Shown: in pieces, positions 1 through 64,000 of the stretch | Layout of the letters: the number at the start of each line of letters is the position of its first letter | Numbering within the stretch: the first letter of the stretch is position 1 | DNA from: Sabellastarte sp. h YS-2021 | Lineage: Eukaryota > Annelida > Polychaeta > Sabellida > Sabellidae | Direction: 5' to 3' | Length of the DNA: 64,000 nucleotides | Assembly (NCBI GenBank): GCA_964017235.1 | Contig: OZ024928.1 | Location: forward strand, 153,784,881 to 153,848,880 | Notes under the pieces: generated by a model | Told to the model about the DNA's origin: nothing | The model's database searches: none | Seen by the model: the letters and a program-made list of their open reading frames with translations, nothing else | Position numbers and translations under genes: made by a program

Positions 1-1406
1 AAAAATAAGATTTGTAACTCCTTTTGCAATATGAACACAAGTTTTTTCATTTGGGCCAAATAATAAAACCAGATAATACCACAAATAAATAACATATAAA
101 AAGTCACCGGCCAATTGTCCTCCCCCCCTCCAAAAAAAGTCACCGGCCAAATATCCACCAGCCAAGCGTCCGCGTACCCTTATTTTCATCACTGTTTGTC
201 TGCTGGATTATACAAGTACTGCTGGTTTGGTGTTCCTGAAAAAAAGTATATGGCAGTAATATTTATGGTGTACACTTGGTTTTTGGTAATAAGACCTCAT
301 TTTACTGTATTTTAATATATTTTAACTGTTTTGTGTCTTTGTTCCTTTTTTTTCGTAGTTTTACCCATGATATTTTATAGTGTAAATAACTGGCTATATA
401 TATAGAGAGAGAAATGTTATGTTGTTTAAAACTGTTTGCTTGATAAGTTATCTGTGAAAGTGGTAAGTGTCCTGCATCATCACCAAGAAAAAAGATTTTG
501 AAAGAGGAAGAAATTTTAAATCAAATTTGTTGCAGTGGTTGTCTTACACCCCTTATATTATGTAATAACTGTTTTCTATGGTACAGGCCCATAAAACAGC
601 TCAGATACTTTGTTATCAATATAACCTTAACGCCCAATGCCCAATGTATCAAATGTCCAAAGAGTTTTAATCATTTTTGAATTTTTAATTGGAAGAAAAG
701 TTAGAAAACAGTGGTCTGTGAAATGAATCATTGCAATGAACCTGTATTCAAATATCTTGACTTACGTAAGATGGGCGTTCACCTCTGATGGGTGTATATA
801 TGTTACAATGCATGATATTAATTTTCTAAAAGAATGTCAGTGACATTGCACAAACAGTTTTTTGCAAATTTGTGTACTTTGATATTTTTTGTCATGTGTT
901 CAGTCCACAGATAGCTTTTGAAATATATTACAGTCTGAATTAAAATGTGGTTATAAGAAGCTTCTGGGCTACTTTTTACATGCAATGTTACATGCAAGTT
1001 ACATCCAATATATATTTTACTAGAGTTCAAAGTATATCTGTGTTATATTTTGCCTGTTTTGGCATTTTAGCCTGTGTCATAGTGGCATGTACTTTGCTTA
1101 TACTACCGTACCTGAAATTCTTGTGTTGTTCTTTCAACAGTATGAACATAGCGGAGTTTTGGCATAAATGTGAACTCTTTAGTTGCTGTTGTTTTTGTTG
1201 TGCTGTTGTTACTCAAGATCATTCATTCAGTGATTGATTCTTTCAAACTGCCTGATTGCCACCCATAGGAAATGTTGTATAAAACTAAGTTCTGACGCAT
1301 AATTCAAACTGCCTGTATGTGTTTATTGTGTCCACCTGACTCAACCAGAGGTCTATGGTGATTCATTTGATGTGAATAGATTTTGCCAAATTTGGTTAAA
1401 CCTTAA
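1..1406. other. AT-rich DNA without a recognisable gene
   Basis: Open frames here are short (under 100 codons), low in complexity and carry no motif I recognise. I see no splice-site-bounded exon, RNA gene or repeat boundary. Probably intergenic or intronic. Confidence 0.6.
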
Positions 1407-1702
1407 CCCCTTCTCCACCAATGGAGCAGTATTATACTATACTGAAGGAAAATCCGGGATGACTAGTTTACAGACAGTTTAAGTTGCTAATACACACACC
1501 ACAAGCATTTTTTGTGATCCTTAACGTCCTCGTACATAATACTTTAAATAACGTATTTCAGTATACCAAGAAGGTTTAATTCTACAGTACTGAAGGAAAG
1601 CTAGAATGTCATATGGAGGTGTCGACTGCTAGCCGTCAGACATGGTACTGTAGAATACACATTGCTGTCAACTGCTAGTCGACAGATAAGGTCTTTAAGG
1701 GG
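1407..1702. mobile_element. piggyBac-type miniature element (MITE)
   Basis: A 296-bp segment is flanked on both sides by TTAA (1403-1406 and 1703-1706), the target site of piggyBac transposases. The segment begins CCCCTT and ends AAGGGG. Including the target, CCTTAACCCCTT (1401-1412) is the exact reverse complement of AAGGGGTTAAGG (1697-1708). There is no coding capacity, so mobility would need a transposase from elsewhere. The short inverted repeat is the main weakness of the call. Confidence 0.6.
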
Positions 1703-1721
1703 TTAAGGAGTGGAGGTCACT

Positions 1722-2262
1722 CGCTTATTATTGGTCCTGCCAAGTTTGAGATGTGAAACCAGATTACAGGAAATCATTGGCTGGGAATCTCTTGATGTGG
1801 TCACATGTGATTTTGGATCCCTCCTTGAAGGTTAAACAAGGCTAGCCAACTTTAAAAGTGCTTACGCCTCATTTATAATTGATCCAATGGCACTACAGGA
1901 TTGGGATGTGAAACCAACTTAAAGGAAATAATGGGCTAGGATACATTTGACCGTGGACCCCTCCTTCATCAAATGAAGGTAGCCAAATTTAAAGGTACTT
2001 ATAACTTGCTTATATTTGGACCTGCAGACTTGGAATGTGCAACAACCTGGTAGGAAGTCATGCACCTGCCTCAAGGGCAAATGAGATAAATCAGACTTAT
2101 ACAACTCACTTATTATTGGTCCAGTAGGTTTGGGATGTGTAACTAAAATAAAGGAATTCATGTGCTGGAAATCTTTTGTTGATTTTAGATGTGTCCTTGT
2201 GATCAAATTAGGGTAGCAAAGTTAAAAGTCCCTATAACTTACTTATTATTGGCCCTAACATG
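1722..2262. repeat. Diverged satellite, about 3.5 units of a roughly 150-bp monomer
   Basis: The landmark phrases 'cttattattgg', 'ggaaatcat', 'ggacccctcctt' and 'tagccaa' recur in the same order about every 150 bp. The same monomer occurs far better preserved at 51150-52300 inside a Helentron-like element, and again at 26225-26450, 38637-38850 and 60040-60360. This copy is probably the core of an old element whose ends are no longer recognisable. Confidence 0.7.
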
Positions 2263-3254
2263 GGTACTGGGGGCTTTCTAAATAGGACTGTTTATCCTTC
2301 TGTTGGATACAAATAGTAAAATATGCGTAAGTTCTCAGATACACTAATTCTGGGTTTAAATCTGCCTTGGAGGTTGGTGTGGTCGCACCAAATTGAATAA
2401 AAGCAAGGGTTTGCAAGCCAAAATGGGCGCTCTTATTGATCCAGTGAGAGTAATGATGTATCAGTTTCATTTATAATAAAGGTTAATGGCTACATGACTG
2501 CTATGTTGTTATCTCAGATTAAAACTACATTTAGAACTACATTGAGCTACAACATTCAAACTTAAAAATGTGAAAATATAAAGTAATAAAAAATTATGCC
2601 AAATTTGATGTTCCCTTTTTGCCTGTGTGCTCATGCAGAGATGTGTGACACAGACCTTTGATGGGTGTATTCCTAGTAACAGCAGATTTGCATTGTATCT
2701 AATCTCTGATTTTTCTCATGGGATTCCAATATATGCCCCAAGAACCCACTACACAGCTGTATATGTAATCTTCTGCTTGTAATCTCACATACAAATTAGG
2801 TAAATTACGTGAAGTCATTAGTCTCATATGACTACTCAAAACAGCTAAAATATATTTGTTAGGTGTTTCAGGGGTACAGTTTAGCTAAAGTTAAGATTGG
2901 CTTATATGAAAAAAATTATCACAATTGGACAAGTAAAGAAGTTATAGCTATTTGAGCTAAGGTTAGAGTATTAATCTTCATGTGAAAATCAAATTAATGC
3001 AATTGCCCATGTCAGTAATTTTCACTCATTTTTACCAGTGATAATTTCAGGTATGATTTGCTGGACTACCAATTACTGTGTCTGCAGCCACAGAATTTAT
3101 TTGATGATAAGTGATTCAAAGGGATATTCTTTATATAAATTTAGCATAAATAAAAGTGGCATGAAAGAATCATCACTCTTCATTTTGAATAAATAAAATC
3201 GCATAAATAAGAAAAAGTGTCACAATTATTGAAGTACTGGTAGGTTGTGTTGTA
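2263..3254. other. AT-rich DNA, nothing recognised
   Basis: No coding region, structural RNA or clear repeat edge was found in this stretch. Confidence 0.55.
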
Positions 3255-3563
3255 TGTTTATACTGAGCATAATATCTCCATATACTACAGGAGTCAAAGC
3301 ATTATTTAACCTGTTTGACTGCACAAGTACAGCCCAGGCTCACAAGTTACTGACATTCCCCAAACTAAAAGATAGAGGTTCAAGAATGACCTTTTATCAA
3401 CATCCTTGAGGTTCTTTAGCCTGTCACTGGGGATAGGACCCAACAAAAGAGGACCACCATTTTAATTGGTCATCCAGGCCACTCTGTATCTGCCTGTACC
3501 TGGATTTGAACCCACATCCTCTGTGTTCCTAGGTGAGTGTGTTACCCGCTAGGCCACAGTGGC
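3255..3563 (-). mobile_element. tRNA-derived SINE, minus orientation
   Basis: Read on the minus strand the element starts with a tRNA-like head: an A-box-like TGGCCTAGCGGGTAA (3542-3556) and a B box GGTTCAAATCC (3502-3512), spaced as in an internal RNA polymerase III promoter. The body continues to a 3' part containing 'ctcctgtagtatatggag'. Two relatives lie at about 4180-4455 and 54720-55017 in the same orientation. Non-coding; it would need a LINE reverse transcriptase. Confidence 0.8.
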
Positions 3564-4179
3564 AAGTAGTGATGGACTGATGGCGTATCTTTAATGGACA
3601 AATGAAAGTTATTTATGGTCACACAAATAATATGACGCACAAAAAGGTGTTGTGGCTAATTAAATTTAAATTAATACAACAAAGGCTGCTTAAGTAACAC
3701 CATTTGAATTGATTACTGATGCATCCAGTTAAAATATAAAAATATATTATTAAAGCAGTAAACAGAAGGTTGATTACATCATGAAGTAAAAGTGGATAGT
3801 TTATTGAACACATTAGCTGAAAGAAACAGAAGATAATGCTTTATATGGACCTTTTTACATGTAAACACCTGAAATGCATAAAATAACAGAAAGCCCTGTA
3901 TGTTGTCCTCCTTTTGCTTATGTAATCATGAGTGTTCAGACAGTATATGTGTTCACATAATTCATTCAGCAAACCTTTGGCATTTGCAGTGGTAGAGGAC
4001 AGTATTGCCTTAAGGTTTTTACTTTTTCACCTATAATAATACAATGTCAAAACTCACAGATTGCACAAGCTATAAGGTGCAGGTAGTTGAGGAGATGGAA
4101 GCAATTAGTGGTATTGTGGGTGTTATTGTGCGAAGTAATTGATAGGAAAGTAGTGTGTCAATCTTTCTATTTTACACTG
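3564..4179. other. AT-rich spacer between two SINEs
   Basis: No gene or repeat could be supported here. A 64-codon minus-strand frame at 3619-3813 looks like chance. Confidence 0.5.
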
Positions 4180-4455
4180 CAGCGCTGTTTGACACATGCT
4201 GAGTGAATAGGTATAGCCCAAGCTCTACTGATATACACTTCCCTAACTGAAAGACAAAGACAGAGGCTCAGGGGGTAACCACTTATCAACATCCCAGGGG
4301 GTTCTTTAGCCTATCACTGGGGTGGAACACAATAACATAGGACCTCTGTTTTTGAGTGATCACCCCAGCCACTATGCATCTCCCTGTACCTGGGATTAAA
4401 CCCAGTTCTTCTGTGTTCCTGGGCCATTGCGTTACCCACAAGACCAAAGTGGCAG
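4180..4455 (-). mobile_element. Degenerate copy of the tRNA-derived SINE
   Basis: Same order of landmarks as at 3255-3563: a body with 'cttatcaacatcc' and 'ttctttagcct', then 'cctgtacctgggatt' and a decayed tRNA-like head ending 'agtggc' near 4454. The B box is mutated, so this copy is unlikely to be transcribed by polymerase III. The 3' tail is eroded. Confidence 0.7.
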
Positions 4456-5313
4456 ATAAGTGGACTGAGGATTGCATCATGCGATCATTTCCAGATTTTC
4501 AAAAATACAAGTTTTATGATGCAGGGTTTTGTTATTCTCACATCACTATTACAACCAGAAGAACAAAAATGTCCAGAAAATATACATATAGTGAAGAAAA
4601 AGATGGTCAAGGTTGTGTCTGCACCAGGTATTTATTTAAACAATGTTGGACATTTACAATATTTACTTTACCTATGCTGCTCACAAACCAATAGGGTTTG
4701 TTTCAGATTCAGACATCAGCTGTCAGACATGGAAACTATTGGCTAGAAGTGTTTTCTTTCTGTGGCAGTCTGTCCATATGGCAGACTCTGTCAACAATGT
4801 ACATTCAGTCTTGGATGATCATATTGGCCATCTGGTGTTATCTGTGAGCAAAAGAGTATCAATTGATGTCACAGAGGATAATTTCCCATGAAGAATGTCT
4901 GAAGATGGAGACTTACTTGGCATGGTACTTATACATACATTGCATTGTTCACAAAATGTAGAACCTCAGACTGAGACATGGGGGTTGAGAGAAACTTAAG
5001 CCCTATTCCTCATCTCCAGATTAATAGCCCACCTTTAAATGTCAGTATATCACACCGAATTTAGCAAGAAATAAATGCGTCCATAATTTCTAGTGTTTTA
5101 GAGGGAAAACTAGTTATCCACCTTTCATTTGGTTGTGGTGAAAATGAGCGAAAACCACTTGCATTGCTAAGAACCAGTTATTAAACATGTCTATATGTTA
5201 CACCTTTATTTTTTTGAGAAATGGACTTTACTTAGCATATTAACGTGACACCTTTGTGTCAGTGTATCTGATTGGCTGAGAGCTATGCTAATCTGTGTAT
5301 ACATGTTGGCTGT
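4456..5313. other. Spacer before the LTR element, no gene recognised
   Basis: Overlapping plus-strand frames of 76 to 112 codons at 4356-4891 have no recognisable domain, and the first starts inside the SINE. I treat them as chance. Confidence 0.5.
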
Positions 5314-5317
5314 TCTA
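5314..5317. repeat. Target-site duplication GTTC (low-coordinate side)
   Basis: GTTC directly abuts the outer edge of the LTR here, and the same four bases abut the other LTR at 27149-27152. A 4-bp duplication fits integrase-mediated insertion of a Ty3/gypsy element and shows the two LTRs belong to one insertion. Confidence 0.8.
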
Positions 5318-5620
5318 AAGTATAAACTCACCAGGAATACTGTGTCCGCTGTCACTTGGCTTTCACAGCAAACACTTGACAAGATATTCACAATATATTT
5401 ATACACAGATTATATTATGAACCTGTACTGCTAGATCAGCAGCAAAGGCTAGCAACTATTTTACTTTATATTTGTGACCATGCACATTGGCTGTTAGAGC
5501 TAGACTGACGCTATATTTGAAAAGGGCAGACTAACTCACTTCTGTGTCCTTGACCCCTGACCTAGTTGTTGGGAATAGTGGATACTAAACATCGGCGCCG
5601 AAACACCGGATTTCACCACA
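5318..5620 (-). repeat. 3' LTR of the TatD-carrying retrotransposon
   Basis: This 303-bp repeat matches 26838-27148. About 165 bp next to 5620 are nearly identical in the two copies, with a one-base run-length difference; the other half carries substitutions and small indels. On the minus strand it starts TG and ends TA rather than CA. It contains 'aaatataaag', a possible TATA-like element, but no promoter can be proved by eye. Confidence 0.85.
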
Positions 5621-5630
5621 TTCCACCCTG
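5621..5630 (-). promoter_or_regulatory. Polypurine tract (plus-strand primer site)
   Basis: On the minus strand the purine-rich AGGGTGGAA immediately precedes the TG that starts the 3' LTR, which is where the plus-strand DNA primer should lie. It is short and has one T, so the call rests mainly on position. Confidence 0.55.
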
Positions 5631-5719
5631 TTCTGAAAAAGGCCAAGGACAACCATTTTCAGGTCACCACAGACCACCCTAAATGCATCGGATGCTTATC
5701 GATGCAACCTATTGCTCCT

Positions 5720-7306
5720 TTATTTTAGTCCGTAGAGACGGGCTGCGTTCTCGGACGTCTTCGTGAGAACCTCCGCCAAGCCTAAACCCTTCAATTCAGC
5801 AACTCTTCTGGCTATAGCTTCAATGCCATATGGGGAGTTGAACCTATTGGAGAGATGCTCTGGAGCTTTCAAATATGGAGAATCCGTTTCCAAGAGTATC
5901 TTTTCCATCGGCAATTGTTTGATGACATCATCCACTTCCATATGTCTTTCTCGCCGCAGTATCAGAGCGGTGAACCCAAACATGACACTAGGAAAGCTGT
6001 CCCTCCATTTGATCATTTCCCGGACTCCTCCATTGTAACAGTGTCTGTGGATTCTAGCATTTTTTGCCACATCGTCTTTCAGAACAGATGACATTACGGC
6101 CAAACACATATCACTGGCATCCCTTGACTTATTGTCACCTTCACGGCAGTGGATCACCAATACTTTTGACCATAATTTTTTGTCAACGTAGAATCGGAGT
6201 AGATCCTTCAGCACCCGTATTTGGTGGTCATTGAATTTTGAGTAGCCTTCAGAGTACTCCATGCCCATCTCGCCGATTCCTACGCAACGGGGATCCTTTT
6301 CTACGGCGGACTTTACCATGTCAAGTTGTCTTTGAGAGACATACTTTGCTTCCTTTGGATGTACACCGTAAGTGAAGGATAATCGGTGATCCCTTTTGTA
6401 TACAACCATATCCTCCCGACTTGGTACCCCATGGCAGAAGTTACACACAGCATGTTGCAGGCGAACAGGTGTCTGTGGCATGGGCCCATTGTTCAGGATA
6501 GATTGAAGAGCAGAAAAACCTGCCACTGCCCTGATTTTGTCAAAATGTAAGTGTGAGTCGACAAATCCAATTTTCTGCGATTCATCACATGACAACAACC
6601 TCTGTTTTCTTTGTTCCCACTCGCGATCACCATATCTTTCCCCAATGTCTTCCATTCGCGGTGGTAAAATTGGTTTTGGAGGTGGTTTGATCAAAACTTC
6701 TTTGAAGGTTGGTTGAGGTGGATCCTCCCATTTTTCCTCACGCACCCTAACGCTCATGAAACGATCCATGCACATTGTTCCGTCTAGCAGTTGGTTGATG
6801 ATTTCAGTACTGGTCATCACTGGGGGCTGATATGGACGGAAAGTTGGTGGTGGAGTGTGTCCTTCACTTTCAGGCATTGCTAAAACAGATGTTTCTGTGA
6901 CCTGTGACGTTGCACTTGTGGAGGTTGATGGTTGATTCTGTGCTAACACCTCATCTACCTGTCTGCAAAGCTCATCTGCATCCGGAATTTCTGACACATT
7001 CTGTTCTGTTTCCAGATCAAGCTCCATTGGCTCTTCTGTCGGTGCACTCTGAGCTGATGCAGTTGCCTCCTGAACTTGAGCTAGAACGGTTTTCTTGAGA
7101 ACGTTCTTCTGTCCAGCAACAAATTCAACTTTTCGGTCACTTGACTGGGTTGGCTCTCTCACCTTCTTGACCGTCAATGTGGCAGTTGTTTCAGAGGCGC
7201 TCTCTCCCAATCTAGTTATTTTTACCTCAAAGTTGGGATTTTTCACCTGAACACGCTCTTCACCTATTTGGCTTAGGACAAATGCTGCCAGGCGCCAGTG
7301 AGCCAA
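5720..7306 (-). CDS. TatD-like metal-dependent nuclease domain (third ORF of the retrotransposon, C-terminal part)
   Basis: The frame's last 280 residues form a TatD-family domain of the amidohydrolase type; relatives are 3'-5' DNA exonucleases or AP-type nucleases. Counting from 7306, the metal-binding set is complete: H252/H254 in FVDSHLHFD, E346 in GIGEMGMEY, H386 in VIHCREG, H422 in HRHCYNGG and D475 in LLETDSPYL. The C-terminal signature around NSPYGIEAIA is also present. The preceding 240 residues are low-complexity and acidic or proline-rich. The listed first codon is TTG, and the frame overlaps the upstream ORF by 47 nt, so it is probably the continuation of 7260-8777 after a +1 shift. 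It lies between integrase and the polypurine tract, within the LTRs. Nuclease fold is confident; substrate and role are unknown. Confidence 0.85.
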   Translation of the reverse strand: MAHWRLAAFVLSQIGEERVQVKNPNFEVKITRLGESASETTATLTVKKVREPTQSSDRKVEFVAGQKNVLKKTVLAQVQEATASAQSAPTEEPMELDLETEQNVSEIPDADELCRQVDEVLAQNQPSTSTSATSQVTETSVLAMPESEGHTPPPTFRPYQPPVMTSTEIINQLLDGTMCMDRFMSVRVREEKWEDPPQPTFKEVLIKPPPKPILPPRMEDIGERYGDREWEQRKQRLLSCDESQKIGFVDSHLHFDKIRAVAGFSALQSILNNGPMPQTPVRLQHAVCNFCHGVPSREDMVVYKRDHRLSFTYGVHPKEAKYVSQRQLDMVKSAVEKDPRCVGIGEMGMEYSEGYSKFNDHQIRVLKDLLRFYVDKKLWSKVLVIHCREGDNKSRDASDMCLAVMSSVLKDDVAKNARIHRHCYNGGVREMIKWRDSFPSVMFGFTALILRRERHMEVDDVIKQLPMEKILLETDSPYLKAPEHLSNRFNSPYGIEAIARRVAELKGLGLAEVLTKTSENAARLYGLK

Positions 7307-8777
7307 TGTGGCCCAATGACGCGACGCAGTTGGGTGGACTGACTTCAGGTGTAACTGTTAAGTCTTCTTTTTTCACCCGTCTGTTAAATTCACGCATCAG
7401 ACCGCGATCTTCGTCAGTGGTAGCGATGATCATCTTTTTGGGGTCAGGGTAGAGCCGGTCCTTGCGAATTTTCGTGATCAAATCATCCAAAGTTTTACAC
7501 CCTAAGAGATTTTGGATCGTGGTTGTAAAGTTCACAATGGACTCCATTCTCACCTCATTTGACATTTCAACCCATGTCATGAATCCCTCAGGGAGATGTC
7601 GTCCTATGACGTGTCTTCTCATGTGGGACTGAGGCTTCCCGCAACCCTTCATGAAACATGTTGGCCTCCTTTTGTGTTTTCTGGGGACTTCATCTTCCTT
7701 TAATGGTTCTGGAGCCCTTCTTTTCACTGGCATTTTGGCAGTGCTTGATGAAGAGTGGCCTTCCTTCCTGGGCACTTGTTTTTCCTCAGGCATTGACCTT
7801 GTGGGCATCTTTTTTGACTTTTTGGAGCGCACAACAGTCCATTTGTCGGGTTGCACCATGGTGTAGTCACTTTTTGCTTGTGTAGGTCTAGCGGGCAGAG
7901 CTTGTGGTTTCCTTTGAGAGGTAGCATACTCCCTCCTTGCCTGACGAAACTCAGCTTCTTCTTGGGCAACACCATAGATTTGTCTCGGTGCTGTTTGCCC
8001 ACTAGATTGAGATACTGGAACAGCCGCTGGAACCGGTGCCACTGCTATTGTAGCGGATGCAGCCGGTTGTACTGGCACTGCTCGAGTTACCTGTATTGGA
8101 GCTCCCAGGGAAGCTGATGGTGCCGACGCGGACAAACCCTGTCGAGCCATCCTGCTACCTATGTCCCTGAGACAACGCTCCATCAGGAGAGCCTGGTTAA
8201 ACGGTTCCATCCTATTTGAAGGATGGTACACTCTTTCTCTGATCTTCTCTATGCTCGCTAAATCAAATATCTGATGCAGCATAGAGACTACGGCTTCATC
8301 CTGTGCTGGTGTCGTTTGACCTACCGTGGATGTTGATGCCCCAACCCTTGGTTCACTTGTTTGACCTATCGCTGGCACATTTGTTGTAGGTCTTATTGTG
8401 GATACTGTTTCTGGCGCCCTAATAGCACCAGAATTTCGGTTCCACCTGGTCCAATTACTTTGTGAAGGGCCACTCACCTGTGACCTGTTGCCATCGCTGT
8501 ACTGGCGATGACTACCCTCACTCGATTGAACATCGTCGCTTCGTGGGCGATGATAGTTGGAGGTTACTTGCCTGTATCTTGGATGACCATCTGCCTCCCG
8601 GCGAGGATCAGCAACCCCTCTTTCCCACCTTACCTCAAAATTCCTAGCCTGACCTGGATAGACATCGCTCCGACGACGCTGATCCCTGTCATGGCTGTCC
8701 CTTGGTGGCCGGTAATCGCCTCTTCGATTGTGGCCACCACGACTCCTACCTCGGACAAAACGCTGTACACGCGGCAT
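7260..8777 (-). CDS. N-terminal part of the TatD ORF: RGG-rich, low-complexity, C2H2 zinc finger
   Basis: ATG at 8775-8777, TGA at 7260-7262, 505 codons. Residues 1-40 are arginine/glycine-rich (RFVRGRSRGG), suggesting nucleic-acid binding. Residues 100-300 are Ser/Thr/Ala/Pro/Gln-rich. A basic patch (about 316-371) leads into a C2H2-like finger with C374, C379, H389 and H394 (CFMKGCG...HVIGRH). The rest is a helical stretch without a family I recognise. The frame stops 47 nt into the overlap with the TatD frame; reading both parts requires skipping one base. That may be a mutation or a programmed +1 event at AGG-TGA. The start lies 118 nt downstream of the pol stop and directly after a splice-acceptor-like sequence. 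DNA or RNA binding is inference. Confidence 0.75.
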   Translation of the reverse strand: MPRVQRFVRGRSRGGHNRRGDYRPPRDSHDRDQRRRSDVYPGQARNFEVRWERGVADPRREADGHPRYRQVTSNYHRPRSDDVQSSEGSHRQYSDGNRSQVSGPSQSNWTRWNRNSGAIRAPETVSTIRPTTNVPAIGQTSEPRVGASTSTVGQTTPAQDEAVVSMLHQIFDLASIEKIRERVYHPSNRMEPFNQALLMERCLRDIGSRMARQGLSASAPSASLGAPIQVTRAVPVQPAASATIAVAPVPAAVPVSQSSGQTAPRQIYGVAQEEAEFRQARREYATSQRKPQALPARPTQAKSDYTMVQPDKWTVVRSKKSKKMPTRSMPEEKQVPRKEGHSSSSTAKMPVKRRAPEPLKEDEVPRKHKRRPTCFMKGCGKPQSHMRRHVIGRHLPEGFMTWVEMSNEVRMESIVNFTTTIQNLLGCKTLDDLITKIRKDRLYPDPKKMIIATTDEDRGLMREFNRRVKKEDLTVTPEVSPPNCVASLGHIGSLAPGSICPKPNR

Positions 8778-8805
8778 CTGTAGATTAAGGAAGAAATAAG
8801 ATAAC
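8778..8805 (-). promoter_or_regulatory. Splice-acceptor-like sequence before the third ORF
   Basis: On the minus strand a pyrimidine-rich stretch (TTATTTCTTCC) runs into CTACAG, immediately followed by the ATG of the TatD ORF at 8777. This matches a metazoan 3' splice site placed where retroviruses and errantiviruses put the env acceptor. A spliced subgenomic mRNA is inferred, not shown; the donor was not identified. Confidence 0.5.
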
Positions 8806-8894
8806 CCTTTAACATGTTTTCACATTGTATGCACAAGGAATGGTTTAGTATCTTATAATATCCCACAACCTGAACTGAACCATGCAACAACTAT

Positions 8895-9160
8895 TTAAGT
8901 TTGGTAATCTGCCAGGTATTGGGGCCTCTTGCGTTCTCTTCCTGCTCTGGTCGGTGGCAGGGGATCTGGAAAACATGCATTACTTTCTAAAGGGTCGTGG
9001 ATTTCAGGCAAAGGGTTTTCTTCTAATTTTTCTAATTCATCTGGGCTTATATAGTCATTACCATCTACAGAACATTCTTCGAATAACTTATCTAAACCGA
9101 GAGATTCTGTATCAGGCTCACCATTATCTTCATTCAGCCCTTGTAATAAGCTGCTCCTTT
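8895..9160 (-). pseudogene. C-terminal tail of Pol/integrase, out of frame with the main integrase ORF
   Basis: After the integrase ORF stops at 9130, another minus-strand frame continues the protein: an acidic stretch rich in Glu/Asp, then PLPPTRAGRERKRPQYLADY and TAA at 8895-8897. A basic RxRKxPxYL-type end is usual for Ty3/gypsy integrases. The shift maps near a six-A run (minus strand) around 9160-9170, so a one-base indel or assembly error is the likely cause. Confidence 0.65.
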
Positions 9161-10728
9161 TTTCTCCTCAGCCAAAGTGGAACATCCCGATCTAGGCATG
9201 GTTTTAACCTGTCGTGATGTAACACATATGTCTTCTTCCTGTCTGCTATTCTGAAAAGCACTGGAGAAACGACCTCTACCACTAAGAATGGTCCCTTCCA
9301 TACCTTTTGTAATTTTGGACTTTGACCAACTTTTTTAGCGGAATCAAGTGTGTAAACTAAATCTCCGGCTTCATAAGATTGAGTTTTGAGTTTAAGGTCA
9401 TAATCCCTTTTTTGACGCATTTGAGATGACTCCAATGTGTCCCTAGCCAAAGTATGTACTTGTTTTAATATAGTTTTTAATTTAACTACATATTCAGCAG
9501 CGCTGTCATACTTCTGTTCTAGGCCCCCTATCATTAAATCAATCGGTAGCATAACTTCCCTACCAAGCATCATTAAGTTAGGAGTGAAACCAATATTCTG
9601 ATTAATGGTAGAACGGATTGCTCCAGCTAACTGCTGTAGGTGTTCATCCCACGTTTGTTGATTCCCACGTAAAAAACACCTAATTAACTGCAGTATTGTC
9701 CTGTTATATCGTTCTACCTGTCCATTTGAACGGGGTCTATACGGCGTTGTCCTAGTTTTAACAATTTGTAATAGATTACACACTGAAGTAAACAATTTTC
9801 CATCAAAATTTTTACCCTGGTCCGTATCTATTTCCAAAGGACACCCAAACCTTGAGATAAACCCATCAACCACACATTTTGCTACCTCTTCAGCCCCTTG
9901 GCGAGGAAGTGGAAAACATTCCAACCACTTGGTAAACTGATCTACAATAACAAGAACATATTGATTACCTTTTCTACTTGGCGTAAATGGTCCAAGAATA
10001 TCAATATGCACACGCTCAAGCGGTGCTCCTGCATGGTACTGTCCTAATGGAGCCTTTGGTTTCACAGTGGCCTTCTTGTTCTGGTTACAAGCACTACAAG
10101 ACTTAATAAATTGCTCGACATCATCAGTTAACTTATACCATGTATAGTGGCTTTTTATGCGAGCAATGGTTTTAGCAATACCCATGTGTCCAGTTAAAGG
10201 TATGTCATGGTTGAGTGACATTACTTTCTCTTTCAAACATTCCGGAATTACCAGTAACAATTTACCCCCTAATTGATCCTTCCAGTGATAATATAAAAGA
10301 CCATTTTGAAATGAAAGGTGTGTTTTGTTTCTATAAAAGTATTTAACATCCGGGCTACAAAGAAAAAGTTCATTTTGTTCAGGTTCAATGTCATTACTAA
10401 CCCAATGAATTAATTTATTCAAACTGGAATCAGCCAATTGGGCTTCCTGCAATTCTTGATGGGTATAACCAGACAACCAACTGTTTGGAGATTCATTCGG
10501 TCCATTCGACACAAGAGTTTTGATTGCTAACGGAACTACATCGTCAACATCCTCATTAAATCGAGACCATTGATTATGAGCTCTCGCACAGTACTTACAA
10601 CCTTTACATGGCAACTGGGACACTTCCGACCCGGCTTTATAGCAATCACAGAATGAATAGTCGTCAGGAATTCTCGACATTCCATCTGCATTCCCATGTT
10701 TGATTCCGGGGCGATGTACTACAGTCAT
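9130..10728 (-). CDS. Pol: integrase (with the end of RNase H)
   Basis: A 532-codon frame. It starts inside the RNase H/connection region (HRPGIKHGNADGMSR). Then follow the H2C2 zinc-binding module (H174, H181, C211, C214) and an rve catalytic core with D243 (HIDILG), D303 (DTDQG) and E339 (GQVERYN), giving exact DD35E spacing. The C-terminal part carries a GPF/Y-type motif (KVWKGPFLV), typical of Ty3/gypsy integrases. It inserts the cDNA and would produce the 4-bp duplication seen here. It is in the same frame as the RT ORF upstream, separated only by TAG at 10753-10755. The catalytic triad is intact, but the premature TAG and downstream frameshift probably inactivate the copy. Confidence 0.93.
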   Translation of the reverse strand: MTVVHRPGIKHGNADGMSRIPDDYSFCDCYKAGSEVSQLPCKGCKYCARAHNQWSRFNEDVDDVVPLAIKTLVSNGPNESPNSWLSGYTHQELQEAQLADSSLNKLIHWVSNDIEPEQNELFLCSPDVKYFYRNKTHLSFQNGLLYYHWKDQLGGKLLLVIPECLKEKVMSLNHDIPLTGHMGIAKTIARIKSHYTWYKLTDDVEQFIKSCSACNQNKKATVKPKAPLGQYHAGAPLERVHIDILGPFTPSRKGNQYVLVIVDQFTKWLECFPLPRQGAEEVAKCVVDGFISRFGCPLEIDTDQGKNFDGKLFTSVCNLLQIVKTRTTPYRPRSNGQVERYNRTILQLIRCFLRGNQQTWDEHLQQLAGAIRSTINQNIGFTPNLMMLGREVMLPIDLMIGGLEQKYDSAAEYVVKLKTILKQVHTLARDTLESSQMRQKRDYDLKLKTQSYEAGDLVYTLDSAKKVGQSPKLQKVWKGPFLVVEVVSPVLFRIADRKKTYVLHHDRLKPCLDRDVPLWLRRKKEQLITRAE

Positions 10729-10752
10729 ATCAAGCTGACTGAGTTCTTTTAA

Positions 10753-11841
10753 CTAACGGGCTAACTGTCCCTCGATATATTTGAATCTGAGCAGCCAAGT
10801 TAGACTGTTGTGATCAGTTCTTAACAGAAATTTACGACCTAAAAGGTAATGCCTGAACTGTCTTGTGAACCTAACTACGGCTAATAATTCCTTCCGGGTA
10901 ACACAATATTTCCGTTGTTCCGGGGTTAAGACATAGCTACCATAACAGATAACTCGTTCGTGTCCATCTTGAATTTGTGATAGCACTGCTCCAATAGAAT
11001 AATTTGAAGCATCGGTATCTAAAACAAAGGTATCTTCCGAATTTGGATAACCTAATATCGGTGCAGAGATCATTTTCTCTTTCAGCTGATCGAAAACTTC
11101 TTGTTCCGGTTCACCCCAGTAGAAAGTTGCACGACTACCGGTTAACTTATATAACACGGACGTTAGTTTAGCAAAATCTTGTATGTGTTCCCGATGGTAG
11201 TTCACAAAACCTAAGAATTGTTCAACTTCTTTTACCGATTTCGGTACAGGCCATGATTTCACACGCTGCACATTCTCCGGATTTACTGATACTCCATCAG
11301 AACTAACGACTCTACCGAGAAATAAAGTTTGTGTATGAAACAAACTACACTTTTTCGGTTTTAACTTAAGGTTATGTTTCCTAAATCTCTCAAAGGTTAA
11401 TTGGAGGTTTTTTAGATGATCTTCAAAGTTTTTCCCAAGAATAATTACATCATCAATATAAGCGAGTACCTTATCCCAAGTTAACCCATGCAACACAAAC
11501 TGAATTACTCTCTGAAATGTTGCAGGCGCATTACAAAGTCCAAAAGCCATTCGCTTATGTTCGAATAACCCAAACTTTGTAATAAATGCGGTTTTATGCC
11601 TATCTTTTTCGTCTATTTCGATTTGCCAGTATCCGCTGGCCATATCCAACGTTGAAAAATACTGGTTTCCAGAGAGTTGATCCATGCATTGAGAGATAGA
11701 TGGTAATGGAAACAAATCTTTTTTGGTTTTGGAATTAAGACACCTATAATCAATACAGTATCTTACGGTGCCATCTTTTTTCCTAACCAGAACTGGAGCA
11801 GAGGCCCAGTCTGAGGATGACTCAGTAATGACTCCTGTATC
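10753..11841 (-). pseudogene. Pol: reverse transcriptase and RNase H, 5' end cut by a hAT MITE
   Basis: From the MITE edge at 11841 the frame carries RT palm motifs: RPxxxxDYRxLN-type region, LDMASGY (first catalytic Asp), FGLCNAPATFQ and YIDD (two catalytic Asp), then the connection and an RNase H with DTDAS, the RKELLAVV glutamate and RTDHNSL. The ATG at 11715 is internal, not a true start. The frame ends at an in-frame TAG (10753-10755) where related elements usually have Trp in an LARW-type motif, so a TGG-to-TAG change is likely. The upstream RT portion lies beyond the MITE at 12348 and higher; removal of the MITE plus one target copy (506 bp) brings the two parts into the same frame. 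Confidence 0.92.
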
Positions 11842-12339
11842 TAGGGATGGGTCGGTATGAAAAATATGTAGATCGGGATGTCGCTAATGCAAAACCGTAC
11901 CGAATTCGGGACTCCGCGTTTTAGTTCACCCCAAACAAACATGGACGTTCTCTCAACGACATCGCAATAAAAGCTCATAAATGGACAAAATATGTGATAA
12001 AAACGTATAATGTCTTCATATTTCTGGTTTCTTTCTAATATTTTAAGTTTTCCTTTATTTATATGAGTTGACAAGCGAAATTGAGGTTATAAAGTGTCGT
12101 AACCAAAACATGGCAGTTCTGCTCAACGTAACGCTTAGTGCACTATAAAAGTCTGTAAATGGACGAAAATATGGGATAAAAGCTTATAATTTCTTCAGAT
12201 TTTGGGTATGTTTCTGATATTTTAACTCTTCCTTCCATTATATGTGCTGACAAGCGAAGTGGCGGTTGTAAAATCTCATCACGGTATTTCAGTAAAATGC
12301 TCTCGACACCGAGATACCGGACCTACCGACCCATCCCTA
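11842..12339. mobile_element. hAT-family miniature element inside reverse transcriptase
   Basis: A 498-bp insert has terminal inverted repeats TAGGGATGGGTCGGTA / TACCGACCCATCCCTA and is flanked by a perfect 8-bp duplication CCTGTATC (11834-11841 and 12340-12347). Eight-base duplications with TAGGG-type ends are typical of hAT transposons. It has no transposase. The interior looks like two diverged copies of a roughly 180-bp block, each with 'ataaaagc/gtctgtaaatggac' and 'tgacaagcgaa'. It splits the pol ORF. Confidence 0.9.
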
Positions 12340-12347
12340 CCTGTATC

Positions 12348-13290
12348 CAACATGAGTTTGAGGTTTTCCTCTTCCTCATTTTCGAACCCTAACGGAGTCC
12401 GTCGCATTGGCTGCTTGACCGGCCTCTCCTCTCCAGTATCTATGACATGCTTAATTTCAGTGAAGCAACCAAGATCATGGCCCCCTTTTGAGAAAATATC
12501 TTGGTATTGGATAAGCAAATCTTTGACCCGATTCGCCTTATCTTTGCCTAACCCTTTCATTGACCTCTCTAATAATCCTTGCAGGTGCTCTGGGAGTTGT
12601 TGATGACTTTCCAGTTTTTTAATGTGAATTGTTTCATCATCCAATATTGCATCTGGAGGAATCGCATATCCTAACACATGACCTTGACGAAGAACTATGT
12701 TTCTGTCAGTGTCATTCACTAACTGAATTGGTACGGATTCAGCGGTTCTCACCAGAAGATTGGGCAATAAAGCTCCTTTATTAGAACCACTTGATATAAC
12801 AACCATGTCTGTGTTCAATGGCATTTCACTTTTAACCATTATTCTTAACACAGTATTTGATGGGATATGAATTTTCTGATCAAGAATGATCTTATGAGTG
12901 TTAAATTCATCACCATCTGGTGTTTTTAAATGTGTCATATCTTGTTCAACTTTATTGAGAGTGAACGTGTATTTATTGAAATTCAAAACTGCGCCAAAGT
13001 TGCACAGAAAATCTATTCCAATAATTATAGGGTCTTTAATTGCTGCCACCAACATCTTCCATTTCATGGAAGGCTGACTATTGAAAGAGATTGGCACATC
13101 TTCTATCAACCAGCCATACAAATCCATGCTATCACTTATTCCTGATAACTTGTATTTTTTAGTTAGGAGAGGTTTGTTGGGTAATTTTTCATACACATCA
13201 AAGCTCATTAAGCAAACATCGGCACCTGTATCCAATAAAGCTGTGGTGTGAACACCATCAACTGTACATGGAATTAAGGCACACAAATTA
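12348..13290 (-). pseudogene. Pol: aspartic protease, linker and start of reverse transcriptase
   Basis: Below the Helentron boundary at 13290 the frame encodes a retroviral-type aspartic protease with the catalytic motif LLDTGADVCLM, a flap/core region including IIGIDFLCNFGAV (the hydrophobic-hydrophobic-G motif) and a linker, then the RT N-terminus (DIFSKGGHDLG, a common Ty3/gypsy lead-in). The open frame as it stands, 12279-13355, starts and ends in foreign DNA: the first about 22 codons belong to the Helentron and the last about 23 to the hAT MITE. The protease would be made as part of Gag-Pol after the -1 shift at 16301-16307. Confidence 0.9.
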
Positions 13291-13689
13291 TTAAGCGTCC
13301 CGCAAGGGACGCTTGTTTGTGTATGGGAGAGCTTCAGGCTCCGCCGGCTGCGCATTTTGTTTTCCTTATAACTCTGTAACCGTTAGGCGGATTCTTTTCA
13401 AATTTGGCAGGTTTAGGCAGTAGCCTTGGGGAATTTTTTTGAATATGCTGCAGTGACATTTCAACCAATCAGAGAGGTCACATGACCAAAAATGTCTTTT
13501 TTCGATGGGGAAGCTTGTCTGGATGATAACTTGAAAGGAATTTTATCAATTCACCTGAAACTTGGCAAATACATTCATTCTATTAAAATCTGGAAATCAT
13601 TAGATTTTGGCATTGATTGGTCAAGAAATGGCCGAGTAATTAATAATTAATTAATCATTACGAATTTTCCAAATAAGGAAAACACAAAA

Positions 13690-14620
13690 ATGCTTATATC
13701 TCGAAAACCGTGCTAGATAGAGCGATTTCGACGAAATTTTTTACCCACAGGGTATCTCTGCGGAGTAGTTTTCCCAATTTTCAAAAAAATTTTGTCTCAC
13801 CCAAAATGGCGGCCATTTTGAATTTTCGAAATTTTCGCAAAAATTGCAAAACACAAAAATGCTTATATCTCGAAAACCATGCTAGATAGAGCGATTTCAA
13901 CGAAATTTTTGACCCGCAGGGTATCTCTGCAGAGTAGTTATCCCAATTTTGAAAAAAAAATTTTCTCGCCAAAAATGGCGGCCATTTTGAATTTTCGAAT
14001 TTTTCGCAAAAATTGCAAAACATAAAAATGCTTATATCTCGAAAACCCTGCTAGATAGAGCGATTTCGACGAAATTTTTGACCCACAGGGTATATCTGCA
14101 GAGTAGCCATGCCAATTTTCAAAAAAATTTTGTCTCGCCAAAAATGGCGGCCATTTTGAATTTTCGAATTTTTTGCAAAAATTGCAAAACATAAAAATGC
14201 TTATATCTCAAAAACCCTGCTAGATAGAGCGATTTCGACGAAATTTTTGACCCACAGGGTATCTCTGCAGAGTAGCCATGCCAATTTTCAAACAAAAAAT
14301 TTCTCGCAAAAAATGGCGGCCATTTTGAATTTTCGAATTTTTCGCAAAATTGCAAAACACAAAAATGCTTATATCTCGAAAACCGTGCTAGATAGAGCGA
14401 TTTCGACGAAATTTTTGACCCACAGGGTATCTCTGCAGAGTAGCCATGCCAATTTTCAAAAAAATTTTATCTTGCCAAAAATGGCGGCCATTTTGAATTT
14501 TCGAATATTTGCGCAGAAATTGCAAAACACAAAAATGCTAATATTTCAAAAACCGTGCTACATAGAGCGATTTCGACGAAATTTTTTATCTTCAGGGTAT
14601 CTCTGCAGAGCAGCTATCCC
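13690..14620. repeat. Satellite array 1, about 5.5 units of 169 bp
   Basis: The phrase 'aaaatggcgg' recurs at 13803, 13972, 14141, 14310 and 14478, a period of 168-169 bp. Each unit also has 'cttatatctcgaaaaccgtgctagatagag' variants and 'cagggtatctctgcagag'. Diverged further units lie at about 15715-16060. Repeated minus-strand frames here are an artefact of the monomer. Confidence 0.92.
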
Positions 14621-14621
14621 A

Positions 14622-15700
14622 AAGAGCTTTTACTTGGTGAAGTTTCAGACCCATGGCTAATTATTCACCTACTCAAAATGAGTAAATGCGAATTATCTCT
14701 AAAAGTATTGCAGATAGCCAATTTTTCTCAAATAACTCATTCACCTACTTTTGGGAGAGCTTTCACTTGGTGAAGTTTCAGACCCATAGCTAATTACTCA
14801 CCTACTCAAAATGAGTAAATGCGAATTATCTCTAAAAGTATTGCAGATAGCCAATTTTTCTCAAATAACTCATTCACCTACTTTTGGGAGAGCTTTCACT
14901 CTGTGAAGTTTCAGACCCATAGCTAATTACTCACCTACTCAAAATGAGTAAATGTGAATTATCTCTAAAAGTATTGCAGATAGCCAATTTTTCTCAAATA
15001 ACTCATTCACCTACTTTTGGGAGAGCTTTCACTTGGTGAAGTTTCAGACCCATAGCTAATTACTCACCTACTCAAAATGAGTAAATGCGAATTATCTCTA
15101 AAAGTATTGCAGATAGCCAATTTTTCTCAAATTAATCATTCACCTACTTTTGGGAGAGCTTTCACTTGGTGAAGTTTCAGACCCATAGCTAATTACTCGT
15201 CTACTCAAAATGAGTAAATGCGAATTATCTCTAAAAGTATTGCAGATAGCCAATTTTTCTCAAATAACTCATTCACCTACTTTTGGGAGAGCTTTCACTT
15301 GGTGAAGTTTCAGACCCATAGCTAATTACTCACCTACTCAAAATGAGTAAATGCGAATTATCTCTAAAAGTATTGCAGATAGCCAATTTTTCTCAAATAA
15401 CTCATTCACCTACTTTTGGCAGAGCTTTCACTCTGTGAAGTTTCAGACCCATAGCTATTTATTCACCTACTCAAAATGAGTAAATGCTAATTATCTGTAA
15501 AAGTATTGCGGATACCCAATTTTTATCAAATACTCATTCATCTACTTGTGGGAGAGCTTTCACATGGTGAAGTTTCAGACCCATAGCTAATTACTCACCT
15601 ACTCAAAATGAGTAAATGCGAATTATCTCTAAAAGTATTGCAGATAGTCAATTTTTCTCAAATAACTCATTCACCTACTTTTGGGAGAGCTTTCACACAC
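14622..15700. repeat. Satellite array 2, about 8 units of 134 bp
   Basis: 'ggagagctttcac' recurs at about 14753, 14886, 15020, 15153, 15287, 15420, 15553 and 15686. Units are highly similar to one another. The same monomer forms the arrays at 25640-26220, 29130-29575, 35159-35590 and 37350-38630 in other Helentron-like elements. Confidence 0.93.
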
Positions 15701-16260
15701 GAAAATGAAAAATTGTGAATATCTCGGAAAAGCTATTTCTTGTGCTTTAATGCTCGGCGGGAGATATATACCATGGCAGTGGTCTTCACAAAAATTTTTG
15801 TCTCCCCAAAAATGGTGGCCATTTTGAATTTTCAAAGTTTTTGCAAAACACAAAAATGCTTATATCTTGAAAACCGTGCTATATGGAGCGAACTCAACAA
15901 AATTGTGGACCTGCTGGGTATCTCTGCAGAGTAGTCATGCCAATTTTCAAAATATTTTTGTCTCGCCAAATATAGCGGACATTTTTAATTTTTTTATTTT
16001 TTGCAAAACACAAAAATGCTTATATCTTGAAAACCGTGCTAGATAGAGCAGACTGCGCTGACTTTGGTTGCCACAACAGTATAAGGCTAGAAACGAAGCA
16101 TTTTCTTAATACTTTAGCACTCACCTTTATATCCTTTTCGGGACGCTTTGTTTTTGCTATGCAAAAACATTTTCTTTTTTTTTTGCGAGCGATCCTCTAG
16201 TTATAATTTGTTTTTTGCAGCTGTTGACATGCGTAAGACTGTCCACCTTTACACTCATTC

Positions 16261-16307
16261 AGGGGTAAAGCAGTGACTTCACGATCACCCCTTCTCAGTA
16301 GTTTAAA
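16261..16307 (-). promoter_or_regulatory. -1 programmed ribosomal frameshift signal between gag and pol
   Basis: In the gag frame the minus strand reads CCT TTA AAC TAC TGA. TTTAAAC (16301-16307) is a canonical X-XXY-YYZ slippery heptamer in the correct phase, six to twelve bases before the gag stop (TGA, 16295-16297). After slipping one base back, translation enters the frame that leads to protease. Eight bases downstream, AGGGGT pairs with ACCCCT, and GTGA pairs with TCAC inside it, giving the expected stem-loop. Site, phase, stop and new frame all agree. Confidence 0.85.
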
Positions 16308-18181
16308 GGCGTAAAATGGACTTGTTGTTTCCCACCTGCCACATTTTTTGGTGGTGGTGGACTCCTGACAGTTTTATAATTTGAACCTGGGGATCTCCTA
16401 GGAGACTCATCTGATGTATGCTCCTGTCTCTCTAATCCCCTAGATTGTCTGGATCTAGAATTTGGACTATCTTTGTCCCTTTGATCCTGTCTATAACGCC
16501 AATCCATGTTATAGGATCGATCATAGTCCTGCCTTTGGGAAGTCTGCCACCTGGGAGTATAGTTGTATCTGGGACTCCCTGGTGATGAGAAACGCTTCCT
16601 TCTGGGACAATCACGTACAAAGTGGCCTGGATCCCCACATTCATAACATCCGGGGTTCCTGCTTGGGGAATATGGACCACTCCTCTGAGGGCTCTGTTGC
16701 TTAGACATGACTTCTATGAGTTGTGTGATAGATTTGGTTAGGTCTTTGATTTCGGTTTCTGAGGCTGTGGTGGTTGACACCCTCGGCTTCTCATGGACCT
16801 TCCTTTTAGCAGTGAAGGTTCTCACTGATGGCTCATCAACTGAACTAGTTTCTGAAACATCAGAGTCGCTGTAAACCATTGGTTGCAAAGGCTTGACTTT
16901 CCTGACAGAGCCTTTCTTGCCAAGGATAGCTTTCTTCACTTGCTGTTCAGTCTTTACACAACTGTAAGCTTCTTCCAAAGTTGAAGGACGTTTCACACCT
17001 GCTGCAACAGCGGCGGCTTTGTCACGACAACCTTTCAGGAATGCCTCAATAAATAAGGAACTATGCAATTCCATCTGTTTGGAATCTGGATAGGCACTCA
17101 AGATCAACTTCTGTAAGCGAGCAAGATACTTCTCCAGATTTTCATCCTCACGTTGTTCAGTTGAAAGAATCTCCCATCTTATGGTTGATGGAGAATCATT
17201 TCTTTCAAAGAACTGCTCAAATTTCAGTTTTATGCCATCAAAAGTGTCTTTGACTGTCTCTGGGAGAACACTAAAGTATTCTGCCGCTTCTTTTCTGAGA
17301 CACATGGCGAAGGCGTCAGCTTTATCGAGCTCTGTCCATTGCATTCTTCTTGCATAAGCTTCGAATTGACTGACAAAACCTCGCCAGTAAGTTCCATCAA
17401 AAGACATCTTTGGCAACCTCAAATTCCTACTTCTGTGTACCGGCCTTCTTCCAGATGAGACCCGTTCATCAGATTCTGATGGACCCTGCGAGATGTACAC
17501 TCGTTCCTGATCACTAGATTGATCACTCCTACAGTCATCAGACTCCACATTTCTGTTAGGGATCCTAGGCGAATGATACTTCACCTGGTATTGTTTTGGC
17601 CTTGATTTGTATTGGGTTGGTGTCTGCTGGTTTACACCTTTACCCCCAATATAACGACCATCCAGTGTTTTGGAGTTTATAGTGTGCGTGATATTATCTA
17701 ATGCTCTGTACCGGTTAGATTGAACAGGTGTTGATGACCTGCAATGTTTTTGGAAAGTGAACTGCAGAACTTTAGGTTCAGATTTGTTGGACACCGAATC
17801 CCTGCAGTTAGAACCCATGGCCGTTACAGCTGGTTCCTTGCAATAAGTTTCGGTATTGGGTACATTCAAATTATGTGTAACAAGAGAGGCATAATTATGT
17901 GGTTCCAACAGATCTAATCCTGTCCACTCCAGGTCTTTTTCCCAACCTGAAGGCATGATGTAATCCTCATCAAAATTACATTTCATGCTATTTATACTGT
18001 CTTCTATTCTCCTTTTAAGAATTCCAGAACGGCTTTTGAAGTAGTCGTTCATGAAAGACAGATTCTGCTCCTTCATGGCCTGAGCCTTGACTAAGAGATG
18101 ATCTCCTTCTTCCTGCATGTCCCTGATGCGTCTGTTTTGCTCTTCATCTTCCCTGAGATATCTGACAAGGAATGACTCCTT
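16295..18181 (-). CDS. Gag: capsid and zinc-knuckle nucleocapsid
   Basis: Continuous with the frame above 18182 except for a TAG. The first about 220 residues are polar and probably disordered; next is a retrotransposon capsid-type domain (from about FVSQFEAYARRMQW to AYSCVKTEQQV) and a CCHC zinc knuckle CYECGDPGHFVRDC, followed by an Arg/Ser/Pro-rich tail. It packages the RNA and forms the particle. The ATG at 18118 is internal to a longer frame (codons upstream to the TAG read VRYLREDEEQNRR), so I take the segment from the stop. Ends TGA at 16295-16297, just after the slippery site. Confidence 0.88.
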   Translation of the reverse strand, partial: KESFLVRYLREDEEQNRRIRDMQEEGDHLLVKAQAMKEQNLSFMNDYFKSRSGILKRRIEDSINSMKCNFDEDYIMPSGWEKDLEWTGLDLLEPHNYASLVTHNLNVPNTETYCKEPAVTAMGSNCRDSVSNKSEPKVLQFTFQKHCRSSTPVQSNRYRALDNITHTINSKTLDGRYIGGKGVNQQTPTQYKSRPKQYQVKYHSPRIPNRNVESDDCRSDQSSDQERVYISQGPSESDERVSSGRRPVHRSRNLRLPKMSFDGTYWRGFVSQFEAYARRMQWTELDKADAFAMCLRKEAAEYFSVLPETVKDTFDGIKLKFEQFFERNDSPSTIRWEILSTEQREDENLEKYLARLQKLILSAYPDSKQMELHSSLFIEAFLKGCRDKAAAVAAGVKRPSTLEEAYSCVKTEQQVKKAILGKKGSVRKVKPLQPMVYSDSDVSETSSVDEPSVRTFTAKRKVHEKPRVSTTTASETEIKDLTKSITQLIEVMSKQQSPQRSGPYSPSRNPGCYECGDPGHFVRDCPRRKRFSSPGSPRYNYTPRWQTSQRQDYDRSYNMDWRYRQDQRDKDSPNSRSRQSRGLERQEHTSDESPRRSPGSNYKTVRSPPPPKNVAGGKQQVHFTPLNY

Positions 18182-18907
18182 CTAAGACTTCAGTTCAGAT
18201 ATTTCATGCACAGATGCATCAAGTACTTGGCAAACTTGTTCCTTCTCTTCAGTCTGAGCAGATTGTGCAGGTTGTGTCATTGCAGTCTTCAACTGTCGAA
18301 CATCAGAAGCTAATGTTTCCAGCTGTTCCTGATGACTGTGTCCTTCAGACTGCAAACTTTCAACACTGCAAGTCATGGTTCCAACTTGTTGTTTAAGTTG
18401 TACGATGTCACCCTGCATGGGCTGGCACGTCTCGTGTATCCTCTTATGGACGACTGTCAACTCTCGTGGCACTCTGACACGGAGTTGAGCGTCACTGTCA
18501 GACACCTTTGCGACATCCCCTCTAATACTCTGTTGGCTTGATTGGAAATTTTCACGAATAAGCGCAATTTCTCCTTCACATGCACTAATCTGTTGTTGAC
18601 AATTACTAAAATTGATCAATGATTCAGTGCTGTGTTGGTAAGTATCGGATCTAACTTTATCGATGCTTTGGTTCACTTTGCTGGTTTTTTCTCGAACCAT
18701 GGTTTTAACCGTGACCATGTCATTTTCAACTTTGTTTTTATGGTCTTCAAGTTCAGCTCGATTTTCAGCAACACTGGATTTGATATCGCTAATGGTGTGG
18801 TTGACACCCTCAATTTTGGCATTGAATTCGGATTTGCAATTTTCATGCGCAGTGTCTGCTGAATCCTTCTGAAGCCTGCGATACTTCCGAACGTAAATCG
18901 CAAACAT
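18182..18907 (-). pseudogene. Gag N-terminal coiled-coil region, part 2
   Basis: A heptad-rich, charged frame (repeated E/K/Q with I/V/L every 3-4 residues) that looks like a long coiled coil. It is in the same reading frame as the capsid ORF and ends at a single TAG (18182-18184). The upstream part continues in another frame (18843-19598) with overlap at 18843-18907, implying a one-base indel. Originally these were probably one Gag. Coiled coils at the Gag N-terminus could drive multimerisation; that is inference. Confidence 0.65.
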
Positions 18908-19598
18908 CTCTCTTTAACACATTCATACTACTTTCCACCCTGTCAACATTTTGTTCATATTTTTCCTGTTGTTTCGGAATCTCATCAGTTACATGTTTTC
19001 GCAATTGTTCTAAGTCTGATTGAGTTGTTTTTTGCGCATCTTCTAAAGTCGTAACTGTTGACGTGACTTCATCGAGACTTGATTTCATACCATCGATCTT
19101 ATCTGAAAGCGATGAAGTTACTAATCTAAATTCCTTAATAATACGACTTTCAAAAACAAGCAAAGTACTAACCGTTACGAGTTCATTGGGTGCTCCGATG
19201 GGTTTTTCGTCGTGAAACGCGGTAGGTTTTGTATCAGTTCCAACATCTGATTGCAACAAAGTCGATTTAGCGTCGCAAATATCAAATTCAGTCTTTCCGT
19301 GCGATACAGTATTAACTGTATCAGTCTGGTATCCAAAATCGGCGCTAGACTGTACCGATAACAGACTTGACTTATCCAAACCTACAACTTGTTCAGAAAA
19401 TCGAATGTAATGTTCATCCAGAATTTTCTGAGTACAACTTGATGGAAAACCAAGTTCCAGAAATTCCAATTCGGTCATGGTTCCACCTAATGCTTTTCTA
19501 CGGGCTAATATTACCTTAACCCTTTCCACACCAATACCTGGGACTTGTAATAAGTCTTCCCTACTGGTATGTTCAATGTGTAATGGCTTGGCAGCCAT
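18843..19598 (-). CDS. Gag N-terminus: helix-hairpin-helix and coiled coil, part 1
   Basis: ATG at 19596-19598 opens with MAAKPLHIEHTSREDL followed by VPGIGVERVKVIL, a helix-hairpin-helix resembling the ComEA/RuvA-type motif (leucine, xPGIG, xxxAxxIL), known for sequence-independent DNA contact or as a protein interaction fold. A second helical block to about residue 70 completes the domain. The remainder (about 110-250) is coiled coil. It is the first ORF downstream of the leader. The frame is lost around 18843-18907. Not a usual Ty3/gypsy Gag start. Confidence 0.7.
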   Translation of the reverse strand: MAAKPLHIEHTSREDLLQVPGIGVERVKVILARRKALGGTMTELEFLELGFPSSCTQKILDEHYIRFSEQVVGLDKSSLLSVQSSADFGYQTDTVNTVSHGKTEFDICDAKSTLLQSDVGTDTKPTAFHDEKPIGAPNELVTVSTLLVFESRIIKEFRLVTSSLSDKIDGMKSSLDEVTSTVTTLEDAQKTTQSDLEQLRKHVTDEIPKQQEKYEQNVDRVESSMNVLKRDVCDLRSEVSQASEGFSRHCA

Positions 19599-20636
19599 TT
19601 TGTCTATTGAAACGCAATAACAAAAAATTTCAGATTTAGATCAAAATGTGTAATTGTTAATTGTTAAAATAGCTAATATGTACTAAATTTGAATGTACTG
19701 AATCTGTAATTCAAAAATTAATTTTCATGCAAATATCTGAAAATATGTCTGGAATTTTCCTAATATTTTTTCCAAGATGCAACATGCAATTTATTAATAT
19801 CTAAAAGTAATATTATTCACTATATCAAATATATTGTAGAAGTAAATAAATTTTGATGAAATAAATTTTCAATACTAATTCACAAGTACCTGTAAGAGAA
19901 ATACTGTATTTTGTTGAACAGATGATCTGAAATCGCTGAACAACTTGACTACAAACTTAAATAACAAAATCAAATCAAACAGTTTAAAATAAATTTAAAT
20001 CAGAATTTTGATTTGGGCTTAATTATTCAAAAGCATGTACGATTCTAACTAGGTTAGTAATACATACAAAATATCAAAGTAATAAGTTTTCAAAAAGTTT
20101 AAATTATATTTTACCAAGTTACTTTAATTCAATGTAAATCCATTAACTTTTCAAACTAATTCAGTAAACTTTGCAACTTTTACTTTCACTGATAGAAATT
20201 ATTTTACTTCAACACATAAACGTGGCAAAATTCTAAATGTCTCAGACTATATCAGTTTCCACCAAATTATATTCTAAAATGGTACGCTGCGCAGTGACCT
20301 TGGACACGTCTTTTGCGCAATGCTTGAACGGCGAATATAGAACGGTAAATAAAGCACGCTGTTGAAATCTCGTACATGGTCCCTTCGCGTACAATTGTAA
20401 ACAAACGACTCGTGGTTAAAATATTTATAAAATTGTTATTTTTTGCTTGATTTTAATAAATAGCATATCGTTTTAAAGCTTACAACAAAGTGAAAGCATC
20501 TACAATGACAATCTCCCAATATTTCTTTACAGATTCTATGAAAATAGAGTAACAAATAGCCTATATTTTTACAATAGATATCACTATGTATGTGGTATTG
20601 ATGGAACAGCCAACGTGGCGTTGGATTTGTTTTGAT
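19599..20636 (-). other. Leader region of the LTR element, very AT-rich
   Basis: No coding frame or clear motif. On the minus strand this is the 5' untranslated leader between the primer-binding site and gag, interrupted upstream by the DIRS insertion at 20637. Confidence 0.55.
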
Positions 20637-20928
20637 TTTTATTGCGAAAAATACACTTACCATTTCCTGACCATTGCTATATGTTGGTGCCATCCAACTC
20701 ACTGGCCAACGTTGAGAAACGTTTTAAGAAACCTTAAGAGGCCAGTGAGTGAGTGTGAACTAGCATGTCCCCCTAGTGGTCATGTGACCACGCTAGTAAA
20801 CAACCTTCATTATTTTTGTTGGCCATCCTAGAGTGTGGATGTTGATTTTCAATTCTCATTTTATTAAGTTTTTTGGACTTCTGGTGCGTTTTTGGAGTTC
20901 TGTGATAAGACATTATAATGTGTATACA

Positions 20929-22300
20929 ATGTCTTCTCAGGACAAAATTAAGGAAAATAGCACAGAGGAATTGTGTTTTTGTGGCCATTTTATGGGGATT
21001 GATGACCACTATTTGTAAAATGGCGGTATTGATGTTTCGTTGTTGGATGAAGACGACTCTTCAATTCACATTTCTTCTTATTCTTCAAAAGGCTCGTGTT
21101 ACATGAGGATGGGACAAGTTCTTTTATCAATTCTGTTTTTTCACGAGATTGAAGATTTACAATAAAACACTGAAACTGTCGGCAGTCTAGTAGCTCCGGC
21201 AGGGACAGTTTACAGGTTGCTAGGCAACCAAGGGAGTCGCCATGACAGAAATAATTCGATTGATATAAACCTGATCATTCGTCGGGTTCTAACAACCAGG
21301 CGTTTGGAGGCTATTTTTCACTTCGTACTTCTCAGTCGAACAGGACGTCAAGAAGGAATTCCCCATGGAGGCAGACATCTTTTTTCACAACAGGAGGCAT
21401 CATTGTGGAGAAGTTCCGAGTACACGTCTGAACTGTCACTGCGATTAACTTATCCGGTGAAGTTCAGTCGGAACGTTTGCACGGAGGAAAATACCTGCAT
21501 GACGTCATCCGAAGACAATCGAGTTTCCATACCTCCCAAAAGGTCTGGAATCGGGTTGTCAGATGACCGGAGTTGTGTTTCATCTCACAAATTAGCTCTC
21601 TCATTCTGCGGGTTATGTAGGGTTTCTACTGGCAACCGGCACCGGTACATGAGACCTATATGTACCCATTGTCAGATTTTGTTCAACAATACAGGTTCTC
21701 TGTGTTTCTTGCAGCATAATCATGTCAAATCTTGGAATTTAATAATTTGGAGTTATCTAGCAGTACCTCTGTCAGGAGGTCTTCAAGAATTTAAGGATTA
21801 ACAGGAATCTCATAGAATATCCAGTACTACCTTGGACTGTGTACAGTATTTTCAATTACAGTCTTCAATGATCCTGGATGTTTTTTGGACAGTGCGTTGA
21901 CCAGTTCTTCAACTTGTTACTCATCAGGAGTGTTACAAGTCTTACTTTTCTCTATCTTATCTCTTAGATGATTTTGGTAGAATAAAAGTGCATTTTTCAC
22001 TCTTAATGAGGTTTTCTCCTGCTGTACTCTTGGCAGATGTCTCAGGAAAACTTCATTTTGTGATCTTGGTTGTATAATGTTTCTTCTGTCTGGGAAGGAG
22101 CAAACTCCTACACATGGTTACAGATGGGCCCCAGGGCAGTTTTTTGTTCCCATTATGATAATTAATCCTCCAACACTGTTACAAAACTCTCCTCCTCTGT
22201 AAGACTTAGAGGGGTTAGGAGTAATCTTTAGGAGGAATGTTTCTCCAGTAGTGGCAGATATTCTACACCTTACATCTCAACATAGTAAGAGGATAATTTT
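20929..22300 (+). pseudogene. DIRS gag remnant (copy 1)
   Basis: Starts ATGTCTTCTCAGGAC, then reads FCGHFMGIDDHYL, which parallels the CGHVMALFDNHQKC start of the intact DIRS Gag at 60694. Frame is lost within 30 codons. A 194-codon frame at 21217-21801 probably descends from Gag but shows no motif beyond position. Confidence 0.55.
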
Positions 22301-23179
22301 TTCAACCATACTTTACCTTTCACAGAAGCAACAATAGCAGGAAGGAGTACTTATTCATGTTCCTAAAGCAGTTGTGGACATGTGTTTTAAGAATAAATGA
22401 ATAAAATGCGGGAGATATCAGTTTGCATAAAGCTGTGTATGGAATGATCGACAAAAGGGCGATAATACCAGTGAGATGGTGATATCCCTACAATTTTACA
22501 CTTTATCGGTTGTGATAAGCTGGGAAGAGATGGCTACCACTAATAGTTGAGGTCAGGTAATAAACCTTTACATGTACCTTAATTTCGCATAGTTGGGATT
22601 TTCGCAATTAATTGTTACTAGTAAGTGAATGGGTGTGTCCACTCGTTTCTTACAGTTGCATTCTTTCGTAGCCGGATTCACGCAATTCTTATCTTCACTT
22701 CCCTGTTGATGACAATTCACACCGGTTCACTGCCTGTTTGCTATGTTAGTCCATGGTGAGAATGTGGCATCTATAAGAACGCATCATGCTTTACCAGTAT
22801 AGACCATTTCATTGCTTTGCTCTTGGAAATGGTTTATTTTCGACTTTTCTATGGCATCAACGGATAGTGAACCTGATGGCTGCAGTAGAAGGCATTGGGT
22901 GTCACCAGCTTATAAAAAAAAAAAAAAAAAAAAAACCAGGATTTTTAGTTTGGATTGCAGATTCCACCTTAGGGTACATCTTTACTCATAGCAAAGCATC
23001 TTCTCCGGCTAATGGTTTCTAAGGAAGCCATTTCTTTGGTGGCGGTATGGCTTCATAGGAGAAAACAGTGCCATTGGGTTATTTGTTTATCAGGTAACCC
23101 CAAGGCTATCTGCTAATGTACCACAGATACCACACATAATACACAGATAATGTACCAGTTTTTCTGTTCTCAGGTTCCA

Positions 23180-24260
23180 TCTTCAGTGGTGGAACGACTT
23201 TTCAATTTGCAGGAGCTTCCTTTTCTTCATCAGAAGGAGCACAATCTCCTTCTGTTATTAGATGCTTTCTTTAAGGGTTGGGATGCACAATTATGGCATC
23301 AAACAGCCAGTGGTCTGTTGTATCATGAGGGGTCAAGACTCCACATTAACAGGGTTACTACCTTTAGAATCATTTGGAGGTCTGATTCGGATTCTGAATC
23401 TGTTGATTTCCCCAGATATTTCTTCAGTGGTTTCCTATCTGAACAGGTAGGGAGGTACCCGCTTTCAGGAATGTGTTTCCTTATCTGAAGAATCATTCTT
23501 TGGACGAATGCCATGGGTTCAGATTCAGGCATATCACTTCCCAGGGTATACAATATTCCAACAAATTCTTTGTTCATGAGAGTCAAGATGATTCAAATTG
23601 AATGTGTTTTTGGATGACTTTTGAATCTTCTATTCTGATTCAGGTGTTCAATCAAATCTGTCTTTGATTACAATCACCAATGATGGATTTGTTTTGCAAC
23701 TAGTTTGAACCACAAGCTTGTCTTTTTCAACTTTTCTTGGGATGGACTGGACAGTTTGTTTGGTCCTGTGACCTTGATTCTTCAGGTGATGCAGGTGAAT
23801 CATTTGGCTTCTAAGGCTCCTTTGGTTTGCAACCTGTAGTCATTCCTGCTTTGGAACCTTCTTTAGATCTTGCTTTGGTCAAGATAGGTTTCTTTGTCCA
23901 GGGAGAGCCTTGAGAGGTTATCTGGATAAGTCAAAGATCTCAGGAAAGGCAAGAAAATTCTTTTTGTACCTATTAAGAAGGGCTACTCCAAGATTTAGGT
24001 GCAGAATCATCTGGATGGCATCAGAGTGGCTAGGGATGTCTTATTTTTGGGATCTGGTGGATCTGTTCCACAAAGGTTCCTTTTAAGGCTTCCCTTGCTG
24101 GTGAGTTCAATCATTATGCCATTGGTATCCAACAACCTGAATCTTAAGCTTCCAGTGTATGTGTTTCCTTTCTTAGACTGTGGGGCTTGGGGAACAGGTG
24201 CATTACTCATTTCTTGGGAGGATCTGGACAGCTTTGTGTTTGTTCCAGTGGCTCTCATTC
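23180..24260 (+). pseudogene. DIRS RNase H and downstream domain remnant (copy 1)
   Basis: In shifting frames: a KGWDAQLWHQTASGL...LHIN block and SSVVSYLNRQGG, both typical of DIRS RNase H, then PMMDLFATSLNHKL, and at 24140-24250 the LPVYVFPFLDCGAWG...ALLISW segment that follows RNase H in DIRS elements (sometimes described as methyltransferase-like). Frameshifts and what looks like an internal rearrangement break it. Confidence 0.7.
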
Positions 24261-24469
24261 CTCAGGTGACTCAAGATGATCACCTACAGGTGCAGAATCA
24301 TCATGATTGCACCAGGATAGCCAAAGATTCTTCAGGTGATTTAGAAGATGACCACCTTCAGTTGCAGATTCATCATGATTGAATCATGATGGTCATGGTG
24401 GATGTTCTTGGTTGTGGGACCTGGTAAATCTATGCACATCTGAGGCTTCTTTGTGGTGAACTTCTCAGA

Positions 24470-25075
24470 TACTACTTTTCTAGATGTAGCAAATTTCCTT
24501 CATTATTTCTTTAAGGAAAGAAATCTTAAGCCATCTACTATTGCTGGTTACAGAATAACAATGGTAGATTGCTTTCCTTGAAGGGGAATAAGTCTCTAGA
24601 ACTCTTCAGCTGTATAGATTGTTGACATATTTCTATAGAGACAATCCAGTAGCCAATAGGTTAAGCCTTCTTTTCCTTTTGTCTCTGGTCTTGTTTGGTC
24701 TCACCAGACAGCCTTTTGAGCCTTTGGGGAAGATTTCTTGGAGTTTATTAACTTTCAAGACAGTCTTTCTTTTGACTTTGGCATTAGGCAAAGGAAGAAG
24801 GGTATTCTCGTTGGCTTTGTCTTCCCTTACTTTGAATGAGTATTGCTCACAAGTGGCTCTGGCCATTTATTAGCCAAGATTCAGTTGGCTTCGGATGGGC
24901 CTACTTCAGTTAAGCCGGTCGATATGCCAGCTCTCAATCACTGGGACAGCAGTTTTACTCAAGATAGATCTCTTTGTCTTGTGAGGTTTTGAAATACTTT
25001 TACTTGGGACAAAGGATTCAATGAGGAATTATTATGTCTTGTCTGTGCCTAGTTAGGAAGGCTTTACAGCAGATA
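24470..25075 (+). pseudogene. DIRS tyrosine recombinase remnant (copy 1)
   Basis: The core-binding part (KERNLKPSTIAGYR) and the start of the catalytic domain (FLLTLALGKGRR, where the first catalytic Arg is expected) are readable, then PTSVKPVDMPALNHW and DRSLCLVRF. Several stops interrupt it, and the C-terminal HxxR and Tyr region was not found. Confidence 0.7.
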
Positions 25076-25637
25076 TTTTCAGGTCAACTATCTTATCTTG
25101 CTGTGGGCAGACTATCATTTTGACTGAGGAGAAGTCAAATTCTGACTCTCAACAGCAGCGAGTCAAAGCAAGAATCTTTAGGTTTTAGGATAGTGTTTCT
25201 GTATATGAATTTTTATATGCATGTTACTGGAAACCATAATTTTTTTACCAATTTTCAGTCTCACCTGCTTGGTTTGCTTGTGGTCAGACTTTGATATTGT
25301 GTTCTACAGTTTGTTATCTTATAAGTATATGCGTGATACTTATATTGATACTTTAGTATGCATTTGCAGCTGTATATCTGTCATACTATCTGTATTTATA
25401 TTAGGCAGAATTGTTGACTTCATTCAGACTTGGAGTTACACAATATGCTGATGACACTTCCAATATTTGTGTCACCTGTGTGGGTGTTGGATGTTTGTCT
25501 AGATACAGCATTCAACGGTGGCAATAACTGGCAATTTGTGAGAACTTCAACTACATACTATGATTTAGGCGATCTGTATGGTATGTGGTGACTGTTGGAA
25601 GTTTATATGTTGTTGTATGCATGTAAATTTCAATGTA

Positions 25638-26544
25638 AATTATCTCTAAAAGTATTGCAGATAGCCAATTTTTGTCAAATAACTCCTTCACCTACTTTTG
25701 GGAGAGCTTTCACTTGGTGAAGTTTCAGACCCGTAGGTAATTACTCACCTACTGAAAATGAGTTAATGCAAATTATCTCTAAAAGTATTCCAGATAGCCA
25801 ATTTTTGTCAAATAACTCCTTCACCTACTTTTGGGAGACCTTTCACTTGGTGAAGTTTCAGACCTGTAGCTAATTATTCACCTACCCAAAATGAGTAAAT
25901 GCTAATTATCTATAAAAGTATTGCAGATATCCAATTTTTTATCAAATAACTCATTCATCTACTTTTGGGAGACCTTTCACATGGTGAAGTTCCAGACCCG
26001 TAGGTAATTACTCACCTACTGAAAATGAGTAAATTTGAATTATCTCTAAAAGTATTGTAGATAGCCAATTTTTCTCAAATAACTCATTCGCCTACTTTTG
26101 AGAGAGCTTTCACTTGGTGAAGTTTCAGACCCGTAGCTAATTATTCACCTACTCAAAATGAGTAAATGCGAATTATCTCTACAAGTATTGCAGATAGCCA
26201 GTATTTCTCAAATAACTCATTAATATGAAAACAACTTATAGGAAGTCATGGGCTGCAAATCTTTTCATGTGGTCAGATTTGACCTTGGGCCCCTCCTGCT
26301 TATTATTGGTCCTAGAGGTTTGCAATGTGAAAACAACTTATAGGAAATCATGGGCTGCGAATCTTTTGATGTGGTCAGACTTCACCTTGCGCCCCTGCTA
26401 CAGGGTCAAATAAGGGTAGCCAAACTTAAAAGTGCTTTCAGCTTGCTTATTAACGAAAAATGCTTTTTATCTTCTAAACTATGTTTGTTGGCCTTTGTCG
26501 GTGGATACATCCAGCATCTGGCCACAGATGCGTCCTTTTTCTAG
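25638..26544 (+). mobile_element. 3' part of a Helentron-like element with 134-bp satellite
   Basis: About four satellite units lead into the 'gaaaacaacttataggaa' block and a clear 3' end: CGGTGGATAC (26499-26508, the inner inverted repeat), a 7-bp stem GCATCTG/CAGATGC (26514-26531) and CTAG (26541-26544) followed by T. The 5' half is missing, apparently lost where the DIRS copy joins. The same 3' end recurs at 38953-38956. Confidence 0.75.
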
Positions 26545-26819
26545 TTTGCCTCAAAAATCAATTAAAACAACAAATATATGGACAATAACTGATTAATACT
26601 TCATTTACAGCAATTTGGAGTCAAATAATGGTGAATTTAATGCTCAAAAATCGGCAAATTCACGTTCAAAAGTCGGCGATTTTGCGTTAATTACACGCTC
26701 GAAATTGCCGTGAATTTCTACTCAAATTAGCCAAAAAACAGTGTATAAACTCTCAACATACAATAGAATTGAATATAAATAAAATTATTGGCACCAAGTA
26801 ACAGAAATGTGAGTTTTTC
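26545..26819 (-). other. Upstream part of the LTR element leader
   Basis: AT-rich non-coding DNA between the nested Helentron tail and the primer-binding site. Confidence 0.5.
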
Positions 26820-26837
26820 ACACACTTCTGGTACCAA
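26820..26837 (-). promoter_or_regulatory. Primer-binding site of the LTR element
   Basis: Directly after the 5' LTR the minus strand reads TTGGTACCAGAAGTGTG. TGGTACCAGAAG resembles the 3'-CCA end complement of a tRNA; it is similar to, but not the same as, the initiator-Met-type site TGGTATCAGAG. Position and the leading TGG support the call; the tRNA is not identified. Confidence 0.65.
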
Positions 26838-27148
26838 TAAAGTATAAACTCACCAAGAACTGTGTCCACTGTCACTTGGTTGTTACCTCACAGCAACACT
26901 TGACAAGATATTCTATATTTACAATACTGTATTTATGTATTTAAATACACCTGTACTGCCAGATAATTAGCAGCAAAGGCTGACAATTTACTTTATATTT
27001 GTGACCATGCACATTGGCTGTTAGAGCTAGACTGACGCTATATTTGAAAAGGGCAGACTAACTCACTTCTGTGTCCTTGACCCCTGACCTAGTTGTTGGG
27101 GAATAGTGGATACTAAACATCGGCGCCGAAACACCGGATTTCACCACA
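26838..27148 (-). repeat. 5' LTR of the TatD-carrying retrotransposon
   Basis: 311-bp partner of 5318-5620; same ends (TGTGG...ACTTTA on the minus strand) and followed outward by the GTTC duplication at 27149-27152. Confidence 0.85.
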
Positions 27149-27152
27149 GTTC
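27149..27152. repeat. Target-site duplication GTTC (high-coordinate side)
   Basis: Matches 5314-5317 exactly and abuts the LTR edge. Confidence 0.8.
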
Positions 27153-27247
27153 CAATAATAACCCCATACAAAATATAATCAATGAAATACCCTTATTTAA
27201 TGGTAAAACTTTGTAATTATTATGTTAATATATTTTATCACGTTAGC

Positions 27248-27366
27248 ATAGGAGTAACACCCTCCAAGCCATGGCATACATAATGTTTAATCATGGTTCT
27301 AGGCAACAAACCATGAATCATGCTAAAATTCTGCATATACCATGGTTTGTCAGGTGTTATTCCTAT
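27248..27366. mobile_element. Small fold-back element
   Basis: ATAGGAGTAACACC at the left pairs with GGTGTTATTCCTAT at the right (one mismatch), and CCATGG is in both arms; an inner pair AATCATGGTT / AACCATGA nests in the loop. 119 bp, non-coding. Probably a tiny MITE; target duplication is unclear. Confidence 0.5.
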
Positions 27367-27493
27367 ACTTGTTATTCCTAGTCCAATTCCTATTCTTGCA
27401 AAGAGATTTCTCAGTTAAGCTCACATCAAATTTCACCAAACTCTCTTTGATTCGAGGCTAGATTTTATTTTTACAAACAAGTACACTATTATT

Positions 27494-28983
27494 GTATCCC
27501 CGACGCGAAGCGGGGATACTATGGATTCATCATCGTTGTCGTCCGCGTCCGCAGAGATTTCTTGTTAGCGACCTACAGTCCACATTTCTTTCCAGATTTC
27601 TTTCATATTTGGCAGGTGGCTTGATATGGTAGAGGACTCGCCACCCTATCTTTTTGGTAGGCTTTATGTCTAAATTAGGCCTGTGGTAGACAAAAATGTC
27701 TAAAATGTGGAATATTGCTTGTTAGCGACCTACAGTCCAGATTTCTTTCATATTTGGCAGGTGGCTTGGTATGCTAGAGGACTCGCCACCCTATCTTTTT
27801 GGTAGGCTTTATGTCTAAATTAGGCCTGTGGTAGACAAAAATGTCTAAAATGCATTAAAAGTCATGAAATCGTGCACTAAATCACTTATAACTTGAAAAG
27901 TGTTGCATTTAGAGCATTTTGTTAAAATATGTTATTCAGCTACTTTTTTCATAGCTACAACATGGTGAGTAACTTGGGTGTCTGTCTCAATAGCTAAGTG
28001 AGTAATAGCTACTTTTGGGCTTTTCAGTAACTTCCATCATGAGTAAAATCACTTGTAACTTGAAAACTATTGCATTTACACAATTTTGTATAAATATGTT
28101 ATTCAGCTACTTTTGGGTCAGCTATAACATAGTAAAATTTCAGACCTGTAGCTCATGGCATAGCTGAGTAATATCTACTTTTAGGTTATCACTGTTGAGT
28201 AAATTACTTATAACTTCAAAAGTATTACATTTAGAGTATTTTGTTTCAATATGTTATTCACCTATTTCGGAGTCAGCTATAACATAGTGAAGTTCCAGAC
28301 CTGTGGCTCATTGCATAGCTGATTAATAGCTACTTTGAAGTTCACACTGTTGAGTAAATCAGTTGTAATTGGAAAACTACTGCATTTACAGAAATTTGTG
28401 TAAATATGTTATTCAGCTACTTTTGGGTCAGCTATAACATAGTGAAATTACAGACCTGTAGCTCATGGCACAACTGAGCAATAGCTATTTTCAGGTACTG
28501 ACTGTTGAGTAAATGACTTGTAACTTGAAAAATATTGCATTTGGAGTATTTTGTTAAAATATGTTGTTCACCTACTTTTGGGTCAGCTAAAACATCGTGA
28601 AATTACAGACTTATAGCTCATGGCATAGCTGAGCAATAGCTATTTTCAGGTTCTCACTATTGAGTAAATCAGTTGTAACTTGAAAACTATTGCATTTACA
28701 GTATTTTGCTTAAATATGTTGTTCACCTAATTTTGGGTCAGCTATAACATAGAAAAAATTCAGACATGTAGCTCATTGCATAGCTGAGTAATAGCTACTT
28801 TGAGGTTATCACTGTTGAGTAAATCAGTTATAACGTGAAAACTATTACATTTACAGTATTTTGTTTAAATATGTTATTCACATAATTTTTGGTCAGCTAT
28901 AACAGAGTGAAATTGCAGACCTCTATGTCATGGCATAGCTTACCAATATCTACTTTCAGGTTCTCACTGTTGAGTAAATCATT
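27494..28983 (+). mobile_element. 5' module A of a Helentron-like element (hairpin end plus satellite)
   Basis: Starts with a terminal hairpin: GTATCCCCG...CGGGGATAC (27494-27519), followed by CTATGGATT-like sequence. A duplicated 180-bp block with 'tttggcaggtggcttg' follows, then about eight imperfect units (roughly 150 bp) with 'aacttgaaaac', 'cagctataacatag' and 'gtagctcatggcatagctg'. It always ends 'gagtaaatcatt' next to module B at 28984, as in the second copy at 35682-37195. No coding capacity. Confidence 0.7.
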
Positions 28984-29575
28984 GTATCCACCGGATAGCC
29001 GCAGTGTGTAGAGAGATTTCACCATTACCGCTCTAACGAAAAAAAATATTATAGCTAGCCTTCTCAAGTTTGCAAGGTATATTAGAGGGTGCACCACAGT
29101 ATTCTATTGGTAGGCTTTATGTCTAAATTAGGCCTGTGGCTAAATTACTTGCCTACTAAAAATGAGTAATTCTGCATTTTCTCTAAAAGTATTGCAGATA
29201 GCAAATTTTTCTTAAATAACTCATTCACCTACTTTTGGGAGAGCTTTCACATGCTGAAGTTCCAGACCTGTAAGTAATTACTCACCTACTCAAAATGAGT
29301 AAATGCGAATTATCTCTAAAAGTATTGCAGATAGCCAATTTCTTTCAAATAACTCCTTCACCTACTTTTGGGAGAGCTTTCACTTGGTGAAGTTTCAGAC
29401 CCGTAGGTAATTACTCACCTACTGAAAATGAGTAAATGCAAATTATCTCTAAAAGTATTGCAGATAGCCAATTTTTGTCAAATAACTCCTTCACCTACTT
29501 TTGGGAGACCTTTCACTTGGTGAAGTTTCAGACCTGTAGCTAATTATTCACCTACTGAAAATGAGTAAATGCTAA
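28984..29575 (+). mobile_element. 5' part of Helentron-like module B, interrupted by a DIRS element
   Basis: Begins GTATCCACCGGATAG, a shortened version of the 5' end at 50757, then shares 'gtgtgtagagagatttcaccattaccg' with it. A few 134-bp satellite units follow and break at 'aaatgctaatt', where the DIRS copy is inserted. It resumes at 35159. Confidence 0.7.
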
Positions 29576-29576
29576 T

Positions 29577-29762
29577 TTTTTATTGCGAAAAATACACTTA
29601 CCATTTCCTGACCATTGCTATATGTTGGTGCCATCCAACTCACTGGCCAACGTTGAGAAACGTTTTAAGAAACCTTAAGAGGCCAGTGAGTGAGTGTGAA
29701 CTAGCATGTCCCCCTAGTGGTCATGTGACCACGCTAGTTAACAACCTTCATTATTTTTGTTG
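29577..29762 (+). repeat. Left inverted terminal repeat of DIRS copy 2
   Basis: Inverted match to 34951-35158, near-perfect apart from the outermost about 25 bases. It contains a palindrome GTGGTCATGTGACCAC, which could bind an E-box factor; function unknown. Confidence 0.88.
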
Positions 29763-29869
29763 GCCATCCTAGAGTGTGGATGTGTTATTTTAATTTGGAT
29801 TTTTATAAAGTTTTTTGGAGTTTTTGTGGGAATTTGAGTTCTGTGGTAAGGCATCTGTGTTGACAATGT

Positions 29870-31300
29870 CTTCTCAGGACGAATTTAAGAGAAAAGGACA
29901 GAGAAAAAGACTTTTGTGGCCATTTTTTGGTGGATGTTTGACCACTATTTTAAGATGGCGGCATGGATGTATCGTCGTTGGATGAAGACTTTCTTCTTCT
30001 TAGAATTCTTCAAAAGGCTCGTGTTTCTTGAGACCAGTTATTTTATTTTTTCACTTGATTGAAGATTTACAACTTTTTAATACTGAAACTGTTGGCAGTC
30101 ATACTAGCTCCGACAGGGACAGTTTACATGTTGCTAGGCGACTAATGGAGGCAACCTGAAGAGAGGAGACAATTCGATTGTCATTGGCTATTCTCACGTC
30201 GGGTTCTAAAAGCCAGGCGTTTTGTGGTAGTCAACATCTCACCGCGACGATCTCACTCGAATGGGTGTCCGGTGGGATTCCCCGGTGAGAGCAGACATCT
30301 TAGTTTCTCATTGGTTGCTGCATCGTGGACAAGTTCCGGATGCAGAAGCGATCGTCACAGCTTCTAATTCTTCCGTCAGGTTCAGTCGGAACTTTTCACG
30401 GAGGAAAATACCTGCATGACGTCATCCGAAGACAATCGAGTTTCCATACCTCCCAAAAGGTCAGAAATCGGTTTGTCAGTTTCCCGGAGCTGTGATTCAT
30501 CTCAGTAATTGGCTTTTGTTTCTGTGATTTTTTACCGGTTTTTCAGCTGGTCTGAAACCGTCACCGGTACATATGAACTTGTAACCATTGTCAATTTATT
30601 ATTCAGGAGTACAGGTTCTCTGGTTTCTGCTACAGAGAGCATGTTAAGGCCTGGATAATTTTTTGAAGTGGTCTAGCAGGACCTCTGGCAGGACGTCTTC
30701 AAGGAGCTAAGGATTAACAGGAGCTCACAGAGTTTCTTTTTTGCCTTGGGCTGTGTGCAGAGTTTTTTGCAATTACAGTCCTCAGTGATCAGGAATTTTT
30801 TGTTGGGCAGTGCTGGGATCAGTTCTCCAACTTGTTATTCAACAGGAGTGTTACAAGTCGTACTTTTCTCTATCTTATCTCTTAGATGAGTTTGGTAGAA
30901 TTAAGAGTGCATTTTTCACTCTTAATGAGGTTTTCTCCTGCTGAACTTTTGGTCAGATGTCCAGGAAAACTTCATTTTGTGATCTCAGGTGTATAGTGTT
31001 TCTTCTGTTTGGGAAGGAGCAAACTCCTACACATGGCTAGAAAGGGGATTAGTGCCCAGGGCACTTTTCTTCCCATTATGATACTTTATCCTCCAACTCT
31101 GTTACAAAACTCTCCTCTGAAGATTTAGAGGGGTTAGGAGTAATCTTTAGGAGTAGTGTTTGTCCACTAGTGCAGATATACTACACCTTACATCTCAACA
31201 TAGTAAGAGGATAATCTTCAACCATTCTTTACCTTTCACAGAGGCAACAGTACCAGGAGGGATTGCTTATTCATGTTCCTAAAGCAGTTTGTGGACATGG
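29870..31300 (+). pseudogene. DIRS gag remnant (copy 2)
   Basis: Counterpart of 20929-22300, more decayed; 'atgtcttctcaggacg' marks the original start. No usable frame remains. Confidence 0.45.
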
Positions 31301-32089
31301 GTGTTAAGAATAAATGAATAAAATGCGGGAGACATCAGTTTGCATAAAGCTGTGTATGGAATGATCGACAAAAGAGCGATAACACCAGTGAGATGGTGAT
31401 ATCGCTACAATTTTACACTTTATTGGTTGTGATAAGCTGGGAAGAGATGGCTACCACTAATAGTTGAGGTCAGGTAATAAACCTTTACATGTACCTTAAT
31501 TTCGCATAGTTGGGATTTTCGCAATTAATTGTTACTAGTAAGTAAATGGGTGTGCCCACTCGTTTCCTTACAGTTGCATTCTTTCATAGCCGGATTCACG
31601 CAATTCTTATCTTCACTTCCCTGTTGATGACAATTCACACCGGTTCACTGCCTGTTTGCTATGTTAGTCCATGGTGAGAATGTGGGATCTATAAGAACGC
31701 ATCATTCTTTACCAGTACAGACCATTTCATTGCTTGCGCTTGAAAATGGTTTATTTTCGACTTTCTATGGCATCAACGGATACTGAACCTGATGGCTGCA
31801 GTAGAAGGCATTGGGTTTCACCAGCTTATAAAAAAAAAAAAAAAAAAAAAAAATTCTTGGCTAATACACCAGGATTTTTAGTTTGGATTGCAGATTACAC
31901 CTTAGGGTACATCTTTACTCATAGCAAAGCATCTTCTCCGGCTAATGGTTTCTAAGGAAGCCATTTCTTTGGTGGCGGTATGGCTTCATAGGTGAAAACA
32001 GTGCCATTGGGTTATTTGTTTATCAGGTAACCCCAAGGCTATCTGCTAATGTACCACAGATACCACACATAATACACAGATAATGTACC

Positions 32090-33190
32090 AGGTTCTCCGG
32101 GATCATCTTCAGTGGTGGAACGACTTTTCAATTTGCAGGAGCTCCCATTACTTCATCAGAAGGAGCACAATCTCCTGTTATTAGATGCTTTTTTTAAGGG
32201 TTGGGATGCATAATTATGGCATCAAACAGCCAGTGGTCTGTTGTATCATGAGGGGTCAAGACTCCACATTAACAGGGCTACTACCTTTAGAATCATTTGG
32301 AAGTCTGATTCGGATTTTGAATCTGTTGATTTCCACAGACAGTTCTTCAGTGGTTTCCTATCTGAACAGGTAGGGAGGTACCCACTTTCAGGAATGTTTT
32401 TCTTATCTCAAGAATCATTCCTTGGACGAATGCCATGGGTTCAGATTCAGGCATATCACTTCCCAGGGTATACCAATATTTCAACAAATTCTTTGTTCAT
32501 GAGAGTCAAGATGATTCAAATTGAATGTGTTTTGGATGACTTTTGAATCTATTCTATTCTGATTCAGGTGTTCAATCAAATCTGTCTTTGATTACAATCA
32601 CCAATGATGGGTTTGTTTTGCAACTAGTTTGAACCACAAGCTTGTCTTTTTCAACTTTTCTTGGGATGGACTGGACAGTTTGTTTGGTTCTGTGACCTTG
32701 ATTTTTCAGGTGATGCAGGTGAATCATTTGGCTTCTAAGGCTCCTTTGATTTTCAACCTGTAGTCATTCCTGCTTTGGAACCTTCTTTAGATCATGCCTT
32801 GGTACAAGATAGGTTTCTTTGTCCAGTGAGAGCCTTGGGAGGTTATCTTGATAAGTCAAAGATCTCAGGAAAGGCAAGAAAATTCTTTTTGTAGCTGTTA
32901 AGAAGGGCTACTCCCAAGATTTAGGTGCAGAATCATCTGCATTGCATCAGATTGCCTAGGGATGTCTTATTTTTGGGATCTGGTGGATCTGTTCCACAAA
33001 GGTTCCTTTTAAGGCTTCCCTTGCTGGTGAGTTCAATCATTATGACATTGGTATCCAACAACCTGAATCTTAAGCTTCCAGTGTATGTGTTTCCTTCTTA
33101 GACTGTGGGGCTTGGGGAACAGGTGCATTACTCATTTTTTGGGAGGATCTGGACAGCTTTGTGTTTGTTCCAGTGGCTCTCATTCCTCAG
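32090..33190 (+). pseudogene. DIRS RNase H and downstream domain remnant (copy 2)
   Basis: Same readable blocks as copy 1: HQTASGL, LPLESFG, SSVVSYLNR, DLFATS-like and GAWGTG. Shared frameshifts with copy 1 indicate a defective common ancestor. Confidence 0.68.
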
Positions 33191-33394
33191 GTGACTCAAG
33201 ATGATCACCTACAGGTGCAGAATCATCATGATTGCACCAGGATAGCCAAGGATTCTTCAGGTGATTTATAAGATGACCACCTTCAGGTGCAGATTCATCA
33301 TGATTGAATCATGATGGTCATGGTGGATGTTCTTGGTTGTGGGACCTGGTAAATCTATGCACATCTGAGGCTTCTTTGTGGTGAACTTCTCAGA

Positions 33395-33990
33395 TACTAC
33401 TTTTCTAGATGTAGCAAATTTCCTTAATTATTTCTTTAAGGAAAGGAATCTTAAGCCATCTACTATTGCTGGTTACAGAATAACAATGGTAGATTGCTTT
33501 CCTTGAAGGGGAATAAGTCTCTAGAACTCTTCAGCTGTATAGATTGTTGACATATTTCTATAGAGACAATCCAGTAGCCAATAGGTTAAGCCTTCTTTAC
33601 CTTTTGTCTTTGATCTTGTTTGGTCTCACCAGACAGCCTTTTGAGCCTTTGGGGAAGATTTCTTGGAGGTTATTAACTTTCAAGACGGTCTTTCTTTTGA
33701 CTTTGGCATTAGGCAAAGGAAGAAGGGTATTCTCGCTAGCATTGTCTTCCCTTACTTTGAATGAGTATTGCTCACAAGTGGCTCTGGCCATTTATTAGCC
33801 AAGATTCAGTTGGCTTCGGATGGGCCTACTTCAGTTAAGCCGGTCGATATGCCAGCTCACAATCACTGGCACAGCAGTTTTACTCAAGATAGATCTCTTT
33901 GTCTTGTGAGGTTTTGAAATACTTTTACTTGGGACAAAGGATTTAATGAGGAATTATTATGTCTTGTCTGTGCCTAGTTAGGAAGGCTTT
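33395..33990 (+). pseudogene. DIRS tyrosine recombinase remnant (copy 2)
   Basis: Reads STIAGYR, YFYRDNPVANR, FLLTLALGKGRR and SFTQDRSLCLVRF in broken frames, matching copy 1 closely. C-terminal catalytic Tyr region absent. Confidence 0.68.
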
Positions 33991-34801
33991 ACAGCAGATA
34001 TTTTCAGGTCAACTATTTTATCTTGCTGTAGGCAGACTATCATTTTGACTGAGGAGAAGTCAAATTCTGACTCTCAACAGCAGCGAGTCAAAGCAAGAAT
34101 CTTTAGGTTTTAGGATAGTGTTTCTGTATATGAATTTTTAGATGCATGTTACTGGAAACCATAACTTTTTTACCAATTTTCAGTCTCACCTGCTTGGTTG
34201 CTTGTGGTCAGACTTTGATATTGTGTCCTACAGTTTGTTATGTTATAAGTATATGCGTGATACTTATATTGATACTTTAGTATGCATTTGCAGCTGTATG
34301 TCTGTCATACTATCTGTTTTTATATTAGGCAGATTTGTTGACTTCATTCAGACTTGGAATTACACAATATGCTGATGACACTTCCAATATTTGTGTCACC
34401 TGTGTGGGTGTTGGATGTCTAGATACAGCATTCAACTGTGGCTATAACTGTCAATTTGTGAGAACTTCAACTACATACTATGATTTAGGGGATCTGTATG
34501 GTATGTGGTGACTGTTGGAAGTTTATATGTTGTTGTATGCATGTAAATTTCAATGTAAACTTCTCATAATGTTTTAGTTGTAGGCTAGGTAGTGAGTCTC
34601 TGTAATGATTACGTCCTTCCTACAACAACAACAAGGCTGTGTTGTTTTGTAGTGCTCAACAGTTCCACTGCCTCATCTGGGAGGTGACTTTGGATCTGAA
34701 TGCCTATAGGATTATGCTGTGTATGATAGCTGTGCAGAGTGGTGTACTGGGTCTTTATATTCTAGTACTGCCCTCCTTCCATGAAGGCTGCATTCAGCAA
34801 T

Positions 34802-34898
34802 GGTCAGGAAATGGTAAGTGTATTTTTCGCAATAAAATTGAAAAATTTTGTTGTAATTTTAATTTTTATTAGATAAATACTTACCATTTCCTGACCAG
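34802..34898 (+). repeat. Internal complementary region of DIRS copy 2
   Basis: The first half (to about 34838) is the reverse complement of the element's left end (TTTTATTGCGAAAAATACAC...). The second half, starting TTGAAAAATTTTG, is the reverse complement of its right end (35100-35158). This tail-to-head arrangement is the DIRS internal complementary region, which in the known DIRS model aligns the cDNA ends so a circle can form. Confidence 0.88.
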
Positions 34899-34950
34899 GA
34901 TAGTCCCCCCCTACCTCCCCGCAGATTCAGTACTAGGGGAGTATTTTCTG

Positions 34951-35158
34951 CAACAAAAATAATGAAGGTTGTTTACTAGCGTGGTCACATGACCACTAGG
35001 GGGACATGCTAGTTCACACTCACTCACTGGCCTCTTAAGGTTTCTTAAAACGTTTCTCAACGTTGGCCAGTGAGTTGGATGGCACCAACATATAGCAATG
35101 GTCAGGAAATGGTAAGTATTTATCTAATAAAAATTAAAATTACAACAAAATTTTTCAA
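34951..35158 (+). repeat. Right inverted terminal repeat of DIRS copy 2
   Basis: Inverted partner of 29577-29762. Its outer 45 bp differ from the left repeat but match the second half of the internal complementary region. Confidence 0.87.
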
Positions 35159-35681
35159 ATCTCTAAAAGTATTGCAGATATCCAATTCTTATCAAATAAC
35201 TCATTCATCTACTTTTGGGAGAGCTTTCACGTGGTGAAGTTTCAGACCTGTAGGTAATTACTCACCTACTCAAAATGAGTAAATGCAAATTATCTGTAAA
35301 AGTATTGCAGATAGCCAATTTTTGTCAAATAACTCCTTCGCCTACTTTTGGGAGAGCTTTCACTTGGTGAAGTTTCAGACCCGTAGGTAATTACTCACCT
35401 ACTGAAAATGAGTAAATGCAAATTATCTCTAAAAGTATTGCAGATAGCCAATTTTTCTCAAATAACTCATTCACCTACTTTTGGGAGAGCTTTCACTTGG
35501 TGAAGTTTCAGACCCGTAGGTAATTACTCACCTACTGAAAATGAGTAAATGCAAATTATCTCTAAAAGTATTCCAGATAACTCAAATAACTCATTAATAT
35601 GAAAACAACTTATAGGAAGTCATGGGCTGCAAATCTTTTCATGTGGTCAGATTTGACCTTGGGCCCCTCCTGCTTATTATT
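35159..35681 (+). mobile_element. Continuation of Helentron-like module B after the DIRS insert
   Basis: About three satellite units and the start of the 'gaaaacaacttataggaa' block, cut at 'cttattatt' where the next hairpin-ended element begins. The expected 3' end is absent here. Confidence 0.65.
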
Positions 35682-38600
35682 GTATCCCCGACGCGAAGCG
35701 GGGATACTATGGATTCATCATCGTCGTCGTCCGCGCCCTCGTCCGCGTCCGCAGAGATTTCTTGTTAGCGACCTACAATCCACATTTCTTTCCGGATTTC
35801 TTTCATATTTGGCAGGTGGCTTGATATGGTAGAGGACTCGCCACCCTATCTTTTTGGTAGGCTTTATGTCTAAATTAGGCCTGTGGTAGACAAAAATGTC
35901 TAAAATGTGGAATATTGCTTGTTAGCGACCTACAGTCCACATTTCTTTCCAGATTTCTTTCATATTTGGCAGGTGGCTTGGTATGCTAGAGGACTCGCCA
36001 CCCTATCTTTTTGGTAGGCTTTATGTCTAAATTAGGCCTCTGGTACATAAAAATTTCTAAAATGCATTAAAATTCATGAAATCATGCACTAAATCGCTTG
36101 TAACTTGAAAAGTGTTGCATTTAGAGCATTTTGTTAAAATATGTTATTCAGATACTTTTTTCATAGCTACAACATGGTGAGTAACTTGGGTGTCTGTCTC
36201 AATAGCTAAGTGAGTAATAGCTACTTTTGGGCTTTTCAGTAACTTCCATCGTGAGTAAAATCACTTGTAACTTGAAAACTATTGCATTTAGAGTATTTTG
36301 TTTCAATATGTTATTCAGCTATTTTTGGGTCAGCTATAACATAGTAAAATTTCAGACCTGTAGCTCATGGCATAGCTGAGTAATAGCTACTTTTAAGTTA
36401 TCACTGTTGAGTAAATTGCTTATAACTTCAAAAGTATTACATTTAGAGTATTTTGTTTCAATATGTTATTCACCTATTTCGGAGTCAGCTATAACATAGT
36501 GAAGTTCCAGACCTGTGGCTCATTGCATAGCTGAGTAATAGCTACTTTGAAGTTCACACTGTTGAGTAAATCAGTTGTAATTGGAAAACTATTGCATTTA
36601 CAGAAATTTGTGTAAATATGTTATTCAGCTACTTTTAGGTCAGCTATAACATAGTGAAATTACAGACCTGTAGCTCATGGCACAACTGAGCAGTAGCTAT
36701 TTTCAGGTACTGACTGTTGAGTAAATGACTTGTAACTTGAAAAATATTGCATTTGGAGTATTTTGTTAAAATATGTTGTTCGCCTACTTTTGGGTCAGCT
36801 ATAACGTCGTGAAATTACAGACTTATAGCTCATGGCATAGCTGAGCAATAGCTATTTTCAGGTTCTCACTATTGAGTAAATCAGTTGTAACTTGAAAACT
36901 ATTGCATTTACAGTATTTTGCTTAAATATGTTGTTCACCTAATTTTGGGTCAGCTATAACATAGAAAAAATTCAGACATGTAGCTCATTGCATAGCTGAG
37001 TAATAGCTACTTTGAGGTTATCACTGTTGAGTAAATCAGTTATAACGTGAAAACTATTACATTTACAGTATTTTGTTTAAATATGTTATTCACATAATTT
37101 TTGGTCAGCTATAACAGAGTGAAATTGCAGACCTCTATGTCATGGCATAGCTTACCAATATCTACTTTCAGGTTCTCACTGTTGAGTAAATCATTGTATC
37201 CACTGGATAGCCGCAGTGTGTACAGAGATTTCACCATTACCGCTCTAACGAAAAAAATATTATAGCTAGCCTTCTCAAGTTTGCAAGGTATATTAGAGGG
37301 TGCACCACAGTATTCTATTGGTAGGCTTTATGTCTAAATTAGGCCTGTGGCTAAATTACTTGCCTACTAAAAATGAGTAATTCTGCATTTTCTCTAAAAG
37401 TATTGCAGATAGCAAATTTTTCTTAAATAACTCATTCACCTACTTTTGGGAGAGCTTTCACATGCTGAAGTTCCAGACCTGTAGCTAATTACTCACCTAC
37501 TCAAAATGAGTAAATGCGAATTATCTCTAAAAGTATTGCAGATAGCCAATTTTTCTCAAATAACTCATTCATCTACTTTTGGGAGAGCTTTCACTTGGTG
37601 AAGTTTCAGACCCGTAGGTAATTACTCACCTACTGAAAATGAGTAAATGCAAATTATCTCTAAAAGTATTCCAGATAGCCAATTTTTGTCAAATAACTCC
37701 TTCACCTACTTTTGGGAGAGCTTTCACTTGCTAAAGTTTCAGACCTGTAGCTAATTATTCACCTACTCAAAATGAGTAAATGCTAATTATCTCTAAAAGT
37801 ATTGCAGATATCCAATTTTTATCAAATAACTCATTCATCTACTTTTGGGAGAGCTTTCACATGGTGAAGTTTCAGACCCATAGCTAATTATTCACCTACT
37901 CAAAATGAGTAAATGCAAATTATCTCTAAAAGTATTCCAGATAGCGAATTTTTGTCAAATAACTCCTTCACCTACTTTGGGGAGACCTTTCACTTGGTGA
38001 AGTTTCAGACCTGTAGCTAATTATTCACCTACTCAAAATGAGTAAATGCGAATTATCTCTAAAAGTATTGCAGATAGCCAATTTTTCTCAAATAACTCAT
38101 TCACCTACTTTTGGGAGAGCTTTCACTTGGTGAAGTTTCAGACCCGTAGGTAATTACTCACCTACTGAAAATGAGTAAATGCAAATTATCTCTAAAAGTA
38201 TTCCAGATAGCCAATTTTTGTCAAATAACTCCTTCACCTACTTTTGGGAGACCTTTCACTTGGTGAAGTTTCAGACCAGTAGCTAATTATTCACCTACTC
38301 AAAATGAGTAAATACTAATTATCTCTAAAAGTATTGCAGATATCCAATTTTTATCAAATAACTCATTCATCTACTTTTGGGACAGCTTTCACATGGTGAA
38401 GTTCCACACCCGTAGGTAATTACTCACCTACTGAAAATGAGTAAATTCGAATTATCTCTAAAAGTATTGTAGGTAGCCAATGTTTCTCAAATAACTCATT
38501 CGCCTACTTTTGAGAGAGCTTTCACTTGGTGAAGTTTCAGACCCGTAGCTAATTATTCACCTACTCAAAATGAGTAAATGCGAATTATCTCTACAAGTAT

Positions 38601-38956
38601 TGCACATAGCCAGTATTTCTCAAATAACTCATTAATATGAAAACAACTTATAGGAAGTCATGGGCTGCAAATCTTTTCATGTGGTCAGATTTGACCTTGG
38701 GCCCCTCCTGCTTATTATTGGTCCTAGAGGTTTGCAATGTGAAAACGACTTATAGGAAATCATGGGCTGCGAATCTTTTGATGTGGTCAGACTTCACCTT
38801 GGGCCCCTGGTACAGGGTCAAATAAGGGTAGCCAAACTTAAAAGTGCTTTCAGCTTGCTTATTAACGAAAAATGCTGTTTATCTTCTAAACTATGTTAGT
38901 TGGCCTTTGTCGGTGGATACATCCAGCATCTGGCCACAGATGCGTCCTTAGTCTAG
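35682..38956 (+). mobile_element. Composite Helentron-like element, modules A and B complete
   Basis: 5' hairpin GTATCCCCG...CGGGGATAC (35682-35707), duplicated block and satellite of module A to 37195, then module B beginning GTATCCACTGGATAG (37196). The 134-bp satellite follows, then the 'gaaaacaacttataggaa' block, inner repeat CGGTGGATAC, stem GCATCTG/CAGATGC and CTAG (38953-38956). The 5' hairpin sequence and the 3' inner repeat belong to different subtypes, so the unit is a chimera that spread as a whole (a second A-B junction lies at 28984). Confidence 0.7.
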
Positions 38957-40962
38957 TTATTTTACTTATTTTACGATTAAAATCTTAAGTTAAGATAGAA
39001 ATGACAATAGAGGTAGTTTTAACATGATAGAATATATCACTATGTTAGACCATCATGGACACTGTTATGGTAATGGACCCTTAAATTACCAGTGAAATGT
39101 GGAAACATGACCTTTGCTGGACCAGCACCTACCCTAGTTGGGTTGGACCGGCCCTCAACTCTCCTTACGATGAATGATTTCTGTTAACCTGCGCACTGAG
39201 TTCCCCTTCGTGGAGAAGATATTGCACATGCAAAGCAGTAGATTAGATTAGATTAGATCAATTATTCCTGAGAACTTTTGTTATGGATCTGGAAGTGAGC
39301 TGTTCTCACATTTGTATAAAATGCTGTGACACAGTGTCAAACTTTGGAGTCTGGTGTGGGTGCACCATTAAAACATATGAATGGAATATAAAATATCTTA
39401 AATATAACCAATGTCATGGTAATTCATAGTTAATAATATTACATAGTAGGTGAAATGCAAATTTAAGATGAAACAATTTAAGAATTTAACTAAAACAGTG
39501 AATCATTGCAGAAAAGAATCTCGTGAAATATAACAAATCTGGCTTCACGTCAGTAGTAGAAAACATGCCAAATAAAGTCAAGTCATCTGACACCATTGGT
39601 TATAGTGTATATTTTCACATGACTGCAGGTACTGTTACAATTAGATATCTGCAAATGAATCCAAGTACTCCAAACTTCTGTAACTAATGTTATCTGACCA
39701 GCTGGCAAGCATACATATCACTGTACAGATGTTTCCATTTTTGACCAATAGAAGTGCCTTGTTTATTTTCCACTTGTGAAGAAATTTTAGAACAAGCAGC
39801 AGTTTCACTTTTTAAACAGTATATAACATGATAAAGCACATGACTCCCTCATTCATGGATGTTTCTAGTGCACTGCATGACCTAGTCTGTTGTATTTGTA
39901 GCTTTTGGGAATTTTTAACATCACTTCCAGATTTGCTTGTTATCTTGAAATCCAAACTTTATTCTTGGCTAAATTGCAAACAAAATGACTACGTGCACTG
40001 TTACATAATAAATCCTTGTTTTTGTTCTGTCTTTCCAAAGTTCCAGGTGAAAATATAACACATTTTTTCGTAACTTAAATTTATGGACAGAATTTGTTTA
40101 TTTATTAATTCAAGGTGTAATATATGTAACTGAAGACATGTAATATTGGTCTATTTATTAGGTCATTCTAGAAAATACTGGAAATACAACAAAGTTAAAA
40201 ACTGTCTTTAATTTATTGACATTAGAAGTGGGTGAAGGATAAAGATGTATAAACCATGTATAGATAAAAAACAATCAACAACAGTTTTTTTTACTGTGGC
40301 CCAGTTAATAATAAATATATTAGATATATATTTCACTGTTGGCAAGGTGAAACTTCTTGAACAGATTGTTTGTCAACAAGGTTCAACAGATTGTATTTCA
40401 ACAAGTCCACAAAAGGTATACAATTATATTTATGCTTCAGTGACATTGTATGTAATTTATGTATGTGGGAATAATAGGCAAGATATAATATATCAACCTA
40501 GGAGTGTGAAACTCTATTTAATACATGTAGACTACACAAGATTTGATTCAATGAAAACTCCTTTATTTTACCTTGTAGCTTTGGACATTCCGCTCAAACT
40601 CATGACTTTTGATAAAATATATTTATTCAACCTATTACGGTATATCAGTGAATTTTACTTCTTTTACCTCACTTTGGTTGTTCCAGGTGGCAAGTTTCCC
40701 TACTTGGCAAAGTGTACATTCTCACAATCCCTCCAGTGTACAAGTCATTCAGTATAACCCAATTGAAAATATAGTGAACCTGCAAATAAAAATGAGCATG
40801 TCTGTGTGTGTATATGATGTCATACATTTACACATTATTAAGTTATCTGAATGTTATTAAAATGTATTTTCAGTGAAACAACCGTCTTATGTAAACAACA
40901 AATAAAAACAAACAGAAAATATAAAGTACACTAAATTATGCATATGTGTAGCGTGTAATACG
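38957..40962. other. AT-rich spacer without recognised gene
   Basis: Includes a short agatt microsatellite (about 39239-39260). A 170-codon plus-strand frame at 40245-40757 is AT-driven, lacks any motif and overlaps another frame; I do not call it a gene. Confidence 0.5.
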
Positions 40963-42079
40963 TTTATTGCCCTACAACAGCTTACCATGTGGAACTGAAT
41001 GCTATCTCGGGAGGCCACAAGGGATCCAACCAACGTCCAAGAAAAATAGACGTTTAATGCTGACCAAATCCAAGTGCTGTAGGTGATCGCCGTAGTGTAC
41101 TTCTGTAGTAAACTCCTCCTTTCTCGTTTGCCGCGATATATGCAGACATGTTTTATTGCAAGGAAAGAAATTTAATATTTTCTATGGATATACTTGTCCT
41201 TGGATACTGAAACTACATCAGTTTCTTTATTTTATAACATAGAATCTTATTTTTGTGACAATTCATAGAACAGATAAGTCTATTTAACATATTTTACAAC
41301 TTAAATCCACTTTCGGGTTCACGTTGTAAAGAGAAAGGGTGGAGGACAACGACTCGTGTATGCAGCTTATATACAGGATCTTTGCCTGTTGAAATAAAAT
41401 CAAATAAATTTTTTAAGGCTTTATCCCTGATCTGCATTATTTGACCATTTTAAGGGTTAAAATATGAAATAAAGCAAACTGACTCCAAACAGAATCCTAG
41501 GGAAACCCGTTCGGTGACGTCATAGTCTAGACAGCCAGTGCTGAGAGACTACAAATCATGTATGTAGCTTATTACAGGACCTTTACCTGTCGAAATAAAA
41601 TAAATAAAATATTTTAACCTTTATCTGCTACATTATATGACCATTTAAAGGGTTAAAACTTAAAATAGATTACTCATTCAAAGAAATCATCTTCATCTAG
41701 ACAACAGGTGCTTACAAAACCAACGTCTCCCTATGGTGTTGGGGAGACCTTGGTTTGGCAATAATAAGTTGTCCACTTTTTTGTGCATTTTCTTTAAGAT
41801 CTAACATAATTTTGATGTTAACATGAATATATAAAATATTTAAAATATTTTACCCATATGGTCTTTGTAAATAGACAATATTAATGCACAATGGCAAGAC
41901 AATTTGCAAACGTAAACAATTGTTTACGTAATACCTTGTCTCCACAATTTAGCTTCAATTAACAACAAAAAGTGGTGCTAAACTAACTGTTGAAGCAATA
42001 ATGGGGAGGTTCCAGGCTTCTGATAGATTAAATCTGTCGGCCAATTCCAAGCAGGGGTGGATCAGATCTTTGCTCGGAT

Positions 42080-42320
42080 CTGACGCCTGGTTCAAACTAA
42101 CAACTTGACTTGCATATCATCCGTGTTATAACCATCCGAGCAGTTCGGATGTTCGGATTTTTGAAGCCTGGTCCCAACCAACAGCTTGACTTGCATAATC
42201 GCCCAAGTACTAACCATCCGAGCATATGTTTGGATGTTCGTACATTCGGATGTTCGGATGATTGTTCGGATCCAACTCCAAGCAGTTCGGATGTTCAGAT
42301 GATTGTTTCAGATCAGAACT
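42080..42320. repeat. Short imperfect tandem duplication rich in 'ttcggatg'
   Basis: A roughly 80-bp block with 'gcctggt', 'caacttgacttgcat', 'taaccatccgagca' and 'gttcggatgttcg' occurs twice in a row, followed by further 'gttcggatgattg' copies. It lies in the 5' part of the third DIRS element. Function unknown. Confidence 0.6.
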
Positions 42321-43359
42321 CTGAACAATCCTGGTTCGAACACACATTTGGATCAAAAGAACATAAGTCTTGTACTAAAAATGTCACTTATCTGAGGCTT
42401 CTGTGCAAGTCAAAAAGTCCTCAAGCCCAAAAGGGCTTCTTCTGAACAAGGGCCATCAAATCAGACCCAGATTCTGCATTTTATAGGGAAGTAGATTTGC
42501 CCCAAACAATATTCCGAGTACATTGATACTTAGTCAGTTTTTGAATCTACCCTTACCCCAGGGACAGTATGCCTAGGTCCTCCACCACAGTCTGGGCTCT
42601 GAATGATGTAGCAGGCCAACAGGAGCTTAGGCCAAGGGGCCATTCATCTATGCTCCCACTCAGTCCTCAACTGAAGATGTTTTTGATAAATTTAAACAGG
42701 ACTTCCAGGCTGCTAATTTACCTGATAATAAATCTATAAAACCCCTGGTTCCACTAGGGGTTCAGTTGGGACAACCTTGTTTTGAGGACAAATTACAAGA
42801 TTTACAAAATCTGTATCTCCCCTAGTCCCTCTGGTACCCCTATGGGCTAGGTCCCTTATGGGTAGTCAAAGAGTTTGAGCTTCAGGCAAGGCAAAATCTC
42901 TACCCTTAATTTTTGCCTGCCCTTACCTAGGTCATTTTTTAATGCAACCAGGTCATGGAAACTGATAAGACAGTATCAAGGCTACTGCCAAACAGGTCAA
43001 ACTCAGATTCAAGGGTGTATTAAAAAAAAGCAGCCAAAATGATTATGAAAAGACCTGTGACTAGATATCCTGTATAGAGGATCTTTATCCAACAGAGTTC
43101 CTTAGCCTGTCAGGTAAGGGCTTAGCCCACTTCTCCAGAGAGACTTATACACTATGGGGGATTCAGCGCTCATTAGACGAGAGGCTGAAATGACCCACCT
43201 TCAACCTCACCTGGGAGCTATCAGATCTTAAGAACTTAGGAGCTCCCGATTATGTCCGTCTGCTTTGTTCCATTCACAATTAGTTAAGGAGGGACAAGAG
43301 TTCCTCCTCAAAGGCACCCGTAAAATCAGCCCTTTAGCTGTAGCCTTAAAAGGCTACAC

Positions 43360-44012
43360 ATAAATGTTCTAGAGTTGATGGCGGTTTCTCTGGCCCTGAA
43401 AAGGTTCAAGGTTGGTTTCTACAGACAACCACCCTGTGGAGATGTGTGCTCTTCTGTGGGAAATCATGACCTGGTGTCATCAGTACCAGATAACTCTTAA
43501 GAGCCAGACACATTCCAGGGTGCCTTATGTGATGGCCTACCTTCTATCCAGTCCAATCAACAGAATGGTCACTGCTTGCTCAGATGTTCAAACAGATCTG
43601 TCAAGTGGTTCACTCCTCATGTAGATCTATTTCCCACTCATCTGAACCACAAAGTTCCATTGTATGTATCTCCAGCCCCAGACCAACATGCTTGGGACAT
43701 AGATGCTCTTAACATTGACTGGTCGGGTCTCACTGCTTATGCTTACCCTCCCACAGCTCTCCTTCATAGGGTGATCCAAAAGATCAGTCAATGCAACTGC
43801 CTCATCATTGTAATAGCTCCAGGCTGGCCAGGGATGCCCTGTTTTTGGGACCTCGTGCAGCTCTCAACAGAGATCCAACTCCAGTTACTAGTGTCAACAA
43901 CACTTCTCAAACAGTCCCACAACCAACTGTTTCACAGCAATCCACAACATTTCAACCTCCACACCTCTTGTCTAAGAGTGGACAGCTCCAAGACCAAAGC
44001 TTCTCTGTGTAA
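43360..44012 (+). pseudogene. DIRS RNase H / downstream domain remnant (element 3)
   Basis: Begins with a LNVLELMAVSLALKRF-like RNase H block just upstream. The frame at 43576-44133 then reads VDLFPTHLNHKVPLYVSPAPD, DIDALNIDWSGL and YAYPPTALL, the run that follows RNase H in DIRS polyproteins, and ends with LIIVIAPGWPG. Different and less decayed than copies 1 and 2; stops and shifts remain upstream. Confidence 0.75.
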
Positions 44013-44484
44013 GTGGCAGAGAGAATTTCTTCCCCTCAAAAGTCATCAACAAGGACCATCTACAAGTCTAAGTGGGCCCTTTTTGAGAAATGGTGCAGAG
44101 AAAATTCGGTGGATTTCTCCACTCCCTCTGTGAAACAAGTCTCAGACTTTTTCATGTACCTGTACCAAGATCTAAACAGGTGCTCTTCGACCATTAATGG
44201 TTATAGAACGGCCATTGTTGACACCTTGGGCCTAGCGGGCCTCGATATTTCTCAAAGCTCTGACTTTATTAATAGGTTACTTTCAAGCTTTCATAGGGAT
44301 CGTCCCAAAGGTTCCAGAAATCTCCCAAAGTGGAACCTCTCTGTTCTTAACAGACTCACTAAAGCGCCCTTTGCGCCTGATTGACACAGACCTCAGACAT
44401 CTAACCCGCAAAACTGCTTTCTTGCTAGCTTTGGCCTCTGGCAAGTGCCGCAGCGTAATTCATGCCTGGGATGCAAATAAAGTA
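44013..44484 (+). pseudogene. DIRS tyrosine recombinase, N-terminal and early catalytic part (element 3)
   Basis: A SAM-like core-binding domain is nearly open: STRTIYKSKWALFEKWC, then SVKQVSDFFMYLY, STINGYRTAIVDTLG and RPKGSRNLPKWNLS. After a shift near 44370 it continues with TAFLLALASGKCRSVIHAW, where the first catalytic Arg lies. The frame is then cut by the pogo-like element at 44485. It would integrate the circular DNA without target duplication. Confidence 0.85.
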
Positions 44485-45306
44485 CAGCAGAACCTCGATT
44501 ATCCGAACCAAGTGGAAGACATACAATCCAGTCTTATAATCGAGGGGTTTGGATAGATGAAGGAAGATGAAATTCACCATCTATAGGTTACCAAGTGGGC
44601 AATAATTGAAGAAAGATTGATTAATACACTAAATATAGACGGTGGTCATCACTGATGATATAGTTTAATATATTTGTATAATATAATATAACTGACCCTC
44701 TAATTGTCGCTTATTTGCTTCATTTCCCTGGATATTATCATTTTATTTAAAATCTTTTCAAAATATTATGTGACTTGAGCTGGGTGTGCTCGGTTGGTAC
44801 ACGCATTATTGACATTTCATTGTGGATAACGTCGTCATGCATTTTGTCAATTGAAAAGCTCTGGGAGATTATTTATTGTAAAACCCCAAGCAAACTCGCC
44901 TTCAGTCATAAGTATGTTTGGCTTGTAATGCACTGTTAATGTGATTCTTTCAGTGCACATTGTCAGCATGTGAATTGATCTACTCCGGGAGATTACAAAT
45001 TGCAAAACCCAATCGAACACGCATTCAGTAATTGGTGATCGAAGACATTGTTTACTGTGGTCGTGTAAATGAATTAATCCCTCCCCAATTGAAAGAATGG
45101 CATTAAAGATCAAAGAAGTTAGGGGTTTTCTGTGGACGGTATGTTTTATAAAGCACTAGAATTAATGGTTTCCGAGATTGTGTCAATTCCTGTATTATCA
45201 CTCACGCTACACTGTGTATTATGTATGGACAGTTGAGAGACAAGATTTTGGTTCGGTTAATCCAGAGATTCGGTTGAAAGAGGGCCGGATGATCGAGGTT
45301 CTATTG
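44485..45306. mobile_element. pogo/Tigger-type (Tc1-mariner superfamily) non-autonomous element
   Basis: 822-bp insert flanked by TA on both sides (44483-44484 and 45307-45308). Ends CAGCAGAACCTCGATTATCC and, inverted, CAATAGAACCTCGATCATCC: the pogo/Tigger-type terminal repeat. No transposase frame. It splits the tyrosine recombinase. Confidence 0.88.
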
Positions 45307-45308
45307 TA

Positions 45309-45621
45309 TCTAATCTAGGCCAATGGGAAAGGTAGCTTTGCTCCCCTCTTCAAACTTCATAGCCAAAAACCAACTAGCAAGAGAAGGTTCTCAAACTGTG
45401 TCTCCAGTGACTACCCCTGCTGTGACTACCATTGTGGATAGAAAATTTAAAGAAGACAGGACCCTGTGTTCAGTGCAGGCCTGGAGGCACTATCTGGATC
45501 GAACTAAAGACCTTAGAGGGTCTCAATCCCTACTCTTTATTTCCTTCAAGAAAGGACATACCTCAGACATCAGACCCGATACTCTCTCTTCTTGGTTAAA
45601 ACAAACTGTCCTACTTTGTTA
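45309..45621 (+). pseudogene. DIRS tyrosine recombinase, middle part (element 3)
   Basis: Frame continues after the pogo-like insert: SSNFIAKNQLAREG, PVTTPAV, DRTLCSVQAWRHYLDRT, SLLFISFKKGH and DTLSSWLKQTVLLC, the usual order before the HxxR box. It stops at the Harbinger edge (TTA at 45619-45621). A weak continuation (RSTAAKSL) is seen at about 49070. Confidence 0.83.
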
Positions 45622-46049
45622 GGGGCCAGTTACACTTTCACGGATTCCCACGGTTCCATATATGGAAAGTGCCAAGGATCCCGTGTGGAACGTGGGGTTT
45701 GGGGGGAAAATGTTGAAAAAGTGAGTGATTTACGGATGCGGCATGGATCTCTCTCCGGATGATAGGGATCCCACAACGACATCAGGGATGACTTCCGATG
45801 CTGCGGATGACCTCCTGATACTCCTCCAAGACCACCCGTAGTGCGGCAAAAATACTCCAGGATACACCAGGACATAGGGATGCATCAGGACGTTGCAAGG
45901 ACACCCCGGATGGGTATACGGACCTTGCGGAGACTCACAAATGGGGTTTATGGATCATGTTTTCCCTGCGAATGTCAGCTTGTCGATTACAGAATTTTAG
46001 TAGCATAACATTGCAGGCGTCTCCATGGGAGGTAGTGACCACTGGATAT

Positions 46050-46990
46050 CTGGATGCCTGGATGCCAATGGCTATGTAAGGGGGTGAGGTCCAGCTCACT
46101 TGCCAGATACAATGTAGATGACACTATGGACAGACACAACAGAAATCTTGCACAACTTCAACTCTTACTGTTAGAAATGGAGAGGCAGTTACTCATCATT
46201 TCAGCTATGATAGACCGATTGAGAAGTAGATGGGGTCTGCCAGGGGGTCTGCTAGTTATTAGACAGAAAAGACACAGAAAATATAGGTCTAGGTCTTGGC
46301 TAACCCGGGCAGAGCCTGAAGAAGAGGGTCAGTACAGCAGATCCAGTGAGTCCAGGAGTCAATTTGGCAGTAACCCTCAGACATCTCGCCACTGGTGACA
46401 GCTACACCACTCTGCAGTATGCTTTCAGGGTGGCCAGTGCGACCATCGAGAAGTTTGGGCCTGAGGTCTGTGACGCTATCACCAGGGCCTATTGAGATCA
46501 GGTGATGACATGCCCCACAAGTCCTGAAGACTGGTTGAAGGTCGAGTCCCATCTTCCGCCAGAGGTGGAACTTTCCACATGCCCCGGGTGCCCTGGATGG
46601 AAGGCATATTCCAATCAGATGTCCACAAGGGGGAGGCAGCCTCTTCCGCAACTGCAAGGGCTTCCACTCCATTGTACTCTTGGTCCTGGTGGATGGAGAT
46701 TCCAAGTTCCTGTGGGTGGACATGGGGGCAGCTTCAGATGATCAGATTTTCAAGCACACCAATTTGAAGCACAAAATAGAGGACGGCTGAGCATCGGCTT
46801 CCCTGAGAGTGAATCTCTTGGGATTGGTGGACCAAAGGTGAACTTTTTCATCCTCGGGGACGACGCCTTCCCCCTCAAGCTGTGGCTAATGAGGCCCTAC
46901 TCCAGCCGCAGTATGGATTTGAAGGAGATGGTCTTCAACTATAGGATCAGGCGGGAAGAACTGTGGTCAAGAATGCCTTCGGTATGCTGA
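46050..46990 (+). pseudogene. Harbinger DDE transposase remnant
   Basis: Readable across at least three frames: LATGDSYTTLQYAFRVA and EVCDAITRAY, then GALDGRHIPIRC (first catalytic Asp context), a CKGFHSIVLLVLVDGDSKF block with VDMG (second Asp region), and FILGDDAFPLKLWLMRPYS ending near NAFGML (catalytic Glu region). Order and spacing match PIF/Harbinger transposases. The N-terminal part (46054-46398) is poorly conserved. Stops at about 46491 and 46788, plus shifts, make it non-functional. Confidence 0.85.
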
Positions 46991-48272
46991 CGTCTCGCTG
47001 TAGCTGCTGCTGTGAATGCTGTAGCTGCTGCTGTGAATAATGTGTATGCTGTGGCTGCTGCTGTGACAGCCCTGGCATTACATGTGTAAAAGTCTGTTGC
47101 ATCTGCTGATATTGTGCCTGCATCAGTGTATGAGACACTGGGTAATAGTGTGACGTTGAGGCTTGGCTGTAGGTGACGGTCTGCGCCATGCTCATTCCCA
47201 TCCCGTGTTGGTACTTTTGCTGCTGCTTGTCCCTAAGTTTCAGTCTCATCAATAAGTTGAATGTCTCTTGTTGAAATTCGTCATATGAGTCACTTGTTAG
47301 TTGTACCACCTCCACCATCAGAAAGTCACAGAAGCCCAGTCTTGGATCATCAGGCTTCTTATCACCAAACTTTTTCACCACAATGTCTTTTAACTCTGTT
47401 ATTCCCCTCTGTGGTTCAGCAAGAGCTGCTTGGAGGTTGGAATCAGCCAAACTTGACGTCACACTGACAGCACGCGATCGGGTAGTAGGCGTATGTGTCT
47501 CCAGGTGCGAGATGTCTGAAAGGTCACAAGTTGACTCTGGATGAGAAGTATCCTGGAACAGTTCCCAGTGCACAGTCTCCCATCTGGATGATGAGCCCGC
47601 TGCTGCACTGGGAGCCCTTGGGAGCCCTGAATTCACTTTTGGCTGTAAGATGGCACACGATGTGGTCCCTGAGGAAGTCAAAATTGTCTCTGGTCCATTT
47701 CTGCCTCTCTGTCAAGACTGGTTCCCCCTGGCCGGACTTCATGTGACTTTCCCGAAGAGTGTGCGCTGGCTCTGAAACCACTTTTGGCAGGCATCTTTAT
47801 TCTAATTGTTCTCCTCACAAAACTTGTCCCACACAGCCTCCCTCTTGGACCTATCCTTGTAATCCATCAAACGCTTGTTGTAGAGAATCTCTTTGTCACA
47901 CAAAAAGTCCACTCTCTTCTGTTCCTGCTCAGCGGTGAATAGAACTGGGGGTTTCTTGCTCCTTTTGTCAGCCTTGCCCTTGCCTTTCCCCTTGCCACTC
48001 TGTGTCCCAGTAGCAGCCTGTGTATCCTGTGTATCCTCATCACTTGTATCCGAATCCTGCTGTGTCTCCAGCCCAATGTCACCCTGCTCTGTATCCGACA
48101 TCTCCACAGGATCCACCACTCCCTCCACTAACTCCTCCACCCCAGCTGCCTGCTTGCTCCGCTGAGTCTCTGGTACACAACTCAATTCATCCACCTCTGG
48201 ACTCCTGGCCCTCGTGGACATCCTCTCTCTCTCCTGACTGCCTCTCCTCTTAGTCCTCTTCTTTGGTGGCAT
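46947..48272 (-). pseudogene. MADF-BESS DNA-binding partner of the Harbinger element, frameshifted
   Basis: ATG at 48270-48272. About 120 basic or acidic low-complexity residues (PPKKRTKRRG..., KGKGKGKADKRSK) lead into a MADF/Myb-like start VDFLCDKEILYNKRLMDYKD and VWDKFCEEN, which then shifts frame (47524-47781: WTRDNFDFLRDHIV) and again (46947-47681). The last part has a BESS-like helix pair DPRLGFCDFLMVEVVQL...NLLMRLKL and a Gln-rich tail. Harbinger elements need such a protein for transposase nuclear import and DNA binding. Ends overlap the transposase tail to tail. Confidence 0.75.
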
Positions 48273-49528
48273 TTTACAAAAGTATTAAATACCAAATTTG
48301 CTTTATTAAAAAAACAAACACCTCAAAATTTCGCACTCACTATATATCCCAGTAAAATATATCCTCAAACATTTACAGTAGAACTATAAAAGTTCCTCAA
48401 AAATTGTAATTGAATCACCTCGAATTGCAGAAAGTGCCATCGGAGAAACCCAAGCTTGCTGCCCCTTATATAGGGTTTCGTCCATGAGAAAGCGTCTTTC
48501 CATAAATTCCCGAGTGTCATGGGAAACTACCATGACATCCGTAAACCCCGTCCATATTGTCTTTGAGGCATCCTTATAATCCGTAAACTCCATCCCTATT
48601 GTCTGTATACACCACCGTGACTATCTGTGTATATCCACAAACTAATTACACATCCGTGACTTTCTTTATGGACCATCTCTATTGGTCCTTGTGGTTTCCG
48701 GGCATTTCAGTTAACTTCCGGAGGTGTCCTTACAGCCTCCAAACACCCTCTGGGAATATCTGTAGAAATTTTCTGAGCTATTATTGGTGCGGATGAGTCA
48801 AGGATGTCCCGGATGCCACAAGGAGATCTACGGGTGCTGTAAGGACAATACGGATGACATACGGATTACATACGGATCTGTTGCGGATACTAATTACACC
48901 TGGCATCCGCAAATCTTTTACAGAAAATTCAAGCAGTTTTATTTTTCTGTAAAAGGTTTGCGGACACAACACATCCATGATGGATGCCACAAGGATATTA
49001 TGAACTGTACGGACGTGTTCACGGATGAAAAATGTCTCCCGTAAACCACTCACATTTTTCCATATTTGGTAACCTGCCGCGATCCACTGCAGCCAAGTCT
49101 TTAGGAGTCTTAATCACAGGGTCTAGGTATATGACTACCTCTTCAGGATGTTGGTAAGGTCTTTTATCTTTTATTTCAGTACAGTATTAAGTACTTATTC
49201 AGTTGATCCCATAATCTCATTATAAGGGTGACAAGTTTATGAGACCTTTTCAAGCCCAGGGCTTGTTTTCATTTGTGGTGAAGCCCTTGGGGCTAATATA
49301 CTCCATTAAGTGAGCATGGCTGCACTTCCTCCTCCAACCAGACATCCAGACAGTTCCGGTTCTGTCATTCATTTAAGTATTCTGGTTTCCTGGAACTGGG
49401 GCACCATAAGCGAGACTCAGACTGGTCTTTCTAATGCATTCAGACTAATCTAATTAATTCAAAATCCAAGAAAAATTGACAAATACTTCCAGTCTCAGCT
49501 GTAATCCCTCCACCGAGCGGTTGGATTC

Positions 49529-49640
49529 AGCATTCAGTTCCACATGGTAAGCTATTGCAGCACAATAAAATTGAAAATTTTAATTACTTAAATGTAGCTT
49601 TTAAAAGCTACAAGCTTACCATATGGAACTGAGGAGAGTC
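49529..49640 (+). repeat. Internal complementary region of the third DIRS element
   Basis: First half 'cattcagttccacatggtaagct...caataaaa' is complementary to the left end at 40963-41005; second half 'ttgaaaattttaattacttaaatgtagc...' is complementary to the right end at 49705-49763. Same layout as at 34802-34898 in copy 2. Confidence 0.8.
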
Positions 49641-49763
49641 CCACCCGGCCTCCCCTTTTATAAGCTACAAGCTTACCATATGGAACTGAGGAGAGTCCCA
49701 CCGGGCCTCCACGTGGTAACTTGTAGCTTATAAAAGCTACATTTAAGTTATTGAAATTTTCAA
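49609..49763. repeat. Right terminal region of the third DIRS element, with a short tandem duplication
   Basis: A 57-bp block 'aagctacaagcttaccatatggaactgaggagag' and onward occurs twice in tandem, then an inverted arm 'cttgtagcttataaaagctacattt' closes the element. Together these form a long potential hairpin. Confidence 0.7.
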
Positions 49764-50756
49764 ATTTACATGTGGTGATCTCAATGTTATGAGAATAGAG
49801 TAGATGGGAGACCCAACAAGAGACAACAGAATTGATAAACAATAGAGGAATGCATTATCACAACAAACATTGATACTACCCTTGTTCCACTGTTGTTAAT
49901 TTACCGCCCCAGTAATGCTGTCCATAAAACTATGTCAGTTGCATAAGTGTGGCAATCCTAGATGCTGATAAAAATATTGAAAATATTTGTTAGAAACCTT
50001 CATGTGTGAACATTTCATTCTCTGGCTAACCACAAATTACTGCTCTTTCTGGTTGTAAAAAGCAGTTATGACTAATTTTTTTATGGTGCAGCGATGCCAA
50101 AGCAATTTTGGGTACCTGCCATGTATTGTAACTTCTGCTATAATTATGTAGGCAAGTGGTCTTGTCCCGGAAGATTACTCATAGGAAACCCCTGATCACT
50201 GCACAAGAGTGCCCGGGGCTTAGTATTTCAAACTTTCACGTAATCTGATGAACATAGACAGGAACTGATCATAAGGCCAGTATTATTGGTCACATAAGGA
50301 ATCTTTTCACTATAAAGAAATCACATGGTTTTTCAATTTTTCCACATTTTTGAACAGGATCAGTTGTGGCATCATCCTGAGTTTAAAATCAGCTAGGTTT
50401 TACAATTAGTCACAGCAGTGGGACAGCAGTATAATGATCACCCAAAGAACATGCTATAAACAACATACCTTTTCAAATCACATAACAATGTTAGAGGAAT
50501 TCAACTCTAGTTGCAACTCAACCAATAACATTTGGAGCACTCAACATGAAGCAGAATGCAATTCCAAGATGCATACAGTTGTCACAAACATAGTCCTGAA
50601 CTGACTTTGTACAAAGTTCACAAACTCTGTGTTTCTCCATTCCCTGGCCATTTGGGAATAACGTTCAGCAAAGTAAAACAGCCCATTGGGAAATATGTCT
50701 TTAATGTGTAGCACCCTGTTACAAAGTTATAGAAAGTGTATGATCAGCGTTTTTTT
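49764..50756. other. AT-rich spacer, no gene recognised
   Basis: No supported coding region or repeat between the third DIRS element and the next Helentron-like insert. Confidence 0.5.
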
Positions 50757-52367
50757 GTATCCACCAGATAGCATCCGGTGGATACTATGGATTTCGCTTC
50801 GTTACGCTGCCGCCGCCACAGTGTGTATAGAGATTTCACCATTACCGCGCTAACAAAAATAATATTATAGCTAGCCTTCTCAAATTTGCAGGATATATTA
50901 ATAACCATAAAATCTTGCCTGGGAATATTTTTGGCCTCATTTTGAAAAACAAGATGGCTGCCAGGGACATTTATTCGACTTTCAGCAAGGACTTTTGTTG
51001 GCCCTCTAGAGCAAAGGGTATTATAGGTAGAGATCACAATTTCCCAGGATATGTTCCTCATTACAAAATCTTGAATGGGTATATTTTTGGCCTCATTTTG
51101 AAAAACAAGATGGCCGCCACGGCTGTTTCTTTGTCAGTCATGAAAAGTGCTTATATCTCCCTCATTATTGGTCCTAGAGGTTTGGGATGGTAAACCAACC
51201 TATAGGAAATTATGAGCTGGTAATCTTTTGGTGTGGTCAGATTTGACCTTGGACCCCTCCTTCAAGGTCAAACGAGGATAGCCAAACTTGAAAGTGCTTA
51301 TAACTCGCTTATTATTGGTCCTACAGGTTTGGGATGGTAAACCAACATGTAGGAAATCATGGGCAGGGAATCTTTTGGTGCGGTCAGATTTCACCATGGA
51401 CCCCTCCTTCAAGGTCAAACGAGGATAGCCAAACTTAAAAGTGCTTATAACTCGCTTATTATTGCTCCTGCAGGTTTGGGATGGTAAACCAACCTATAAG
51501 AAACCATGGGCTGGCAATCTTTTGGTGTGGTCAGATTTGACCTTGGACCCCTCCTTCAAGGTCAAACGAGGATAGCCAAACTTAAAAGTGCTTATAACTC
51601 GCTTATTATTGGCCCTAGAGGTTTGGAATGTTAAACCAACCTATAGGAAATCATGGTCTGGGAATCTTTTGGTGTGGTCAGATTTGACCTTGGACCCCTC
51701 CTTCAAGGTCAAAGGTCTCAGGATAGCCAAACTTAAAAGTGCTTATAACTCGCTTATTATTGGTCCTAGAGGTTTGGAATGGTAAACCAACATATAGGAA
51801 ATCATGGGCTGAGAATCTTTTGGTGTGGTCAGATTTGACCTTGGACCCCTCCTTCAAGGTCAAATGGGAATGGGCAAACCTAAAAGTGCTTATAAGTCGC
51901 TTATTATTGGTCCTAGAGGTTTGCAATGTGAAACCAGGTTATAGGAAATCATGGGCTGGGATTCTTTTGATGTGGTCAGATTTGACCTTGGACCCCTCCT
52001 TCAAGGACAAACAAGGATACCGAAACTTAAAAGTGCTTATAACTCGCTTATTATTGGTCCTAGAGATTTGCAATGTGAAACCAACCTATAGGAAATCATG
52101 GGCTAGGAATCTTTTGGTGTGATCAGATTTGACCTTTGGCCCCTCTATCAAGGTCAAATGAGGATAGCCAAAATTAACAGTGCTTATGTTCCTAGAGGTT
52201 TGCAATGTCACACTAACCTATAGGAAATCATGGGCTAAGAATCTTTTGATATGGTCAGATTTCACCTTGGGCTCCTCCTTCAAGGTTAAGCGATGGTTGA
52301 ATGGCTTTGGTGAGTTTTCTTTCTGGTGGATACAATTTGCATCAGTTCTCCGATGCGATAGGTCTAG
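50757..52367 (+). mobile_element. Complete Helentron-like (HINE) element with satellite core
   Basis: 5' end: hairpin GTATCCACC...GGTGGATAC (50757-50785). 3' end: TCTGGTGGATAC (52322-52333), reverse complement of the first 12 bases GTATCCACCAGA, then stem GCATC/GATGC (52339-52356) and CTAG (52364-52367). It sits in a T run (T before, TTTTTTT after) with no duplication. This combination, an asymmetric inverted repeat plus a 3' stem and T-T insertion, is the Helentron/Helitron2 pattern. The core is the 147-150-bp satellite. No Rep/helicase is encoded. Confidence 0.83.
51150..52310. repeat. Satellite array, about 7 units of about 147-150 bp
   Basis: 'cttattattggtcctagaggtttg' variants recur at about 51162, 51310, 51458, 51603, 51752, 51899 and 52046, with 'gtcagatttgaccttgg' and 'cctccttcaaggtcaa' in each unit. 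Short frames on both strands follow the monomer and are not genes. Confidence 0.92.
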
Positions 52368-54160
52368 TTTTTTTATCCATAACAAAAGTTGACCCAGACA
52401 ATTAAAACTTCCCAATATTATTGGTAGATAGGTTGGTAATTATAGCTTGACTTGTTAAAGTTCATCTACTAGTTGCAGATCATGTTATGTTTTCCTAAAT
52501 TTTATGGTATAAAAAAGATAGGTGCCATGGAAAATACCCCTTCAAAGCCTGTGGTGTGACAGATGACCTGTGTAGGGACTATGTTGGCATCCAGTTTGTC
52601 CATTCTAGTTTTCACTGGTCCAGGAGTCTTGGTACCTCATAAATAACTAATTTTTGCAATATTGTATAACTAATCTCATTCACAGGGAGGTCTTAAAGTA
52701 GAAGAGGCATTTTGATATAAAAAAGGAAATACAAATGTGGGAGAGTGTAAATGAGATCAAATATATGGACAGTAGAAGACAGATAATAGAAGGTTTACTG
52801 TACTTCCATTGTATCAGTCCCAAATACTGAACCTGTTATACTAGCTGCTGAATCGGTGAGCAGTGTACACACACTGATTTTGCATCACACCAGACCAAAC
52901 TGTTTTCTGTCTGATGAAAAGTATCACATCATTGCAACACACCTGAGAAGGTAGTATTGTGCAGTAACTACAAAATCTACTTTGTAGTCAAGTCACTTGG
53001 TTGCCCTGTGTGTGTCCCTGCATATATTGAAGCCTCAGTGGACTTGTAATTTACAAGACTTAATTTGACATTTTGTCACTTGGCTCTCTCACCTCTATGA
53101 TCCATCTCTGAAATTCAGCTCAAGACATCACAAGAGATTCGCAGAGGACCTGATCTGATGTCACTGTCAACTTTAAAACTCAGAGACTTTCAAATTCAGT
53201 TTTAACATTTCCGTGGCTGTTTCCATAAAAGGGGGGCAGCTTGGCAGAGGTATTAATTTCATGACTGTCCGTTTGTTTTTAACAGGATTACAAAAATACT
53301 ATACTGGTTGGATCTTCCCAAAAAAAACATTAAAAGATAAGTCTTGGGCGAACTTAGATTCCATTAAATTTTGAGAGTGATCTGGATCACTGTCCAGATA
53401 CAAAAAAACAACAATCCAGATTTTCCCATTTACTTATTACATGTGTTGTCAGAGGTCTATGCTCTCTGGGTGCTCTTGTTTTCTTTGTGTCTTTCAGGCT
53501 TTTTTTATTAAAATTCTCATTGTCTTCGTGCTTTTGTTTTCTTGTTTTTGTTGTAACCACCTTGATTTTCTAATGATTTTTTTTTCTAATTTCATAGAAC
53601 AATTTTAAAATTATATTCCATAAGTGGTCTTCATCCAGTTCTTCATCTGCAATAAGTTTTACACAAAAATCAGATGCTGGATGCTTGTTTTCAGAATGTT
53701 TATTGCGAAATTTGCGAACACGATTTGTTTTTGTGAAATGAAAGAAAGCATCACATCATATTTGTTATACTGGTAATGCTGTTAACATTGAAAAGAAAAT
53801 ATAACAGACCTTTCAGTGCATTTTGTGTGCATAGGATCATGACTAAGAATTGTGTGAATTTAATTCCCAGCCAAGATATTACTGTTTATGTTTAACTTTT
53901 TTTCAGTTTGAACCTTATGCATAAATTTACAACTGAACGATCATTGCATGCATTCTGAAAACAAAAATACTAACTGAAAAACAAGGGTGTTTCCTGTGTA
54001 ATTTACGGGTATGACAGATGTATGTACTTATTGGTACAACAAACCTCAATATTATTATTCTAATTAATATTTATGTTATAATCTTTTACTTTTCCAAGGA
54101 GACCTTTATTCAGCAAAACTTTGTGAATCATGTATCCCATGCACTATGTTTGGTACTAAT
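52368..54160. other. AT-rich spacer with one old repeat fragment
   Basis: 53228-53490 is a decayed member of the fold-back family described at 54170: it ends 'cagaggtctatgctctctgggtgctcttgtt'. Otherwise nothing recognised. Confidence 0.5.
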
Positions 54161-54169
54161 TCTGATTAT

Positions 54170-54471
54170 CTCCACCAAGGAGGTTATGTTTTTGCCTGGG
54201 TTTGTTTGTGCGCTTGTGAGTTTGTTTGTGAACAAGATAACTCAAAAACTTATGGACAGATTTTGATGAAATTTTCAGGACATGTCTGAAAAGGTAAAAG
54301 GAAGAAATGATTCAATTTTGGGAGTGATCCGGATGACTGTCTGGACCTTCTGGATCCATGAAATGTGACAGATAAAGACAAATAACTCAAAAAGTTGTGG
54401 ACAGATTTTGATGAAATTTTCAGGATATGCGCTCCCTTGGCGGAGGTCTGCGCTCTCCCAGTGCTCTTGTT
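54170..54471. mobile_element. Interspersed MITE-like repeat with CTCCRCCAAGG ends
   Basis: CTCCACCAAGG at 54170-54180 pairs with CCTTGGCGGAG near 54436-54446, followed by 'gtctgcgctctcccagtgctcttgtt'. The inside contains a roughly 147-bp duplication ('ggacagattttgatgaaattttcagga' occurs twice). Non-coding. Related fragments lie at 53228-53490 and, inverted, about 55590-55800. Superfamily not assigned. Confidence 0.6.
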
Positions 54472-54699
54472 TATGTATACTTATTTTTATGTTAAATACC
54501 TGGTTTGTGAAACCTGCAAAACTTACTACAGGTACAATATTATACCAGTCAAAGTTGTAATCAGGGTCCTTGTCTGAATAAGATAGGAAAGAATAAACAG
54601 AAAAGGGTAAAATTAGTCAAGTACTATTTTATTTCTGAGATATTTGCATACTGAGTCAACCAAAAAATGTACATACACAAGGAAGACCACCTCATATTA

Positions 54700-55017
54700 T
54701 TATTATTATTATTGTTATTATGTATTTATACTCAGCGCAATATCTCCATATACTACAGGACTCAAAGCGCTATTTAACCAATCCGACTGCACAGGTACAG
54801 CCCCAACTCACAAGTAACTGACAGTCCCCTAACTGGAAGATAGAGGCTCAAGGATGACCATTTATCAACGTCCTTGAGGTTCTTTAACCTGCCACTGGGG
54901 ATATTAGGACCCAATGACAGAGGGCCGCCATTTTAAGTGGTCATCCGAGCCACTATGTATCTGCCTGTACCTGGGATTGAACCCACGTCCTCTGAGTTCC
55001 TAGACAAGTGTGCTCAT
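54700..55017 (-). mobile_element. tRNA-derived SINE (third copy) with att microsatellite
   Basis: Same body and tRNA-like head as at 3255-3563; the B box GGTTCAATCCC-like sequence is readable at about 54972-54983, and the A-box end is truncated near 55015. An att repeat (54696-54722) adjoins its 3' end. Confidence 0.78.
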
Positions 55018-57493
55018 ATGAAGTTATGTTTGCATTATACAGCAAAAAATTACCACTACTATATTCAAGTAATAATAATATTGCTTCTACTTTTGTAGAT
55101 TTTAATTGCCTTCATAAACCCTCCTGTCAAAAGTCCATCACTTTTCTCTGCAACATTGTGCATTGAAAAAATCACAGATTGCCATTGAACACCCCTGCTG
55201 TGTACCTTTTAATAATTTAAGATGGCAGAAGTAAAATTCCTACTTTTTAGAGTGTTTATGAGTATGTTATATGAAAAATGTATGTGAATCTGGGACAGAG
55301 CTTACTCCGGCAAAAACAGTTAGTGTCTTTTTTGTTACATTGAGTGTATTGAGTAGTTAAGCCTTGTGTTACTCATTGACAAATATTTATGTCAACAGGT
55401 ATAAAGTCACACAACAACCTCACACCACAGTCATGTACACATTACCTGAATGGGGAAATGGTCTACTTAGTTCAGATGTCATCAGATATGCTCATACTGC
55501 AGATATCATGCCATATTTTACTTGACCAAGTAAACATCTTTCTTCAATTATGCAAATGGCATTTTCAAAATTGCAATGTGCACAAATGTTATGACAAGAG
55601 CATTTGGAGAGGATATACCTCTGCCATCAAAGTCTGTCCATAATTTTTGAAGTATTTCCAAAAAAACAAATGGACAAACAGACAACATACGCTGCCAAAA
55701 ACATAACCTCTTTAGCAGAGGTGACCTTTTTTAAGGTATTTTCCAAAAACAAAGGGACAAACATGCTGCCAAAAAACATAAGCTGTTTAGCAGGTGTGAC
55801 ATGTTAAAGGGTGTGTCCGTGCGGTTTATGGCATTAGAATCATGTACAATAAAAAAGAATTGGACTGCTTTCTTGTACACAAAATGCAACTTGTTCAGTC
55901 TCTAAATATTTCATTGCTTCATTTCCTAGCTGTTCATGTATATTTATACTTACATAAGCTATATTTTCTTGTACTTAAATGTCAGCCATGATTTAATAGC
56001 TGGTTTCCAGTCTCAGTGTTCAGTGTTACCATAAGTACATTGTAGTTTACTTGTAATTCACTTTGAAAATACTTCTTAGGAAAGTGAGTTCCTCTCAATT
56101 CTTTCTAAAAACTTTTATGCACATTGGTTTTCAATATCAGATTCATAAATGTACATCAAACATATCGGGTAATTGAGTACAAAGGTTAAACGAAATATTT
56201 TTCAGAATCCTTAAATAAATAATCTAATTTCAACTAACAATAATACATGTAGTTGATCATAATGCTGTTAAATATTGGTTTAACTTCTGTTAAACAAAAG
56301 AGCATCAGTCACAAGGCACTTCAGATCTATCTTTAGTTGACTTATCTCTTTAAAATCCTGTATTAAGGTATCATGTTATTCCCCACTTGAATAAAAATAA
56401 TAAGCTCATGGAAATACCATTGTGTAATTTATAGATAGGATGTGGGAACACTTCCTGTTTAAATATTTCCAAGTGTCAGAGATTTTCCCATGTAGTAATA
56501 AATGAGGCAAATGTGTTTGAAAAAGACAAGGGGAAAAACCTGTCCATGGGTTATTCAATGGCAGGAAAATTTTACAAGAATATCTTAAAAGACAAAAATT
56601 AGGGCTTGATATTAAAGCTTGTACAAATAGTAGTGTGTCACTTTACCACAAAGAACTGAATGGCAGAAAATTTAAGAAAAACAAACTAATTATTTGCTGA
56701 ATGATATCATATACCATAACAGAATATGAAAATTTTAAATAGGAGATAAAAGAATGGAATAAATAATTCTTCTCAGCCATATATAGCAGGGGAAATTTCT
56801 ATGGGAAAACACCTGAAAATGATAAGTGAAAGTGTAGTTGAAAGAGGTTGACTATTAACACACAGTGGTTTTAGGATCAGTTTTGAATTGAAATTTTATT
56901 TCTTCTTTTATATACTTTTATGCTCTTCACTTTTAGGTAGAACTTTTAACATAATTGAAAATCAAATATCAGTCAAAATTCGCCATAACATAACTGAAGT
57001 CTTTTCAAACAGTCCCCCAATAAATAATTACAGTTTTTCTTTTATCATGTTTTATACACAGTCACAAATATCAAATTCTCTGTTACACATGTATTAAGTG
57101 CCCCACAAGTAAGGCTGAAAGCGATTTGAATTTAACTATCCGCTTAATTGTTCTGTAAAATCTACGATTTTCCGATTAATCAGTTATAGTGTATACTCAC
57201 CTGCAATGCCCGAAATCACACTAATACAGCATCCAATATGTACAAATAAATAATATCTTGTCATTTTTATTGACCCTTTTGTTACATAAGGGATAAATTG
57301 GGCACACTATAGATATCAAAGATCTTTTACAGTGACAAAAATGATCAAAATAGAAAATATTTAGGCATAATAATGCTAATCAATGATGGTTTCTTTCTTT
57401 TGGTAGTTTTTATCAATTAATTGAATTGTCATTTTACTATTCTTATTCTATGGCCATGCTAAGGATAACGATTATCTGGTATTCGTGTTTCAG
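55018..57493. other. AT-rich spacer with a repeat fragment
   Basis: About 55590-55800 is an inverted, duplicated fragment of the CTCCRCCAAGG family ('aacataacctctttagcagaggtgacc' and a second shorter copy). Short frames (up to 84 codons) have no motif. Confidence 0.5.
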
Positions 57494-58724
57494 CCTTACC
57501 CACAAGGGATGCTAGTTTGTATTTAGGGGAAAGGAGAGAGAGAGTGGGTCCACCGGCTCCCGCATTTTGTATTGTTTATAGCTCGGCAACCACTGGGTGG
57601 ATTCTCTACAAATTTAACATATGCATGCAGTAGCCCTCGGAAAAAATTCTGAATATGGTGTCAGTTGACATTTCAATCAATCTGAGAAGTCACATGACCA
57701 AAAACATGTTTTTCAAAGGGGTGTGCTTGTCCGGATGATAACTTAAAAAGTGCTTCACCTATTCTCATGAAATTTGGCAAGTAGGTTCGTTATATAGATG
57801 TCTGGGAACCATTAACTTTGAAAAGTGATCCAATACAAAATGGCTGACTTTTTAACGCTTAACTAAATGCCACGATTTTTCTTAACGCTGAAAAAGAATT
57901 GTTTTTCCTGCCAATTTTGGCGGTCATTTTGAATTTCTGCATAAAATGCAATTATCTCAGAAAGGGTGTGAGATAGAGCAATTTCAATGAAAATTTTGAC
58001 CCCCAGGGTATATGCAGAGTCTACTTGCGACTTTTCCCAAAAATCATTTTCCCGTCATTTTTGGTGGCCATCTTGAATTTCTGCATAAAACGCAAAAACG
58101 CATTTATCTCAGAACGATGTGAGATAGAGGATTTTGACGAAATTTTTGACCCCCAGGGTATCTGCAGAATCTACTAGCGACTTTTCTCAAAAATCTTCCC
58201 CCCCCCCCCCATTTTGGCAGCCATCTTGAATTTCTGTGTAAAAGGCAAAATCACATTTATCTCCGAAATGGTGCGAGACAGAGCTATTTTGACAAAATTT
58301 GAGACCCACAGGTTATCTGCAGTCAAGTCTACTTACGAGTTTTCCCAAAAATTGTTTTCGCACCATTTTTGGTGGCCATCTAGAATTTCTGCATAAACCG
58401 CAAAAACGCATTTGTCTCAGAAACAGTGCGAGATAGAGTGATTTTGGTGAAATTTTTTACCCTGGGGGTATCTGCAGAGTCTACTGGCGACTTTTTCCAA
58501 AAATCATTTTTAAACCATTTTTGGCGGCCATCTTGAATTTCTGCATAAAACACACAAAAAAAAAAAGAAACATCCATCTACAAAACCTTGCATTTTGGCA
58601 TAAATGGAATTATGGAACATATTAAACACAGGAAGATGGCTATTCCTACAAAATCATTAATACTCATCAGGACACTTTGATTTTGCTGTGCAAAAACAAT
58701 TTCTCTTGCAAAGCAATACTCTGA
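57494..58724 (+). mobile_element. Diverged Helentron-like relative of the 13291-16200 element
   Basis: Start 'ttacccacaagggatgctagtttgt' aligns with the hairpin start at 13291; 'ctcccgcattttgtattgtttatagctcggcaacc' follows, as there. The end 'ggacactttgattttgctgtgcaaaaacaattt...ctctga' aligns with 16141-16200 and finishes CTGA before T. The middle has about five 150-bp units with 'ccatcttgaatttctgcataaaa'. Non-coding. Confidence 0.7.
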
Positions 58725-60039
58725 TTTATATTACAATCACTTTTTGATATCCAAAGCATCCTCTTATTCATTTGGATATTTTAACAGTCTTATGTCCTTT
58801 TTGACTTCTCTTTTCTTATTTATCTTTCTCTTTTAATTTGTGGTATAATTTCTGATTTAATTTCTTTATCATTTTGTTTCTGTGTTATTGTGTTCACACA
58901 TTCTCCCTTGCATCTCTTTTATTATCTCTGTGATTACAGACACTTGGTCAGTTTGATCTCATAATTTATACACATAATTTTCAATGTATAGATAATTAGA
59001 TGTAACCATTTGGCCAATCATATTGCAGAAACTCTAAACAAGTCAAAGGCACTAGATAACATATGGTTTGTCATTCAAGTGACATATCAGGACAATTACC
59101 ATTTATAGAATAATGTAATGTAATGGTAGATATTTGACAAATAAAAATTGCATCATATAAGAACATTAATTTACACACTTTATGAAATAAATAGAAACTG
59201 CAAAAAGAACTAAATCAGCCAAAGAACCAAATTTAAAAACTTGGGGGAGGAAAGATTGGGCAGCATTAACATTAACCTTAATTCTAAAAGTACTAAATTT
59301 TACGATATAATACTTACATGTTTATATATGCACAATAATGTATATGGATTTTGTAGTTTTCAGAAAACATACTATCCCCTGAATTCTGGTCAAATTCTCT
59401 CCAATGCTTGATTATGAATGATTATTAGTCCAATGTAATGTTAATTACAAGACTGTGAATGCTTTATGTACAAAACATAACAAATGTGAACACAGAAACA
59501 CAATGACAACCTCTTGGTGCTTGTAATTTTTTTTGATGGTCCAAGGACTTAAATTCTAGCTTTTCTCCAGTTCTAGAAAAACAAGTACGTGATTAAAATG
59601 ACTTTAACCTTTCGCTAGAAACTGCCCTTCATTTGCTACTTCTGGAGTCAATGGACAAGGCTAGTGGAGCATTTAGAGGTTATAACCCAATAATATCACA
59701 GATAAGATTATTGGTGCATTGTGTTGATGTTATTATCTTAGGTATCCTGATTATTATATCTCCACACATTCCATCTTGCTCACTCAGTAGTCAGTAGATT
59801 TATGCCAGACTGATAGCTGCAAGAAAAATTGCTTTATTTTGTCAAAACTAGGATTCTTTCTGAATCATTCATGGTGGTGCATATTATTTATATCTCCAAG
59901 CAAAGTTGAGGGCATATTGGTTTATTTTAGCTTGTAGTTATTTAAGTACACTATGGAAGCCATTCAAATATTTTGGCGAGGTTTGGAAAAACAATGACGT
60001 TTTGATATCCAGTGCCTATAGAGCCTTTGTTTTTCTGAC
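58725..60039. other. AT-rich spacer, no gene recognised
   Basis: No motif, RNA or repeat boundary supported. Confidence 0.5.
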
Positions 60040-60365
60040 CCTTCACCCCTGCTTCAAGGTCAAACAGGATACACTTACAGAAAAGGCCTTGCATATTCCA
60101 TGTTATTGGTCCTGGAGGTTCAGAATGTCAAACCACTTTAAGAAAATCATGGAAAGCAAATCTTTTGTTGAGGTCAGGTTAAACATTTTGAACCACTTCG
60201 AGGTCAAACATAGTTGAGATACCTAAAATACCTTATAAATCCCTCATTATTGGTTCCAGGGGTGTGAATATGAAAATGACATTAGGGTAATCATGAACAG
60301 ACAATCTCTTGGTAGGGTGAGATTTAACATTTGACACCTGTTTTAAGAGCAAATAGATTTAACTT
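60040..60365. repeat. Diverged satellite, about two units of the 150-bp monomer
   Basis: 'ttattggtcctggaggttcagaatg', 'aaaatcatgg' and 'gaggtcaaac' recur as in 51150-52310. Directly left of the fourth DIRS element. Confidence 0.6.
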
Positions 60366-60693
60366 ATCATAAAACTATTATTTTTATTGCGTTAATACAT
60401 CCTATCCAATGGACAATTGCTTTACCGGTCGGCGCGACCGGTCCCGCCAAACGTCAGAAAAAGACGTCCTGTATATACTACCGGCAGGACCGGTCACAGA
60501 GTGTGCATTCGCCAGGTGGCGCATCGTACTTCATTTCCTGTTTACCTTGACATCATAGCATCTTTTTCGTTTGGTGCGAAAGAGTGTGCAGAAGATTTTC
60601 CTCAGAGATACGTTTTTGAAGTTTTACAACAAACTCTTCCAAGTTTCTTGTTTTTTATTAGTACGGAGTAATTATACAACGTTACTGATCATT

Positions 60694-62721
60694 ATGTCGT
60701 CTCCTGGACAGAAACGAGGTTCTTGCGGGCACGTTATGGCCCTTTTCGACAACCACCAGAAATGCGCGCGTTGTCGTGACAAGGGGATGGGAGACGACCC
60801 CTGTGTTAAAAAGCTGGATTGCCAGATCTGTAAGTCTTTTACGCCTGCACAGATCCACCAGTTAGCAACTCCGACCTACAAGGAAAGGAAGGAACGTTCT
60901 GAGCAGAAGAGGGCTGAAGGTAATGCAAGCACGACCCTCACTCTAGTGGACCCTTCAGAAGTTACACTGTTGGGACGGGTTAGCTGTGACAAGTCCTCCC
61001 CTGTTGATTCTACTCCAAAGAAGAAGAAGCGTTCTGATGGCTCTCCAAGGTCGAGTAAACGGAAGCATAGCAGCAAACCTACTTCAGACGACCTCAAGTC
61101 CCTTGATGACAAGTGGAGTGAGAGATTTTCACGTCTAGAAGCTATGCTGATTAACCAATCCTTTGCTGTTCCGCTGAGACCGGTGACCTCTGCCTCTGTA
61201 GTGCCCAGAGAACACCCTTTCTTTGATCCGGGTGCTTCTACAAGTGTTTTGTCTTCTGAGGGCACTGGTGACGTTGCTACGCAGTTGACGGCTACCCAAC
61301 CTCCGCTGGGGGTTCCCGGTACTGAGGCTGAGAGAGATGGTGTTGAGAGTGCTACACACCCTGTTCAGGGCCCCGGTACCTCTACAGTGTTAGCCACCCA
61401 ACCTTTACTGGTTCTCGGTGCAGGGACGGCCACCCAGCCTACACAGGCTCCTGGTGCGGGTCCTGAGATTCTACCTGCCGGTGTTGAAACTACACTGCAT
61501 AACCAGTCGCCTCCCATTGGCCAGGACTCTGACGTTGCTAGGCAATCTGATAGTGAGGCTGAGTTGGATGGGGAACCGTCATCTCCGGCTAGTATTCACT
61601 GCCAGGGTGATTTACCGGACACAGCTACAGATCAGGAACTCTCTGAAGACGCCAATTACAGGGAAACTATTAGAGGGGTTAGAAGTTTCATGAACTGGCA
61701 TCACATCCCGGATTATGACAACTCAGCTGCCTCTATGGATGATAATCCTTTTGCCGGTTCTAGAGTGAAGACTACCGGTAAAGTGTCAGTTAAATTGTCG
61801 GTTGATGAATGGCTTTGCAAAAAACTGGAGAAACTGAATGTAACTATTGCTGAAGGTTATCCAGCTAGAAATTCTGAAACCAGTGGACTGCTACGTGACC
61901 AGTTTGTAAAGACTCCACATTCTTCCAAGTGGTACGACATGCAAGCAGTTAAGAAGGGCGACGCGTCTACCCAGGCTGTATCCCACTGGTCTCCGGAACC
62001 GGCAAAGCTGAACAGCATGTTCTCTAGGGTCGCAAGAAGAAGTTTACCTTCTGCTCCAGCTTCCCGTACATTCAGCCAAGATACCCTTCGAAGGTGGGAG
62101 AAGGCATTCAGGGAGCAATCCGTGATGTGTAATCACGCTGCTGGTCTATCGAGATGCCTTACTAAAGTTCAGGACTCAATGGTTACCCAGCTGAAGTCTC
62201 TCCGGTCAGATTCATCAAAGGGCAAGAGTGCTGAGAGAACACAGCAAGCTATTGAAGAACTTGAATATCTGGTGACCTTTAAACGGTCAATTTCCCAAGC
62301 TATGCAGCGCACCATGCAGGATCTCTCAGAGGGAGTTTTCATCAGCATGGCCAACCTCACTCTGGCACGTCGGGATAGCTATCTGGAGTTTATCCGTGGT
62401 GGAGTTAAACCTGACACCTTAACTGCCTTACGTACATCTCCAGTCCACTTACTCTCACTGTTCCCGGACAGCCTACTGGTCAAGGCAGAAGATGAGATTT
62501 CCCGTAATGAGGAGAGGCATTCTATGGGTAACACACAGAGGAAACCCGGACGTTTTCATCCGTACATTCCCTCCAGTACTAAACCTTCACACCAGCCGGA
62601 CCGGAAACCCACTACACCGGCTTGGAAACAAATCAGAGACCGGCAAACTGGTCAGAAAGGTGGGGGTAAAGCCTCAAACTTTAACCAGAAGCCGGCCAAA
62701 GGGTTTAAGAAGCATAAATGA
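60694..62721 (+). CDS. DIRS ORF1 (Gag-like), intact
   Basis: 675 codons from ATG 60694 to TGA 62719-62721; an earlier in-frame ATG at 60571 falls in the leader, but the Cys/His start typical of DIRS Gag follows 60694. Residues 8-50 hold a conserved cluster: CGHVMALFD, H, CARCRD, DPC, DCQIC and TPTYKERK. Next come a Lys/Arg-rich basic patch (PKKKKRSDG), a long Pro/Thr/Val/Gly-rich middle, a helical domain (about 380-580) with WSPEPAKLNS-like residues, and a basic, Gly/Lys-rich C-terminus (GQKGGGKAS...). Presumed to bind the RNA and form a particle; this has little direct evidence in the family. Overlaps ORF2 by ATGA. Confidence 0.85.
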   Translation: MSSPGQKRGSCGHVMALFDNHQKCARCRDKGMGDDPCVKKLDCQICKSFTPAQIHQLATPTYKERKERSEQKRAEGNASTTLTLVDPSEVTLLGRVSCDKSSPVDSTPKKKKRSDGSPRSSKRKHSSKPTSDDLKSLDDKWSERFSRLEAMLINQSFAVPLRPVTSASVVPREHPFFDPGASTSVLSSEGTGDVATQLTATQPPLGVPGTEAERDGVESATHPVQGPGTSTVLATQPLLVLGAGTATQPTQAPGAGPEILPAGVETTLHNQSPPIGQDSDVARQSDSEAELDGEPSSPASIHCQGDLPDTATDQELSEDANYRETIRGVRSFMNWHHIPDYDNSAASMDDNPFAGSRVKTTGKVSVKLSVDEWLCKKLEKLNVTIAEGYPARNSETSGLLRDQFVKTPHSSKWYDMQAVKKGDASTQAVSHWSPEPAKLNSMFSRVARRSLPSAPASRTFSQDTLRRWEKAFREQSVMCNHAAGLSRCLTKVQDSMVTQLKSLRSDSSKGKSAERTQQAIEELEYLVTFKRSISQAMQRTMQDLSEGVFISMANLTLARRDSYLEFIRGGVKPDTLTALRTSPVHLLSLFPDSLLVKAEDEISRNEERHSMGNTQRKPGRFHPYIPSSTKPSHQPDRKPTTPAWKQIRDRQTGQKGGGKASNFNQKPAKGFKKHK

Positions 62722-64000
62722 CAATTATTGTGTTTCAAATGTTGTCAGATTTGAACCCACCACCAGTGACAGATCAGAAGAACAGCAATTTGACTTTAAA
62801 TGTAGACTCTCATGTTGCAAATGCTCATATTGTCACCGGGTTGCCACAAAGGAAAGGTGTAAATCCCAATATATGTCAATTGTACACAGAAATAAAATAT
62901 GTGAAAGATGTTTCTTGTGTAGGTCACTTACCTTCTGTAAAGCTTGTCACCAATGCCCAACATGCTGTTTTAGATCCCCCTGTAGGGGCGAGGTTAAACC
63001 AGTGCTGGCAGAAATGGGAAACCCTGGGTTCAAGTCCAAAAGTGGTAAACATACTGAGGGAGGGTTACACTCTCCCCTTCCGGTTCAGACCCCACTTGAC
63101 AAGGTCACCGACTGTAATAAGCAACTACCACAATCCAACCAAACAGTCCTTCCTTATAGAGGCACTGTATCAGCTGATAAACAAAAATGCAGTCGAACCG
63201 GTGGACAATCCAAATTCATTGGGGTTTTACAACCGGCTATTTTTGGTACCCAAACCTAACAACCGGTGGAGACCCATCCTAGACCTGAGCACCTTGAACA
63301 CCTTTTTAAACACAGGATCGTTCAAGATGGAGACCCCAGAGACCATAAGAACCTCCCTCCAAGTAGGGGAGTGGGTCACATCCATAGATTTCAAAGATGC
63401 ATACTTCCATATACCCATTCACAGTCAGTCCAGGAAGTACATGCGTTTTTACCTCCAGGGTCGGTCCTATCAGTTCAAAGCCCTTCCCTTTGGCCTTTCC
63501 ACAGCTCCCATGGAGTTCACAGTGGTGGCCAAAGAGGTCAAGCTCATGGCCCTTCAGAAGGGTATAAGGATCCACCAGTACCTAGACGACTGGCTGGTGA
63601 GAGCCTCTACCCTCCATACCTGTCTCCAGCATACTCAAACCCTGGTCACACTTTGTCAGGAACTAGGGTGGCTGGTGAACAAGGAAAAGTCAGAACTGGC
63701 ACCCAAACAGGTCTTCAACTTCGTAGGTTACCAGTTCGACCTGAAAGAGGGCAAGGTCAGACCAACAGAAGAACGTTGGCAGGCCTTGACAGACAAGATC
63801 AGATCAATGATGTCGGATCCGGTATGTCTGGTCCAGAAATTCATGTCCCTCATAGGTCTCCTCACTGCAACAGAAAAACAAGTCCACTTAGGGCGACTCC
63901 ACATGAGACCCATACAGTGGCACTTGAAAAACAATTGGAGGGTCCCAGAGTCACTGGAAAAGGTGATCCCGGTCCCCAAGTCCCTCCACCCCCATCTAAG
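62718..64000 (+). CDS. DIRS ORF2: reverse transcriptase (partial, continues past the window)
   Basis: ATG 62718-62720 overlaps the gag stop (ATGA). About 85 unfamiliar residues precede PPVGARLNQCWQKW and REGYTLPF, the classic DIRS lead-in. RT motifs then follow in order: FLVPKPNNRWRPILDLSTLN, SIDFKDAYFHIPI (first catalytic Asp), LPFGLSTAPMEF, YLDDW (catalytic Asp pair, from about 63580), LGWLVNKEKS and FVGYQFD. No stop or shift to 64000. It copies the element's RNA; RNase H and recombinase should follow. The start could instead be reached by termination-reinitiation at the overlap. Confidence 0.92.
   Translation, partial: MTIIVFQMLSDLNPPPVTDQKNSNLTLNVDSHVANAHIVTGLPQRKGVNPNICQLYTEIKYVKDVSCVGHLPSVKLVTNAQHAVLDPPVGARLNQCWQKWETLGSSPKVVNILREGYTLPFRFRPHLTRSPTVISNYHNPTKQSFLIEALYQLINKNAVEPVDNPNSLGFYNRLFLVPKPNNRWRPILDLSTLNTFLNTGSFKMETPETIRTSLQVGEWVTSIDFKDAYFHIPIHSQSRKYMRFYLQGRSYQFKALPFGLSTAPMEFTVVAKEVKLMALQKGIRIHQYLDDWLVRASTLHTCLQHTQTLVTLCQELGWLVNKEKSELAPKQVFNFVGYQFDLKEGKVRPTEERWQALTDKIRSMMSDPVCLVQKFMSLIGLLTATEKQVHLGRLHMRPIQWHLKNNWRVPESLEKVIPVPKSLHPHL

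Follow-up and report, generated by a model that had tools for sequence, protein, structure and literature searches.

How does a gene for a TatD nuclease come to lie in the env position of a Ty3/gypsy-type retrotransposon, and is it at home there? In gypsy-type elements with a spliced env, a third open reading frame (ORF) lies between integrase and the purine tract, with a splice acceptor before it. The element considered here occupies positions 5312–27152, on the minus strand, of the 64-kb stretch of DNA that was analysed (the window), and is present with both of its ends. Its TatD gene lies between integrase and the purine tract, as an env-type third gene does, and is likewise preceded by a (predicted) splice acceptor, but spliced-env gypsy elements encode a membrane fusion protein at this place, whereas the window element encodes an enzyme.

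The Ty3/gypsy-type character of the element is evident from its two long terminal repeats (LTRs), its 4-bp target duplication, its primer binding site and purine tract, and the gene order gag, protease, reverse transcriptase (RT)/RNase H, integrase. Read on the minus strand, the 5' LTR (311 bp, 26838..27148) starts TGTGGTGAAATCC and finishes TATACTTTA, as does the 3' LTR (5316..5620), and the target-site duplication (GTTC on the plus strand) is found at 27149..27152 on the 5' LTR side and at 5312..5315 on the 3' LTR side. One base from the 5' LTR is the primer binding site TGGTACCAGAAGTG (26823..26836), which presumably fits the 3' end of tRNA-Leu(UAA); it is identical in three related copies elsewhere in the genome (L010, L022 and L027), and its first 13 bases are found in a fourth (L014). 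A tRNA scan of the 64-kb window found none. Two overlapping ORFs (18182–18907 and 18843–19598, together 18182..19598), with a coiled coil and a weak HhH motif, lie 5' of the gag ORF with its CCHC zinc knuckle (16295..18118), after which come ORFs for aspartic protease (12279..13355), RT with RNase H (10753..11715) and integrase (9130..10728, with H2C2, rve and p58 C-terminal parts), all of them on the minus strand, as is the polypurine tract CAGAACAGGGTGGAA (5621..5635) that abuts the 3' LTR. An open stretch ending near 8893, in a different frame from the integrase ORF, looks like the C-terminal tail of integrase.

The two LTRs are 21 kb apart, and satellite arrays and a 5-kb repeat are located inside the element; because two related copies (L010 and L027) are about 12.8 kb each, as reckoned from coordinates, at least part of the spacing comes from these arrays and this repeat. 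The window copy is decayed, with pol in pieces and the TatD gene broken in its frame; its relatives are not.

The TatD gene is represented in the window by two overlapping minus-strand ORFs. The N-terminal half (7260..8777) comprises an RGG-rich tail, a small helical module, a linker, a C2H2 finger (Cys/His codons at about 7596–7658) and a helical domain, and the C-terminal half (5720..7306) a linker and the TatD domain (about 5723–6571). Since a single related protein, P0021 (1017 aa), spans both ORFs, at 91.5% and 98.3% identity, respectively, the two ORFs form a single gene whose frame is broken near 7300, and there are intact copies of it. The cluster of P0021 has 115 members at 90%, and the TatD domain of P0021 is 99% identical to that of the window; some protein clusters, this one included, may derive from the window's own genome. 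The C-terminal ORF matches PF01026 with an E value of 2.6e-37 (129 bits; cut-off 27), and by alignment its metal ligands (HxH, E, H, H, D) are complete, which is the pattern of class II (HxH) TatD enzymes as defined in PMC10085689. The initial annotation had placed such a domain, with all its ligands, between integrase and the purine tract and inside an LTR pair with a 4-bp duplication, and had noted RGG and C2H2 parts in front of it; both statements hold for the window gene. The ligands are retained in nearly all aligned proteins, though six diverged ones average only 46% domain identity, and in the alignment a ligand has been lost in some family members (E835K in P0001 and H741N in P0029). 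The structure predicted for P0021 has a TIM-barrel fold resembling solved TatDs, so that catalysis as a nuclease is predicted from ligands and fold together. When the two halves were searched for envelope or fusion homology (Pfam, E 0.01), one gave the TatD match and the other no match. The middle helical domain, modelled together with the N-terminal module, gave no Foldseek match at E 0.001; the VIA rows mainly cover that first module. In a tree of TatD sequences, 18 rows that combine C2H2 and TatD lie on one side of a branch (96/94), and 10 other TatD rows on the other.

Might this gene be expressed in the manner of env? A predicted 3' splice site, TTATCTTATTTCTTCCTTAATCTACAG (8778..8804, minus strand), ends at 8778 and adjoins the ATG at 8777. 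Of the 3851 YAG sites in the window, counted over its two strands, 31 are acceptors of this strength (at least 16 pyrimidines in 20 and no AG in the preceding 18 bases), a density of 0.24 per kb and strand. An acceptor upstream of the start codon is an env-type feature, and one abuts the TatD ATG in four of the seven relatives from the window's family too (L010, L021, L022 and L027); in the remaining three (L009, L013 and L025), the pattern found no start with an acceptor. L017, of a different family, has the acceptor CTTATCTTTTTCTTTTCAG and then ATG, and L014 and L019 have TTATTTCAG followed by ATG, behind a poorer tract of 10 and 11 pyrimidines in 20, respectively. Most other families yielded no start preceded by an acceptor with 14 or more pyrimidines in 20 (L011, L012, L015, L016, L018, L020, L023, L024 and L026), though several of the open frames there do not extend as far as the beginning of the gene. 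Among 11 donor-like sites, none stood out as the splice donor. Because an acceptor abuts the TatD start both in the window and in relatives, a spliced, env-like message seems likely on the evidence of sequence, and the TatD protein is probably translated from an RNA whose splice acceptor ends at the start codon.

Is the gene peculiar to this insertion? The genome searched was the window's own (1.79 Gb in 647 contigs). A search with the PF01026 profile gave 649 candidates, and all 147 that were scored lay above the cut-off. The window TatD protein gave at least 84 matches from 923 candidates (82 candidates scored); some of these matches are fragments of a single copy, and such counts are lower bounds. 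The gene is thus not private to the window. Matches that span 518 or more of the 528 residues, with 93–100% identity, number 43 (window included), of which 39 have no internal stop and 22 are stop-free in open frames of at least 1000 aa.

The context of the gene was examined at 20 TatD places (numbers 121–140 in a score-ranked list of 146 places besides the window), each taken together with 7.45 kb of upstream and 1.65 kb of downstream sequence. RT and integrase lie upstream, on the same strand, at 12 of them (L009, L010, L014, L016, L017, L018, L019, L021, L022, L026, L027 and L028), which fall into about five families. Only the tail of an integrase is present at L020; L013 and L025 show gag and protease, with neither RT nor integrase within the 7.45 kb upstream; at L011, gag shares the strand of TatD, and RT and protease lie on the opposite one; and at L012, L015, L023 and L024, no retroelement protein was found within 7.45 kb upstream. 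In seven of the 20 (L009, L010, L013, L021, L022, L025 and L027), the window's LTR begins 103 bp past the last TatD codon, exactly as it does in the window (it is full length in six of these, and in L013 the match is limited to its first 23 bp), so the gene is carried by other copies of the window's LTR family. With 6 kb of extra upstream sequence, LTR pairs were checked in three copies: L010 has two identical 321-bp LTRs, with CTAT flanking both, L027 a pair that is 99% identical, with ATAC flanking both, and the divergent L014 a pair that is 97.7% identical over 260 bp. The TatD places outside the window's family belong to families far apart: when RT and integrase were compared with those of the window and TatD with that of P0021 (best segment each), the respective identities were 82, 73 and 53% for L014, 80, 64 and 42% for L016, 78, 77 and 50% for L017, and 44, 57 and 27% for L028.

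How strongly is the gene held? Over 283 codons in eight copies (28 pairs), TatD has a mean dS of 0.068, a mean dN of 0.009 and a dN/dS of 0.13, far from the value near 1 that the initial annotation had set against its own reading; single pairs reach 0.85 where dS is about 0.005. In a five-copy subset (leaving out L013 and L025, which are without RT, and L021, in which RT is interrupted), dN/dS is 0.13 for RT and 0.12 for TatD. The copies were selected by TatD profile score, which favours intact TatD genes and lowers their dN/dS somewhat, and RT, free of that selection, yields an equal ratio. Close pairs within other families have ratios of 0.13–0.45, with one pair at 1.08 where dS is 0.006; the young pairs, with ratios up to 1.1, differ by few changes apiece. 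Between the TatD genes of the window and L014, dN is 0.41 and dS is saturated. Across nine loci, RT and TatD distances are correlated (r 0.992, Mantel p 0.0001), a value that owes much to near-identical copies and excludes L017, L018, L021 and L028 (RT match broken or gapped); among four family representatives, RT is 77–82% identical and TatD 40–54% identical. Judged by these substitutions, the TatD gene is under purifying selection, with a constraint equal to that on RT.

These results bear on two simpler readings of the locus. A host gene, or some other mobile element, could have landed in this insertion by chance, and the four of 20 places without nearby retroelement proteins, together with a tandem TatD cluster on C2 (3.52–3.54 Mb), would be in keeping with such an origin. 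We nevertheless consider it very improbable, given the same strand and the same LTR distance in seven other copies (one with 23 bp of LTR), the LTR pairs with duplications of their own around TatD in L010 and L027, and the correlation between TatD and RT; for the window's family, the 103-bp spacing, the LTR pairs and the Mantel result contradict a chance landing. Rejected, too, is a retrocopy private to this insertion, in the face of at least 84 matches, LTR-flanked relatives and divergence correlated with that of RT. More improbable still is that the gene is a functionless passenger, as the broken window copy might suggest: a neutral passenger is rejected by a dN/dS as low as that of RT, and the retention of ligands among diverged proteins and the 22 of 43 near-full-length places that are stop-free in long open frames also speak against it. 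Of the three outcomes that the initial annotation had named as refuting it (no TatD in other copies of the LTR family, a retrocopy private to the insertion, or a dN/dS near 1), none was obtained. Because about five families share the gene beside pol, because its divergence parallels that of RT and because it is under purifying selection, TatD belongs permanently to the element and is no private capture; that the element captured it from a cellular source, as initially proposed, is likely. Taken as a whole, a Ty3/gypsy-type lineage with a class II (HxH) TatD nuclease as its env-position third gene is an explanation that we hold with considerable confidence.

What might such an enzyme do for this lineage? 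Most likely, the RGG/RS-rich tail and the C2H2 finger would anchor it on the element's nucleic acid, which the TatD barrel would most likely cleave with two metal ions, the number that class II enzymes typically bind according to the accessible text of PMC10085689. The best guess at a substrate would be RNA in RNA:DNA hybrids, or cDNA 3' ends, acted on during or after reverse transcription; the next guess would be a counter to host defence. A nuclease for RNA:DNA hybrids or R-loops that aids replication of the element, by removing pieces of RNA or trimming cDNA 3' ends, is a tentative proposal that we put somewhat short of an even chance. It is favoured by a report, as far as the available part of PMC12709183 goes, that animal TATDN2 cuts RNA in R-loops, by a tail and finger compatible with nucleic-acid binding, and by the equal constraint on TatD and RT; yet RNase H is already part of RT. 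We think it unlikely, though less so than either of the simpler readings above, that the enzyme instead counters host defence, for instance by degrading cDNA that the host has sensed, or the precursors of small RNAs, or by acting on host chromatin. TatD evolves faster than RT, as interaction proteins often do, but this may merely mean a looser fold or substrate; and a weak CUE-like module (about residues 155–215 of P0021) could bind ubiquitin, but its match (E 0.02, 15.0 bits) is under the cut-off of 21.1 bits and was obtained with one of three proteins tried.

Nucleases are not without precedent as third genes of LTR retroelements. In the bdelloid rotifer elements Juno and Vesta, ORF3 is a DEDDy exonuclease which, in the portion of PMC5408684 available, resembles the TatD gene in retaining invariant residues and in not being envelope-like, but has a DnaQ-like DEDDy fold in place of a TIM barrel; it is there described as evolving within genomes with no significant departure from neutrality, in contrast to the dN/dS of TatD. 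Orchid Ty3/gypsy elements bear an ORF for an AlkB m6A demethylase (PMC9289625, in part), likewise a cellular-type nucleic-acid enzyme that has become an established additional ORF of a large gypsy lineage, but they encode a demethylase and have plant hosts. Among host proteins, TATDN2 is of the HxH class and has a long N-terminal extension, as has the TatD protein of the element, and TATDN1 and TATDN3 act both as 3' exonucleases and as AP endonucleases (accessible text of PMC10085689); a role for TATDN2 in R-loops and germ cells is described in the part of PMC12709183 at hand. TATDN2 differs in being a host gene, and its possible kinship with the element's TatD, likened by description rather than by sequence, is a lead.

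Within the accessible parts of open-licence PMC full texts (including PMC6962438, PMC5408686 and PMC12754012), no retroelement was described as carrying TatD. As far as the texts of three surveys of LTR elements were available, 'nuclease', 'envelope' and 'tatd' each occur 0 times in one on molluscs (PMC6238403), 'TatD' and 'nuclease' 0 times and 'DNase' once in one on annelids (PMC8556966), and 'nuclease' and 'DNase' 0 times in a third (PMC8220671). Scans of viral and prokaryotic collections (viral_contigs and genome_contigs) found no relatives. In a tblastn search with P0021, matches came from 19 phage and 57 plasmid records, in none of which did a single place take in 80% of the query, and among the matches listed (five phage and five plasmid) the TatD part alone was matched.

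It is conceivable, if on balance rather unlikely in its entirety, that an old animal branch of Ty3/gypsy exchanged env for a spliced, finger-guided TatD needed in replication and kept it across families and probably in other hosts, that some hosts took the gene back (as tandem arrays), and that TATDN2 may be its source or descendant. Some of the genes that invertebrate genome annotations call TATDN2-like may belong to retroelements; the TATDN2 named among the non-Hox genes of the giant squid Hox cluster (PMC6962438, in the part available) serves as an example for this caution, not as a demonstrated retroelement gene. Going by the literature as far as it was accessible, TatD is a new type of accessory gene for LTR retroelements, with the bdelloid DEDDy ORF3 as its nearest precedent. 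Extra genes reveal the limiting steps of retroelement life, and a conserved nuclease constrained as strongly as RT suggests that a processing step beyond those of RT, RNase H and integrase matters to these elements.

The two LTRs of the window's retroelement (26838-27148 and 5316-5620) differ by 30 substitutions in all, giving an overall K2P divergence of 0.108, and these differences are unevenly spread: in the first c. 160 bp the sole difference is one gap, and all 30 substitutions fall in the remainder. Because the substitutions are confined in this way, the pattern suggests a mosaic origin or conversion of the LTRs, and not age alone.

Repeats are found both within the retroelement and outside it. 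Three satellite arrays in the window, with units of 133 bp and 169 bp, are related to each other: one lies between gag and protease (13658-16050), one in the leader (25632-26546) and one beyond the element (35159-38633). The leader also contains one copy of a 5-kb unit (20636-25649), a second copy of which, in direct orientation and with 91% identity, is located outside the element (29577-34569). Near the start of the element's first ORF (18843-19598) there is a weak match to the helix-hairpin-helix motif PF00633 (E 0.0016, below the cut-off), followed by a coiled coil.

Elsewhere in the same genome, two TatD copies of the window's LTR family, L021 (C4:179602315) and L022 (C4:179614348), lie in tandem, 12.0 kb apart. 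Since the LTR behind the TatD gene of L022 is itself followed by a primer site, the two elements seem to have one LTR in common. A third locus, L020, has a divergent TatD (49% identity to P0021, a 1017-aa relative covering both halves of the window's TatD gene), followed at 8695-9009 by an LTR with 90% identity to the window's 3' LTR; this locus may be read either as a mixed copy or as a TatD gene neighboured by a solo LTR.

Among TatD-family proteins, P0030, from a 5.9-kb contig, has a precomputed PF08719 (NADAR) domain. P0011 has a C2H2-TatD architecture, although its record is entitled 'MAG: TatD family hydrolase [Sedimenticola sp.]'; its source is probably animal DNA within a symbiont bin.

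Finally, TatD places are clustered at two further locations in the window's genome. Four at C19:30984941-31064358, spaced at 26.2 kb and each with a single internal TAG, seem to be one decayed copy repeated in tandem. Five at C2:3520142-3536350, all on one strand (one with an internal TGA), are spaced at c. 3.85 kb, so that there is no room for a full pol between them; these may represent a domesticated or amplified gene cluster.
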